A stretch of DNA of 50,698 nt from an uncultured Eubacteriales bacterium (GTDB lineage: Bacteria; Bacillota; Clostridia; Christensenellales; CAG-917): positions 1 to 50,698 of the forward strand of contig ONYW01000008.1 of the NCBI GenBank assembly GCA_900322215.1, read 5' to 3'. Under the pieces are notes generated by a model, which saw only the letters and a program-made list of their open reading frames with translations, did not search any database and was not told the origin of the DNA. This document shows, one piece after another, positions 1 to 50,698 of the stretch. Each line of letters opens with the position of its first letter. Positions within the stretch are counted from its first letter, which is position 1. The position numbers and the translations under genes are program-made.

Positions 1-35
1 ATTTTGGACGGCAAAGCCAACCGTATGTCCAAAAT
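1..35. terminator. Inverted repeat at window edge, possible terminator
   Basis: A 9-bp perfect inverted repeat (ATTTTGGAC at 1-9, GTCCAAAAT at 27-35) encloses a 17-nt loop. It resembles a bidirectional terminator of a gene lying off the window. The following 36-145 holds no gene I can support, only another short palindrome (GGACTCC / GGAGTCC-like around 69-90). Confidence 0.3.
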
Positions 36-145
36 GCTCGTACTGAGTGCAGACCGAGGCACTCCAGGGACTCCGCTTTGCGGAGTCGGTTCCGTCTTCG
101 AAAGAATGAATCGGGACTCCCGCGCGTCTTCGAACTGCTGAGTGT

Positions 146-271
146 AAAACCGCGCGAGGGAGATGGATGACGAGGAAGGGGGCTTTGGGCGACCAACCCA
201 GTGTACTAAAGCGTACACGGTTGGGCGAACAAAATGCGCTGACAAAGTCAGGCGCTTCCTCGTGCGGTTTT
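146..271. repeat. Nested-palindrome element, copy A
   Basis: This is one member of the dispersed hairpin family in this window. The outer arms are AAAACCGCGCGAG (146-158) and CTCGTGCGGTTTT (259-271), which pair with one wobble. The inner arms are CAACC..GTGTAC and GTACAC..GGTTG around 195-225. The right arm runs into the stop codon of the HD-domain gene (270-272), so the element sits directly after that gene and could act as its terminator. Confidence 0.75.
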
Positions 272-911
272 ATAAAATGTCAAGGCTCTCGTTGAACCCG
301 TCCATAAAATTGTCGAGGAAGTATGCAAGTTCGGGATACTCCTCCCTGCTTGCGTCCAGGACTTTCTTCAAGCGGTTGTATGCCATGTTGAACTCTTTGT
401 TGCCGAGCAAACGCTCTTCTACGCACTTGATATAGAACTCTTTGTTGCCGAGCAAACGCTCTTCTACGCACTTGATATAGGCGGAGAGTTTGTCCGCTAT
501 CTTCATGAGTTTATACTCGATGCTGTCCTCGTCGGGAATGAGGTATGGAGTGTATGCCTCCTGAAGTTCTTGAGGCAAAGAGTCGATAAGGCGCTTGTTT
601 ATCATATCCTCGATTTCGCTGTACGCGTTTTTCATCGTAGCATTGTAATACTTGATAGGCGTCGGCAAATCACCGCTGACGACTTCGGCGGTGTCGTGAT
701 AGAGCGCGAGAGACGCGATCTTGTCCACGTCGCAATTTCCGCCGAACTTCTCGTTTCTTATTATGCCGAGCGCTTGACCGAGGATCGCGACGGACGCGGA
801 GTGCTGCATAAGGTCCTCCTTTATGTTAGACCTCATGAGCGACCAGCGTTCTATCATTTTCATGCGATTCATGAACGCATAGAACGTATACATTTTGTTT
901 TCTTTATCCAT
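270..911 (-). CDS. HD-domain 5'-deoxynucleotidase, YfbR-like
   Basis: The 213-residue product matches the YfbR-type HD-domain family, which dephosphorylates deoxynucleoside 5'-monophosphates. The start of the domain (MYTFYAFMNRMKMIERW) is typical. Metal ligands are visible as H38 (MQHS), the HD pair in LYHDTAEV near residue 71, and a later D in MKIADKLSAY. The start codon at 911 has a GGGAG ribosome site. Residues YIKCVEERLLGNKEF occur twice in a row, encoded by an exact 45-bp tandem duplication (391-435 and 436-480). The duplication keeps the frame and lengthens a C-terminal helix, so activity could be retained or altered. The product is cytoplasmic. A 22-bp palindrome lies just upstream at 922-943. 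Confidence 0.85.
   Translation of the reverse strand: MDKENKMYTFYAFMNRMKMIERWSLMRSNIKEDLMQHSASVAILGQALGIIRNEKFGGNCDVDKIASLALYHDTAEVVSGDLPTPIKYYNATMKNAYSEIEDMINKRLIDSLPQELQEAYTPYLIPDEDSIEYKLMKIADKLSAYIKCVEERLLGNKEFYIKCVEERLLGNKEFNMAYNRLKKVLDASREEYPELAYFLDNFMDGFNESLDIL
391..480. repeat. 45-bp perfect tandem duplication inside the HD-domain gene
   Basis: Two adjacent identical 45-bp units (391-435, 436-480) duplicate 15 codons in frame. Perfect identity suggests a recent event or an assembly slip. Confidence 0.95.
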
Positions 912-921
912 GTTTCTCCCG

Positions 922-943
922 AGCGCTCAAACATTTGAGCGCT
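922..943. promoter_or_regulatory. 22-bp perfect palindrome in the leader of the HD-domain gene
   Basis: AGCGCTCAAA (922-931) and TTTGAGCGCT (934-943) form a 10-bp stem with a 2-nt centre, directly before the ribosome site of the 270-911 gene. The T-run lies on the plus side only, so it is not a good minus-strand terminator. It may be an operator or a leader hairpin. Confidence 0.5.
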
Positions 944-965
944 TTATTCAGATTTTAATACACGC

Positions 966-1081
966 AAAAACCGCTCAATTTGGATGAGATGCAAGAAAGC
1001 GTGCTATAGTTTTGACCAAGCGTACTCGGTGTCGGCGCAAAAAGTGCGCCGACGCCGCAGGTCGCCGAATGTGTGGTTTTA
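966..1081. repeat. Nested-palindrome element, copy H (variant core)
   Basis: The outer parts match the family (GGATGAGATGCAAG on the left, GCAGGTCGCCGAAT on the right, AAAACC / GGTTTT arms). The usual central hairpin is replaced by a different perfect one, GTCGGCGCA / TGCGCCGAC with a 5-nt loop around 1039-1063. The right arm ends on the stop codon of pgi (1079-1081). Confidence 0.65.
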
Positions 1082-2473
1082 GATGATGTATTTGCCGTTC
1101 TTCTTCGGAGCTTTTTGAAGTTCTTCGCGCTTTTTCTCATAGCCGTGTCTGTTGAACATAGCGTACGTCGCGTTCTTGCCTTCTTCGACGCCCGGTTGGT
1201 TGAACGTGTCGATGTTGAGCATCTTGCCGCAGTAGGCGGTCTCAAGCTGGAAGAACATCATAAGTCCGCCGATCGTGGACGCGCTGACCTCTTCGAGCAA
1301 AATCGTACGGTTCATGTGTTTGGAGCGTGTGAGAGCATACTCGGTCGCTCTTCTTTCCGTGTTGATAAGTTCTTCCATAGAATGTCCGCAAAGGAAGTTG
1401 ACGTCCGGGAATTCTTCCGCGCCTTGCGGGATTTCCACGTTGCCACGGAAACGTTCTACGCCGATAATGGTGATGACTTTGTCAAACGGTCCTTCCGTGT
1501 AGAGTTGGACTTGTGAGTGTTGGTCGGTGACGCCGAGCGCCTTGACAGGTGTTTGTCCCTTGTGAACTTCCTTGCCGTCAAAGTCTACGCCCTTGCCGAG
1601 GCTCTCGCCCCAAAGTTGGCAATACCAGTCCGCCATAAGTTTCAAGCTGTCGGCGTACGGCATCATGACGGAGATGTTTGCTCCCTTCTCTTCCATAGCG
1701 ATATATTGGAGAACCGCCGCCATAAGCGCAGGGTTCTTGTACGGATCGGAGCTGTTGCACGCTTTGTCGACTTCCGCCGCGCCTCTGAGCATACCGATGA
1801 TGTCGATGCCAAGGACTGCCGCAGGGAGAAGACCTACAGGGCAAAGTTCGGAGAATCTTCCTCCGACGCTTTCAGGAATGAAGTACGTCTTGAATCCGTT
1901 CTCTTTTGCGAGTTTGATGAGATTACCCTTTGACTCGGAGGTCGTTGCGATGATGTGCTTTGCCCAGTCCTTGCCGATTTTCTTTTTGAGAATGTCGGTG
2001 ATGATGAGATATTGGCTCATCGTTTCGCTTGTAGCACCGCTCTTTGTGATGACGTTGAACATAGTCTTTGCGGGATCTACGACGTCGAGGAGTGCGAGCA
2101 TACGCTCGGGATCCACGTTGTCTTCGACGTAGAACTTCACACCGCGCTTCTTTGGATCGAGTTCGTTATAATGGAGATGGCAGAGTGCGTTGTAGACAGC
2201 CATAGGGCCGAGTGCGCTACCGCCGATACCGAGCACGACAAAGTTGTCGAATTTGGCTCTGACTTCCGCCGCCGTATAGATGATGTCTCTGACGATGTCC
2301 TCTTGGTTGTACGGAAGTTCCGTCCAGCCCATCCAGCCCTTGCCGCGGTTTGCCTCCAAATAGTCAAAAGAATCTTTCGCCTTTGCGCGTACCGCTTCGA
2401 TTTGGCTCTCGGAGATACCCTTGTCGCCGAGTTGTTCTTGCATCATATTGTTAAAATCGAACTTAATTTGCAT
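1079..2473 (-). CDS. pgi: Glucose-6-phosphate isomerase
   Basis: The 464-residue product is a cytoplasmic phosphoglucose isomerase that interconverts glucose-6-phosphate and fructose-6-phosphate. The length fits the short form found in Bacillota. Family motifs are clear: GIGGSALGPMA near residue 80, TKSGATSET near 143, the signature GGRFSELCPVGLLPAAVLG near 205, and LWGESLGKG near 288. The start at 2473 overlaps the end of the upstream sugar isomerase gene by 11 nt, which indicates translational coupling in an hpf / isomerase / pgi operon. Confidence 0.97.
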   Translation of the reverse strand: MQIKFDFNNMMQEQLGDKGISESQIEAVRAKAKDSFDYLEANRGKGWMGWTELPYNQEDIVRDIIYTAAEVRAKFDNFVVLGIGGSALGPMAVYNALCHLHYNELDPKKRGVKFYVEDNVDPERMLALLDVVDPAKTMFNVITKSGATSETMSQYLIITDILKKKIGKDWAKHIIATTSESKGNLIKLAKENGFKTYFIPESVGGRFSELCPVGLLPAAVLGIDIIGMLRGAAEVDKACNSSDPYKNPALMAAVLQYIAMEEKGANISVMMPYADSLKLMADWYCQLWGESLGKGVDFDGKEVHKGQTPVKALGVTDQHSQVQLYTEGPFDKVITIIGVERFRGNVEIPQGAEEFPDVNFLCGHSMEELINTERRATEYALTRSKHMNRTILLEEVSASTIGGLMMFFQLETAYCGKMLNIDTFNQPGVEEGKNATYAMFNRHGYEKKREELQKAPKKNGKYII

Positions 2474-3257
2474 TGTTTATGCCTCCGATAATGTTTTTCA
2501 AATATTTTACCGACTCTCTCACCTGCGAGTAGTCGTCATAATTGTTTGCGTATTGCTCGATAAGGACGGGACCTTGATAGTTCATTGCGTTCAGTCTTGC
2601 GATTAGTTCCTCAAACGGGAATTCGCCGTCGCCGACCATACAAATCTTTCCGTCTTTGACGTCGGAGAGGTGGACGTTTGTGAGCATATCTCCCATAACG
2701 TTCAAATATTCTCTCCAGTCATACCCCGATTGCCACGCCTGCTTGACGTCGAGCACCGCTCCGCAATTCGGGCAGTATTTTTTGCACTCGGCAAAAAACT
2801 CGGGCGAATTGAAGACCGCCCAATGCACGTTTTCAAGCGAGAGCGTAATGCCGTACTCCTTTGCGATCTCTCCGAGTTCAAACATACGCTTGCCCACCTT
2901 GACGGGATCGAAATACGCGTCCTTTTTGAGCCTCGGCTGACCGTGAAAAGTGTACACTTTGGCGCCCAAAATCTGCCCTGCTCTGCATACCTTTCTGAAT
3001 ATCTTTTCCGCATCGGCTCTCGTCCTTGCGGCAGGGTTGAAAAGTTGAGGCTCGAAGTTCGTGTTGAGCGAGTGTACAGAGTACACTTCTAAATCTCCGA
3101 GTCTCTCTTTTAGAAGCATCGCAAAGTCCTCTTCATACTCCGAAAAGGTCGTCAAAAAGACTTCGCAACATTCCCCTTCACATAGGCGAATGACCGAGAA
3201 ACAATTCTCGGTCAATTCCTTCAAAAAATATGTCGCTGTCGAGATGCCGACTTTCAT
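2463..3257 (-). CDS. Sugar phosphate isomerase/epimerase, TIM-barrel family
   Basis: The 264-residue product belongs to the xylose-isomerase-like TIM-barrel superfamily (AP endonuclease 2 fold). It starts MKVGISTATY and shows barrel-strand motifs such as YTFHGQPR, GITLSLENVHWAVF, GAVLDVKQAWQSG and NVHLSDVKDGK, plus a C-terminal GPVLIEQYAN. The Glu, Asp, His and Glu of these motifs are the expected metal ligands. I chose 3257 because the ATG there overlaps the TGA of the preceding gene (TGATG); an upstream in-frame extension has no such support. The exact substrate is unknown. Confidence 0.85.
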   Translation of the reverse strand: MKVGISTATYFLKELTENCFSVIRLCEGECCEVFLTTFSEYEEDFAMLLKERLGDLEVYSVHSLNTNFEPQLFNPAARTRADAEKIFRKVCRAGQILGAKVYTFHGQPRLKKDAYFDPVKVGKRMFELGEIAKEYGITLSLENVHWAVFNSPEFFAECKKYCPNCGAVLDVKQAWQSGYDWREYLNVMGDMLTNVHLSDVKDGKICMVGDGEFPFEELIARLNAMNYQGPVLIEQYANNYDDYSQVRESVKYLKNIIGGINNAN

Positions 3258-3586
3258 CAAACTTCTTCTTCCTCGTATACGTTTGGGGAGCCTTTTTTGT
3301 CTTTGTCCCAAATGTCTTTTTGCTTTCTCATTTGACCGAGGAGTTTTGGAATAACCTCGTCTACGTTGTCAAACGGAGAGCCGGAGACTGCTTGCGCCCT
3401 ATACGTAATGCCGCGTGTGGTGAGCGTCGCGTCCGTCGTGTAGTCGCCGTTTTCAAGCGTAACGACAAATTTGAGAGATGCATCCTCGTCCTCTAAACGT
3501 CTTTCGATTTTGACGCACTTCTTCTCCGTGATTGCTTTCAAGGAGTCGCTTGGGTTGTAATTTTTTCCGAAAAGTTCAAGTTTCAT
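3257..3586 (-). CDS. hpf: Ribosome hibernation promoting factor, short form
   Basis: The 109-residue product begins MKLELFGKNYNPSDSLKAI and has the beta-alpha-beta core of the HPF/YfiA family, which binds the 30S subunit and stalls idle ribosomes. It ends in an acidic tail (EEEE) and lacks the extra C-terminal dimerisation domain of the long HPF usual in Bacillota, so it is unusually short for this phylum. The start has a strong AGGAGG site and its own sigma-A promoter. It heads the operon with the TIM-barrel gene and pgi. Confidence 0.85.
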   Translation of the reverse strand: MKLELFGKNYNPSDSLKAITEKKCVKIERRLEDEDASLKFVVTLENGDYTTDATLTTRGITYRAQAVSGSPFDNVDEVIPKLLGQMRKQKDIWDKDKKGSPNVYEEEEV

Positions 3587-3622
3587 AAAACTACCTCCTG
3601 AAAATCTTTTCTTTTCGTATAT

Positions 3623-3651
3623 ATTATATCAAATATATTCTATATATTCAA
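3623..3651 (-). promoter_or_regulatory. Sigma-A promoter of the hpf operon
   Basis: On the minus strand TTGAAT (3651-3646), a 17-bp spacer, then TATAAT (3628-3623), about 37 bp before the hpf start. Confidence 0.8.
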
Positions 3652-3678
3652 TACCAAAAGTAGAGTTTTTTGCGGTTT

Positions 3679-6213
3679 TTAGAAATTTCGATGAGTTACG
3701 TCGAAAGTAAGTTGAGAGCCGTCACAGCCGATAGTTACGCTGTCGCTCGGCAGGATTTCGCCGGAGATTATCTTCTCGCTGAGTTTGTCCTCGACGAGTC
3801 GGTTTATCGTCCTGCGAAGAGGTCTTGCACCGTACTCCGCGTCATAACCCCTCGTCACGACGAAGTCCTTTGCTTCGTCCGTGAAAGCGACTTTTATGTC
3901 TCTCTCGTCAAGACGCTTTTCGAGCGCGGAGAACATTATGTTTGCAATACGAACAAGACTGTCTTTGCCGAGTTTTGAGAAGACGACGATTTCGTCAATA
4001 CGGTTGACTATTTCAGGCTTCATATTCTCTTTGAGCGCGGCGATGTGTCTCTCCTTTGCCGTATCGACAGGGGCCTCAGTATCTCCGCTGAAACCGAGCG
4101 TGTGACGTTGCTCGCTCGCCTCTTTTGCGCCGATGTTCGAAGTCATTATGATGACGGTGTTTTTGAAACTCACCACTCTTCCGTGGCTGTCCGTGAGCCT
4201 GCCGTCTTCAAGTATTTGAAGGAGAATATTGTAGATGTCAGGGTGGCCTTTTTCGATTTCATCGAAAAGCACTACGGAATACGGCTTTCTTCTCACCTTT
4301 TCCGTGAGTTGTCCGCCCTCTTCAAACCCTACGAGCCCCGGTGCGGAGCCGATGAGCCTCGACACGTTCTCCTTTTGCATATACTCGCTCATGTCGATGC
4401 GAACGAGCAAGTCTTCGTCTCCGAAGAGCGCGGAGGCAAGCGCCTTTGCAAGTTCCGTCTTTCCGACACCTGTCGGTCCGAGGAAAATGAAGGAGCCGAT
4501 TGGACGCTTTGGATCTTTGAGTCCCGCCCTTGCGCGCTTGACGGCGCGGGCGACAGCGGAGCAAGCCTCGTCCTGACCGATGACTCGCGACTGCAACACT
4601 TTTTCCAAATTGACGAGTTTTTCACTCTCGCCCTGCGTGATCTTCTTGACGGGAATACCCGTCCAGTTGCCGACCACCTCGGCGATTTCGTCCTCGCCGA
4701 TAGAGAGCGTCGTCTTTTCGCGCTTGTCCTTCCAAATGACTTCCGCCTTTTCCTTTGCTTCCAAAAGCGAATTGAGCGAAGTCTGATATGCGTCGCACTT
4801 CTTGTAATCCTTTTTGCGAAGCGCTTCGCTGAGATCGAGTTCGGTTTGTTTTATCTTCGCGTCGAGGTCGCGAATCTCCTGCGGAGTCGTAAAGTTGAAA
4901 ATCTTCTTTCTTGACGCCGCCTCGTCTATGAGGTCTATCGCCTTGTCGGGCAAAAATCTGTCGGTTATGTATCTGTCCGCAAGTATAGCGGCGGAAGATA
5001 TAGCCTCGTCCGTGATTTCCACCCCGTGGTGTTTTTCGTATTTAGGCTTTAATCCCTGCAAGATCTCAATGGTGTCGTTGACGGACGGCTCTTCAACAAG
5101 AATTTGTTGAAAACGGCGTTCTAACGCAGGATCTTGCTCAAATTGTTTTCTGAATTCTTCAAGCGTAGTCGCGCCTATCGTCTGCAATTCGCCTCGCGCA
5201 AGCATAGGTTTTAAGATGTTTGCGACGTCAAGTCCGCCCTCGCTTGAACCGGCTTTTAATATCGTGTGAATCTCGTCTATAAACAAGATGATGTTTCCGT
5301 TTTGTTTTATGCTGTTCAGCGCGCCTTTGAGCCTTTCTTCAAAGTCGCCTCTATATCTCGTTCCCGCGACGAGCGAAGTGAGATCGAGCGAAAACACGGT
5401 CTTTCCTCTCAAAGCGTCGGGCACTTTGCCGTCGACTATCGCCTGCGCAAGTCCGTCGACGACAGCCGATTTGCCAACGCCCGGTTCACCGATAAGCACG
5501 GGATTGTTCTTCGTCCTGCGACACAGCACTTGAATGAGACGTTCCGTCTCCTTGCCTCTGCCGATGACGGGATCGAGTTTGCCGTCCCTTGCCTTTTGCG
5601 TAAGATCCGTGCCAAATTTTGAAAGGTCTACAAGCGTGTCTTCCCTCTCATAGGCAGACTGTCCCAAATCCCTGCTTTGCATTTGGCTTACGCCGTACTG
5701 CTTGGCGCCGTTCATACCGCCCGCACGCCTTTGTCTGTATCCGCTGAGTATGTCGTTGACTTCGTCTCCCGCAGTTCCGCACATAGACGGCTTTCTTCCG
5801 CTGTTTTCGATAATCGCATTGTAGGTCGCGCGTTGGAGATTTTCGGGATTTATGCCAAGCCCTGCAAGGATTTTGCAGGCAATGGACGCCGTTTCGTCAA
5901 GCATAGCGTAGAGTATATGTTCCGTGCCGACCGTACCGCTGCCGAGGCGCGTCGCAACGTCGCGCGAATCCTCTATGGCGTTCTTCGCGTTCGTGGACAT
6001 ATTCACGTTTGGAATCAGCTCGTAAAAGTCGAAGACTTTGATAAAGTCTTCCGCATACAGTCCGCAGCCGTTAAGCAGCCTCTTTGCGGTGGATCCCTCT
6101 ACGCACATAAGCCCGTAGAGCAAATGCTCCGTGCAAACAAGCCCGCCCGTCCTTGTGGCGAGTTCGCTTGCGTATGCAAGGACTTGTTTGGAGTTTTCAG
6201 AAAAATTTAGCAT
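3679..6213 (-). CDS. clpC: ATP-dependent unfoldase ClpC
   Basis: The 844-residue product is a Hsp100/ClpC AAA+ unfoldase that feeds substrates to ClpP. It has an N-terminal Clp repeat domain (1-140), a first AAA+ module with Walker A GEPGVGKS near residue 245 and Walker B LFIDEIHT, a middle UVR-like coiled segment around 440-500, and a second AAA+ module with GPTGVGKT near 580 and [11 protein letters not shown]. The start [12 protein letters not shown] overlaps the end of the McsA-McsB gene by 7 nt. In known systems McsB-marked (phospho-Arg) proteins are handed to ClpC, so the neighbours form one pathway. Confidence 0.97.
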
Positions 6214-7742
6214 CTTCCCTCCGAAAGCACCGCCCTGACTATATTGGCTCTGAGTTCAGGCGGAGTTTCTCTTCTATTCTTAATTGCTATCTCAATTGAC
6301 GCAGGCGAGCAAAGCAGCGCGAGTTTGTCAATTTGAGAGGTTTTGAGTTTCAATGGCAATACGCCGAGGATTATGCCGAGTTTGAGATTTGAAATCTCTT
6401 CAAAAAACTCGGAGTATTCAAGAGACGTCGCCTCTCTCAAGAAGTCGTAACTTCTTGAAATCTCGTCAAGCAAAGTCTTACCTTTCTCGACCACGAGACG
6501 CTCAAGCGCAACGCGTTCGCAATAGCACATCTTTTTGACCGCCTCTTCCACCTGCTTTATCGTCGTCCACTCGTCTATGCCGAGCGTCCGCGAATTGGAG
6601 ATTTGATAGAGGTCGCCCGTAGATTCGCTCCCCTCGCCGAACACACCGCGAACGGTGAGTCCGTACCTTTGCTTAAAAACGGCAAGAGTGTCGTCTATCG
6701 CCCCCTCTCGCCCGAGTGCAGGCAGGAAGAGCATAACCGACGCTCTCATGCCCGTGCCGACGTTTGTCGGGCACGCCGTCAAAAAGCCGAGTTCTTTGTC
6801 GTAGGCTATCGGCAAATTCTTCATGAGGTTCGTGTCGTAAACGTCGAGACGATTAGACGCCGTGCGAAGGTCGAAACCGTCCACCACGCATTGTTCCCTT
6901 ATGTGGTCTTCCTCGTTGATCATGACGGAAAAACCCGTGTTTCCGCCGTCTACGATGACTGCGCCGTTTTGCTCGTTGTTGGCAAGGTTAAGTGAGATAA
7001 TATGGCGTTCTATCAGTGCCTTTTTTTGCGATTTTGTAAGTTCGGATATGCGTCTCACTCGCGCGTCGAACACGCCGTTTGTCGCCAGGTACGCGCCGTA
7101 AATCTCGTCCTGCAAATTGTGATTTTCACCCTGCATCTTGCGAGGAAACGGCAAGCCCTGCACGCTCCTTGCAAGTCTTATGCGAGAGGAAATGACGCAG
7201 GAATCCGTGAGTTCTCTATCGCTGCATTCATCCGCTCGCTTGAACCTTTGCAAGCCGTCCGAAGTCTCCCCGCTGAAAATACGTTCGATAAAATCTCTTT
7301 CCGCGGCAAAACTCGGCAAGTCACGTGAGCATAGTTGCACGTTCGAGCCTCGCTGTCCGAGCCTGAACGGAAGACCGAGTTTTCCGACGTGCCTCGTTGC
7401 TCCTTGCGTACTCTCGCAAACTTGCAACGCGTATGCGCGCATATTTTCGTAGCAATGAGGACAACCGAACAAAAATACGCTTTCAAAATCCCTTGCGTCC
7501 GTCCCGCAAAAAGAGCATACTCGTGAATTGAATTTACGGATTCTATCCACTTCGAATCTCGGATTTATACCTTTTGCGAGTAGCGACTTATAGCACGTCT
7601 CGCAATAGACGTACTGCACGGTCACGTTATTTTGTATAGCGCGGTCAAAGACGGTTCCTTCTCGTCTTCCGCACACGTCGCAGATCTTTTGCACAACGCA
7701 CCTTTTGTCGTTTTTCGTATACGGTTGAAAACTCGCTTTCAA
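6207..7742 (-). CDS. McsA-McsB fusion: zinc-finger activator plus protein arginine kinase
   Basis: The N-terminal ~110 residues hold four CxxC pairs (CDVC 21-24, CETC 47-50, CSFC 76-79, CPHC 94-97), as in McsA. From about residue 175 the sequence is McsB, the protein arginine kinase: SSRIRLARS, NEEDHIREQ (catalytic Glu) and the phosphagen-kinase signature CPTNVGTGMR with its Cys. These are normally two adjacent genes. The frame opens with TTG at 7742, which lacks a good ribosome site. A GTG at 7694 preceded by AAAGG would start the protein just before the first CxxC and may be the true start. It is coupled to clpC and preceded by a CtsR-like operator. No ctsR lies in this window. Confidence 0.9.
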   Translation of the reverse strand: MKASFQPYTKNDKRCVVQKICDVCGRREGTVFDRAIQNNVTVQYVYCETCYKSLLAKGINPRFEVDRIRKFNSRVCSFCGTDARDFESVFLFGCPHCYENMRAYALQVCESTQGATRHVGKLGLPFRLGQRGSNVQLCSRDLPSFAAERDFIERIFSGETSDGLQRFKRADECSDRELTDSCVISSRIRLARSVQGLPFPRKMQGENHNLQDEIYGAYLATNGVFDARVRRISELTKSQKKALIERHIISLNLANNEQNGAVIVDGGNTGFSVMINEEDHIREQCVVDGFDLRTASNRLDVYDTNLMKNLPIAYDKELGFLTACPTNVGTGMRASVMLFLPALGREGAIDDTLAVFKQRYGLTVRGVFGEGSESTGDLYQISNSRTLGIDEWTTIKQVEEAVKKMCYCERVALERLVVEKGKTLLDEISRSYDFLREATSLEYSEFFEEISNLKLGIILGVLPLKLKTSQIDKLALLCSPASIEIAIKNRRETPPELRANIVRAVLSEGRC

Positions 7743-7756
7743 ATCGTATTCTTTTG

Positions 7757-7785
7757 ACTATAAGTCAAACTCAGTCAAGTTTCAA
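7757..7785 (-). promoter_or_regulatory. Promoter of mcsAB-clpC with CtsR-like box in its spacer
   Basis: Minus strand: TTGAAA (7785-7780), 17-bp spacer, TATAGT (7762-7757). Read on the plus strand, the spacer 7763-7779 is AGTCAAACTCAGTCAAG, matching the known CtsR heptad repeat (RGTCAAA-N3-RGTCAAA) except for the last base. It overlaps the galU stop codon. Confidence 0.6.
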
Positions 7786-8643
7786 GGATTTGAGATATGC
7801 GGTGAGTCCGTCCCTCATTTCGTCGCGACGGAGAGCATATTCGATCGCCGCCTCCAAAAATCCCTGCTTGTTGCCTATATCGTATCTTCTTGCCTCGAAT
7901 TCACAGGCATAGACGTTGCCAGTCTTTTCGGCGAGCAAACTTATTGCGTCCGTAAGATACACTTCACCGCTCTTGACAGGGGCTTTTTGAAGCATATCGA
8001 AGATGTCGGACGTGAGAATATATCTGCCGAGCGAGACGAGTTTGCTCGGAAGTGCCGCCTTAGGTTTCTCGATTATTCCGCGTACTTCCGTGATCTTGTC
8101 GTCAACGCTGTTTCCGACGACCATAACGCCGCAACGCCTTGCGATCTCTTCAGGCGGGCATTGACATCCGACGATCGTCTTGCCTCCCGTCTTCTCGTAT
8201 GCGTCGATAAGCTGCTTTGTGACAGGAGCTTTTTCTCCCGTGTACATAACGTCGTCTCCAAAGAGCACCGCAAACGGCTCGTCTCCGACGAATTCTCTGC
8301 CCACCATAAGCACCATACCGTTGCCGTTCATCTTCTCTTGCACGCCAAAGGAGATTTTGACTCCGTAGTCCTTGTTTGCAAGTTCATATTCAAGTTGTTT
8401 GCCGACGGATTTAAGTTGCTCGTTGAGAGCCTCGTTCGGTCTGAAAAGACGTTTGACGTCTTCCTTTTGCGGAGAGATGACGATGAGAATCTCTTCGATT
8501 CCCGACTGCGCCGCCTCTTCGACGATATAGGAAAGCGCAGGTGTGTCAACTATCGGAAAGAGTTCTTTCGGAACGACTTTTGTTGCAGGTAAAAACCTCG
8601 TGCCGAACCCGGCGCAAGGAATAATTGCTTTTCTGACTTTCAT
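7771..8643 (-). CDS. galU: UTP-glucose-1-phosphate uridylyltransferase
   Basis: The 290-residue cytoplasmic enzyme makes UDP-glucose from UTP and glucose-1-phosphate. The nucleotide-binding motif AGFGTRFLPATK lies at residues 11-22, followed by LFPIVDTPALSYIVEEA and, further on, GEKAPVTKQLI and EKPK. I chose 8643 (MKVRKAI) because an AAGGGTG site precedes it; a 14-residue upstream extension has no support. It lies 78 bp after galE, on the same strand, with a hairpin between them (8688-8713). Together they supply UDP-glucose and UDP-galactose for glycans. Confidence 0.95.
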   Translation of the reverse strand: MKVRKAIIPCAGFGTRFLPATKVVPKELFPIVDTPALSYIVEEAAQSGIEEILIVISPQKEDVKRLFRPNEALNEQLKSVGKQLEYELANKDYGVKISFGVQEKMNGNGMVLMVGREFVGDEPFAVLFGDDVMYTGEKAPVTKQLIDAYEKTGGKTIVGCQCPPEEIARRCGVMVVGNSVDDKITEVRGIIEKPKAALPSKLVSLGRYILTSDIFDMLQKAPVKSGEVYLTDAISLLAEKTGNVYACEFEARRYDIGNKQGFLEAAIEYALRRDEMRDGLTAYLKSLKLD

Positions 8644-8687
8644 TTTTTCACCCTTATATATTGTTTTCAAACCGTTATTTTGCACAC

Positions 8688-8713
8688 GACAACTCTAAAA
8701 GAGTTGCCGTCGC
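8688..8713. promoter_or_regulatory. Hairpin between galE and galU
   Basis: GACAACTC / GAGTTGCC arms enclose a 5-nt loop. No T-run follows on the minus strand, so it may be an RNA-processing or attenuating hairpin rather than a terminator. Confidence 0.4.
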
Positions 8714-8721
8714 GATTTTTG

Positions 8722-9711
8722 TTAGTCTTTGTTGTAGCCGTTCTTGTGAGTGGAATGCCACTTCCATGCGGACGCTATTATGCTCTCGAGACTATCGTAT
8801 TGCGGATTCCAACCGAGTTCTCTCTTGATCTTTTCGCTGGACGCAACGAGAGTTGCAGGATCGCCGGGACGTCTCGGATCGATTTGCTTTTTGATCTTGA
8901 TACCCGTGACCTTTTCAACCATATCTATGACTTCTTTCACGCTGAAGCCGTTGCCGTTGCCGAGGTTGTAATAGGTGGACTTTCCGCCCTTTTTGAGATA
9001 GTCAAGCGCGCGGATATGTGCGTCGGCAAGGTCGGTGATGTGGATGTAGTCTCTCACGCAGGTGCCGTCCGGCGTCGGGTAATCGTCGCCGTAGATGCCG
9101 ATGTGATCTCTCGTGCCGTTTGCAACTTGCAATATGATAGGAATAAGGTGAGATTCGGGGTTGTGTGCCTCGCCGATTTCACCGCTCTTGTGTGCGCCAG
9201 CCGCGTTGAAATAGCGGAGAGCGACGTATTTGAGTCCGTATGCCTTGTCATAGTCCTGCATAAATTGCTCCATCATGAGCTTTGTTTGACCGTAGACGGA
9301 TGTCGGATTTTGCGGAGTTTGCTCCGTGATGAGGCCGTCGCCCTGATCTCCGTAAGTTGCCGCCGAAGATGAGAAAACGAGATATTTGACGTTTTCCGCT
9401 ATCATTGCGTCCAAAAGTGCAAGCGTACCCGCAACGTTGTTGTGGTAATACTTTGCAGGATTTACCATGCTTTCGCCGACGAGCGAGAATGCCGCAAAGT
9501 GAATGACCGAATCAACGTCGTACTTCCTGAACGTCTCGCGAAGAAGTTCGACATCAAAGATGTCGCCTTTGACAAACGGAACGTCGGAAGGCACGGCTTC
9601 GATGTGTCCCGTGACAAGATTGTCATAGACGACGACGCCGATACCGCGCTCTTTGAGTTCTCTCACACAGTGAGAACCGATATAACCTGCACCACCAGTA
9701 ACTAAAATCAT
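8722..9711 (-). CDS. galE: UDP-glucose 4-epimerase
   Basis: The 329-residue product is a short-chain dehydrogenase-type epimerase that interconverts UDP-glucose and UDP-galactose. The NAD-binding TGGAGYIGSH is at residues 5-14, SSSAATYGD near 100, the catalytic YGQTK pair near 129, and GTCVRDYIH near 195. The start at 9711 has AAGGAG 6 nt upstream. An upstream in-frame extension to 9771 runs into the promoter and is rejected. Confidence 0.96.
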   Translation of the reverse strand: MILVTGGAGYIGSHCVRELKERGIGVVVYDNLVTGHIEAVPSDVPFVKGDIFDVELLRETFRKYDVDSVIHFAAFSLVGESMVNPAKYYHNNVAGTLALLDAMIAENVKYLVFSSSAATYGDQGDGLITEQTPQNPTSVYGQTKLMMEQFMQDYDKAYGLKYVALRYFNAAGAHKSGEIGEAHNPESHLIPIILQVANGTRDHIGIYGDDYPTPDGTCVRDYIHITDLADAHIRALDYLKKGGKSTYYNLGNGNGFSVKEVIDMVEKVTGIKIKKQIDPRRPGDPATLVASSEKIKRELGWNPQYDSLESIIASAWKWHSTHKNGYNKD

Positions 9712-9769
9712 ATTTTTCTCCTTAACGCGCAGCGTATACACGCCCACGCAATTATAATATTCTTTGGAC

Positions 9770-9798
9770 ATTATAACTTATTTACAGCCTCTTTGCAA
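9770..9798 (-). promoter_or_regulatory. Sigma-A promoter of galE
   Basis: Minus strand TTGCAA (9798-9793), 17-bp spacer, TATAAT (9775-9770), about 60 bp before the galE start. Confidence 0.7.
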
Positions 9799-9877
9799 CA
9801 CAAACTTGCAACTTCTCCGCTCAACTTTCAAGAATATTTTTGAACAATCTTCTCTTCTTATAATTTTTGAAAGATTC

Positions 9878-9935
9878 AAATTAAGTGCATTAGAATAGCG
9901 GTTTCAAAAAATTAAATGCATTAGATTAGCGGTTT
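9878..9935. repeat. 27-bp near-identical direct repeat
   Basis: Units 9878-9904 and 9909-9935 (core TGCATTAGA/TTAGCGGTTT) differ at about two positions. They end inside the stop region of a small minus-strand frame. Confidence 0.7.
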
Positions 9936-10009
9936 TCGATAGTCGCCTGTGATATACTCGGCAATATACGTTTGCCATTGTATGACAATGGAGTTCCCTC
10001 TTTGGTCAT
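9926..10009 (-). CDS. Possible 27-residue peptide, unknown
   Basis: An ATG at 10009 follows a strong GGGAGGTGA site and opens a 27-codon frame (MTKEGTPLSYNGKRILPS...ATIENR). I do not recognise it. It lies beyond the terminator of the tRNA-Ser-like gene and its end overlaps the direct repeats, so it may be the start of a gene truncated by an old insertion. Confidence 0.3.
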   Translation of the reverse strand: MTKEGTPLSYNGKRILPSISQATIENR

Positions 10010-10031
10010 TCACCTCCCTGTTTTGTGTATT

Positions 10032-10058
10032 AAAAAAGCACCCTTTCGAGTGCTTTGT
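10032..10058 (-). terminator. Terminator after the tRNA-Ser-like gene
   Basis: On the minus strand AAAGCACTCGAAAGGGTGCTTTTTT: a 7-bp stem, short loop and six T. Confidence 0.85.
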
Positions 10059-10072
10059 TGTGTTTGTGCTGT

Positions 10073-10160
10073 GGCGGAAGATGCAGGACTCGAACCTGCA
10101 CAAGCATAACCGCTTGGACGGTTTAGCAAACCGCTCCGCTAACCTTTACGGCATTTAGTA
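10073..10160 (-). tRNA. tRNA-Ser(GCU)-like gene with mismatched 5' acceptor strand
   Basis: Read on the minus strand there is a D arm (GCCG...CGGA), an anticodon arm GCGGT-TTGCTAA-ACCGT with anticodon GCT, a long variable arm (CCAAGCGGTTATGCTTG), a T arm GCAGG-TTCGAGT-CCTGC, and a 3' acceptor strand ATCTTCC-G-CCA. The 5' acceptor should read GGAAGAT, but the seven bases there are TACTAAA and cannot pair. From the D arm to the CCA and terminator it looks normal. It may be a tRNA-Ser whose 5' end was replaced by a rearrangement, and so a pseudogene. Confidence 0.65.
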
Positions 10161-10189
10161 TTGACTTTTTTGTTTTGATTGCGTATAAT
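10161..10189 (+). promoter_or_regulatory. Sigma-A promoter of a small RNA
   Basis: TTGACT (10161-10166), 17-bp spacer, TATAAT (10184-10189). It points away from the tRNA-like gene and begins exactly where that gene loses its 5' acceptor sequence. Confidence 0.75.
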
Positions 10190-10195
10190 ATATAT

Positions 10196-10275
10196 GATGA
10201 ATCGTGTGCTAAAAGAGATACTTTCGCAAGAGAGCCTCCTGAGAATGCAGTTTCTCCACGGTTCATCTTTTTTTA
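10196..10275 (+). ncRNA. Predicted ~80-nt small RNA with its own promoter and terminator
   Basis: Transcription from the promoter at 10161-10189 would start near 10196. GATGAATCGTG near the 5' end pairs over 11 bp (one G-T) with CACGGTTCATC near 10258-10268, which is followed by seven T. An inner hairpin GAGAA/TTCTC lies near 10241-10256. A 33-codon frame with no ribosome site also fits inside. I do not recognise the family. Confidence 0.5.
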
Positions 10276-10285
10276 TTTGGTTCAT

Positions 10286-10393
10286 AGTTGGATGAAGAAC
10301 AAGAAAAGACACTTTTGACAAAGCAGCCCAATGTACATAGGCGTACATGGTTGACTGAACAAGGTGACTTGACAAAGTTATTCGCAAACCAAC
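10286..10393. repeat. Nested-palindrome element, copy B
   Basis: Contains GGATGAAGAAC, the core CCCAATGTAC-ATAGGC-GTACATGG and TTATTCGC, in the order seen in the other copies. The outer arms are short and eroded. It is arranged head to tail with copy C. Confidence 0.7.
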
Positions 10394-10401
10394 ACTCGAT
10401 G

Positions 10402-10529
10402 CAAAACTGCGTTATTTGGATGAAGAACGAGAAAAGGCGCTTTGGGCGGGCAACCCAATGTACAAATACGTACATGGTTGAATGAACAAAGCGCCTTGAC
10501 AAAGTTATTCGCCAAATAACGCAGTTTTG
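10402..10529. repeat. Nested-palindrome element, copy C (most complete)
   Basis: The outer arms CAAAACTGCGTTATTTGG (10402-10419) and CCAAATAACGCAGTTTTG (10512-10529) are a perfect 18-bp inverted repeat. Middle arms AAGGCGCTTTG / CAAAGCGCCTT and inner arms CAACC..ATGTAC / GTACAT..GGTTG nest inside. Confidence 0.9.
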
Positions 10530-10531
10530 AG

Positions 10532-10561
10532 TTGTTTTTGGGACATCGTATGGTATATAAT
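10532..10561 (+). promoter_or_regulatory. Promoter of dinB, implying a nearly leaderless mRNA
   Basis: TTGTTT (10532-10537), 18-bp spacer, TATAAT (10556-10561). The dinB ATG is only 9 nt after the -10 box, leaving no room for a ribosome site. Confidence 0.6.
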
Positions 10562-10570
10562 AGATTCACC

Positions 10571-11818
10571 ATGAAACAGACAAAGACTATACTTCACTGT
10601 GACCTAAACAATTTCTACGCTTCGGTAGAACAAAAGCTGCATCCCGAATACGACGGGTTGCCTCTTGCCGTATGCGGAAATCCCGAAGTCAGACACGGTA
10701 TCGTACTTGCAAAAAACCAGCTTGCAAAGCAGGCGGGAGTGCAAACGGGAGAGGCTATTTGGATTTCCAAAAAGAAGTGCCCGGGTATTGTCTTTGTCGC
10801 TCCGCACTACAACGAATACGTCAAATATTCAAAGATAGTCTACTCTATCTACACGTCGTTTACGGACAGAGTGGAGAGTTTTGGCATAGACGAGTGCTGG
10901 CTTGACGTGACAGGGTCTCTAAAACTCTTCAACATGACGGGCGAAGAACTTGCGAACAAAATCCGCGAAACGGTAAAGCAAAAGACGGGACTCACCATAT
11001 CCGTCGGCGTATCTTTCACAAAAACGCTTGCAAAACTCGGCTCGGATATGAAAAAGCCGGACGCCGTGACAGTCCTCTCGCCTACGGACTATATGTCAAA
11101 AATCGGCAATATGTCGCCAAGCGAGATGATTATGATCGGCAGGCGCACGGCACAAAAACTCGAAAACCTCAATATAAACACGATTTACGACCTCGCCAAT
11201 GCGGATAGAGCGCTCCTGCGCTCGCATTTTGGAGTCGTCGGCGAAAACCTCATCAAGGCGGCGCGCGGCGAGGGCGACGACGTCGTTGCAAAATACTATG
11301 AGCATTCAAAACCTAAGAGCGTCTCAAACGGCACAACCACGCCGAAAGACATCACGACGCTCGACGACGCAACGGTCGTCATCTATGCGCTCACCGAACT
11401 CGTTGCGGTCAGACTTCGCAACCACGGTCTTCTCGCAAACGGAGTCGGCATATATCTCAAAAATAATCAGTTTGACGGAATATCCAAGCAAATCGCACTC
11501 AAAAAGCCGACCTCGAACGCCTCAAAAATTGCGGAGACGGCAGTCGAAGTGCTAAAACAAATCTACAACTTCAATCAACCTTTGCGCGCGATAACGGTCG
11601 CGGCAATTCGTTTGACGGAAGAGACGGACAGCCAAATTTCATTCTTTGACGACGGTAGCGACGAAAAGGAAGAAAAACTTGAAAAATCCATTGACAAGAT
11701 ACGCGACAAGTACGGATATCAAACGATAAAGCGCGGAGTCGTCATGAAAAACAACCTGACGGGAAATCTTCACGAAGAGGACGATTTCAGACCGTTTCAT
11801 CAGTCGAAGACTACCTGA
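10571..11818 (+). CDS. dinB: DNA polymerase IV (Y-family)
   Basis: The 415-residue product is a Y-family translesion polymerase. Catalytic motifs are HCDLNNFYASVEQ (first Asp, residue ~9) and ESFGIDECWLDV (Asp-Glu near 105), followed by a helix-hairpin-helix-like MIGRRTAQKLENLNINTI and a little-finger region. The start MKQTKTILHCDL fits the family; an in-frame extension to 10532 overlaps the promoter. No ribosome site precedes the ATG and no LexA-type box was found. Confidence 0.93.
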   Translation: MKQTKTILHCDLNNFYASVEQKLHPEYDGLPLAVCGNPEVRHGIVLAKNQLAKQAGVQTGEAIWISKKKCPGIVFVAPHYNEYVKYSKIVYSIYTSFTDRVESFGIDECWLDVTGSLKLFNMTGEELANKIRETVKQKTGLTISVGVSFTKTLAKLGSDMKKPDAVTVLSPTDYMSKIGNMSPSEMIMIGRRTAQKLENLNINTIYDLANADRALLRSHFGVVGENLIKAARGEGDDVVAKYYEHSKPKSVSNGTTTPKDITTLDDATVVIYALTELVAVRLRNHGLLANGVGIYLKNNQFDGISKQIALKKPTSNASKIAETAVEVLKQIYNFNQPLRAITVAAIRLTEETDSQISFFDDGSDEKEEKLEKSIDKIRDKYGYQTIKRGVVMKNNLTGNLHEEDDFRPFHQSKTT

Positions 11819-12208
11819 GGCAAATTTTATTTTGCTTCGTCACAACAAAAGGCTTTCAAATCTTCACCGCGTTGTACACTTTTCGTGTTCTCCACAAATG
11901 CCACTGTTTAAAGCCTGCCTTTGACTGCAAAAACAAGATTATTTCAAGGCGATTTTTTGTCAAATATTTTTTATATAAAATACTTTTCGTGTTTTGATAT
12001 TTTGATATACGTATCGTGTTCTACTATTTTTGTGAGCCACTTTTTGTGTATTTTGTTTACTTTTCTATTGAATTTGTTTATACTATAAAAGAACTATGGT
12101 AAGAAAGAATATGCACAAAGACGAGTTTGTGCAGCATACAGTCAGTTTTTTGCGAGGTATTCGCAATTCTGCCAAGATAGCAAGGCAGTAAAACAAAAAC
12201 CAAAGATT
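11819..12208 (+). promoter_or_regulatory. Intergenic stretch with promoter and hairpin leader of the Na/Pi gene
   Basis: No gene is visible. A promoter TTTACT (12056-12061), 17-bp spacer, TATACT (12079-12084) would give a leader of about 115 nt. The leader holds GCACAAA/TTTGTGC (12113-12132) and CTGCC/GGCAG (12171-12190) stems. No clear ribosome site precedes the ATG at 12209, so translation may depend on leader structure. Confidence 0.5.
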
Positions 12209-13924
12209 ATGACAGCAGTTGACATTATCACCGCATTATTAGGTCTTCTTGCCGGTATCGGCGTTTTCCTTGTTGCTATAAAGATTATCAGCAACAACCT
12301 CGAATCAGTCGGAGGCAATCGCCTCAAAGCATTGTTTGCAAAAACTTCAAAAAGCAATTTGCTCGGAGTCGGAATCGGAACGGCTGCGACCGCACTCGTT
12401 CAAAGTTCAGGCGCGACGACCGTTATGGCAGTCGGTTTTGTAAACGCAGGAGTCATGGCACTCATCCCTGCCGCGGCTATCGTGCTCGGCGCAAACCTCG
12501 GTACTACGATAACAGGTCAAATCGTCGCAATCGGCTTCCTCGGAGACGGCGATGGCACGCAAATGATTTCTGCGTCAGTCATTCTCGCCGCTCTTGCAGG
12601 CGTCGGCGCATTTATCACCTACTTTGCAAAAAAAGGCAAAGTCAGACGAATCGGCTCACTCATCGCAGGTTTCGGTCTTCTCTTCATCGGTCTTAACACC
12701 ATGAGCGGATCAATGAAGACGTTCACGGGACCGGAGTCACCGATAAGAGACTTCATCCAAGGCATCAACTTCCCGGGATTCGAAGTCGTACTTATGCTCA
12801 TCGGCGTATTGCTCACGGCAGTCATGCAGTCGTCCAGCGTCACCTCGTCCATCGCAATCACGATGTACGCGTCTGGACTTCTCACAATAAATCAAGGCGT
12901 GTACCTCATTCTCGGTTCAAACATCGGTGCCGTCGTCGTTGCAATTCTTGCAACGCTCGGCGCAAGCGTCAACGCAAAGCGTCTTGCACTCTTCCACCTT
13001 ATCACAAACATAATAAGAGTCGTGATTTTCTTGGCGATAGCAATGATTGTGGCTTATGCGACAAATCAAGAACATACTATAGGACATCTGTTTGTAAAGA
13101 TGTTCCCGGACACCCCGGCGTTCCAACTCTCAATGTTCCATACACTCTTCAACGCCGTGACGGTGCTTGCGCTTACGCCGTTTATCAAACCGTTTGTAAA
13201 ACTCACCGAAAAGATGCTCCCCGAGCGCGTCAAAAAGGGCGAAGAAAAGAAAGAATTTGCCCCTCGCCTCTACTACATCGACGAGCACTTGCTCAAGACT
13301 CCGCCTATCGCTATGCAACAGACGAAAAACGAAATCGTCAATATGGCGGGGATCGCAATGCACAACTTCAACCTCTCCTGCGACATCGTTTGCACGCTTG
13401 ACTTTTCAAACGTAGAAGAGTTTAGACACAACGAGGAACAACTCAACTTCCTCAACCGCGAAATCGTGCGCTTTATCGTCAAACTCTCGTCAAAGGAACT
13501 TACAGGTCACGATCACTTGTATCTTTCCACAGCCTTCCACACGATAACCGACCTCGAGCGTATCGGTGACTATGCGGAGAACATCGTCGAATACGCCGAG
13601 AAATTGCAGGCGGCAAACGAGTCCTTCTCGGAGACCGCCGTCAAGGAGATAAGAAACTTGCAACAAGCCATCGACGACCTCTTCCAAAAGGTTATGAAGG
13701 CGTATGTCTCAAAGGACTTCCTTGCGCTTGCCGAGGCTGACAAGATAGAGGATCAAATCGACGATTTGACCGATCAGATGTCCGAAAACCACATCAAACG
13801 TCTTGCGGAAGGCACCTGCACACCCGACGTCGGCGCACACTACCTCTCCCTTTGCTCGAATGCCGAACGTGTGGCGGACCACTTTATTAACGTGGCAAAG
13901 ACTATTCGCGACTTCGCGAATTAA
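12209..13924 (+). CDS. Na+/phosphate cotransporter with C-terminal PhoU domain
   Basis: The 571-residue inner-membrane protein matches the Na/Pi symporter family. Two inverted half-modules carry the QSS motif (ALVQSSGATTVMAVG near 70 and VMQSSSVTSSIAI near 210), with about nine membrane helices up to residue ~330. Residues ~370-571 are a PhoU-like helical domain (ETIDLERIGDYAENIVE-type repeats), thought to tune transport. The stop codon lies inside the outer arm of repeat copy D. Confidence 0.93.
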   Translation: MTAVDIITALLGLLAGIGVFLVAIKIISNNLESVGGNRLKALFAKTSKSNLLGVGIGTAATALVQSSGATTVMAVGFVNAGVMALIPAAAIVLGANLGTTITGQIVAIGFLGDGDGTQMISASVILAALAGVGAFITYFAKKGKVRRIGSLIAGFGLLFIGLNTMSGSMKTFTGPESPIRDFIQGINFPGFEVVLMLIGVLLTAVMQSSSVTSSIAITMYASGLLTINQGVYLILGSNIGAVVVAILATLGASVNAKRLALFHLITNIIRVVIFLAIAMIVAYATNQEHTIGHLFVKMFPDTPAFQLSMFHTLFNAVTVLALTPFIKPFVKLTEKMLPERVKKGEEKKEFAPRLYYIDEHLLKTPPIAMQQTKNEIVNMAGIAMHNFNLSCDIVCTLDFSNVEEFRHNEEQLNFLNREIVRFIVKLSSKELTGHDHLYLSTAFHTITDLERIGDYAENIVEYAEKLQAANESFSETAVKEIRNLQQAIDDLFQKVMKAYVSKDFLALAEADKIEDQIDDLTDQMSENHIKRLAEGTCTPDVGAHYLSLCSNAERVADHFINVAKTIRDFAN

Positions 13925-14047
13925 AACGCACAATTTTGCGACCTGCGTTGTCAAGGCGCTTTGTCCGTCAGACCGTGTACGCCTATGTACACTGGGTCTG
14001 CTGTTCAAACCGCCTTTCCTAGCATCTCATCAAAATTGTGCGTTTTA
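13922..14047. repeat. Nested-palindrome element, copy D
   Basis: Perfect 17-bp outer arms: TAAAACGCACAATTTTG (13922-13938) and CAAAATTGTGCGTTTTA (14031-14047). The first three bases are the stop codon of the Na/Pi gene. The inner arm is CAGACC/GGTCTG where copy C has CAACC/GGTTG, a compensated change. Confidence 0.9.
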
Positions 14048-14104
14048 ATAAAAAAGATTATTTAGTTTTAAACTAATCAATTCATTTTATAGACAGGCAA
14101 AATT

Positions 14105-14695
14105 ATGGAAATCGTACTTGCAACCAACAACAAAAACAAACTCAAAGAAATGCGCGCAATCCTTGGCGGGCATTTTGAACGTCTCTATTCTCTCTCCGAC
14201 CTCGGCATCGACGTTGACGTCGAAGAGACGGGTTCTACCCTCGAGGAAAACTCGTATATAAAGGCAAAAGCCATTTGCGACCTCACGGGCAAAATCGCGC
14301 TCGCCGACGATACGGGGCTTATGGTTGACGCGCTTGACGGAGCCCCCGGAGTATACTCGGCACGATATGCGGGAGAGGCGCACGACGACGCACAAAATCG
14401 CGCTCTCTTGCTCAAAAATATGCTCGGCGCAAGCGACCGCTCCGCGCACTTTGCGACAGTCATCACCATCTGCTATCCGACGGGCGACGTCCTCTCCGCA
14501 AAAGGCGTAGTCGACGGATATATCGCAACAGAGGAGCACGGCGAACACGGCTTTGGCTATGACAGTCTCTTCTACTGCCCGGAGATCGGCAAGACCTTTG
14601 CCGAGGCTTCTCCCGAGGAGAAAAACGCCGTAAGCCACCGCGGCCGCGCACTCAGGAACACCGTTGCAAAACTCGAACAACTCGCACGCAAATAA
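14105..14695 (+). CDS. rdgB: Non-canonical purine NTP pyrophosphatase
   Basis: The 196-residue RdgB/HAM1-family enzyme hydrolyses dITP and XTP to clean the nucleotide pool. It begins MEIVLATNNKNKLKEMRAIL; other motifs are SYIKAKA, LADDTGLMVDAL, PGVYSARYAG, GFGYDSLFY and AVSHRGRAL. The ribosome site is weak. The next gene follows after 1 nt, so the two are coupled. Confidence 0.95.
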   Translation: MEIVLATNNKNKLKEMRAILGGHFERLYSLSDLGIDVDVEETGSTLEENSYIKAKAICDLTGKIALADDTGLMVDALDGAPGVYSARYAGEAHDDAQNRALLLKNMLGASDRSAHFATVITICYPTGDVLSAKGVVDGYIATEEHGEHGFGYDSLFYCPEIGKTFAEASPEEKNAVSHRGRALRNTVAKLEQLARK

Positions 14696-14696
14696 A

Positions 14697-15161
14697 ATGA
14701 AAACTATCGTCGTCTTTTCCGACTCGCATGGATTTCCCCTGCCAAAGAAGCTCGTTGACGTCGCCCTTGAGAGCGACTACGTTTTCTTTTTGGGCGACGG
14801 GCTCGGCGGACTCGGCGATGTGCTCCTAAACGACGGTTTTCACGCCGTTAGAGGCAACTGCGACGCATATTGCGGCTTTCCCGAAGAGGAAGTCGTACAA
14901 GTCGAAAACGTCAAATTCTTTCTCACGCACGGTCACAACTACCACGTCAAATCCGACAGGCTGTCTTTGAGTTACCGCGCGCAGGAGGTCGGAGCCTCCG
15001 TCGCTCTCTACGGGCACACGCATTTCGCCCTCGAGGAGACGGAGCAAAACGTCCTACTCCTGAATCCTGGCGCAATAAGTTCTCCGATTATCGGCACGCC
15101 GTCCTACGTCTATATCGTTGTGAACGGCGACAAATTCACTTACAAACTCGTAAAACTGTGA
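14697..15161 (+). CDS. Metallophosphoesterase, YfcE/MJ0936 family
   Basis: The 154-residue product has the full set of metal-binding motifs: FSDSHG (residues 7-12), LGDG, RGNCD, LTHGHNYHVKSD and YGHTH. The family holds cytoplasmic phosphodiesterases. The start at 14697 follows the rdgB stop by one base; rdgB-yfcE pairs are common in Bacillota. Confidence 0.92.
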   Translation: MKTIVVFSDSHGFPLPKKLVDVALESDYVFFLGDGLGGLGDVLLNDGFHAVRGNCDAYCGFPEEEVVQVENVKFFLTHGHNYHVKSDRLSLSYRAQEVGASVALYGHTHFALEETEQNVLLLNPGAISSPIIGTPSYVYIVVNGDKFTYKLVKL

Positions 15162-15261
15162 TTACCCCGCATATAGAGGCTTTATTTCTTGCAAAAAACG
15201 TTGCAAATCGCCCGGTTTTTGCGACTAACTCAAAAAACATTTATAATCTGCGAAAAAACAC

Positions 15262-15290
15262 TTGTGAAACTCAAAAAAATGTAGTATTAT
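15262..15290 (+). promoter_or_regulatory. Promoter of tRNA-Ala
   Basis: TTGTGA (15262-15267), 17-bp spacer, TATTAT (15285-15290), 12 bp before the tRNA. Confidence 0.75.
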
Positions 15291-15301
15291 AACAAAGCCG
15301 T

Positions 15302-15377
15302 GGGGGTGTGGCTCAGTTGGTAGAGCGTCGCGTTCGCAACGCGAAGGCCAGGGGTTCGAATCCCCTCATCTCCACCA
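15302..15377 (+). tRNA. tRNA-Ala(CGC)
   Basis: A 76-nt cloverleaf with encoded CCA. The acceptor GGGGGTG/CATCTCC contains the G3-U70 pair that identifies alanine tRNAs. The anticodon loop TTCGCAA gives CGC. Its last 21 bases (15357-15377) are the left attachment repeat of the inserted element. Confidence 0.95.
15357..15377 (+). other. attL: 21-bp direct repeat in the tRNA-Ala 3' end
   Basis: The bases CGAATCCCC...CACCA here recur exactly at 24491-24511. Flanking bases differ on both sides. Confidence 0.9.
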
Positions 15378-15383
15378 TACGCA

Positions 15384-15426
15384 AATAATACGAACCCTGA
15401 TGAAAAGTCGGAGTTCGTATTATTTT
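15384..15426 (+). terminator. Terminator at the left end of the element
   Basis: AATAATACGAAC / GTTCGTATTATT stem with T-run follows the tRNA directly and replaces the tRNA's displaced terminator. Confidence 0.8.
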
Positions 15427-15840
15427 TTGCAAAAGACTTCTTTGGAGTCAAAATACCACGATGAATACGGATAATTTCAGCGAAAGCCGGGCGGAAACGC
15501 TCGGCTTTTTCATATATAATTTGAACCTTCTTCCCGTTGTTGTGATCGGAGAATACTTTTTCAATAAAGATGGAATCCCTCCGATTTATTTGCCTTCTCG
15601 TTGTGGCTATCGTAGCACGGAGAAAATCGGAAGCCAACGGGAAAAATTATCGCTGAAAACTTATATAATACCGAGAGTCGGACTTGATAAAAAGTTCGGC
15701 TCTTTTTTTATTTACGCAATATTTTTTCCTTTTTCGTTGACTTCGGGGATAAAGACCGAAAGTAGTTTGAATTATTGCTTTTCTTCGTGCTGTCGTTGCC
15801 CCTGCCGGAAGGCAAATAAATTATTCGGAGGTATTCCAAA
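15427..15840 (+). other. Stretch without supported genes, two further terminator hairpins
   Basis: Stems with T-runs at 15483-15510 (AAAGCCG/CGGCTTTTT) and 15672-15709 (GAGTCGGACTT / AAGTTCGGCTC) follow the first terminator. A 127-codon frame spans this region, but it reads through both hairpins and has no ribosome site. Confidence 0.5.
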
Positions 15841-16149
15841 ATGAAAAAAGTAGTATTCTCAATCACCAACGTAAGAAGTAAATCGGATAAGAAATTATCC
15901 GGTTTCGGGTATTTGACGGAAGGTAATTTACTCTGTCCGTGCATATCCAAAAACAACAAACCTTATATCCGTATCTTTGAAGACGTTGAAAAGGCTTGCC
16001 ACGCTGTCGCCAACAAACAAGACGAGTTCAAGGGCTATATCACAATGTACTTTACCGAAGTTCCCGTTTACAGAGAAAAAGACGGCTCTTACGATATGCT
16101 CGACCTCGAAGTCGAATATCAAGTTTGGTACAAATTTGTAAAGGAGTAA
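15841..16149 (+). CDS. Unknown 102-residue protein of the integrated element
   Basis: The ATG follows a good CGGAGG site. The protein (MKKVVFSITNVRSKSDKK...) has no signal peptide or membrane helix and I do not recognise it. It heads a run of closely spaced small genes ending in ardA and two more unknowns, typical of accessory genes of Clostridia integrative elements. Confidence 0.7.
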   Translation: MKKVVFSITNVRSKSDKKLSGFGYLTEGNLLCPCISKNNKPYIRIFEDVEKACHAVANKQDEFKGYITMYFTEVPVYREKDGSYDMLDLEVEYQVWYKFVKE

Positions 16150-16155
16150 TGAAAG

Positions 16156-16368
16156 ATGGCTGAATATCAATACTTTGACGGTGAAACCTTTATCACCTTT
16201 GACATTGTATCCGTAAACGAAAGAACGAACGAAGTTCAAATTGCCGTTACTAACAGGGGCAAAATAAGCGTCATCACTTACGACTTATACACCGATGAAG
16301 ACGGCGAATACTTCGAATACGGCTGTATGTACGAGAAAATATATCTGGGTGACTTTTCGGAGGCGTGA
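16156..16368 (+). CDS. Unknown 70-residue acidic protein of the integrated element
   Basis: It starts 6 nt after the previous gene, with AAGGAG upstream. Acidic and Tyr-rich (MAEYQYFDGETFITFD...), without membrane segments. Its acidity resembles antirestriction-type DNA mimics, but that is only inference from composition and from the adjacent ardA. Confidence 0.65.
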   Translation: MAEYQYFDGETFITFDIVSVNERTNEVQIAVTNRGKISVITYDLYTDEDGEYFEYGCMYEKIYLGDFSEA

Positions 16369-16369
16369 A

Positions 16370-16924
16370 ATGGACGGCAATATCAAAATCGTTATCGGCT
16401 CTTGGGGCTCATACAACGAATGTAACGAAAGAGCGTTAGGCTCAAAGTGGCTCGACCTTTCAGACTACACCGATTGGGAACAGATCACCGACGAACTCAA
16501 AGAAGAAGGCTTTATTCTCGATGGTATCGACGAAGAACTGTTTATTCAGGATGTCGAAGGCTTACCGTCGGGCTGTAAGAATTGGGATTATACCAACCCG
16601 CAAACGCTATTTGAAACTCTCTATGAATCGGGCGTTTTAGACGACGAATACAAGTATAACGTTCTGATGGCTTACCTTGAAGTCCGTTGCTACGACGACT
16701 TCGAAAATCTCGTATCTTCCCACGGCTCCCGTTGGAACGACGATATCAACCTTTATAAAGGCTACGATTGGGAAGATTACGGACGCGAAATGTTCTCGTG
16801 TTCCGGTTACGACCGAGAAATACCCGAACACCTGCAAGACTTTTTCGACTTCGAAGCATACGGAAGGTATCTCGGCGACTACACCGTACAAGAATACAGC
16901 GAAGGCTTAATTGAAATCTATTAA
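16370..16924 (+). CDS. ardA: Antirestriction protein ArdA
   Basis: The 184-residue protein matches ArdA, which mimics B-form DNA and blocks type I restriction enzymes during transfer. It shows KIVIGSWGSYNECN, LGSKWLDLSD, EELFIQDVEG and the C-terminal IPEHLQDFFDFEAYGRYLG. It is strongly acidic. The start at 16370 has CGGAGG 8 nt upstream and follows the previous stop by one base; a 25-residue in-frame extension inside the previous gene is rejected. Confidence 0.9.
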   Translation: MDGNIKIVIGSWGSYNECNERALGSKWLDLSDYTDWEQITDELKEEGFILDGIDEELFIQDVEGLPSGCKNWDYTNPQTLFETLYESGVLDDEYKYNVLMAYLEVRCYDDFENLVSSHGSRWNDDINLYKGYDWEDYGREMFSCSGYDREIPEHLQDFFDFEAYGRYLGDYTVQEYSEGLIEIY

Positions 16925-16944
16925 AAAACAAGGAGATAAAAACT

Positions 16945-17352
16945 ATGAAAATCACTATCGAAAAGAAGAAACAAGAAGCAATCGAGAGAATGAAATCTCT
17001 CAAACTCTACCCGAACGTTATCAAAGAGTTCGAGAAAGAAAACATCGTCAATAGGTCCGAAAACGGCGGTTTTCTCTATTGGCTGAACGATGAACAGAAA
17101 GAAATCGTATCTGCCTTCGAAACCGAACACGACGTACTTGTATATCACGTTATACATAATTTTACGCAAATGGGAGAAATGCTTACCTTCCTTTACGTAT
17201 CGGACGATGAAGAAGAATGGAAATACGACCGCGAAGACCTGAAAGACGGTTACGCCTGCGCTTACGTCAAAAACCTTACAGACGATATGTTTTCGGAATT
17301 CGGCGGCGTTTGTATCGAGCCGAGAATCGGCGGACTTGTCAGAACGGCATAA
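16945..17352 (+). CDS. Unknown 135-residue protein of the integrated element
   Basis: The ATG follows AAGGAG. Cytoplasmic, charged sequence (MKITIEKKKQEAIERMKSL ... LYVSDDEEEWKYDRED). It looks like a widespread accessory protein of Clostridia mobile elements, but I cannot name a family. Confidence 0.7.
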   Translation: MKITIEKKKQEAIERMKSLKLYPNVIKEFEKENIVNRSENGGFLYWLNDEQKEIVSAFETEHDVLVYHVIHNFTQMGEMLTFLYVSDDEEEWKYDREDLKDGYACAYVKNLTDDMFSEFGGVCIEPRIGGLVRTA

Positions 17353-17364
17353 GGAGATTTGGCG

Positions 17365-17562
17365 ATGAAACCTTTTAAGACAATGGCTCACATAAACTCG
17401 CTCGGCGGTAAAATGGCGGAAATAACCGTTCTGGATAAGCCGAACGAGAACGAAAACAAGTATATAGTCGAATATAGCGGGGTTAAATGCTCCGCTATTT
17501 TCAACTGGTTCGTTTGCGAATACTACGCAGATGATATTTACGGAATTATAAAGGAGATTTGA
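17365..17562 (+). CDS. Unknown 65-residue protein of the integrated element
   Basis: I chose the ATG at 17365 because AAGGAG lies 8 nt upstream; a TTG two codons earlier also opens the frame. The sequence MKPFKTMAHINSLGGKMAEI... has no recognised motif. Confidence 0.65.
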   Translation: MKPFKTMAHINSLGGKMAEITVLDKPNENENKYIVEYSGVKCSAIFNWFVCEYYADDIYGIIKEI

Positions 17563-17565
17563 ACG

Positions 17566-17658
17566 ATGGCAACTATCACGGAACTCAAAAAGTATCTTTT
17601 GCGAAGATTCTTCCTTTTTAACTGTCTTTTTCACTATAACTGCCTCCTGTTTTTGTAG
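17566..17658 (+). pseudogene. Truncated start of an unknown gene
   Basis: An ATG with AAGGAG upstream starts MATITELKKYLLRR. The frame then becomes Phe/Leu-rich and stops after 30 codons, while base composition turns T-rich. This looks like a deletion joint after about 10 codons. 17659-18005 holds T-rich non-coding sequence with three CAAAAGACAA/CGAAAGACAA-type repeats (near 17838, 17897, 17974). Confidence 0.5.
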
Positions 17659-18005
17659 CAGTCTATAAGGCAAACTCGCAAGTTTCTTTCGACTTCAAAA
17701 ATATTTTTTCTCTTTTTTTCTCTAACTCGCAAATATCTTGCGACTTTAACTCGTAATCTCTTGTTTAGACAGGAAAGAGGCATAACGCTTTTTTTCTTTC
17801 TCGTTGGAAAGCCTATCCGATTTCGGTCTTAAAACAGTCAAAAGACAAAACAACGACCGAGCCACCGCAAGGGTAAAAAATATAGTGAGAACTTTCAAAA
17901 GACAAGACATCTCCCAATATTTTTTACTTTTTCCTTGCTGTGTTCGCCGGAATCGGATTTAACGGTTTCCGTCGAAAGACAAAAAAATAGTAAAGGAGAA
18001 AAAGT

Positions 18006-18860
18006 ATGAAAAAAGCAGTTATTTACGCGCGTTATTCCAGCGATAGCCAAACCGAGCAGTCTATCGAAGGGCAACTTCGTGTTTGCAAGGACTATGCAAA
18101 AGCCAATAATATCCTCGTAGTGGATACTTACATAGACAGAGCGATGACGGGCACAAACGACTTGCGCCCCGATTTTCAACGTATGTTGAAGGACAGCGCA
18201 AAGCACCAATGGGAAATCGTCCTTGTGTACAAGTTAGACCGTTTCTCTCGTGATAAGTATGAAACGACTATTCACAAACACACTCTGAAAGAGAACGGCG
18301 TTAAGTTAATGTCGGCGATGGAAAATATACCCGACACACCCGAAGGAATTATCCTTGAATCGTTGCTCGAAGGTATGAACCAATACTATTCGGCGGAACT
18401 CGCCCAAAAGATAAACAGGGGTTTGAAAGAGAGTTGGAGCAAAGGTCAGACGACCGGCGGAAGAACTTTCTTCGGATATGACGTTATCGACAAGAAATGC
18501 GTCGTCAACGAATATGAAGGAAGTATCGTTCTCGAAGCCTTTACCAAGTATGCACAAGGCTACAAAGCACGGGCTATTGTTGAGATTTTCAAAGAAAAAG
18601 GCTACCGTCGCAAGAACGGACAGTATATAGACGAAAATTACCTTTACCGTATCTTGCGCAATATCCGTTATACTGGTATCGTTGAGCATCAGGGCGTCGT
18701 TTACGATAAAATCTTTCCGAGAATTATATCGGACGAACTCTGGCGAGCCGTCAGTTCCATTACGGACGATAACAAGATAGCGCCGAGCCGCAAGAAGGAG
18801 ATATTCGACTTCCTTGCCGCAAGAAGGAGATATTCGACTTCCTTCTTTCGGGCAATGTAG
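18006..18860 (+). pseudogene. Large serine recombinase of the outer element, N-terminal part (interrupted)
   Basis: Residues 1-150 are a resolvase domain with catalytic Ser in YARYSSDSQTEQSIEGQ and arginines in KLDRFSRD. A recombinase domain follows to about 270. A 29-bp tandem duplication (18787-18815, 18816-18844) shifts the frame, and the nested element enters after 18855, so the visible frame ends in a false tail. The rest of the gene is at 23626-24415. Deleting 29 bp and the insert gives 821 + 790 = 1611 nt, exactly 537 codons with stop, rejoining FLLSG to KLVCGRC. It has a GGAGAAAAAGT-ATG start. Confidence 0.9.
18787..18844. repeat. 29-bp tandem duplication that breaks the recombinase frame
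   Basis: Two identical 29-bp units begin GCCGCAAGAAGG. Since 29 is not a multiple of three it frameshifts the gene independently of the insertion. Confidence 0.95.
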
Positions 18861-18922
18861 TTTACGCAAATGGACACACAAAATCTAAATTAGAATTAAA
18901 GCAGTCAAATCAATGTAAAAGC

Positions 18923-18957
18923 AAAAGTCGGGACTCCTTACGGAATCTCGACTTTTT
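18923..18957 (+). terminator. Terminator inside the left end of the nested element
   Basis: AAAAGTCGGGACTCC / GGAATCTCGACTTTTT stem with T-run, between the broken recombinase and the convergent acetyltransferase gene. Confidence 0.75.
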
Positions 18958-18987
18958 GTCAACATATTTAGAACGCTAAATTGAAAT

Positions 18988-19494
18988 TTATCGTTCTATT
19001 GCTCGTTCCATTAAAAGAATTGTGCCGTGTTCCTGTTCTCGAACTTCGCCGGTTTTAGTGAATTTGTTTTTAGTCCAAAATCTTTCGCTTTGCGGATTGC
19101 CTTTGTCTATTCCCAAGCGAATAGAATCAAAACCCGCTTGCTTTATTACATCAACACAATGTTTGATAATATGACTGCCAACGCCTTTTCCTTGATATTT
19201 AGCATCAACCATAAATAAGCCGATAAATGCTGTCTGTTCATTCGGATAACCTAAAATCAAATCCATTATAGCAACCAATTTTTCATCGCAGAAAAAGCCG
19301 AAATAGAATTTATCGTCAAATGCTTTATTCGACGGTAACGCGTGCATATCTTCTAAAATGCTTTCTTTCGTAACAAACGGTGGATGATACCGATAAAATA
19401 ACTCATTAGAACTACATAGCGAAAATACAGTATCAATATCGCTCTCATATAATGCTCTTGCTTGATAATCGCTTGAAAAATCTTCTATTTTCAT
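18988..19494 (-). CDS. GNAT-family N-acetyltransferase (cargo)
   Basis: The 168-residue protein shows the acetyl-CoA-binding motif (VDAKYQGKGVGSHIIKHC, near residue 105) and a typical C-terminal RFWTKNKFTKTGEV strand-helix. The substrate is unknown; small-molecule or resistance-type acetylation is possible. The gene is A+T-richer than its neighbours and is the only minus-strand gene of the nested element, as expected for cargo. Upstream, TTGTTT-17-TATAAT forms a promoter and AAGG a ribosome site. Confidence 0.88.
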   Translation of the reverse strand: MKIEDFSSDYQARALYESDIDTVFSLCSSNELFYRYHPPFVTKESILEDMHALPSNKAFDDKFYFGFFCDEKLVAIMDLILGYPNEQTAFIGLFMVDAKYQGKGVGSHIIKHCVDVIKQAGFDSIRLGIDKGNPQSERFWTKNKFTKTGEVREQEHGTILLMERAIER

Positions 19495-19633
19495 ATTAGT
19501 AGCCTTACGCCAAATTACTGTTTATCGTACAGTCATTATAGCATATTAGAATCGAAAAAACAAGCGATAGATAACGACACTAATAAAGTAACACTCACTT
19601 TTGCTTTCGACAAAACTTTCTATAAAAACATTT

Positions 19634-19660
19634 TTCACCGCCCGTTTATGGGCGGTGAAA
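19634..19660. terminator. Strong hairpin before the structured RNA region
   Basis: TTCACCGCCC / GGGCGGTGAA form a perfect stem with a short loop. The flanking T-run is weak, so this may end minus-strand reading or insulate the promoter at 19664. Confidence 0.5.
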
Positions 19661-19663
19661 GGC

Positions 19664-19692
19664 TTGCAACGAACAAAAGTTTGTGATATAAT
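19664..19692 (+). promoter_or_regulatory. Promoter of the structured RNA region
   Basis: TTGCAA (19664-19669), 17-bp spacer, TATAAT (19687-19692) with an upstream TG. Confidence 0.75.
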
Positions 19693-19698
19693 GCACAC

Positions 19699-19835
19699 TA
19701 CCACAATGTAGTTTGTGGTAATGTACCCTTCGGGGTAGAAGTTCCGCAATGAGCAAAAGCTCATAGAATGCGGAAGGTTTTGGGCGGTATATTCGCCCGT
19801 GCCTTAGCTTACGGATATAGCGTAGGTTTTATAAT
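19699..19835 (+). ncRNA. Predicted structured RNA of the nested element
   Basis: Four stems follow one another right after the promoter: TACCACA/TGTGGTA (19699-19720), TACCC/GGGTA (19724-19737), TTCCGCA/TGCGGAA (19742-19775) and GGGCG/CGCCC (19782-19798). No open frame fills the ~570 nt from here to the oriT region. It could be a leader controlling the mobilization genes or an independent RNA. I do not recognise a known family. Confidence 0.45.
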
Positions 19836-20189
19836 GTTACGCAAAATTCGTATGCCGTGATAGGCTTTTATTGTTGTACAGTTTTGTATGACAATGAGTG
19901 CAGCCGGAGTTATCCGAGATCTCTTTGAGAGTGCGAAAGTCGGATAGCGTAGATGGTCTATTTTGTGTTACAAATTTTTATGAAAACGAGGTATCTTTTG
20001 AGCTAACAATAAACTAACAATTCAATAGAATGGTTAACCACCATAGAGCAAATTTATATTGCTAAACACGGTTAGAAGTCGGTGATTACGTTAAAAGTAT
20101 CAGCGGCTTTTTTCGCTCCTTTTTTACGGTATCTTTCCCACTCTTTCTTGCGTGGACGAAGATATAAATAATCATTAATCGGAGGTAAA

Positions 20190-20402
20190 ACACTATGCGA
20201 AAGCAGTCAATCAGACCGCCTTAAACGGCAAGCAAACGGAAAGCAAACACGCACGCCAACCGTACTGTTACGGGAAGCAAAATATCGTCGCGGACGGGCG
20301 TCTATACCATAGGTATAGCACACTATACTTATTCCGCTTCGCTACATAAGTTCGTGTGCCCTGCGGGGCTTATTTGCGGCGATAAAACATTAGAAAATTA
20401 TT
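20190..20402 (+). other. Probable oriT region upstream of the relaxase gene
   Basis: The stretch has a 9-codon mini-frame with a good ribosome site (20194), then GCAAGC/GCAAAC-rich iterons near 20228-20256 and an inverted repeat TATACC-ATA-GGTATA near 20304-20318. MobA/MobL-type relaxases usually nick just upstream of their gene. The nick site is not identified. Confidence 0.4.
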
Positions 20403-20417
20403 TTGGAGGAAACAACT

Positions 20418-21413
20418 ATATCTTATCTGATTTGCACACTGAAAAAGTATAACAACAAAAAGCGCGACAACGTAACGCCTATCGAAAAGGAAAACGAGCG
20501 CGACGAGAATTACAGTCCGGACAACCCGCAAATAGACTTGTCGAGAACGCACAACAACTACCACACCGTCTATCCGCAAGGCAGTTATATGGAGTATATC
20601 AACGAAAGAATTTCCACTCTGCCCTTAAAGCGAAAAGTACGAAGCGACGCGGTATTGATGTGTTCGTTTATTATCGGATCGGACGGTAACTTCTTTATCG
20701 GCTTAACGCCGTGGGAACGGCAACGGTTTTTTGAGGACGCTACGGAGTATTTTGCCGAAAGATTCGGCAGAGAGAATATCATTTCGGCGGTAGTCCACGC
20801 GGACGAAACAACACCGCATTTGCACTTAAATCTTATTCCTATCGTCGGGAACAAGTTAAGCGCAAAGCAGTTATTCACGCGAGCGAGCTTACGTGAATTG
20901 CAAACAGACTTTCACGAGAAGGTCGGAAAGTGTTGGGGTTTGGAACGCGGCAAGGAAGGAAGCCAAGCAAAGCATATCGACACGGCAGAGTTCAAAGCCA
21001 AGACGATTATAGACCGCGCCGAAAAGAGAGCCGAAGAAACGGAAAAGCAAGCCAAGACCAAAGTCGAAGAATATTTGAGCGGTATTGAAAGTTCTATCGA
21101 AGCCGAGCGCAGTAAGCCTATTCCCAAACGCAAGAAAGCGGTTGAAGCGGAAATAGAAAGTTTGCGCGTAGAAAACGCGGCGTACAAAGAGCATATCGCT
21201 ATCAAGAACAGAGATACGGACTATTTGTTCGAGCAACTGCAAAAAGCGGAACGGCAAGGCAAAGCAAACGACACCGCTTTCAAAATGGTAACGGATATGA
21301 TGAGCGCATATCCCGACGAGTTCGACGCGCTTTTGAAAAAGTCAAGGGCAAAGAAAAGCCCGCCTACTTCCTTTAACGGAAACCGCAACACAAGCGGCAA
21401 AGGCGGCAAGTAA
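20418..21413 (+). CDS. MobA/MobL-family relaxase with apparent ATA start
   Basis: About 331 residues. The N-terminal region has the relaxase histidine motif (VVHADETTPHLHLNLIPI near residue 145), followed by a coiled-coil tail with many Lys/Glu (205-310). It would nick oriT so that the element can be moved by a helper conjugation system. A strong GGAGG site (20404-20408) is followed at the right distance by ATA-TCT-TAT (I-S-Y-L-I-C) where an ATG would be expected. The only other in-frame start is the TTG at 20403, which overlaps the ribosome site. Confidence 0.85.
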   Translation: MSYLICTLKKYNNKKRDNVTPIEKENERDENYSPDNPQIDLSRTHNNYHTVYPQGSYMEYINERISTLPLKRKVRSDAVLMCSFIIGSDGNFFIGLTPWERQRFFEDATEYFAERFGRENIISAVVHADETTPHLHLNLIPIVGNKLSAKQLFTRASLRELQTDFHEKVGKCWGLERGKEGSQAKHIDTAEFKAKTIIDRAEKRAEETEKQAKTKVEEYLSGIESSIEAERSKPIPKRKKAVEAEIESLRVENAAYKEHIAIKNRDTDYLFEQLQKAERQGKANDTAFKMVTDMMSAYPDEFDALLKKSRAKKSPPTSFNGNRNTSGKGGK

Positions 21414-21632
21414 AAACAACTAAATAGACAAACAAAGACCGTGAAGAATACGTCCACAGGAATATGAGAAGTTAAAAGGACTGAAAGAGCGTTCACGGCT
21501 TTTTTATACGAAAAATACCGCCTTTGAGCGGATACGCGACATAGAGCGCGTTAAGATACGTGCATAGAACACGGAGGAAATCGAATATGAAAACTGAATA
21601 TGAATGATTATTAAATTTTTGGAGGAACAACT
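21414..21632 (+). other. Gap between relaxase and TnpW-like gene
   Basis: No gene is visible apart from a 6-codon mini-frame (MKTEYE) with a CGGAGG site at 21587, possibly the remnant of a gene or a leader peptide. Confidence 0.4.
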
Positions 21633-21818
21633 ACGAACAAGACGTTGGAACAATTACGCGAGGAGTTTGCAGGCGCACCCACTTCGCAAAGAGAGTATAT
21701 GATTGAGGGAAAAAGATACATTGTAACAAGCCACTTTTGCGGAGATAAGAACGTGGACGAAGTTTTACGAAAGATAGCCGTTAATCGTGCATACCGCGAC
21801 GCAGGCTTAAAAAACTAA
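21633..21818 (+). CDS. TnpW-like small transposon protein with apparent ACG start
   Basis: The 61-codon frame (TNKTLEQLREEFAGAPTSQREYM...HFCGDKNVDEVLRKIAVNRA) matches the small protein called TnpW in Tn4451-type elements. The ribosome site GGAGG (21621-21625) is well placed before an ACG codon where homologues would have ATG. An in-frame TAA at 21612 excludes a longer form; TTG at 21645 is a possible alternative. Its role is unknown. Confidence 0.65.
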   Translation, partial: TNKTLEQLREEFAGAPTSQREYMIEGKRYIVTSHFCGDKNVDEVLRKIAVNRAYRDAGLKN

Positions 21819-21891
21819 CTTTACTATCGGGCAGCTTTGAAATTTATTAAGCATAGCCGCCCTTCACATATCGGATCGGGCTTGCCAAATT

Positions 21892-21920
21892 CGGTGTATT
21901 GTGGTATAATACCCGTACAT
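21892..21920 (+). promoter_or_regulatory. Promoter of the nested recombinase
   Basis: TTGCCA (21892-21897), 17-bp spacer, TATAAT (21915-21920). Confidence 0.8.
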
Positions 21921-21956
21921 TGAATTTGGCTGCTTTGATTCAGAGGAGTAAAATAA

Positions 21957-23588
21957 ATGAAATCAAAGCAAATACAACTGAATAACAAAGTTGGACTATA
22001 TATGCGACTCAGCAAGGACGACGAGCGTCAAGGCGAGTCGTTGTCTATCGAAAACCAGCGCAATATCTTAACCAAGTATGCGCAAGAGCGCGGTTGGACG
22101 GTTATAGACGAATACGTTGACGACGGGTACAGCGGAACAAACTTCGACAGACCGCAAGTGCAAAGACTGTTAGAGGACGCCAAGACAGGCAAAATCGACA
22201 CGATAATCGTAAAAGATTTATCCCGTTTCGGCAGGAACTACATCTTTGTGGGACAGTACGTCGATTATATTTTCCCAATATACAATATCCGCTTTATCGC
22301 CATTTCGGACAACGTAGACACGGCGAACGTAAACAGCGCGGGAATGGATATGATGCCTATAATGAACATCTTTAACGAATGGCACTCGGCAAACACGTCA
22401 AAGAAAATTCGCGCGGTAACCGAAGCGAACGCAAAAGCGGGCAAATATCGTTCTACTCACGCGCCCTACGGTTACGTCAAAGGTACGGGCGATAAATGCT
22501 TACCCGTAATCGACGAGCCGGCGGCAACTATCGTCAGACGCATTTTCGAGATGAGAGCGACGGGAAAGACGTTAAACGAAATCTATACCGTTCTCAACAA
22601 CGAGAAAGTCCCTATCCCCGCCGTATATCTGTATGAGAAGTTCGGCGTAACCAACAAAAAGCCGAACAAGAACTTATGGGCGGACAGTATTCTTCGGAGT
22701 ATTCTCAAAAACCCGATGTATCTCGGTCATTTGATACGTTTGCGCTATACTACCGTATCTTACAAGAACAGACGGCGCACAAACCGCGAGCCTATCGTAT
22801 TCCCCAATGCGTTCGAGCCTATCGTAACGCAAGAGCTTTGGGATAAATGCCGAGAAATCGAGGAGTCGGTTGCAAGCCACGGCAAACACACTTCGAGAGG
22901 AACAATGCACGTTTTATCGGGACTGATGTTTTGTGCGGACTGCGGCGGTAAAATGAAGCTCGGACAGCAAGATTTGAAACCGTCCAAAGAGCATCCCGAA
23001 AGACGTATTCGTTACCACTACATTTGCGGCAATCACTCGCGGTTCGGAAAATTCTATTGCTATAACCACTACATACGGCGCGAGGATATAGAGCAAATTG
23101 TGCTTGACGATATACGCGCAAAGGCAAAGCTAATCTTGGACGATGAGCAAAAGGCACGAGCGGACTTCTTGAAATACAAAGAACAAATTTCTGCGGCAAA
23201 GTATAACGCCGACAAGAAAGACCTTGCGCAAAAGACGAAACGGTTTAACGAGCTTGAACGGCTGACGCAATCGGTTTACGAGGACAAAGTGTTAGGCAAG
23301 ATACCCGAAGATATTTGTTTGAAACTTCTTGCCAAGTACACCGAAGAACAAAACGCATTAAAAACCGAAATTGAAGAACTTGAAAACGCGCTGTCCGTCG
23401 CAAGCAAGAACGAAGCCGACGTGGATGAATTTATCCGCAGACTCAAACGCTATACCGACGTACCCGAACTTACACGGGAATTGTGCCTTGAACTCATAGA
23501 ATATATAACAATAGGCGCAAGCCCCGACGACAAAACGGGCGCAAGAGAAATCCACATCTACTACAAACTTTTGGGCAAAGAAACTTAA
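21957..23588 (+). CDS. Large serine recombinase, TnpX-like, of the nested element
   Basis: The 543-residue enzyme cuts and rejoins the element. An N-terminal resolvase domain (catalytic Ser in MRLSKDDERQGESLSIENQ, arginine in KDLSRFGRNY) is followed by a recombinase domain (~180-290), a zinc ribbon (CADCGGK ... CGNHSRFGKFYC, ~330-380) and a C-terminal coiled coil. The gene is intact, has an AGAGGAG site, and ends 37 bp before the right end, the usual place in this family. Confidence 0.95.
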   Translation: MKSKQIQLNNKVGLYMRLSKDDERQGESLSIENQRNILTKYAQERGWTVIDEYVDDGYSGTNFDRPQVQRLLEDAKTGKIDTIIVKDLSRFGRNYIFVGQYVDYIFPIYNIRFIAISDNVDTANVNSAGMDMMPIMNIFNEWHSANTSKKIRAVTEANAKAGKYRSTHAPYGYVKGTGDKCLPVIDEPAATIVRRIFEMRATGKTLNEIYTVLNNEKVPIPAVYLYEKFGVTNKKPNKNLWADSILRSILKNPMYLGHLIRLRYTTVSYKNRRRTNREPIVFPNAFEPIVTQELWDKCREIEESVASHGKHTSRGTMHVLSGLMFCADCGGKMKLGQQDLKPSKEHPERRIRYHYICGNHSRFGKFYCYNHYIRREDIEQIVLDDIRAKAKLILDDEQKARADFLKYKEQISAAKYNADKKDLAQKTKRFNELERLTQSVYEDKVLGKIPEDICLKLLAKYTEEQNALKTEIEELENALSVASKNEADVDEFIRRLKRYTDVPELTRELCLELIEYITIGASPDDKTGAREIHIYYKLLGKET

Positions 23589-23625
23589 CCAAATAACTAC
23601 ATTGTCCATTTGCGCATATTAGTAA

Positions 23626-24415
23626 ACTTGTCTGCGGACGTTGTAAGCATAGAATGGTCGGCATAAGCGGAACTTCGCACACCGGGGATTCTCATTATTA
23701 TTATGCTTGTCAGGCAGGCAGGCGTAAAAAGGTTAAATGCCCCACAAAGCCGATACGAAAACAGTATCTCGAAGATATCGTCATCGACACGACGGTAAAA
23801 CTGTTAAGCAGCGTTTCCGTTATAAGCGAACTCGCGCAGAAGATTTACGACGTCCACCAAAACGAAACGGCAGACGATACGGCGTTAAAGTCTTTGGAGC
23901 AAAGACGGAAAGAAGCCTTGCGAGCGCAAAACAATATGATAAAAGCCATTGAGCAAGGCATTATCACCGAAGCAACGAAAGGCAGGTTGACCGAACTTGA
24001 AACGGAAATCAATAACCTTGATTTTGAAATCGCAAAAGAAAAAGCGCACAACTACGCTTTTCTGACGGTCGAGCAAATCGAGCATTATTTGAGTCGTTTT
24101 GTCTTTGACAACTCAACCGATATGAAGGTGCGGAAGTTCCTAATAAACGCCTTCGTCCGCGAAGTGATATTATACGACGATGAAGTCGTCATCACCTACA
24201 ACTTTACCGATAGCCCCGAACATCTCAAAGTCAATAAAGAGCAAACTTTAAGAAAAGAACAGCAGATAGAACGGGCAAAATCATCTTCTTCTTTTGATTC
24301 AGGTTCGACCATTTTGGCAGGCTCTCCACCAAAAAATACCGTACGAAATGTGCGGTATTTTTTATTGGGAGTGAGGGATTCCCACAATAAATTGTGGCAC
24401 GGCTTTGCCGTGTGA
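23626..24415 (+). pseudogene. Large serine recombinase of the outer element, C-terminal part
   Basis: The frame continues from the part at 18006-18855: KLVCGRCKHRMVGISG ... YYYACQAGRRKKVKCPTK is the zinc ribbon, followed by a coiled coil (residues equivalent to 340-430) and VRKFLINAFVREVILYDDEV. It has no start of its own. The last ~25 codons run through a small hairpin toward attR, as in other recombinases encoded at element ends. Confidence 0.9.
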
Positions 24416-24490
24416 ACCCCTGCGGGCTGACGCTCGATTCACAACAAGTTTTGCCTCTCGCTATTACGGGAGCGTCCAGGTCGCTCCCTA

Positions 24491-24511
24491 CGAATCCCCT
24501 CATCTCCACCA
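24491..24511 (+). other. attR: 21-bp copy of the tRNA-Ala 3' end
   Basis: Exact copy of 15357-15377, ending in CCACCA. Part of the left flank (GCTCCCTACGAATCC) recurs at 24738-24752, but the rest of the repeat does not. Confidence 0.9.
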
Positions 24512-24513
24512 GG

Positions 24514-24543
24514 AAAAGAGCATTTCGGTTGAAATGCTCTTTT
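24514..24543 (+). terminator. Probable original terminator of tRNA-Ala
   Basis: AAAAGAGCATTTC / GAAATGCTCTTTTC stem directly after attR, where the tRNA terminator would lie before integration. Confidence 0.8.
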
Positions 24544-24584
24544 CAATGATATCCGTTCTCCGAACGGGTTATATACCTGCGGTA

Positions 24585-24631
24585 TGATATCCGCGGTAGC
24601 GGATGATATATGGCTGCGGCATATTGAGGAA
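24585..24631. repeat. Dispersed repeat R2, copy 1
   Basis: A ~47-bp unit (TGATATCCGCGGTAGCGG ... CTGCGGCATATTGAGGAA) recurs at 32533-32579. It sits in a run of short palindromes (24545-24720) such as CATACGGCAAAGCCGTATATC. The whole 24544-24787 has no gene. Confidence 0.75.
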
Positions 24632-24746
24632 GAACGGATATTATATCATGCACAAACGAAGTGCGTGTATAGCATACGGCAAAGCCGTATATCATATCGC
24701 AAAGCGATATATCATTGACATTGATTTGCACATTCCGCTCCCTACG

Positions 24747-24785
24747 AATCCGACTTCGGCGCCACGACGGCATCCGCCGAAGTCG
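24747..24785. repeat. Repeat R3: 13-bp arm hairpin, copy 1
   Basis: TCCGACTTCGGCG (24747-24759) and CGCCGAAGTCGGA (24773-24785) are a perfect inverted repeat. The same TCCGACTTCGGCG plus GGCATCCGCC module occurs near 49390-49421 after tRNA-Lys. Confidence 0.65.
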
Positions 24786-24787
24786 GA

Positions 24788-24880
24788 AACAAGAAAAGGC
24801 ACTCAGCCTAATGTACATGAGCGTACATGACTGAGCGCCTTTTTGCAGTTGACGAAGTATATCGCCAAATAGCGCGGTTT
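24788..24880. repeat. Nested-palindrome element, copy E
   Basis: Core ATGTAC-ATGAGC-GTACAT inside CTCAG/CTGAG arms (other copies have CAACC/GGTTG), and right end TATCGCCAAATAGCGCGGTTTT abutting the stop codon (24882-24884) of the surface protein gene. The left outer arm is missing and is replaced by repeat R3. Confidence 0.65.
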
Positions 24881-24881
24881 T

Positions 24882-27800
24882 TTAGTGCTTTTTGAAGAGA
24901 GCGACGAAGTCTGCCCAAGTCTTCTTCTTGATGACAAACCAGAAGATTGCAAATCCGCCACATCCAAGGGCTGCCGCACCTGCGACAGAGCCGATGACGA
25001 TGCCTGCGATTGCACCACCGCTCAAACCTTGCTTTTCTTCGGCAGGCTTGATCTCAGGTTGGTCAGGGTCGACAGGTGTCGGGCCCGGTTGCGGATCAAC
25101 AGGTGTCGGGCCCGGTTGCGGATCAACAGGATCAACAGGTGCCGGTTCTTCATCGTTCCAAAGAGCGAAGAGTGTCACGTCATTGTTGACTTGGATCGTT
25201 GCTGCTTCGATCTTGGAGCCGTTTGCCGTGAATGCCCAACCTGCAAACACTTTGCCGGTCGGAGCCGTAAACGGACTCTCCGGAAGCGTGAAGTAGGTGC
25301 CGTGTTCGACTTGTTCAGCCGCCTTGGAGCCTGTACCGCCGTTTGCATTGAATGATACGGCATGCATAGTTGGGAGATCCTCCCAAACCGCTGTGACTGT
25401 TGTTGCGTTGTTGATGATGATAGAAGCGCCAACAGCAACTGCGTTGCCACCGATGCTCCATGATTTGAAGCGCTTGCCGTCAGGTGCAGTAAAGCCGTTT
25501 GCGGGGAGCGTATAGGAAGAGCCTTTGTCAACTTGTTGCGGAGCCATAGAGCCTGTGCCCTCGCCTGCGTCGAATGAGACTGTGACTTTGATATACTTCC
25601 AAACAGCGGTGACTGACGTGTCGGCAGTTATAGTGATTTCGTCGCCGACGTTCTTTTCGACGCCACCGACAGACCAGCACTTGAATTCTTTGTTGGCAGG
25701 AGCAACGAACAAATTGGCAGGAAGTTCAAACTTGTCGTTTTCATTGACGAGTTCGTTCGACATAGTTCCTGTGCCTCCGCCTGCGTCGAATGAGACTGTG
25801 TATTGCGGAATCGCCTTGTAGGTTGCACTCACCGCGACTGCCTTTGCAGGCATGACGAACGTTGTAGAAGCAGACGTTGCAGAAGCAAACGTGACGCCGT
25901 CTTCCGTTGTCCACTTGTCAAACAAGAAGCCTGACGCAGGAGCGTTGGCTGTGATTGTGATGACGTCGTTCTCTTGAGCAAGAGACGCGCTTGCGATACC
26001 GTTTGTCACGGTCACTGCGAAGTGCGGGATCTCGTCGGAGACAGCGGTAAGCGCCAGCATCCAAGCGGACTGAATGTGGTTGTAGTTGTCCGGATAGCTA
26101 AGTGCCGTACCGTTCAAAGTCACGGACATCTGATTATTAGGGGCAAGAACATAGCCGGAAGCAGGTGCAAATTGAACGAAGAAAGTATATTCTTTGCCCG
26201 TTTCGTATATCGTGTCGGTCAAAGACTTATAACCCGCTCCCTGCCAAACCGCCGTGAGGGTAGCCGTATAATTGGGACTGCCCGTCGTGAGAGTCTGATC
26301 AATATGTTGACCGTTGATAGGAGCGTCAAACGTTGCCGAGACGCTGTCGATGATCGTGTCATAATTGGCTTTCAAAATGACGTTGCCCGCAGGCATAGAA
26401 AAGTAGGTGTGATCCGCTGTCGCATCTGCAAGCGCGACTGCCGCACTACCCGCCTCAACCGTCCATTCACGGAACTCTTTGCCCGTGAGTTCAGGAGCTA
26501 CAATATAAACGTTTTCATCTTCCGCCGCTCTTGCAATCGGATTGGCCGAAGAGTCGGTTGCCGTGCCGCCCGTGACCGTGACGGAATAAGCCGTCTTTGG
26601 TATAAACTCAACCGACACTTGTCCAACGTTGTTTGAGTTGGTCTTGGAAGTTGCATAAACGACGATATAAGAACTGGCTGCAGCCTCGTCTGCGCCGATC
26701 GTAAGCACACCGGAAGAAGAGATGACGGTGGCAGCGGACGTGTTGTGACCGATAGACCAATCTACGTTTTCGTTGCCGACGCTTGCTGTGAGCGCGATCT
26801 CATCACCGCGGTAGTATTTGGCATCGACATAGGACACAGTCAACAGTTCGTCAACGACGATCGTGTATTCTTGTGTGTCAGAGCCAACATAGTTGGCGGC
26901 TTTCAAAGTGAAGGTATACGTGCCTTTTGTTGTCGGTGTTCCGTATAGGCGCCCGTTCCAAGTGCCACTATTGCCGAGAGACAAGCCCGTCGGCAAAGAG
27001 CCGCTCTCAACAGTCCAGTCAACAGATGCACTTATGTCACTGTTCGCGACCAAATCAAAACCGTAACTCTGATCGACGACCGCATTGTCAACGGTTGTAG
27101 TCTCAATGCTTGGAATCCAACTGTCCGCATAGACGACAAAGTTCAACTGTACGTTGTCAGAAAATTCCGTGTTGTCTGCGTCCGTACATTTGATAGTGAT
27201 AGAACCTGTAGCGGTGTTTGTCGGCGTGCCGCTGACAAGACCTGTGCTTGAATTGAGTGAAAGTCCTGAAGCAAGACTGCCGACGATGACTTCCCAAGTG
27301 TAGTTGCCGGAACCACCCTCAGCCGCAAGTTGTGCGATGTACGGTGTGCCGACGTGTCCCATCGGGAAGGAACCATTGGTAAACTCACCCGGTCCCAATT
27401 CCGCAGAAACAGGATTGCCACCGACGGAGACGATTTCCACCGCAGCAGCGCCTGCACCAACGGTGTCCGTTTCTGCGCTCTGAATCTGATTCAATTCTAC
27501 GCTGCTTGAGACAACAACAAGTATGCTCTTGCCAATACACGGCTTGGTGAGCTCAAACGTATTGCTCGTTCCGTTTTGAAGAAGAACCCATGTTTCATAG
27601 GGATCACTGCGATACCAACGATAAGTCAAAGTGCCTGTGTTGTTGGTGTCTGTGACAGTCGCCGTGAGGGTCTCGCCGTATTCCAAATCACCCGTGATAG
27701 TCACGGTGCCTGTAAGCACTTGCGGAGCGTGTGAACTGTCATACTCCCAATCGTCAACATAATAGACAGGTGCGAGTGGCTCGTTGTATTGATTGTAAAC

Positions 27801-28724
27801 CTCGATTTCGATATCATAAGTGCCGTTAGGAACTGAAAGAATTGCAAACTCGGGATAAAGGTCTATTGGCAAATCATAATTATCACCACCGCCGAAGTTG
27901 TCGCTCGTGCGATCGGATGACCATATAGAAAAACTGCAGTGATCAAGCCCTTCAACGTCCGAAATGCTGAGTTGACCGTTTGACGATATAGACACGTGGC
28001 CGTCAAGGTCTGCTACTGCGCTTGCAAAGGTGTGCGTGCCACTCGTTGCTACAAGACTGTCGCAATAATCTCCGCCGAAAGGAGCCACGGCTTGAACTGT
28101 GAAATAATAGGACGTGTCAGTTTGAAAGCCTGCCCAAGAATAGCTCGTTCCGCTGTGAATGTTCTCATTAGTTACGAAGACGTCTCCCTCTTCCTCATAA
28201 ACATTCAAGCTATAAAAACTTGCCCCACTAACGCCAACCCACATAAGAGTTGTGTGATTCCACTCAAGTTCTGTAGGCGTCGAGAGTCTCGTTTGTGTGT
28301 TTGTGTACGAATACTTAGCATACGAGACATTGTAGTCATATTCAGGGTCAGTGCTATAGCCCGCATCGCTTGTTGACGTCAAAGAAATCTGAACGCCATG
28401 TTCATCCATTGCATATACATACCAATCGTATGTGTCAGTTTCACAGTGGTAGTCTGCTGCAAACGCACTTAGGTCTGCAGAATTGGTTGTGTAGTCTCTA
28501 GAACCGTTTCCGCCATCGGCAACTATCAAAACATGATACTCGGTTGCGCCCGTAAACGCGTCCCAACTGAGGGTATTGCCAACCAGTTGCACGTTTGAGA
28601 GTGCAGGCAAATCCGCATACGCAGTTTCGTGTGTGCTTGGCACGAGCGCAAAGCCGAACGCCAAGGCAAGCACCATTGCCACAACCACAAATCCACAAAT
28701 AATCCAATTCTTTGTGAGTTTCAT
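24882..28724 (-). CDS. Large secreted, membrane-anchored repeat protein
   Basis: The 1280-residue protein starts with a signal peptide (MKLTKNWIICGFVVVAMVLALAFGFALV...AYA). Fibronectin-like modules follow (~35-330), then Ig/cadherin-like domains with GTPT motifs (~440-640), other Ig-like regions, and three InlB-type B-repeats (VSFDAGGGTGTM..., VSFDAGEGTGSM..., VSFNANGGTGSK...) at about 1000-1205. A Pro-Asp repeat spacer (PVDPQPGPTPVDP) spans the wall, and a membrane helix with a Lys-rich tail (GAIAGIVIGSVAGAAALG ... FKKH) anchors it. There is no LPXTG. An adhesion or surface role is inferred. I chose 28724 because AAGGAG precedes it. Confidence 0.88.
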   Translation of the reverse strand: MKLTKNWIICGFVVVAMVLALAFGFALVPSTHETAYADLPALSNVQLVGNTLSWDAFTGATEYHVLIVADGGNGSRDYTTNSADLSAFAADYHCETDTYDWYVYAMDEHGVQISLTSTSDAGYSTDPEYDYNVSYAKYSYTNTQTRLSTPTELEWNHTTLMWVGVSGASFYSLNVYEEEGDVFVTNENIHSGTSYSWAGFQTDTSYYFTVQAVAPFGGDYCDSLVATSGTHTFASAVADLDGHVSISSNGQLSISDVEGLDHCSFSIWSSDRTSDNFGGGDNYDLPIDLYPEFAILSVPNGTYDIEIEVYNQYNEPLAPVYYVDDWEYDSSHAPQVLTGTVTITGDLEYGETLTATVTDTNNTGTLTYRWYRSDPYETWVLLQNGTSNTFELTKPCIGKSILVVVSSSVELNQIQSAETDTVGAGAAAVEIVSVGGNPVSAELGPGEFTNGSFPMGHVGTPYIAQLAAEGGSGNYTWEVIVGSLASGLSLNSSTGLVSGTPTNTATGSITIKCTDADNTEFSDNVQLNFVVYADSWIPSIETTTVDNAVVDQSYGFDLVANSDISASVDWTVESGSLPTGLSLGNSGTWNGRLYGTPTTKGTYTFTLKAANYVGSDTQEYTIVVDELLTVSYVDAKYYRGDEIALTASVGNENVDWSIGHNTSAATVISSSGVLTIGADEAAASSYIVVYATSKTNSNNVGQVSVEFIPKTAYSVTVTGGTATDSSANPIARAAEDENVYIVAPELTGKEFREWTVEAGSAAVALADATADHTYFSMPAGNVILKANYDTIIDSVSATFDAPINGQHIDQTLTTGSPNYTATLTAVWQGAGYKSLTDTIYETGKEYTFFVQFAPASGYVLAPNNQMSVTLNGTALSYPDNYNHIQSAWMLALTAVSDEIPHFAVTVTNGIASASLAQENDVITITANAPASGFLFDKWTTEDGVTFASATSASTTFVMPAKAVAVSATYKAIPQYTVSFDAGGGTGTMSNELVNENDKFELPANLFVAPANKEFKCWSVGGVEKNVGDEITITADTSVTAVWKYIKVTVSFDAGEGTGSMAPQQVDKGSSYTLPANGFTAPDGKRFKSWSIGGNAVAVGASIIINNATTVTAVWEDLPTMHAVSFNANGGTGSKAAEQVEHGTYFTLPESPFTAPTGKVFAGWAFTANGSKIEAATIQVNNDVTLFALWNDEEPAPVDPVDPQPGPTPVDPQPGPTPVDPDQPEIKPAEEKQGLSGGAIAGIVIGSVAGAAALGCGGFAIFWFVIKKKTWADFVALFKKH

Positions 28725-28831
28725 ATTTTTGTTCTCCTTTTTTTGATAAAAATCAAAATTATTCTTATACACTATAATTATAAAAAATAATTATCCCTTT
28801 GCACATCAGCCAAAAGTATGATTTTTTGAGC

Positions 28832-28864
28832 AAAAAAAAATGAGCGCATAGCTCTCATTTTGTT
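28832..28864 (-). terminator. Terminator of the two-component operon
   Basis: Minus strand: AAAATGAG-AGCTATGCG-CTCATTTTTTTTT, directly after the response regulator gene. Confidence 0.85.
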
Positions 28865-28892
28865 TTGTCCGAATTGGATTTCAATATGGGTT

Positions 28893-29531
28893 TCAACTCT
28901 CTTTCTTGTCCTTTATGACAATCCCGAGTCCGCGCGCTTCGGAGACAAGTTCCGTGCGAGTCTTGAAGCCCGTCTTTTCCATAAGGTGCTGTATGTGGCT
29001 CTTTACCGTTGCAACCGAGATGAAAAGACGCTCGGCAATCTCGGCGTTGCTGTCGCCCGTGGTGAGTTCTTTGAGTATGTCAAGTTCTCGCTCCGAAAAC
29101 TCGTGATTGGTGGCGTTGCCTATGCGGATGAGCGGCGTTTCGTCGGGGTATATCTTTTCGCCCGCCATTGTGCGCTCCATAACGTCAATAAGTCCGTTCT
29201 TTTGTCCGTCCTTATACCAAAACGAGTCCACGCCTATCTCTCTTGCGCGGGAGAGCCAACTGTATTCGGGCATCGAAGTGACAATGATGATTTTGACGCT
29301 CGGAAACGCTTTTTTGATTTCTTCCGCCGCGTCAAGTCCGCTGTGCCCGAGTTCGGTCATAACGTCCATAAGCACAAGATCGACTTTGTTGCTTCTCACC
29401 ACCGAAATCGCCGCGGACGCATTCGAGATCGAAAGAAAATGCTCAAAATGCGCGCTGCCTTTGACGTATATCTCAAACAACTCGCGCGGTATATCTTGAT
29501 CTTCGACAATCAAAACCCTATACTTTGGCAT
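28893..29531 (-). CDS. NarL/LuxR-type response regulator
   Basis: The 212-residue protein has a receiver domain (VLIVEDQDIPR with acidic pocket, phospho-acceptor Asp in VDLVLMDVMTE near residue 57, VTSMPEYSW, and Lys in WYKDG) and a C-terminal LuxR helix-turn-helix (FSERELDILKELTTGDSNAEIAERLFISVATVKSHIQHLMEKTGFKTR split over ~145-195). The ATG at 29531 has GGGAG at the right distance; a GTG 7 codons upstream overlaps that site. It is the last gene of the operon, and its partner is probably the adjacent kinase. Confidence 0.92.
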   Translation of the reverse strand: MPKYRVLIVEDQDIPRELFEIYVKGSAHFEHFLSISNASAAISVVRSNKVDLVLMDVMTELGHSGLDAAEEIKKAFPSVKIIIVTSMPEYSWLSRAREIGVDSFWYKDGQKNGLIDVMERTMAGEKIYPDETPLIRIGNATNHEFSERELDILKELTTGDSNAEIAERLFISVATVKSHIQHLMEKTGFKTRTELVSEARGLGIVIKDKKES

Positions 29532-29591
29532 CTTGGCGTTCTCCCTATCCACTTTCCACTTTTATTTTACCACTTTCACACGCCATTCACA

Positions 29592-30845
29592 TCATCCAAT
29601 CGGCTGATTATTTGCGGATTTTTTGAAGGTCAGCACAAGCGTAAACGTCGAGCCGACAACCACCGAAACGCTTGCTCCTTGCGCCTCAAACATTCGTTTC
29701 AGATTGAGCAATCCGCCCGTAAATCGAATACCCGCGGGCGGCACTTTGCCGTCGTTTTCAATCTTTGCGACAATCTCGCTCGCGGTCTCGTCAAACGATA
29801 CCGTCACGTGCTTTGCGCTTGCGTGTTTTACCGCGTTTACAATCGCTTCTTGCGCCGCAGAAAAGAACATAGTTCTTTGTCCGTCTTCAAAGCTTTCGGG
29901 AACGTCGTTCTTCCACGTGAGTTCCACCTTCAATGCGTCCGCCAATTTTTCCACTTGACTCGCCACTTTTTCGTCGGCGGGATTTTCGGCTTCCATACAC
30001 AGAAGAAGCGCGTTTTGCTCCCAAAGCGAGAAGATACGGTCTAGTTCTTCCGCGTCGTTTTCCACGCTCATTGTCGAGAGCATAAGTTTGTTCATTTCGT
30101 CGTGTATGTTCACCTTGGCTTGCAATATCTCTTGCCTACGCACCGTGTCGTCTATCGAAAGATTGTAGGCGTGCAGTTTTTCGCTAAGCGCGGAGAGTTC
30201 CTCCTTGTCCTTTTCAAGCGCGAGCGTCTTTGCATACTCGCTCGTCACGTCCGACGCTATGAGTTCGTGCAAGGTCTCGCCGCCAAGCACTATTTCACGC
30301 TCGGCAAATCGCCAAACTTTGTCTTGTATCGTCAATATGCCATGTCTAGTCGCGTCCGCAATCAGTTTGCCGTTGAGAAGCGGACTGCCGAGTATCGACA
30401 CGCACAAATCGTTCATACACACGTTTGCAAACAGCACTTTGCCGCTGTCTTCAAAACAGCATATTCCGCAAGGAACTTTGTCCAAATAGTTCTTTATCGC
30501 GCTCGGCGTGATATACGTTTTGTCTCGGCGCACGTCAAACACAAGCAATACGACGGACGCAGCCGTCAGCAAGGCGAATATGACAATCCACCACACCCAC
30601 GCCATTCCGCCAACCGCTTCGCTCGCCGCGCTTATATAGCCGTTTTTCTCGCGCAGAGAGATGTCGAAAATCACTTGCCAGAAGAAATACACGGGCGCAA
30701 AAACAAGCACCGCAAACGCCGTAAAATGATAGCGTCTGTTGACTGTCGCAAGCACCGCGGAATATATGTTGACGATGATTATCGCCAACGCCCAAAGTGC
30801 GAAACATGCGCGCGCAAGTGATGAAAGAGAACAAAGTGCCGTCAC
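29592..30845 (-). CDS. Sensor histidine kinase with membrane domain and PAS-like region
   Basis: The 417-residue protein has an N-terminal membrane part (about three helices, 1-105), a PAS-like segment (VPCGICCFEDSGKVLFAN...), a coiled coil (~205-240), a dimerisation box KVNIHDEMNKL with the probable phospho-His, and a C-terminal ATPase domain with N box QEAIVNAVKHA and G box IRFTGGLLNLKRMFEAQG. The frame may begin later than 30845, but its start overlaps the upstream stop by 4 nt (ATGA), indicating coupling. Confidence 0.88.
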   Translation of the reverse strand: MTALCSLSSLARACFALWALAIIIVNIYSAVLATVNRRYHFTAFAVLVFAPVYFFWQVIFDISLREKNGYISAASEAVGGMAWVWWIVIFALLTAASVVLLVFDVRRDKTYITPSAIKNYLDKVPCGICCFEDSGKVLFANVCMNDLCVSILGSPLLNGKLIADATRHGILTIQDKVWRFAEREIVLGGETLHELIASDVTSEYAKTLALEKDKEELSALSEKLHAYNLSIDDTVRRQEILQAKVNIHDEMNKLMLSTMSVENDAEELDRIFSLWEQNALLLCMEAENPADEKVASQVEKLADALKVELTWKNDVPESFEDGQRTMFFSAAQEAIVNAVKHASAKHVTVSFDETASEIVAKIENDGKVPPAGIRFTGGLLNLKRMFEAQGASVSVVVGSTFTLVLTFKKSANNQPIG

Positions 30846-31168
30846 AATTCCACCCCCTTTGCCATCATCGTGAACGCAATGTACGCAACGTTGTCTTCTT
30901 GCTTAAAGTCAACCGATACGCCCAGATCCGCAAGCGTCGCCGTCAAATCCCGTGAAAGCGGGGTTTTCAAGTTCTCGAAAGTCAACTTGAAAACGATGTT
31001 TTCTTTTGCCGACAAATTGACAAAAACTCCGTTTAGATACTCAAAATTGTCTTCTATCAGCGTCTCAAACGCTTCAAACGTCGCAAGCGCGATTTTTGCG
31101 GATATCTTGCAGTCCGCAATGCTTATAAACTCGCTCGGAATGCCCGAAAAATTGAGATAGTGCAACAC
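30842..31168 (-). CDS. C-terminal part of the 7TM sensor protein after an in-frame amber codon
   Basis: A GTG at 31168 would give 108 residues (VLHYLNFSGIPSEF...). The frame is the same as that of the upstream gene, separated only by TAG (31172-31174) and GAA. The sequence resembles the degenerate ATPase-like C-terminal part of 7TM sensor proteins, so this is more likely a detached domain than a separate gene. No good ribosome site precedes the GTG. Confidence 0.65.
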   Translation of the reverse strand: MLHYLNFSGIPSEFISIADCKISAKIALATFEAFETLIEDNFEYLNGVFVNLSAKENIVFKLTFENLKTPLSRDLTATLADLGVSVDFKQEDNVAYIAFTMMAKGVEL

Positions 31169-31171
31169 TTC

Positions 31172-32503
31172 CTATATGGACAAGCCAAGTTCGCCGATTT
31201 CAATCTCGTCCGCTTCTTCCGACATGAGCATAAGATTGGCATATCGCTTTATGTATGCGCCGAGAAGCAAGATTTTGCATCTGTACCTTTCTTTGAGCGT
31301 TGCGTCCTCCGACTCTCTCGCCGTTTCCGCCAAATGCTGTATGGATTGGGATTGCTTCCACGTGCGCTTTGCAATCGTGTCATACATAAGCGTTCTTTGC
31401 TCAATCTTGGTCTGCTTCTCTTTGAGTTCGTTTTGCAAACTCGTGAGTTCGACGTCTTCCGCCAATCCCTCCTTTGCTTCGGCAAGTTCGTCGTTTAGAC
31501 GGTCTATCTCCGTCATATCTTCTTGCCAAAATCCGAATCCGCCCGCAATAACCATCTTGTGAAGCACGGTGTGTTCTTCGATACGCGCACCGCTTTCAAG
31601 CGCAAATTGCTCCGCCGTCAACGGCTTTGCCAAATAGGAAGAATAGATGGGCGTGCCTTTTTTGTCCGTGATTTGCGCCGATATTGAGAAGTTTTGAAAG
31701 AGTTTGCCGTAATCGCGGTTGGTCGGAATAAGTCCAAGCAACATACAACATTCAAGCACCACCGCCGCAGTAAATATGTGAACTTCCGGAAACTCGACGA
31801 CAGAGTTGCCCGTCAAGAGCAAAACGTACATCACGACGCCCGCCGCAAACGGTATGAGCAAGATCCACGCGTTCTTTTTTGAACTCGATATGCTGCACTT
31901 TACGAGCATAATGACGATTGCGACGATTGAAAGCAAAAACTGCCATACGTAAACGACGTAGAATAGCCACCCGCGAGTGTAATCTCCGTCCCAATTCTCA
32001 AAATTCGGCTTGAACGCGAACGCCTGCTCGTGCAAATCGTTCGTCAAAACAAGCACCATCAAAACGAGCGTGATCGCAAAAGGTATATACCAAAGTTTCG
32101 GCACGCGCCTGTAATCTTTTGCCGCCACAAGCAACGATATGCAGAACAACAGCAAAGGAATCATCAATATCGGCACGTAATAAAGATACCACGCATGCCT
32201 CGCAAGTATTCCGATCTCGGACACCGCGCTGTATTTTATGCCCTGTATAACTATGAGCGCAAAAGCCATCCACGACAACGTCTTCATCATCACGGACAAC
32301 TTGCCCATCGGCGCAACTCTGTGCGAATAATAAAGAACAAGGCATACCGAAAGCACCAACGAGTATATCGTCGTAAAATTGCGCGTCGGGAATTTGTCAA
32401 TCATTCCGCTTATTATAGGAATGACAATTATTGCGAGCAACGCATAATAAACCGCGATCCGCAAAAGCGCAATCCATATTTCTTGCTTCTTCTGTGCCTT
32501 CAT
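31172..32503 (-). CDS. 7TM sensor histidine-kinase-like protein, interrupted by amber codon
   Basis: The 443-residue product has seven or eight membrane helices (residues ~12-265) of the histidine-kinase N-terminal 7TM type, a PAS-like stretch (FQNFSISAQITDKKGTPIYSS), and a coiled-coil dimerisation region (~335-435) with no obvious phospho-His. It stops at TAG where the sequence would otherwise continue into the 30842-31168 frame. The start at 32503 has AGGA upstream. It probably senses an envelope signal for the downstream kinase/regulator pair. Confidence 0.8.
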   Translation of the reverse strand: MKAQKKQEIWIALLRIAVYYALLAIIVIPIISGMIDKFPTRNFTTIYSLVLSVCLVLYYSHRVAPMGKLSVMMKTLSWMAFALIVIQGIKYSAVSEIGILARHAWYLYYVPILMIPLLLFCISLLVAAKDYRRVPKLWYIPFAITLVLMVLVLTNDLHEQAFAFKPNFENWDGDYTRGWLFYVVYVWQFLLSIVAIVIMLVKCSISSSKKNAWILLIPFAAGVVMYVLLLTGNSVVEFPEVHIFTAAVVLECCMLLGLIPTNRDYGKLFQNFSISAQITDKKGTPIYSSYLAKPLTAEQFALESGARIEEHTVLHKMVIAGGFGFWQEDMTEIDRLNDELAEAKEGLAEDVELTSLQNELKEKQTKIEQRTLMYDTIAKRTWKQSQSIQHLAETARESEDATLKERYRCKILLLGAYIKRYANLMLMSEEADEIEIGELGLSI

Positions 32504-32659
32504 ATCGTCCTGTCTTTCAAATCTTTACGGTGTGATATCCGCAGTAGCGGGTGATATATGCCTGCGGCATATTGAGGAAAAATATAATAATTTTTCTTTT
32601 TTACTATGACATATTGAGGAAGAACGCATACTATATCGTGTAAACACACGGTTTGAGAT
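32504..32659. repeat. Dispersed repeat R2, copy 2, in the gap between operons
   Basis: The unit 32533-32579 matches 24585-24631 almost base for base (TGATATCCGC...GCATATTGAGGAA), and CATATTGAGGAAGAACG recurs once more at 32609-32625. No terminator or gene is obvious here. Confidence 0.75.
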
Positions 32660-34861
32660 TCACTTTTCTATCGTAAGTACGTTCTTGCCGTCTTTGCGGG
32701 CGTAGGTGACGGACTTTGAAAGTTTTTTGACGATGGTGATGCCAAAGCCGCCTATCGAGACGCCAGACAGGTCGTCGCCCGACGATATATACTTGTCGTC
32801 CGAGGCAAGCGGATTAAATTCCGCCCCGTTGGACACTATGACAAGCACTATATTGCCGTTTTCCTCTCTTGCCTCAACGTCGATGACAAAGTCGTCAGTC
32901 TTTTCGTATGAGATGAGGTTGTTGAGGAGTTCGTCGAAGATGATGTCAAACTCCTGCAACTTTTGCGTGTCAATGTTTGCAAAATGCGCGTTGAAAGCGG
33001 TGGTGAGTTGCTCTATCGCGTCAAAACTCGGGTCGCTAAAATGCACTGAAAACGGTTTGTTGTCCTGCAATTCAAAGGACAAGAGTGTGACGTCGTCAAA
33101 TGCCTCGCGCTCGCCTACGAACGCACTCAAATCGTGCTTGATTTGAGAGAGCATTTCTTCCTGCGACAAGCCTTTTGCACGGCTTAGAGACTGCTCTATC
33201 CTTTCATAGCCGAACTCTTCTCTCTCGTCGTTTATAGACTCGTTGAGTCCGTCCGTAAAGAGGAAAAGGCGTTTGCCTTTCAGATTTGTCTTTTCCACCG
33301 CGAAATTAAAGCCTTTCAGCCCGCCGAGGACAAAGTTTGGATTTATATCCATTCGAGTCACTCCATCTTGCGAGAGGATATACGGTCTTTCGTGCCCTGC
33401 GCTCACGCACTCCATATCGCCTGTTTCAAGGTCCACAACACCGACAAACGCCGTGACAAACATATTGGTCTTGTTGTTTTCAATAAGTTCGTCGTTGACT
33501 TCGCCGATCGCCTGTTTGAGGTCGTGTATCGCCTGCATCTTCGTCTTGATAAGCCCCTTTGCCTTCATCATAAAGAGCGCGGCAGGAACGCCTTTGCCTG
33601 TCACGTCCGCGATAACGAGCACTAAATGGGTTTTGTCGACAAAATAGTGGTCGTAGAAGTCTCCGCCGACTTCCTTTGCGGGAGTCATTGACGCTACTAT
33701 TTGCGAGGCGTCGGTCTCGAACTTCGTCGACGGCAACTCTTCCTCTTGGATTTGCGAAGCGATAGAGAGTTCCGCACTCAGGTGCGCCCTCTCCTGCGCG
33801 TCCTTTTCAAGTTTGTCCGTATAGTTGATGATCTCCTGTTCGAGCGTTACGAACGACTTAGACAGGTCGCCGAGTTCGTCCTCCGCGTTGACTTTTGGAT
33901 CTATGACTTCAAGTTTGTCGCCGTCGAGAGCCTTCTTTGTGAAAGACTTCGTCGTGTTTGAAAGTTTTGTGACGTTTTTGATGATGACAAAATGCACGAG
34001 AATCGCATACAACACCACAAGTACGACAGTCGCTATCGAGAGCGCGATAAGTTCGGTAATCAAGAACGACTTCGTCGCCTCGTTTATCGTGTCTTCGTTG
34101 TATTCGATAAAGACCGTTACGAGATATATGTCGTCCAAAACGCCCGGCTCGACCTCATCGTGCATATACAGGTCAAAGCACAGCGAGGTGCGGCCGTTTG
34201 TCAAAAACTCCGCATATCCGTCTTTCTGCTCCCTTACGCCGTCACCCGCCTGAAGTTCGTAAAAACTGCCGGGGAGAAGCGTATTCGCCTGCACTTTTTC
34301 GTCGAGTTGATATTCGGCATCCACCACGTAAACGAGCCTGTTGCGCTCTTCGTCCTTGAAAGCCAAATACGTGTTTTGCACTCCCTGCGTCGCGTATGCG
34401 GTCGATAGCATTGCGGACAGTTGATAATAGTTGGACTTCCACCTGAGGTTGTAGAGCGAACTGCTCATTCCGTTGTTGTTCGGATACAGTTGCCCGTACT
34501 TCTTTTGAGAATAATAGAGATATTTCTTTTCAAGCGTCGTGAGTGAGGCGATATACTCGGGGCGATCGGCATATTTTGAATTAATATAATCGTCCATATT
34601 CTCGTCGTTCGGATCCGCTTCGTAGGCATTCTTGATGTAGTCCCACAGTTCGTCTATCTCGTTCTCTATCGTTTCGCTCGAAAGATTGTCCTTGTACTCG
34701 TCAACGCAATGACTGAGCGACGTATATAGGTTGTCTTTTATTCTCTCTTTGTAGATGAAAAAGCTGAACAAAAACGCCGCGACCATAAGCAGGGCTGACA
34801 GTCCTGCTCCGATGAGAAGAATTTTGGCTTGTATGTTGAGCCTGATTTTTTTGTTTTTCAT
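32660..34861 (-). CDS. SpoIIE/RsbU-type serine phosphatase with C-terminal ATPase domain
   Basis: The 733-residue membrane protein has one N-terminal helix (13-35), an extracytoplasmic sensor region (~36-270), a second helix (~272-295), a HAMP-like linker, and a coiled coil (~345-370). A PP2C/SpoIIE phosphatase domain follows with metal-binding VGGDFYDHYFVD and ADVTGKGVPAALFM (~390-440), FTDGLNES and DDVTLL. From ~610 it carries a GHKL ATPase domain (FDELLNNLISY, GGFGITIVKKL) like the anti-sigma kinase RsbW. The phosphatase would remove the phosphate from the adjacent STAS protein. Its start overlaps the STAS gene by 4 nt. Confidence 0.92.
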   Translation of the reverse strand: MKNKKIRLNIQAKILLIGAGLSALLMVAAFLFSFFIYKERIKDNLYTSLSHCVDEYKDNLSSETIENEIDELWDYIKNAYEADPNDENMDDYINSKYADRPEYIASLTTLEKKYLYYSQKKYGQLYPNNNGMSSSLYNLRWKSNYYQLSAMLSTAYATQGVQNTYLAFKDEERNRLVYVVDAEYQLDEKVQANTLLPGSFYELQAGDGVREQKDGYAEFLTNGRTSLCFDLYMHDEVEPGVLDDIYLVTVFIEYNEDTINEATKSFLITELIALSIATVVLVVLYAILVHFVIIKNVTKLSNTTKSFTKKALDGDKLEVIDPKVNAEDELGDLSKSFVTLEQEIINYTDKLEKDAQERAHLSAELSIASQIQEEELPSTKFETDASQIVASMTPAKEVGGDFYDHYFVDKTHLVLVIADVTGKGVPAALFMMKAKGLIKTKMQAIHDLKQAIGEVNDELIENNKTNMFVTAFVGVVDLETGDMECVSAGHERPYILSQDGVTRMDINPNFVLGGLKGFNFAVEKTNLKGKRLFLFTDGLNESINDEREEFGYERIEQSLSRAKGLSQEEMLSQIKHDLSAFVGEREAFDDVTLLSFELQDNKPFSVHFSDPSFDAIEQLTTAFNAHFANIDTQKLQEFDIIFDELLNNLISYEKTDDFVIDVEAREENGNIVLVIVSNGAEFNPLASDDKYISSGDDLSGVSIGGFGITIVKKLSKSVTYARKDGKNVLTIEK

Positions 34862-35154
34862 TTTATAGTAAGTGCATTGATAAAGCCCGTGACGCTGAAA
34901 ATCTCGCGCACGACGGCGTTTATATTGTGAATTTCAAGTGCTTTTGACTTGCCGTCGAGTTCGCGCTTTAAGGCAAGCAATACGCGAAGACCTGCCGAGG
35001 AGATGTACTCTACGTTTGAAAAGTCGATGACGACGAGGTCTTCCGTGATTTCCTCCGCCTTTATCGCCTTGTCAAATTCTACCGACGTGACAGTGTCGAG
35101 TCTTCCGCTGACAAAAACATTCATTGATTCACCATGTTCAATTTTGACTTCCAT
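34858..35154 (-). CDS. STAS-domain anti-sigma factor antagonist
   Basis: The 98-residue protein is a single STAS domain with VIDFSNVEYISSAGLRVLL near residues 43-61, where the conserved Ser is phosphorylated by RsbW-type kinases. It overlaps the MATE-kinase gene by 17 nt and the phosphatase gene by 4 nt, so kinase, switch protein and phosphatase are made together. No sigma factor lies nearby, so its target may be something other than transcription. Confidence 0.93.
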   Translation of the reverse strand: MEVKIEHGESMNVFVSGRLDTVTSVEFDKAIKAEEITEDLVVIDFSNVEYISSAGLRVLLALKRELDGKSKALEIHNINAVVREIFSVTGFINALTIK

Positions 35155-36910
35155 TTGTTTGTTCTCCTAATTTTATTGTAAATATTGTATTGTTGAGGTT
35201 TAGCACCCTCATATAGTTCATTTCGTCGCAGAGTCCAGCGATAAGCGCGATACCGCCCGTCAAATACTCCTCGTCCTTGTCGCACTCGTATTTCGTCGGA
35301 TCGAACGGCATACCGTCGTCGCGTATTCGAAGAAGCAGTTCGTTCTCGCTGATTTTGAGGTTGACATCGATATAGTTCGCGCTTTGGCGCTTGTAGCCGT
35401 AGTGTACGATGTTGGAGATGATCTCCTCGCACGCAAGTCCGATAACCTGCGAATTTCGGTTTTCTACACCGTGCTCGTTCGCGAAGCTAGAGATCTCCTT
35501 GGACACGACGACCGCGTTTTCAAGTTTGTTCTCGACGGATATGTCGAACGTGTTGACGTCCTGCTTTTCAAGCATAAATATTCCCTTATACTGCTTATGC
35601 TTGATTTCGTAGATAAATATGAACGCATACGTGATGAGAACAACCGCAAATTCGGTTATAACGCGCGCAAGCGCATAGCCGAACAGCCCGTTCGTCTTGA
35701 GCAGTACGAGGGTGAGCGGTATGATAAACACCGCCTCGCGTAGGACAACCGTAAGGATCGACGGCACGTTCTTTTCGATAGCGGGATAGTAGTTTGTCGA
35801 AAACTTGTTAATTTCAAGCGGTATCGCCGCAATGACGTATATGCGCAAGATAAACTCCGCTTGTCTCATGCCGTCTCCCGCGTCGTTGAAGCCGAACACT
35901 ATCGCATAGCCCTTCGGCCATATCAGTATGACCGTCATAATAAGCGCGGTGACAATGATGTTGATGATATAGATCTTCCTTATCACCGACCTGAGCGAAT
36001 ATATGTCCTTTTCGCCGTATAGCACCCCGCATATCGTCGGAATAAGCCCGAGAATACCGCCCGAGAACAGGTCGAACACAAAGATAAGGTTGCTGACAAG
36101 TCCGAAGATTATGAGGTCTACCGCCTCCGTTATCATACGGCTGAACACCACGTTTATGACAAACGACTGCACCGCGAGAAGCAGGAAGGTAAGCGCAGTG
36201 GACACCGAGGCTTTGAGCGCGCCGAAAAATTCCTTTTTCATACCCTTCAAGTTGAAAGTGAAATGGAGCATACGCTTTTTCGACTTCGCATAGAAGATTA
36301 TCGTCACAAAGCCGAACAAATAGCCGACGGGAAGCGAGAGAGCCGCGCCGTATGCGCCGAGGTTGAACACCTTGATAAAGAGTATCTCCACCCCTACTTT
36401 CACCGCGTTTGCGATGATGTAGAACACAGCCGAGAGTTTCGGGTTGTTGTCCGTAGCGATAAAAGTCGCGAGCATGATAGCGATCATAAGGATCGGATCC
36501 GTCGCCATATACACGAGTATATATTGGTAGGACTCGTCGATGAGCGACTCCGCAAACAGCGTCGCGAGCGGGCGCGCTACAAACGGAGAGATGACAGCAA
36601 ACACGCAGGATATCGCCGTACCGACGATCAATGCGCCCGAAAACACCTTGTTCGCCTGCTCGATGTTTCTCTTTCCGAGCAGGTTGCCGATAGCGATAGA
36701 TCCGCCCGTCGCAAGCGCAAAGCCGGGGATTTGTATTATATACAAAACGGGCATGACGAGCGAGTTCGCCGTGAGCGAATCCGAGCCTATCATGTTGCCG
36801 ATGATGATGCTGTCAAGCAGCGAGCCGAATTGCATCGCAAATATCATCAGCACGGACGGCAACAGATATTGGTAGAATTTTTTGTCAATGAGTTTCGCGT
36901 TTCTTTCCAT
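35138..36910 (-). CDS. MATE transporter fused to an RsbW-like ATPase domain
   Basis: Residues 1-~445 are a 12-helix MATE exporter (FGSLLDSIIIGNMIG near the start, ATGGSIAIGNLLGK, ATFIATDNN). Residues ~455-590 are a soluble GHKL ATPase domain with N box GLACEEIISNIVHYG, LRIRDDGMPFDP and GGIALI. The domain matches the anti-sigma kinase type rather than the sensor kinase type, as there is no dimerisation His region. The ATG overlaps the NRPS stop (TGATG). Export of the NRPS product is inferred from position; coupling of export to the kinase is inferred from the fusion. Confidence 0.9.
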   Translation of the reverse strand: MERNAKLIDKKFYQYLLPSVLMIFAMQFGSLLDSIIIGNMIGSDSLTANSLVMPVLYIIQIPGFALATGGSIAIGNLLGKRNIEQANKVFSGALIVGTAISCVFAVISPFVARPLATLFAESLIDESYQYILVYMATDPILMIAIMLATFIATDNNPKLSAVFYIIANAVKVGVEILFIKVFNLGAYGAALSLPVGYLFGFVTIIFYAKSKKRMLHFTFNLKGMKKEFFGALKASVSTALTFLLLAVQSFVINVVFSRMITEAVDLIIFGLVSNLIFVFDLFSGGILGLIPTICGVLYGEKDIYSLRSVIRKIYIINIIVTALIMTVILIWPKGYAIVFGFNDAGDGMRQAEFILRIYVIAAIPLEINKFSTNYYPAIEKNVPSILTVVLREAVFIIPLTLVLLKTNGLFGYALARVITEFAVVLITYAFIFIYEIKHKQYKGIFMLEKQDVNTFDISVENKLENAVVVSKEISSFANEHGVENRNSQVIGLACEEIISNIVHYGYKRQSANYIDVNLKISENELLLRIRDDGMPFDPTKYECDKDEEYLTGGIALIAGLCDEMNYMRVLNLNNTIFTIKLGEQTNGSQN

Positions 36911-39900
36911 CAGATGTCCGTCCTTTCAAAGAAGTTGAGGCTTGCGAGCGAGTTTATCGCCTGTTCGAGGTATTTATCGTCCGTTATCGGCCACTTGTAG
37001 CCGAGGTGATAGAGCGCCTTCACCGTAAACTCGTTGTCCGTGAGTATGAACGAGTGCGTGTGACCGTCGCTCGCCGCGTAGTTGATGAGCGAGGAGACGA
37101 GCATATTCTTCGTTTCGTCCGCCATCATGACTTTCATTGCCTCGAAGAACTCCGCGTCGCTTACGACGTCGATGCCGTAGCCGAGTTTGTTCATAACGGC
37201 GATGATGTCGCCCATTTGCACGAGGTGCGAGTTCGCGGCGTGGAAAACCGTGTATTTCTTGTCCGTTTGCGCGAGGAGCAAGATAGCCTTTGTCACCTCG
37301 TCGATAGGCGTAAAGTCAACCGTCGCGTCCATAGAACCGACTGGGAATTTGTGGAGCGTCGCATAGCCCTTTAAGTCGCGCATAAAGCCGTTCGTTATGG
37401 AGTTCGCCTGGAACTCGCCGTCGCTCTCGCGGCTCATAAGGTTGCCGACTCTTATCACCTTGCCGTCAAGTCCGTCGTCCACTCCCTCCAAAATCGCCTT
37501 TTCGGCATTGAACTTCGAGTGTACGTATTTGTTGGAGATGTCTTGACCGATGTCAAGCATATTCTCTTTCATTCTGAAACTCTCTTCAAATTTGCCGTCG
37601 ATATTCTCGCCTGCGACGGAGAGAGTCGAGATTTGAATGAGTCTGATATTTCTCGCCTTTGCGATTTCTATGAGGTTTTTGACGCCGCCCACGTTGACGC
37701 GCTCAATGCTGTCGTCAACCGCAAAATGTTTGACGAGTGCGGCGCAGTTGATTATCGTGTCAATTTGCACATTCGCAAGTTTATCCGCAAGATTTGGCTC
37801 GGTAATATCCGATTCTACGATAGTTACGAGTCTTTCGACGTCGTCGTCGAGCGGAGAATCGAAGTAGTAGGCAAGCAGTCCTTTCAGCCTCGTTTTTGCG
37901 TCTACGTTCTTGGACGCGCGCACGAGCGCTACCACCTGCGCTTCTTGTCTCAAAAGTTCGCGGAGTACGTGTATGCCGAGGAAACCGGTGACGCCCGTCA
38001 CCATAACTTTTCCGAGAGGACGGGATTTTGCGATTCCGTCGACAAACTTGACCGTGTTGTAGTCAAGCGAATTTACGACGACGGTCTCCTCTTCTTCCTC
38101 CTGCGCTTGCGCCACGGAACTTGCCTGGTTTATATGCTTTTCGAGTTCAAGGACGGTCGGATAGTCAAAGACGTCCTTGTAGGCGACAGGCACGTTCTCT
38201 TGCAATGCGAGCATCGCTATCTTCGACGCGGAGAGCGACGTGCCTCCGAGGTCGAAGAAGTCCTCGTCCACGCCGACTTCGCTTGCGCCGAGCGCCTTTT
38301 GGAAGATACGGACGAGTTTCTTTTGAAGTTCCGTCTTCGCGGCTTTGTGTTCGCCCTTCTCCTCTTGTTGCACCTCGGGCTCAGGCAATGCCTTCTTGTC
38401 TATCTTTCCGCTCGCGGTGAGAGGCATCTTGTCAAGTTGCATCATCACTTTCGGGATCATATACGGAGTGAGCGACTTCGCCATGTGCTTTGTGAGGTCG
38501 TCCTTGTCCACTTCGTACGGAGCGGTAAAGTACGCGGCGAGATAGTCGCCGTCCACCTTGTTCTGCTTGACGACGATGATGCTGCGCGAAATGTCCTTGT
38601 AGGAGTTGAGCACCTTCTCTATCTCGTCAAGTTCGACGCGAAGTCCGCGCAGTTTGACTTGGTTGTCAAGTCTTCCGAAAAACTCTACGTTGCCCTCCGG
38701 GTTGTATCTTGCGAGGTCTCCGCTTCTGTATGCGCGCTTGCCGTCTATCTCGATAAACTTCTCTTTGGTCTTGTCCTCCATGCCGAGGTATCCGATACCA
38801 ACGCACTCGCCCGCGAGCGTCAAGTCGCCGATGGCGTCTATCGGAAGTACATGCCCCGCTTGGTCAAGAATATACACCGCCGTATTTGCAAGCGGTTTGC
38901 CAATCGTGACGTATTCGTCCGTGACTTTGTGATACGTACACGTGATAGTCGTCTCGGTCGGGCCGTAGCCGTTGTAGATGTCCGCCGTAACGCCGAGATC
39001 TTTGAGTTTTTGGCAAAGTTCCTGCGGGACGGCTTCCGCGCCCATATCGAGCACTTTGAAGTTTTTGAGCGCCTCGACAAACGGCTTCATATCAATAAAG
39101 TTGGACACGAACGACGGAGTCATAAACATAATGTTTACGCCCTCTCGCGTGAGCGTTTCGGCGAGGAGCATCGGGTTTTCGATCTCCTCTTCCGTCGCAA
39201 TGACGACCGTATAGCCGTGCGAAAGCGGGACGCATTCCTCTTGCAAGGACGCGTCAAACGCAAACGACGCAAACGCGCAGGCGATCGCTCCGCCCTCTAT
39301 ACCGCGATAAAGCGCCGTTCCGCGGTTCGTGCCGTCAACGACGTAGTTGACGAGGTTGCGGTGAGAGATCATAACTCCTTTCGGCTTGCCCGTCGAACCC
39401 GACGTATAAATGATGTAGCAAAGCGAATCCTGCGGAATGTCCACGTTCGGATTTTCCGTCTTGTCCGTCGCGAGTGCGGATTCCACGGTCACGACTTTCA
39501 CCTTTGACTTTGCTATGAGGTCTTTCTTCTCCTCCGCGATAGCCTCGGTCGTAACAAGCAATTTTGCCGACGAGTCGGAGATGATATAGTCTATTCTGTC
39601 GTCGGGATATTTCGGATCGACGGGCACGAACGCACCGCCCGACTTGATTATGCCTTGTCTTACGACGTATGCGTCGCGCACTCTCGGCATCATCATGACG
39701 ACTTTGTCCGCAACCTTGACGCCCTCGGCGATGAGAGCATGCGCCACCTTGTTGCAGTTTTCGTTGAACTCCTTGTAGGTGTATCTTCCGCCCTTGCCGA
39801 CGACTGCGATCTTGTCGGGAACGAGTTCCGCTTGACGCTCGACAAGTTTGTTGAAGGAGACGTTTTCAAGTTTTTCTTCCGTCTTGTTAAATTCAGCATA

Positions 39901-42900
39901 GAGTTGTCTATCCTTTTCTGGCAGCGTGTTTATGTCTCTTATGCGCTTCTTTTCGGCGAGTTCTTCAAGCACGAGTTCAAACAGCCTCTCGAAGGATTCT
40001 ATAAACGCCTCGCCGTAGACGGATTCGTCCCACTCGACGTGAGAACGGAACACTCCGTTTTCGAGGAACACGTCGATAGAAAACGCGCTCTTCGGCGTGT
40101 CGGACTCGATAAGTACGGACTCCACTTTGTGCTCGCCTATGCGGTCGAATGTGAAATTGTCGCCTTGATATGCAAACATGATGTCCGCGGTCACGTCAAA
40201 CTCGTTTGCGATATCCGCAAAGGAATAGAGGTCGTTTGCCTGCAAGTTTTCAAGTTCTTCTTTCATCTCTTGAAGTTTGTCAAGCACGAGTTCGTCCTCT
40301 TTGTATTTGACGTAAACCGGCAACGTCTTGACGAGCATAGAGACGGTGTTCGCAAGTTTTGACGACTTTCTTCCGTTGTAAATCGTCGTGTAAAGGCTGT
40401 CCGTCTTGTAGAGGTATTTTGAAAGCGTAAACGCAAACGCAAAGTTGAAATATGCGTTCATCGTGAGTTTTGACTCGTCGACGAATTTTGCAAGTTTTTG
40501 AGAGTCAACGGAGAGTGCAAAATCTTTGTATGCGAGTTTTGACTCCTTTGCGACCTTCAAATCCTTCTTGACGACGTACTCGCCGTCCATATCTTTGAGC
40601 AAATCGACGTAGTATGCCTTTGCTTTGTCAAACTTGTCCGTCGCAAGGTTTTGTCTCTCTTTGAGCGCGACCTCGAAACCGCTTATCATCTCTCTGTCAG
40701 GCGTCTCGCCTGCGTACGCTTTGCCGAGGTCGGTGAGCATGATAGCCTCGCTCGTGCCGTCGCAAATGATATGGTGGAAATCAAGGAAGAGATACGAACC
40801 GCCCCTTGTGGTGTATATTTCCGCACGATAAAGCGGCGATCCGAGCATTACGAACGGTCTCACTATCGTTTCGGTGTTTATCTCGCCCACCGTGTATTCT
40901 CTGACGGTTGCGGGAGCGGAATCCATGCGCTTTGCGCGTATGTCGCCGTCGCCGTTCATCGTGAGAATCGTCTTGACGTACGGGTGAGCGTCTATCATCT
41001 GTTCAAGTGCGGATTTGAGCCTTGCAAGGTCTATATCGTCGGGCAACTTGAAAAGAATAGGAATGTTGTAGTTGGTTGTGTTCGGTTTTGCGGCGCATTC
41101 GACAAAGATACCCTCTTGCGTCTTTGTGATCGGGTATTCGTCGAGGACTTCAAACTTCTCCTCTTCCTGCTTTTCGCCAAGCCATGCCGCAAGCGCGCGG
41201 ACGGTGTTGTTTTGTTTGAGATCGCTGTTGTCGACGTCTTTGCCGAACTTCTTTGACAGCAAAATCGCAAGGCGAATTGACGATACGCTCGTAAGCCCTG
41301 CCTCGTATATATCCGTCGTCACGCCGAAGGTGTCGTTGCCGAGGATGTTTTTGAGTATGTCGTAGACCGCCTCTTCCTCAGGCGTTGACGGCATCACCTT
41401 TTCCGCCGTTCTCACCTTTGGTTCGGGAAGCGCGCGTTTGTTGACTTTTTGGTTTTGGTTGAGAGGAATACTCTCTATCTGCATCGTGTAGGCAGGCACC
41501 ATATACGGCGGTTTTTTAGAGGCGATAAATGCGTTCAGTTTGTCAACGTCTATCTCCTCGTCCGCAACGATATACGCGCATATATACTTGACGCCCGCGG
41601 GATCCGTAAAGTCCTTGACGGTCGCGTCCTTTATGCCCTCGAATTCCCTGATGACTTTTTCGACTTCGGAGAGTTCGATACGGAAGCCGCGGATCTTGAC
41701 TTGTCCGTCCTTTCTGCCGATAAAGTCTATCGTGCCGTCCGCAAGGTATCGCACGACGTCGCCCGTCTTATACAGGCGTTTGAAGTTCTCGTCCTTGTCA
41801 AACGGATTTGAAAGGAATGCCTTTTTGTTCTCCTCATCGCGGTTTAAGTAGCCTCTTGCGACCTGCGGACCCGAGATGTAGAGTTCGCCTTGACATAGGA
41901 CAGGCAGTCTCTTCATATCCTTGTCGAGAATGTACGACTTATAGTCGCAGTTGATCTTGCCGATAGGCACGCGGTAATACATTTTGTCCACAAGGTATTC
42001 CGTGCAGTACACCGTGCCCTCCGTAGGACCATAGCCGTTGAAGAGTTTATAGTTTTTCGGCGGTTCGATAGGAACGAGTTTTTCTCCGCCGACCATGATA
42101 TATTTGAGCGTCTTTGCCTCTATCATTTCGACGAACTGTCTGCCGACCTGCGTCGTGAGCATTGCGTGCGTTATGCCGTTTTCGTTGAAATACTCGCCGA
42201 GTTTTATGAGGTCAAGGCGGAGTTCGTTCGGAATGACATACACGCACCCGCCGTGCGTAAGCGTCGGATAGAGGTCGAGCATATCGGCGTCAAAGCCGTA
42301 GGACGCATATGCCGAAACTCTCGACTTTTCGTCCACTTCATGCTCTTTCGCATGGTAGGACGCAAACGCGTTTATGTTGCCGTGCTCTATCATAACTCCC
42401 TTCGGCACGCCCGTAGAGCCGGACGTGTAGAGCATTATGAAAAGATCTGTCGGTTCAATCTTGACGTCGACGGGAGAAGAATCTTTGAGAGAGGCGATTT
42501 CGTCCGTATACAGCACCTCGCCTGCAAAGTCCGCAAGCAAGTCGCCGAGGTCTCTGTCCTTTATGAGAGCCTTTGCGTCCGCGTCTTTCACCATAAATTC
42601 AAGTCGCTCGACAGGGTAACTCGGATCGAGCGGTTGATACGCCGCTCCCGTCTTGATGACGCCGAGGCTGGCTATCACGATAAACTCGGATTTATTGATG
42701 AGGACGGACACTTTGTCCTCTTTCTTTATGCCTTTAGAGATGAGGTAGTTCGCAACTTTGTTTGACAGTTCGTCCACCTGCTTATAGGTGTACTTCCTGT
42801 CCTTAAAGACGACCGCCGGGTTGTCGGGGTATTTTTGCACCATCTTTTTGAAGGAGTCGACAACGTTGCCCTCGGCGTTTATCATGGAGAGGTCTACAAC

Positions 42901-44136
42901 GTTGAAAGAGTCGAGGAGTTTTTCTTCATCCTTGCTCACGAGATTTACGTCGGAGAGTTTCTCCTTTGCCAAAAACTCGGCAAGCACCGTATCATAGACT
43001 TTTATGAGATGCTCGATCGTGCCGTCTTCGTAGAGGTCGGATCTATACTCCGCCCAAACGAAATATTTGCCGTTATCGCGGTGGAGTTCTATTGCAAGAT
43101 TCTCTTTGCCGTCCTTGCGTTCAAGTTGGTCGACATAGAGTTCTTTGCCCTCGAACTCGGTCTTATAAAAATAATCGCCTTGATATGCGAACATAACTCC
43201 GCCGTTTATGCCGAGGTCCTTTGCGATGTCGGAGAAAGGATAAATGAGATTTTGCGTGCTTGACGCAAGTTCTTCACTCGCCTCTTTCACATACTCTTCC
43301 ACCGTGTCCCTATGCTCCAAATAGAGCGGGAACGTCTTGACGAACATACCCATACTGTGAGCGAGTTCCTTGTTCCTGCCGTTGTTGACGGTGAGGAAGA
43401 GCGATTTGTCGTCCATATTGATTTTTGAGAGAAGAAAACCAAATGCCGAGAGGAAAAACGCCGACGTCTTCACGCCGTATTTTGCCGTAAACTTCTTGAC
43501 CGCTTCGCCGTTTACCGAGAGATTCGACTTAAACACCTTAAACTTCTCTTCGCCGTCCGACTTGTCGAATATGAGGCTCGAATCCGTTTCGGGATCGCGG
43601 ATAGTTCTTTCAAAATATTCCTTTGCAGACTTGTATTCGCGGCTTAACAGTCTTCTCTCTTCCGCGAGCGCGAATTCGTTTGCGGAATACACTTCCTTGT
43701 ATGCCTTTCCTCCCTCGTAGACTCTCAAAACTTCGTCGATAAACAACTTTATAGACGTGCCGTCAAAGATGATGTGATGGAAGTCGTACACAAAGTGATA
43801 CTCGCCTTTTACAAGATACAGGTGAAGCCTGAAAAGGTGATTTTCGAGCATCTCGAACGGCGGAGACTGCACGTCGAGTTTTGAGACTTCTTCAACCTGC
43901 AAATCTATATTCTTCGTGCGGATTTTTTTGTAAATCCTGCCGTCGTCACCTTGAAAAAGCACGGTGAATAGATACGGGTGCGCTTCAAACACCTTTTCGA
44001 CCGCCGCCGAAAAACGCTTTACGTCAAGTTTTTTGCCGAGGTTCACGACGTTTGTGAGGTTGTATGCGTCGGTCGGTTTCAAGCATGAAACGTAAATCCC
44101 TTCTTCCGTCTTTGAAAGTGGAAAATAATCTCTCAT
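36910..44136 (-). CDS. Dimodular nonribosomal peptide synthetase, C-A-T-C-A-T-reductase
   Basis: The 2408 residues contain in order: condensation domain 1 (HHIIFDG at 120-126), adenylation domain 1 (YTSGSTGVPKG near 570, NGYGPTEGTVY), carrier 1 (AGLTSVSSIRL near 947), condensation 2 (HHIICDG near 1119), adenylation 2 (YTSGSTGKPKG near 1575), carrier 2 (LGGTSLSASKI near 1962) and a terminal NAD(P)-dependent reductase (VTGVTGFLGIHV near 2045, YVHSKFNAEK). All core motifs are intact. Hand alignment to GrsA gives pocket residues DALMIVGVY-K and DAQFLMGIT-K; specificity is uncertain, probably hydrophobic. The starter condensation domain suggests N-acylation, and the reductase suggests release as an aldehyde that may cyclise to a pyrazinone, as known for gut Clostridia enzymes of this layout. 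Confidence 0.95.
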   Translation of the reverse strand: MRDYFPLSKTEEGIYVSCLKPTDAYNLTNVVNLGKKLDVKRFSAAVEKVFEAHPYLFTVLFQGDDGRIYKKIRTKNIDLQVEEVSKLDVQSPPFEMLENHLFRLHLYLVKGEYHFVYDFHHIIFDGTSIKLFIDEVLRVYEGGKAYKEVYSANEFALAEERRLLSREYKSAKEYFERTIRDPETDSSLIFDKSDGEEKFKVFKSNLSVNGEAVKKFTAKYGVKTSAFFLSAFGFLLSKINMDDKSLFLTVNNGRNKELAHSMGMFVKTFPLYLEHRDTVEEYVKEASEELASSTQNLIYPFSDIAKDLGINGGVMFAYQGDYFYKTEFEGKELYVDQLERKDGKENLAIELHRDNGKYFVWAEYRSDLYEDGTIEHLIKVYDTVLAEFLAKEKLSDVNLVSKDEEKLLDSFNVVDLSMINAEGNVVDSFKKMVQKYPDNPAVVFKDRKYTYKQVDELSNKVANYLISKGIKKEDKVSVLINKSEFIVIASLGVIKTGAAYQPLDPSYPVERLEFMVKDADAKALIKDRDLGDLLADFAGEVLYTDEIASLKDSSPVDVKIEPTDLFIMLYTSGSTGVPKGVMIEHGNINAFASYHAKEHEVDEKSRVSAYASYGFDADMLDLYPTLTHGGCVYVIPNELRLDLIKLGEYFNENGITHAMLTTQVGRQFVEMIEAKTLKYIMVGGEKLVPIEPPKNYKLFNGYGPTEGTVYCTEYLVDKMYYRVPIGKINCDYKSYILDKDMKRLPVLCQGELYISGPQVARGYLNRDEENKKAFLSNPFDKDENFKRLYKTGDVVRYLADGTIDFIGRKDGQVKIRGFRIELSEVEKVIREFEGIKDATVKDFTDPAGVKYICAYIVADEEIDVDKLNAFIASKKPPYMVPAYTMQIESIPLNQNQKVNKRALPEPKVRTAEKVMPSTPEEEAVYDILKNILGNDTFGVTTDIYEAGLTSVSSIRLAILLSKKFGKDVDNSDLKQNNTVRALAAWLGEKQEEEKFEVLDEYPITKTQEGIFVECAAKPNTTNYNIPILFKLPDDIDLARLKSALEQMIDAHPYVKTILTMNGDGDIRAKRMDSAPATVREYTVGEINTETIVRPFVMLGSPLYRAEIYTTRGGSYLFLDFHHIICDGTSEAIMLTDLGKAYAGETPDREMISGFEVALKERQNLATDKFDKAKAYYVDLLKDMDGEYVVKKDLKVAKESKLAYKDFALSVDSQKLAKFVDESKLTMNAYFNFAFAFTLSKYLYKTDSLYTTIYNGRKSSKLANTVSMLVKTLPVYVKYKEDELVLDKLQEMKEELENLQANDLYSFADIANEFDVTADIMFAYQGDNFTFDRIGEHKVESVLIESDTPKSAFSIDVFLENGVFRSHVEWDESVYGEAFIESFERLFELVLEELAEKKRIRDINTLPEKDRQLYAEFNKTEEKLENVSFNKLVERQAELVPDKIAVVGKGGRYTYKEFNENCNKVAHALIAEGVKVADKVVMMMPRVRDAYVVRQGIIKSGGAFVPVDPKYPDDRIDYIISDSSAKLLVTTEAIAEEKKDLIAKSKVKVVTVESALATDKTENPNVDIPQDSLCYIIYTSGSTGKPKGVMISHRNLVNYVVDGTNRGTALYRGIEGGAIACAFASFAFDASLQEECVPLSHGYTVVIATEEEIENPMLLAETLTREGVNIMFMTPSFVSNFIDMKPFVEALKNFKVLDMGAEAVPQELCQKLKDLGVTADIYNGYGPTETTITCTYHKVTDEYVTIGKPLANTAVYILDQAGHVLPIDAIGDLTLAGECVGIGYLGMEDKTKEKFIEIDGKRAYRSGDLARYNPEGNVEFFGRLDNQVKLRGLRVELDEIEKVLNSYKDISRSIIVVKQNKVDGDYLAAYFTAPYEVDKDDLTKHMAKSLTPYMIPKVMMQLDKMPLTASGKIDKKALPEPEVQQEEKGEHKAAKTELQKKLVRIFQKALGASEVGVDEDFFDLGGTSLSASKIAMLALQENVPVAYKDVFDYPTVLELEKHINQASSVAQAQEEEEETVVVNSLDYNTVKFVDGIAKSRPLGKVMVTGVTGFLGIHVLRELLRQEAQVVALVRASKNVDAKTRLKGLLAYYFDSPLDDDVERLVTIVESDITEPNLADKLANVQIDTIINCAALVKHFAVDDSIERVNVGGVKNLIEIAKARNIRLIQISTLSVAGENIDGKFEESFRMKENMLDIGQDISNKYVHSKFNAEKAILEGVDDGLDGKVIRVGNLMSRESDGEFQANSITNGFMRDLKGYATLHKFPVGSMDATVDFTPIDEVTKAILLLAQTDKKYTVFHAANSHLVQMGDIIAVMNKLGYGIDVVSDAEFFEAMKVMMADETKNMLVSSLINYAASDGHTHSFILTDNEFTVKALYHLGYKWPITDDKYLEQAINSLASLNFFERTDI

Positions 44137-44765
44137 TTTATCTTCTCCTTTTTTATCAATATATCAAAAGGCTCTTCGCCTTTTTTTGTCACGGATATGG
44201 CAAAGTTTTCAAACTCCGTAAGGCGTGAAAAATATTTTTCGCCCTTAAACTCCTTGCACCCCGCAAGCGGGAGCGCGGGAATATCTTTCACTCTTCCGTC
44301 AAGTCCCTCTCCGTCCGCCTTTGCAAGGCTCTCTTTTGAAGTCCACACCTTGAAAAAATCTTTGTCCGCATTGATAGTCCAGTATTCCTCGTCGGATGAA
44401 ACGTATCTTTTCAAATCTTCGTCCGCCTTTCGGACGTTTTCCACGTCTACTCCAACGTCTCGGTTTGCAAGCGCCAAGACGACTGCACCGTCGCAGTGGG
44501 ATACGTTGAAGAACTTCCCGTCGGCAACCGGCTTTCCGCTTTCCGTCAAAGTCCATTCTCCAACGTATTTGCGTTTGAGATAAGCGGACGCGAGGTGCGC
44601 GACTTTGTCGCTTTCTTTGACAAATCTGTCCGCATATTCCCTGTCCTTTGCCGTCACGTATGCAAGTGAGGCGAGATCCAAGTAGGCTGTGCGCGACGTA
44701 TCGGCGAATATAATCGTCACCCGTTCGTTGCTTTGAGAATTTTGCTTTTCGGTTATTTTGCCCAT
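44133..44765 (-). CDS. Sfp-type 4'-phosphopantetheinyl transferase
   Basis: The 210-residue enzyme would load the phosphopantetheine arm onto both NRPS carrier domains. Motifs: GKPVADGKFFNVSHCDGAV near 80-97, GVDVENVR (metal Asp, Glu) near 110, and FFKVWTSKESLAKADG near 138-153. Its stop overlaps the NRPS start by 4 nt. The ATG at 44765 has no good ribosome site but overlaps the end of a possible small upstream frame, so translation may be coupled. A GTG 16 codons later is an alternative. Confidence 0.93.
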   Translation of the reverse strand: MGKITEKQNSQSNERVTIIFADTSRTAYLDLASLAYVTAKDREYADRFVKESDKVAHLASAYLKRKYVGEWTLTESGKPVADGKFFNVSHCDGAVVLALANRDVGVDVENVRKADEDLKRYVSSDEEYWTINADKDFFKVWTSKESLAKADGEGLDGRVKDIPALPLAGCKEFKGEKYFSRLTEFENFAISVTKKGEEPFDILIKKEKIK

Positions 44766-44873
44766 ATTTGCGTCGGCGGATCCGTTTGTCCGCGATAATC
44801 GTCCAAGTATATCGTCGGTTTTCGGGAAATGATGTCGCCGTCATTGAGAAGGCTTTTCTCAAACGGTTTTTCA

Positions 44874-44986
44874 TTTTTTCCTCACGCTCCTGCGCGCAAC
44901 TCGCGGGCGCGCCTTATGCGCAGGATTTTGCTCTTAGCAAAACTAATATACAAAAAAATTGTACAACCAAACAGGCGATTTGTCAA
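44874..44986 (-). promoter_or_regulatory. Promoter and leader of the NRPS operon
   Basis: Minus strand TTGACA (44986-44981), 17-bp spacer, TACAAT (44963-44958), a near-perfect sigma-A promoter. The leader has TTTTGCT/AGCAAAA and CCTGCGC/GCGCAGG hairpins. The latter ends just before GTGAGGA, a strong ribosome site in front of an ATG at 44874 that is not the PPTase start. Confidence 0.75.
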
Positions 44987-45080
44987 AGTCAACTTTCAAA
45001 AAATAGCCATATCTTTGCCGTTTTGCAAAAAACTCCCGCATTTTGAAGAAAATTTGCCATAAATTCGCGGTTTTTCGGAC

Positions 45081-45122
45081 AAAAAAAAGTTGCCCACAAA
45101 CAGTATGCGAGCAACCCTTTTT
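45081..45122 (-). terminator. Terminator of the feo operon
   Basis: AAAAGTTGC and GCAACCCTTTTT arms with A-run and T-run on either side, so it could work in both directions. Confidence 0.65.
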
Positions 45123-45148
45123 ATTCCTTTGCCAAGAAAAAGATTTGA

Positions 45149-45325
45149 TTATTTGTTGTCTTCCGACTTTGTCGGGAGTTCGTGACAGCAAGATGAGCAA
45201 TGCGCGCAGTCGCAACCGCAGTCACACGTCGGCTTCCCTTTTGCCTTTTTCACGATGAAGGAAACGACTACGCCTACAACTATTGCCGCACACGCCACTA
45301 TAAGAATTATTTCCCACGCGCCCAT
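45149..45325 (-). CDS. FeoB-associated Cys-rich membrane protein
   Basis: A 58-residue protein: MGAWEIILIVACAAIVVGVVVSFIV is one membrane helix, followed by a basic stretch and a Cys-rich tail (CDCGCDCAHCSSCCH) likely to bind metal. This is the known small partner gene that follows feoB in many Bacillota. It overlaps the feoB 3' end by 19 nt and has a GGAGG site. Confidence 0.9.
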   Translation of the reverse strand: MGAWEIILIVACAAIVVGVVVSFIVKKAKGKPTCDCGCDCAHCSSCCHELPTKSEDNK

Positions 45326-47634
45326 AATTTTTTCCTCCAGTCTTTGCCGTATTTGTTATAGAGCACGATGCCCGTCACGACGAGTGCGATAACGAAGAGC
45401 CAGATGAAGAGCGTCCACCACCAAGAACCGATGGTATAGATCATTGCGCCGATGCAGTAGGATGAAGCGAGCCAGAACAGGAGTGTTCCGCCATAACGCT
45501 TTTTGCTGCCGAGTTCCGCCTTTGCAGTACCGACTGCCGCGAAGCACGGGATAGTCGTCATATTGAACGCGATGAACGCGATAAGTGCAGGAACCGTGAT
45601 TCCGGTCGCCATAATCATGGACTGAACTGCGTCGATGCCGTCTTCCGCGTCTATTGCAAGGTCGCCAAAGTCAATACCCGCTACCGCTGAAAGGCAAGCC
45701 GCAAGAGTTGCGAACGTTGCAATAACGTTTTCCTTTGCGATAAGACCTGCGACAACTGCGACGACAAACACCCAGCCGTACGTTCCGAGTTGGCTACCGA
45801 ATCCGAGAGGAGTAAAGAGCGGTTGTACGAATTGAGAGATGTTTGCAAGAATACTCTCGTTGATCTCTTCGTCCTCGAGGAAGTGCCAGCTGAATGAGAA
45901 GTGCGAAAGCAACCAAATGACGATCGTGGACGCAAGGATAATTGTGAACGCCTTCTTGACGAAGTGTTTCGTCTTGTCCCAAAGGTGCGCCATAAGGTTT
46001 TTGAATTGCGGGGCGTGATAGGCAGGAAGTTCCATAATGAACGGAGGCGTCTCGCCTTTGAGCGTCGTGCTTCTCATAAGGAGTACGGACGCGATTGCCG
46101 CAACTATACCGAGTATGTACATGCCAAAGGTGATGGCGTCGGCGTTGCCGATTCCGAAGTATGCGACGATAGCGCCTGCGACTGCCGTAAGAATAGGAAG
46201 TTTTGCACCGCAGGAGAAGAACGGTATGACGCGGATGGTCGCCGTTCTTTCCTTCTCGTCCGCGAGCGTTCTCGTGTTGATCATTGCGGGAACGGAGCAA
46301 CCGAAGCCCATGATCATCGGCATAAACGCACGTCCGGAGAGTCCGAAACGACGGAACATTCTGTCAAGGATAAATGCGATACGCGCCATATATCCGCTGT
46401 CTTCAAGGATCGAGAAGAAGAGGAACAGCGTGAGGATCGGAGGCAAGAACGAAAGAACTGCCGCGAGACCGTCAAAGATACCGTTGTTGATGAGTCCGAT
46501 CGCCCACGGAGCCATAGAACTCTCCTCTACGAGACCGCCGAGCCAGCCGAAGAATTGACCGACGATGAGATCGTTCCATACGTTGTTGATAAACACACCC
46601 GGCGATGCGAGCGCGCCGTCATAAAGCGTCGACAATATGAGTACGCCTGCATTCAAAGGCTCGCCAGCTTCATTCAAAAGCCCAAGGTCTTCGAGTGTTG
46701 GGAGCTTGAAAATTGCGCCGAGATACAAGAAGTCTTCGCCAAACGTGAGGTGGAAGATTGCAAACAAAATGACGACGAAGATCGGAATACCCCAAATCTT
46801 GTGCGTGAGCACCTTGTCCGCCTTGTCGGACTTTGTCATTTTGAGAGTGTCTTTTTCTTTCTTCGTGACCGCTTGAGCAAAGTTTTTGGAGATATATTGA
46901 TATCTTCCGTCTGCGATAAGCGCTTCGAAGTCGTCGCCAAAGGTCTCGTCCTCAAAAGTCTCCTTAAATTCGTCGACCATAGGCGCGGTCTCTTTGTGCA
47001 TTTCAACTTCGATAGAGTCGTTTTCTACAAGTTTGATGGCATGGAAGAGCGGATCTTGGACGTTTTGACCTTTGAGAGCGATCTTTACGTCGCCGATGAG
47101 ATGAGAGAGCGCGCTATCAGCAAGAACTGTCGTTCCCTCTCGTGCTTGACCGCTCACTTCGTATGCCTTTTCCATGAGTTCTTTAAGACCTGTCTCTTTG
47201 AGTGCGGAGATTGCGACGACAGGCACGCCGAGTTTCTCTTCAAGCGCCTTTGCGTCTATCTTGTCCCCTGCCTTTTCAACCGCGTCGATCATGTTGAGTG
47301 CGACGACGACAGGAACGTCAATTTCAAGAATTTGAGTGGTTAGATACAGGTTTCTCTCGAGGTTTGTCGCGTCAACGATGTTGATTACGCAGTCAGGTTT
47401 TTCATCGAGAATGTAGTTCCTCGCAATGACTTCTTCCGGTGTGTACGGAGAAAGTGAGTAGATGCCCGGAAGGTCAACGATCGCAACGGGATTCGGAGTC
47501 TTTTTGTAGACGCCGTCTCTCTTGTCAACCGTAACGCCCGGCCAGTTGCCTACGTGTGCAGTAGAACCCGTAAGACTGTTAAACAGCGTCGTTTTGCCGC
47601 AGTTCGGGTTGCCGGCTAATGCAAATTTTTTCAT
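45307..47634 (-). CDS. feoB: Ferrous iron transport protein B
   Basis: The 775-residue membrane transporter takes up Fe(II). The N-terminal G domain (residues 1-~165) shows GNPNCGKTTLFN, DLPGIYSLSPYT, and NMID; a GDI-like linker follows to ~270, then two Gate domains and core helices (IPFFSCGAKLPI near 475; further gate near 690). I chose 47634 because GGAGG precedes it and the ATG overlaps the feoA stop (ATGA). An ATG 9 codons upstream (MCCDGGCGQ) inside feoA is possible. Confidence 0.95.
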   Translation of the reverse strand: MKKFALAGNPNCGKTTLFNSLTGSTAHVGNWPGVTVDKRDGVYKKTPNPVAIVDLPGIYSLSPYTPEEVIARNYILDEKPDCVINIVDATNLERNLYLTTQILEIDVPVVVALNMIDAVEKAGDKIDAKALEEKLGVPVVAISALKETGLKELMEKAYEVSGQAREGTTVLADSALSHLIGDVKIALKGQNVQDPLFHAIKLVENDSIEVEMHKETAPMVDEFKETFEDETFGDDFEALIADGRYQYISKNFAQAVTKKEKDTLKMTKSDKADKVLTHKIWGIPIFVVILFAIFHLTFGEDFLYLGAIFKLPTLEDLGLLNEAGEPLNAGVLILSTLYDGALASPGVFINNVWNDLIVGQFFGWLGGLVEESSMAPWAIGLINNGIFDGLAAVLSFLPPILTLFLFFSILEDSGYMARIAFILDRMFRRFGLSGRAFMPMIMGFGCSVPAMINTRTLADEKERTATIRVIPFFSCGAKLPILTAVAGAIVAYFGIGNADAITFGMYILGIVAAIASVLLMRSTTLKGETPPFIMELPAYHAPQFKNLMAHLWDKTKHFVKKAFTIILASTIVIWLLSHFSFSWHFLEDEEINESILANISQFVQPLFTPLGFGSQLGTYGWVFVVAVVAGLIAKENVIATFATLAACLSAVAGIDFGDLAIDAEDGIDAVQSMIMATGITVPALIAFIAFNMTTIPCFAAVGTAKAELGSKKRYGGTLLFWLASSYCIGAMIYTIGSWWWTLFIWLFVIALVVTGIVLYNKYGKDWRKKLWARGK

Positions 47635-47867
47635 TTGTCCGCAACCTCCGTCACAACACATACCGCTTCGTTCTTGCGGAGCGTGAGTTCATAACCACGC
47701 AAGGTTATCTCGATAGGATCGCCGAGCGGCGCTTTCTTTCTCATATAGACTTCCGCGCCCGGGGTGATGCCCATGTCGAACAACCTCCTTTTAATTTTCC
47801 CGTCAGCGACGACGCGCTTTACCCTGCCCGTCTCACCGATCGAGAATTGATCAAGAGTCTTTTCCAT
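47631..47867 (-). CDS. feoA: Ferrous iron transport protein A (second copy)
   Basis: The 78-residue SH3-like FeoA has RRLFDMGITPGAEVYMRKKAPLGDPIEITLRGYELTLRKNEA, the family core. It is thought to support FeoB at the membrane. AAGGAG precedes the ATG. It has its own upstream region with a palindromic operator (47907-47922), separated from the first feoA gene by repeats F and G. Confidence 0.93.
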   Translation of the reverse strand: MEKTLDQFSIGETGRVKRVVADGKIKRRLFDMGITPGAEVYMRKKAPLGDPIEITLRGYELTLRKNEAVCVVTEVADK

Positions 47868-47906
47868 ATGTATTCTCTCCTTATATATAATTTACGATTT
47901 AATTTT

Positions 47907-47922
47907 GTTAGCCCGCGCTAAC
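47907..47922. promoter_or_regulatory. Palindromic operator upstream of feoA2-feoB
   Basis: GTTAGCCCGCGCTAAC, arms GTTAGC / GCTAAC. It matches the pattern of the two sites upstream of the first feoA gene and resembles DtxR/IdeR-family metal-repressor operators. Confidence 0.55.
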
Positions 47923-48023
47923 CCACTTCCGTTTTTAAAGTGCTTTCGCACTATTTAAATGGATTATATATTGATATTTAATCTATTCACTAATAATATT
48001 TATATTACCTCGCACAGTTGCAG

Positions 48024-48150
48024 TTGCAAAAACCGGGATATTTGGATGAGATGCAAGGCATCGTGCTTTGACAAGGCAACCCAATGTACATAGGCGTACA
48101 TGGTTGACTTGGCAAAGTGCGATAACACAGCAGGTCGCCAAATAGCACAG
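48024..48150. repeat. Nested-palindrome element, copy F
   Basis: Left TTTGGATGAGATGCAAGG, core CAACCCAATGTAC-ATAGGC-GTACATGGTTG, right GCAGGTCGCCAAATAGC. In direct tandem with copy G. Confidence 0.85.
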
Positions 48151-48280
48151 TTGCAAAAACTGGGATATTTGGATGAAGAGCAAGGAAAGGCGCTTTGAAC
48201 AGGCAACCCAATGTACATGGCGTACATGGTTGACTGGGCAAAGTGACTTGACACCGCTATTCGCCAAATAGCACAGTTTT
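48151..48280. repeat. Nested-palindrome element, copy G
   Basis: Left AAAAACTGGGATATTTGG, core as in copy F, right CCAAATAGCACAGTTTT, directly followed by the stop codon (48281-48283) of the first feoA gene. Confidence 0.85.
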
Positions 48281-48493
48281 TTAAGCGACGAAGATTTTGG
48301 TGGAAATATTCCTATCCAACGCAATCCTTCCGTCTTTCACCTTGCACACCACACTACCGCCTGAGGAAGACAAAACAGTTATTTCGCTATTTATTGTGAT
48401 GCCCAGGTTTTCCAAGTGCTTTTTTGTCTTTTCGTCTGCGGCGATACGCACGATACGCAAAAGACTGTTTGTCGGTGCAATTACTATTGGCAT
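48281..48493 (-). CDS. feoA: FeoA-family protein (first copy)
   Basis: The 70-residue protein (MPIVIAPTNSLLRIVRIAADEKTKKHLENLGITINSEITVLSSSGGSVVCKVK) has the FeoA SH3-like core. The ATG at 48493 has GAGGAG at the right distance. It heads the ferrous iron locus behind a strong promoter with two operators. Two feoA genes before feoB are common in Clostridia. Confidence 0.88.
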   Translation of the reverse strand: MPIVIAPTNSLLRIVRIAADEKTKKHLENLGITINSEITVLSSSGGSVVCKVKDGRIALDRNISTKIFVA

Positions 48494-48576
48494 GATATCT
48501 CCTCTTTCAGTCCGCCTCGGAAAAAGTCCCAAGCGGACGGTCCGTCTTTGTGAGTTGCGGACAAATTCTATCCGCG

Positions 48577-48656
48577 GTTATTCTTGACTAACCAATGCCT
48601 ATTCCGAGTTATTCAAGACTAACTGATATTGTACACACAATTATCCTCCTTGTCAA
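48577..48656 (-). promoter_or_regulatory. feo promoter with two tandem palindromic operators
   Basis: Minus strand TTGACA (48656-48651), 17-bp spacer, TACAAT (48633-48628). GTTATTCAAGACTAAC (48608-48623) covers the start site and GTTATTCTTGACTAAC (48577-48592) lies 31 bp further, about three helical turns. Both fit GTTA-N8-TAAC. An iron-responsive DtxR-type repressor is inferred. Confidence 0.7.
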
Positions 48657-48751
48657 CAGATTATGAACAAAATTTCATATTCTTGCAATTTATCCTCAAA
48701 CTTCGCCCCGAAGTTTCCGGAATTCCTGCATAGTACAAGCCTCATCTGCAC

Positions 48752-48783
48752 AAAAAAACGAACCGCAAGGGTTCGTATTTTTC
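48752..48783 (-). terminator. Terminator, outer, downstream of tRNA-Leu
   Basis: ACGAACC-GCAAG-GGTTCGT stem with T-run on the minus strand, next to a repeated tRNA-Leu 3' end (48789-48801). Confidence 0.75.
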
Positions 48784-48788
48784 TTGCT

Positions 48789-48945
48789 TGGTGCGGATGA
48801 CCACAAGCAAAGGAAATTGCAAGCGCACAGCATTTGCAAGAGCCGTGCGCAGTGGACGAGCCACACCAGCACACGCAAAGCGTGATTTGCCTATGGCAAA
48901 TAAAAAGCGACTCAACTTTAAGTCGCTTTTGCTGGTGCGGATGAC
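48789..48945. repeat. Duplicated 3' end of tRNA-Leu, 144 bp apart
   Basis: TGGTGCGGATGAC occurs at 48789-48801 and in the tRNA at 48933-48945. Each copy is followed (minus strand) by its own terminator hairpin. The 131 bp between hold short palindromes only. Confidence 0.7.
48902..48930 (-). terminator. Terminator of tRNA-Leu
   Basis: AAAAGCGACTTAAAGTTGAGTCGCTTTTTA on the minus strand consists of an 8-bp stem and T-run; quoted arms are AAGCGACT / AGTCGCTT. Confidence 0.85.
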
Positions 48946-49016
48946 AGGACTTGAACCTGCACGCTCGTCGCACTAGAACCTAAATCTAGCGTGTATGCCA
49001 ATTTCACCACATCCGC
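48933..49016 (-). tRNA. tRNA-Leu(UAG)
   Basis: Acceptor GCGGATG / CATCCGC-A-CCA, long variable arm, anticodon loop TTTAGGT in CTAGA/TCTAG stem giving UAG. CCA is encoded. Confidence 0.95.
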
Positions 49017-49156
49017 ATGGCAAATATTATATACGGCTTTTTATGCGATTTAAAGTAAATATTTTGAGACAAAAACAAAATTTTTTTCATTTTCCTCAAA
49101 AATTGTAAAAAAAGTTGTTGCATTTTGAGAATATGTTTGCTATTATATTTTGGCAC

Positions 49157-49231
49157 GCGGGAGTGATTCAGTGGTAGAATGCCACCTTGCCAAGGTGGAA
49201 GTCGCGGGTCCGAATCCCGTCTCCCGCTCCA
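49157..49231 (+). tRNA. tRNA-Gly(GCC)
   Basis: Acceptor GCGGGAG / CTCCCGC-T-CCA; anticodon arm CCACC-TTGCCAA-GGTGG gives GCC. Confidence 0.95.
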
Positions 49232-49250
49232 TAGGAGCAATCCTAAAATC

Positions 49251-49326
49251 GCGTCCTTAGCTCAGTTGGTAGAGCAACTGACTCTTAATCAGTGGGTCCA
49301 GGGTTCGAGTCCCTGAGGACGCACCA
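49251..49326 (+). tRNA. tRNA-Lys(CUU)
   Basis: Acceptor GCGTCCT / AGGACGC-A-CCA; anticodon arm ACTGA-CTCTTAA-TCAGT gives CTT. It follows tRNA-Gly by 19 bp. Confidence 0.95.
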
Positions 49327-49519
49327 CAATGAACACAGCAATGTGTTCATTTTTTTTGCTCTCAGTGACTCGAACCCTGCGGGTACGTGTCCGACTTCGG
49401 CGTTGCCGAGGGCATCCGCCTCGTTCACTCTGGCTACAAACAATTCACAGGATTGTTTGTTTTACGCTTCGTGCCCTTCGGACGCACCACTATGAACACA
49501 GCAATGTGTTCATTTTTTT
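49317..49519. repeat. Duplicated tRNA-Lys 3' end with terminator, 163 bp apart
   Basis: The 40-bp block GGACGCACCAC.ATGAACACAG...TTCATTTTTTT at 49317-49356 recurs at 49480-49519 with one mismatch. Each copy has the hairpin ATGAACACA-GCAA-TGTGTTCAT with T-run. Between them lies ~120 bp including repeat module R3. Confidence 0.85.
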
Positions 49520-49611
49520 GCGCTCCCCTCTGTAACTGAAAGTATTTTTGCATTTTATCAATACACGTGTAGCGTTTTTGGGGTGTTTTTCGACAAAATT
49601 CGACTTTGCGT

Positions 49612-49640
49612 TTGTGTTTGGCTTTGCTATATGGTAAAAT
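49612..49640 (+). promoter_or_regulatory. Promoter of the MBG-repeat protein gene
   Basis: TTGTGT (49612-49617), 17-bp spacer, TAAAAT (49635-49640). Confidence 0.65.
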
Positions 49641-49665
49641 ATGGAAAAACTTGTGGGAGTGGCGT

Positions 49666-50698
49666 ATGCGAAATACTTACGGAATTTGCATATTCTTTAT
49701 GGTAGCGATTTGTATCGCTGTTTTCGCATTGTGCTTTACGATCACAGGTCAACAGAATATGGCTTTGGCGGAGTCGAAAATCCCTATAACTATTGAGATT
49801 GACGACAAAGAAAGCGAGTACGGCGACGAGTTTGCGGAACTCACTGCGCGCATAGTCGAGGGCTCTCTCAAAGACGGAGATACCCTTGCCGACGTTATAG
49901 AACTTGAAATCGACGGTGACACCCGCTTTGTCGGCACGTTCGATATCGTCTTCACTGCCATAAACGACGACTACACTGTAAGTTGCGATGCGCCCGGCAC
50001 GTATACTCTTGTTCCGCGCAATATAAGCATTGCCGTGGACGATAAATCTTCGTATTATGGTGACGAACTCCTCCCTCTCAGCGCGACTTTGACGAGTGGA
50101 ACGCTGATCGAAGACGATACCCTCGAAGAGATTCTTTCCTTTGAAAAAGCGGAGGGCAAAGTCGCGGGCGAATACGAAATCGACTGCGAGTGCCTCGATG
50201 AAAACTACAATGCCGCAATAACAAACGGCAAATACGTCGTTCTTCCTCGTCCGATCACGGTGTCCGTATCCGACGCGGCAAGCACCTACGGCGAAGAGGT
50301 TGCAAAGAACAAAGTCGAACTTGAAAACGGTACGTTTGTCGGTTCCGACACGCTTGAAACCGTCGTATCTCTCACCGAGCCCGACGGACTTTGCGCGGGC
50401 GTATATGAGGTTTACGCGCACGCGAGTAGCAATTACAGTTTGACAGTCAATTACACAAACGGAACGCATTCTTTGAACACGATCTCAAAGCGCGACATTT
50501 CATCGGCGATAGAATTTGACGTAGAAGACGGCGCGTCCCTCGTAGAAGGAAGCAAAGTTTTCTACTCAACCGGCGGCGTATCCGTCGCAGGAAACGACAT
50601 CACCCAGGGTCTTCCGAGAGTCGAAGAACTTTTCGAAGCCCGTAAGCCGAAGGGTATCGCGGAGATCTGCGAACAGGACGGCACCGTCGTCTCCATCG
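49666..50698 (+). CDS. Secreted MBG-repeat protein running in frame into RpoC sequence (partial)
   Basis: The frame is open to the window edge (344 codons). The ATG follows GGGAG and a promoter. A signal peptide ([24 protein letters not shown]...) is followed by three ~80-residue MBG-type repeats ([16 protein letters not shown]..., [16 protein letters not shown]..., [16 protein letters not shown]...), as in surface adhesins. From about residue 299 the sequence changes to [16 protein letters not shown] and [16 protein letters not shown], which is diagnostic of the RNA polymerase beta' subunit of Bacillota. A secreted protein cannot use this, so the join is either a rearrangement or an assembly chimera. 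Confidence 0.75.

Follow-up and report, generated by a model that had tools for sequence, protein, structure and literature searches.

A partner-switching operon with its kinase fused to a MATE exporter next to a peptide synthetase in an uncultured Eubacteriales bacterium

Known partner switches

Partner switches are known chiefly for the release of sigma factors, and several described STAS proteins have no known target (PMC8256260). The RsbU-RsbV-RsbW and SpoIIE-SpoIIAA-SpoIIAB systems of Bacillus consist of the same three protein families as the operon described here, with a Ser on the STAS protein, N-box and G1 motifs in the kinase, and Asp residues in the PP2C phosphatase. The operon differs from them in that the kinase sits on a MATE exporter, no sigma factor is encoded, and the phosphatase carries a second ATPase domain, mostly degenerate at G1. 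Partner-switch proteins outside classical sigma logic are exemplified by BtrU-BtrV-BtrW of Bordetella, where secretion is the process on which BtrU and BtrW act (PMC8256260); there, BtrV and BtrW are treated as partners in their own right, and a type III secretion system is targeted instead of a MATE exporter. The SiaA-SiaB-SiaC-SiaD system of Pseudomonas aeruginosa also combines a PP2C phosphatase, a kinase and a target resembling anti-sigma antagonists, and includes a diguanylate cyclase (PMC7647112). It differs from the window operon by that cyclase and by having a threonine as acceptor. SLC26/SulP transporters likewise bear a partner-switch-type domain; in them the fused domain is STAS (PMC8256260), whereas here it is the kinase. 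No paper on a MATE-kinase fusion was found by title or abstract opening among the open-licence PubMed Central articles listed, which is not proof of absence.

The window (the whole stretch analysed) comprises 50,698 nucleotides of contig ONYW01000008.1, assembly GCA_900322215.1. As the kinase of its operon is covalently fused to a transporter, the target of the switch could be read from the sequence itself, and post-translational control of export can here be put to a direct test. The operon is also relevant to the way in which bacteria of the rumen and gut dose a peptide product that is probably reactive.

Operon layout and promoter

The original prediction had described five overlapping genes, and all of them were recovered on the minus strand (Table 1), with overlaps of exactly 4, 1, 17 and 4 nt. 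The domain identities it had proposed agree with Pfam matches above curated cut-offs for all five proteins, including a second RsbW-like domain on the phosphatase (HATPase_c_2, 40.5 bits). The kinase-exporter fusion and the complete partner-switch set that it noted were likewise upheld, being conserved with intact catalytic residues. It was also correct in noting no sigma factor, since none occurs among the operon genes or their Pfam domains. Assembly artefact was ruled out as the source of the fusion, since the same architecture is present in 43 separate genome records.

Table 1. Features of the operon in window coordinates
Feature	Position	Strand	Evidence or remark
Promoter-like site TTGACA-17-TACAAT	44958..44986	-	5' of first gene (PPTase); 11/12 consensus matches
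4'-phosphopantetheinyl transferase (PPTase), 210 aa	44133..44765	-	Pfam ACPS 33.0 bits
NRPS, 2408 aa, C-A-T-C-A-T-R	36910..44136	-	Pfam domains
NAD(P)-dependent reductase, NRPS terminal domain, residues 2046-2285	37282..38001	-	Pfam NAD_binding_4
MATE exporter with C-terminal RsbW-type ATPase, 590 aa	35138..36910	-	Pfam MatE 85.3 and HATPase_c_2 53.6 bits
RsbW-type HATPase_c_2 domain of exporter	35207..35533	-	Pfam; E496, N500 (N-box), D531, G533 (G1 box)
STAS protein, 98 aa	34858..35154	-	Pfam STAS 49.2 bits
STAS Ser53 codon, predicted phosphate acceptor (Y-I-S-S-A-G)	34996..34998	-	Alignment
Membrane SpoIIE/PP2C phosphatase with C-terminal HATPase_c_2, 733 aa	32660..34861	-	Pfam SpoIIE 143.7 and HATPase_c_2 40.5 bits
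Predicted extracytoplasmic sensor region of phosphatase	34052..34765	-	Between hydrophobic segments 14-32 and 271-289
SpoIIE phosphatase domain	33071..33634	-	Asp419, 537 and 589 conserved
Second HATPase_c_2 domain, on phosphatase	32666..33016	-	N-box retained; G1 Asp substituted (S-N-G in the window)

The end originally assigned to the operon, position 44986, is the first base of the promoter-like site, which looks like a near-consensus promoter of the sigma-A, or housekeeping, type. Scanning the upstream stretch returned two sites against a shuffled mean of 1.0, and is weak evidence by itself.

Kinase, STAS protein and phosphatase

The MatE match of the exporter (PF01554) falls in two stretches, well above the curated cut-off of 24.9 bits. 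In its ATPase domain, the Glu and Asn of the N-box and the Asp and Gly of the G1 box are invariant in all 43 complete copies (the window and 42 relatives), and a profile search of the PDB matched RsbW (6m36) and SpoIIAB (1th8) with both motifs aligned; a single-sequence PDB search found no relative at 0.1. The second glycine box is non-canonical, reading GGI, SGI, NGI or HGI. Purifying selection acts on the kinase region, with dN/dS values of 0.05-0.15 in eight of 11 pairs (those computable), including the pair L065/L068, which has no STAS gene in cis.

The residue corresponding to Ser53 is Ser in 36/36 aligned STAS proteins (the window and 35 loci), and Asp419, Asp537 and Asp589 of the phosphatase are conserved in 35/35 (window included), while Asp401 is found in 34 (one masked) and Asp590 in 34 (one Asn). 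The operon encodes a STAS protein with its Ser, an RsbW-type kinase with N-box and G1, and a PP2C phosphatase with its Asp residues. In 25 of these 35 proteins (window included) the ATPase domain carried by the phosphatase itself no longer has the G1 Asp, which 10 have kept; of the operon's ATPase domains, that of the exporter is therefore left as the kinase that is apparently competent. Searched as a single sequence against the PDB, the phosphatase ATPase domain gave one weak match (E 0.67) that looks like chance. No Pfam family was assigned to the sensor region of the window protein, and a HAMP domain was seen in 3/27 members. The NCBIfam SiaA model scores the window phosphatase at 68.9 bits, far below its cut-off of 700, and SiaA equivalence is not assigned.

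Synthetase and predicted product

Pfam places two C, two A, two PP-binding and one NAD_binding_4 domain in the NRPS, all above curated cut-offs, and the HHxxxDG motif is kept in both C domains (residues 120 and 1121). The best PDB match of the A domains is linear gramicidin synthetase A. Two modules with a reductase at the end are a feature of gut dipeptide-aldehyde NRPSs, and the domain order of the window enzyme corresponds to it. The reductase domain is predicted to release the peptide as an aldehyde. One such gut dipeptide aldehyde is ruminopeptin (PMC12327764). The aureusimine pathway (AusA/AusB) resembles the window operon in its bimodular NRPS, terminal reductase and dedicated PPTase. 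The nearest NCBIfam models are, indeed, AusB for the PPTase, scoring below the model cut-off, and AusA for the NRPS, at 1223.8 against a cut-off of 2500, short of equivalog assignment. AusA is given as A-T-C-A-T-R in PMC12153313, whereas the window NRPS has an extra N-terminal C domain.

Distribution among relatives

Relatives were collected by a genome scan with two patterns taken from the MATE N-terminus, which misses relatives that do not carry those patterns. All 43 relatives retrieved are fused (L086 is truncated where its contig ends); since the patterns lie in the MATE N-terminus, the kinase domain was not selected for by the search. An NRPS gene adjoins the MATE-kinase gene in 42 of them. 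The order NRPS-MATE/kinase-STAS-SpoIIE is present in 34, six have neither STAS nor SpoIIE in cis and carry a related pair of these genes at another place in their genome, and the other three were assigned to neither class. Counting the window, the ordered operon is present in it and in 34 more species records; another six have the split form. The trans STAS proteins of these six loci are 51-72% identical to the nearest operon STAS, vs. 27-35% to a control (the STAS-APH protein of the window's genome), and the trans pairs of the six genomes are those that most resemble the operon's pair. In five genomes NRPS and MATE-kinase adjoin and STAS-SpoIIE lies apart (L064, L065, L068, L080 and L084); in the genome G066, NRPS, STAS and SpoIIE form one operon (L135) and the MATE-kinase gene lies elsewhere (L087). 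Within the cis operons, no extra gene separates NRPS from SpoIIE in 33/34 cases, and the MATE-STAS junction, measured at 33 loci, falls between an overlap of 29 nt and a gap of 12 nt in all but one of them.

Two side observations concern these loci. At L046, L061 and L084 the NRPS operon has other genes of SpoIIE, STAS or RsbW type next to it, and one pair of relatives shows an apparent swap of the phosphatase and ATPase half.

Thirteen fusions without an NRPS were examined, eight of them within one gene of SpoIIE or STAS and two more within 5 kb; the remaining three (L041, L150 and L153) have neither nearby. The 12 genomes concerned contain only 0-5 SpoIIE and 1-6 STAS matches each. From the adjacency in eight of 13 cases, the MATE-kinase fusion seems to belong to partner switching at large, with the NRPS linkage as one lineage. 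Among seven further NRPS-linked fusions from other Clostridia, STAS and SpoIIE are in cis in only one. The fusion L141 (genome G404) has the kinase motif set intact, yet no STAS was found in its genome at 1e-9. Two fusions are without the N-box Asn: L142, whose genome (G428) has no STAS at 1e-9, and L150, whose genome (G396) has no SpoIIE and one partial STAS. The gaps in some cis neighbourhoods and in G404 indicate that the parts are not obligate together everywhere. The refuting case attached to the original prediction, a fusion at random loci without STAS or SpoIIE, mostly did not turn up within the window's family, and results outside it were mixed.

Sigma factors and adjoining genes

A sigma factor encoded with the kinase, as in classical anti-sigma switches, is absent from the window operon. 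The window's genome has seven sigma-70 region-2 matches, all on other contigs, as well as a stand-alone SpoIIAB/RsbW-type ATPase. One of the seven adjoins another SpoIIE/STAS locus (L042). These other sigma factors and the additional partner switch leave room for a sigma target in trans, which counts against the exporter as output. When the fetched flanks were searched with six sigma factors of this genome, many flanks being cut by contig ends, sigma-like pieces appeared at only 2/43 loci, L065 and L068, where they lie outside the operons and at the limit of the fetched sequence. The two-component genes downstream of the window operon (28893-32503) were considered as members of the system and rejected, since related loci do not share them as a set; single regulator-like matches occur in L071 and L088.

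Proposed mechanism and alternatives

The reading put forward, tentatively and with slightly less than even confidence, is that a partner switch is wired into the peptide exporter, which takes the place of the sigma factor. From its domains, the NRPS, primed by the PPTase, would release a short peptide as an aldehyde, to be exported by the MATE half. The conserved catalytic residues and the RsbU/RsbV/RsbW analogy suggest that the C-terminal ATPase domain of the exporter would phosphorylate the STAS protein on Ser53 and that the membrane phosphatase, sensing a signal through its extracytoplasmic region, would strip this phosphate. The dephosphorylated STAS protein could then dock on the exporter ATPase domain, as SpoIIAA does on SpoIIAB, and docking would set whether the exporter runs, in a direction that may be either way. 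The switch may thus control the exporter directly instead of turning genes on. A broader version, held more tentatively still, is that STAS binding to the built-in kinase gates export without transcription, that distant Clostridia use the same design for other cargo, and that in rumen lineages it became joined to a peptide-aldehyde synthetase, so that an outside signal would set the release of a preformed product.

The original prediction, partly supported overall, had cast the exporter as the sensor: peptide flux or exposure would alter the kinase, STAS phosphorylation would report it, and STAS would act on some other target, such as a sigma/anti-sigma pair or the transcription of the operon, giving product feedback. 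This is unlikely, though it is the strongest of the alternatives. A kinase tethered to an exporter, with conserved STAS Ser and phosphatase, would suit it, as would the sigma factors, stand-alone ATPase and sigma-SpoIIE-STAS locus of the same genome and the extra switch genes beside three of the NRPS operons. However, almost all cis operons have no additional gene between NRPS and SpoIIE, sigma-like flank pieces are rare, the adjoining two-component genes do not recur as a set, the phosphatase already has a predicted sensor region, and the promoter looks sigma-A-like. The lack of an operon sigma factor, the placement of the sensor region and the housekeeping-type promoter fit the exporter as output equally well or better, and gating of the exporter by STAS is, from these sequence features, somewhat likelier than the exporter acting as sensor.

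A further possibility, regarded as improbable, is that the STAS protein and both ATPase domains make up a self-contained loop within the phosphatase/exporter pair, an inherited module of mixed use with a different regulatory output or none. Retention of the phosphatase ATPase domain despite frequent G1 Asp loss, the apparent exchange in one relative pair and the three fusions without neighbours would agree with this, but purifying selection on the exporter kinase region and its invariant catalytic residues argue against it. Least probable of all, by a little, is that STAS and phosphatase regulate the synthetase or PPTase, with the kinase on the exporter merely for a membrane position near the assembly line. 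The G066 operon, where STAS and SpoIIE directly follow the NRPS without a MATE gene, might suggest this; against it, MATE-kinase fusions beside SpoIIE/STAS exist without a neighbouring NRPS, and five genomes pair NRPS with MATE-kinase and keep STAS-SpoIIE apart.

Other observations on the flanks

A leader peptide 5' of the PPTase gene was considered and rejected, the open stretch being without a start codon and having no convincing relative among the fetched loci (best E 0.8).

Organization of the operon

Gene calling in the window confirmed the five overlapping genes (PPTase, NRPS, MATE-ATPase, STAS, and SpoIIE), with overlaps of 4, 1, 17, and 4 nt, as well as the fusion of a kinase-type ATPase domain to the MATE exporter, both domains scoring above Pfam cut-offs in one protein. 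The absence of a sigma factor from the operon, also part of the original prediction, was borne out. The outer coordinate of that prediction, 44986, is where a promoter-like site begins that agrees with the consensus at 11 of 12 positions. Between this site and the PPTase start lies a 42-residue open stretch without a start codon, ending over the PPTase start, for which no convincing relative was found in the fetched loci. Downstream, 156 nt separate the operon from a gene set that looks as if it were a split histidine kinase; it includes a 7TM sensor-like protein in which no kinase domain is recognised and, separately, a protein whose HATPase domain match is weak.

Coordinates of the features discussed (L, loci fetched from other genomes, except L042, which is contig 26 of the window's own genome)
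Feature	Sequence	Coordinates	Strand	Remark
PPTase	window	44133-44765	minus	domain above Pfam cut-off
NRPS	window	36910-44136	minus	domains above Pfam cut-offs
MATE-ATPase	window	35138-36910	minus	domains above Pfam cut-offs
STAS	window	34858-35154	minus	domain above Pfam cut-off
SpoIIE	window	32660-34861	minus	domains above Pfam cut-offs
FeoB	window	45307-47661		upstream of operon; Pfam
Open stretch	window	44753-44884		promoter to PPTase start
7TM sensor protein, 108-aa protein, kinase-like protein, LuxR-type regulator	window	28893-32503	same as operon	downstream set
Partner-switch locus	L042	1829-6327		
Phosphatase	L053	4595-6727		
Phosphatase	L054	12057-14192		
Fusion, SpoIIE, stand-alone ATPase	L145	6626-11542		
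NRPS-linked MATE	L155	8936-10672		decayed ATPase domain

Distribution of the fusion in the close family

A first search of 61 genomes, the window's own included, gave a close full-length fusion in five genomes of the same genus or family, in each case preceded by NRPS sequence and followed by STAS and SpoIIE. A sixth fusion (L041) is distant, with 21% identity, and lacks neighbors of either kind. A wider scan of 84,980 species genomes, using two patterns from the MATE N-terminus and thus missing relatives without them, yielded 43 loci, among them the first five (L047, L048, L053, L054, and L072). All 43 encode the C-terminal ATPase domain, although the L086 copy is interrupted by a contig end.

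The predicted association of the fusion with NRPS, STAS, and SpoIIE genes largely stands here, but not as a strict rule. An NRPS adjoins in 42 of the 43 loci, and gene strings give the order NRPS, MATE-ATPase, STAS, SpoIIE in 34, counting L076, where STAS comes only after roughly 2.7 kb holding two other genes. An automated tally restricted to the 36 loci with 2600 bases or more downstream gave 29, as it overlooked L050 and L051, in which the STAS start had been placed too far upstream. The contig ends before the order can be read in L083 and L086, and on the short contig of L057, STAS is followed by other genes. Six loci (L064, L065, L068, L080, L084, and L087) have neither STAS nor SpoIIE in cis; in all six genomes, STAS and SpoIIE-ATPase genes are immediate neighbors at another place. 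These detached STAS proteins share 51-72% identity with the nearest operon STAS, versus 27-35% with the STAS-APH protein encoded in the window's genome, which served as control; judged by sequence, the nearest relatives of the detached pairs are those in the operons. The L087 genome has its pair after an NRPS gene (L135), with the MATE-ATPase located apart.

Ten of the record titles for the 43 loci mention a rumen, omasum, or abomasum; another fifteen carry the isolate name RUG, used for a rumen series. The titles name Clostridia, Clostridiales, Christensenella, Lachnospiraceae, Erysipelotrichaceae, Bacilli, or Bacillales.

Fusions outside the close family

Further fusions came to light when 391 genomes of the class were searched (E 1e-20). 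Among the matches listed, at least 21 besides the window reach position 578 or beyond; 19 were fetched, leaving aside two of genome G375 that begin at 363-365, while the shorter match L155 was added and L041 reused. The association is looser here. Among the matches listed, seven of the 19 fetched fusions are NRPS-linked, and only one of these (L140) has STAS and SpoIIE in cis; four of the other six genomes hold STAS genes elsewhere, and G404 and G428 gave no STAS match at 1e-9. Thirteen fusions, L041 and others among the matches listed, have no NRPS. Eight of them are at most one gene from SpoIIE or STAS (L144, L145, L146, L147, L148, L149, L152, and L154), these cases being partly non-independent, as L145/L147/L148 group together and L152/L154 likewise; two (L143 and L151) have either gene within 5 kb, but L041, L150, and L153 have neither nearby. 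Chance adjacency is unlikely, because matches are few in each of the 12 genomes concerned (0-5 for SpoIIE, 1-6 for STAS). A quick midpoint-rooted tree, with long branches and no bootstrap, separates the NRPS-linked fusions, L087 included, from the remaining 13.

The N-box Asn is missing from the L142 fusion, found in G428, which gave no STAS match at 1e-9, and from that of L150, whose genome (G396) has no SpoIIE and one partial STAS. In another genus, the ATPase domain of an NRPS-linked MATE is decayed (L112 and L155, the latter being the same gene as L113); in L155, it falls below Pfam recognition, the N-box and G1 motifs are gone, and the fetched flanks contain no STAS or SpoIIE. There are contrary cases: the motifs are intact in G404 (L141) although STAS was not matched at 1e-9, and the domain is decayed in G082 and G117, yet STAS genes occur elsewhere in these genomes.

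In L145, L147, and L148, from one Clostridia family, the fusion is followed by SpoIIE, one or two genes, and a stand-alone RsbW-type ATPase, the intervening genes being acetyltransferase-like in the two loci scanned (L145 and L147). This is possibly a second system built on the same plan but serving another cargo. STAS-APH proteins, one with an extra ATPase domain, adjoin the non-NRPS fusions L144 and L146, and in L046 and L061 such proteins flank the NRPS operon.

Catalytic residues and selection

Residues E496, N500, D531, and G533 of the exporter ATPase do not vary among the 43 complete copies (the window plus 42, excluding truncated L086 and distant L041). The predicted phosphate acceptor, STAS Ser53, is kept in 36/36 (window, 34 ordered loci, and L057), and phosphatase Asp419, 537, and 589 in 35/35 (window plus 34, a set that excludes L061's second SpoIIE and the contig 26 control). 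Searched against the PDB, a profile of the exporter ATPase domain matches RsbW and SpoIIAB, and the N-box and G1 box line up in the alignments; the single sequence has no PDB match at 0.1. The second RsbW-like domain, on the SpoIIE phosphatase, is present as predicted with its N-box Glu and Asn (35/35), but the G1 Asp, on which GHKL ATPases depend to bind adenine, occurs in only 10/35 and is replaced by Ser in the window. Because this residue is mostly missing there, our reading is that the exporter probably carries the operon's working kinase.

Among 11 pairs of relatives, dN/dS of the kinase region (last 142 codons) was 0.05-0.15 in eight computable pairs, one near saturation, the other three being saturated; the MATE half gave 0.03-0.15 in nine computable pairs. 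For L065/L068, in which STAS is absent in cis, the kinase region value was 0.06.

Predicted product and novelty

The domain order C-A-T-C-A-T-R, with its reductase, predicts a peptide aldehyde, and the initial C domain suggests that it may be N-acylated. The nearest curated model is AusA, which, according to excerpts of PMC12153313, lacks the first C domain that the operon NRPS has. Dipeptide aldehydes are made by gut bacteria, as excerpts of PMC12327764 describe.

Each protein family is already known. Search listings of the open-licence literature contained no paper describing a MATE-RsbW-type fusion. As far as could be seen, what is new is how the parts are arranged, how widely this occurs, and the apparent way in which the two ATPase domains divide the labour.

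Proposed mechanism

The operon contains the parts of RsbU/V/W, namely a membrane phosphatase, a STAS protein, and a kinase, but it lacks the classical sigma factor target and its kinase is fused to an exporter. On the simplest reading of these two differences, which we favor tentatively, the exporter itself would be the partner being switched. The membrane phosphatase would sense a signal from outside, the dephosphorylated STAS protein would dock on the ATPase domain of the exporter and change export, and the kinase domain would then reset STAS. When the fetched flanks of all 43 loci (at most 10 kb in each direction, less at contig ends) were searched with six sigma factors from the window's genome, a sigma-like piece was found only in L065 and L068, at the stretch edge and outside the operon. 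Precedents are BtrU/BtrW for a partner switch acting on secretion (PMC8256260) and SiaABC for a non-sigma output (PMC7647112).

The original prediction took the reverse view, with the exporter as a sensor reporting through STAS phosphorylation and the output elsewhere. The window's genome offers candidates for such an output: seven sigma factor matches outside the operon, a stand-alone SpoIIAB/RsbW-type ATPase preceded by an apparent STAS protein (by eye), and a separate partner-switch locus (L042) with sigma-70-like, SpoIIE-ATPase, and HD-domain proteins and a STAS protein joined to an APH-type kinase domain. We nonetheless consider the sensor view rather unlikely and rank the exporter as switched partner above it.

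Mosaic phosphatase genes

The phosphatase sensor halves of L053 and L054 are near-identical (dS 0.03), but their phosphatase and ATPase domains have diverged strongly (dS 1.1 and 2.6). The phosphatase output module seems to have been exchanged between relatives, the output half of L053 being similar to that of L072.
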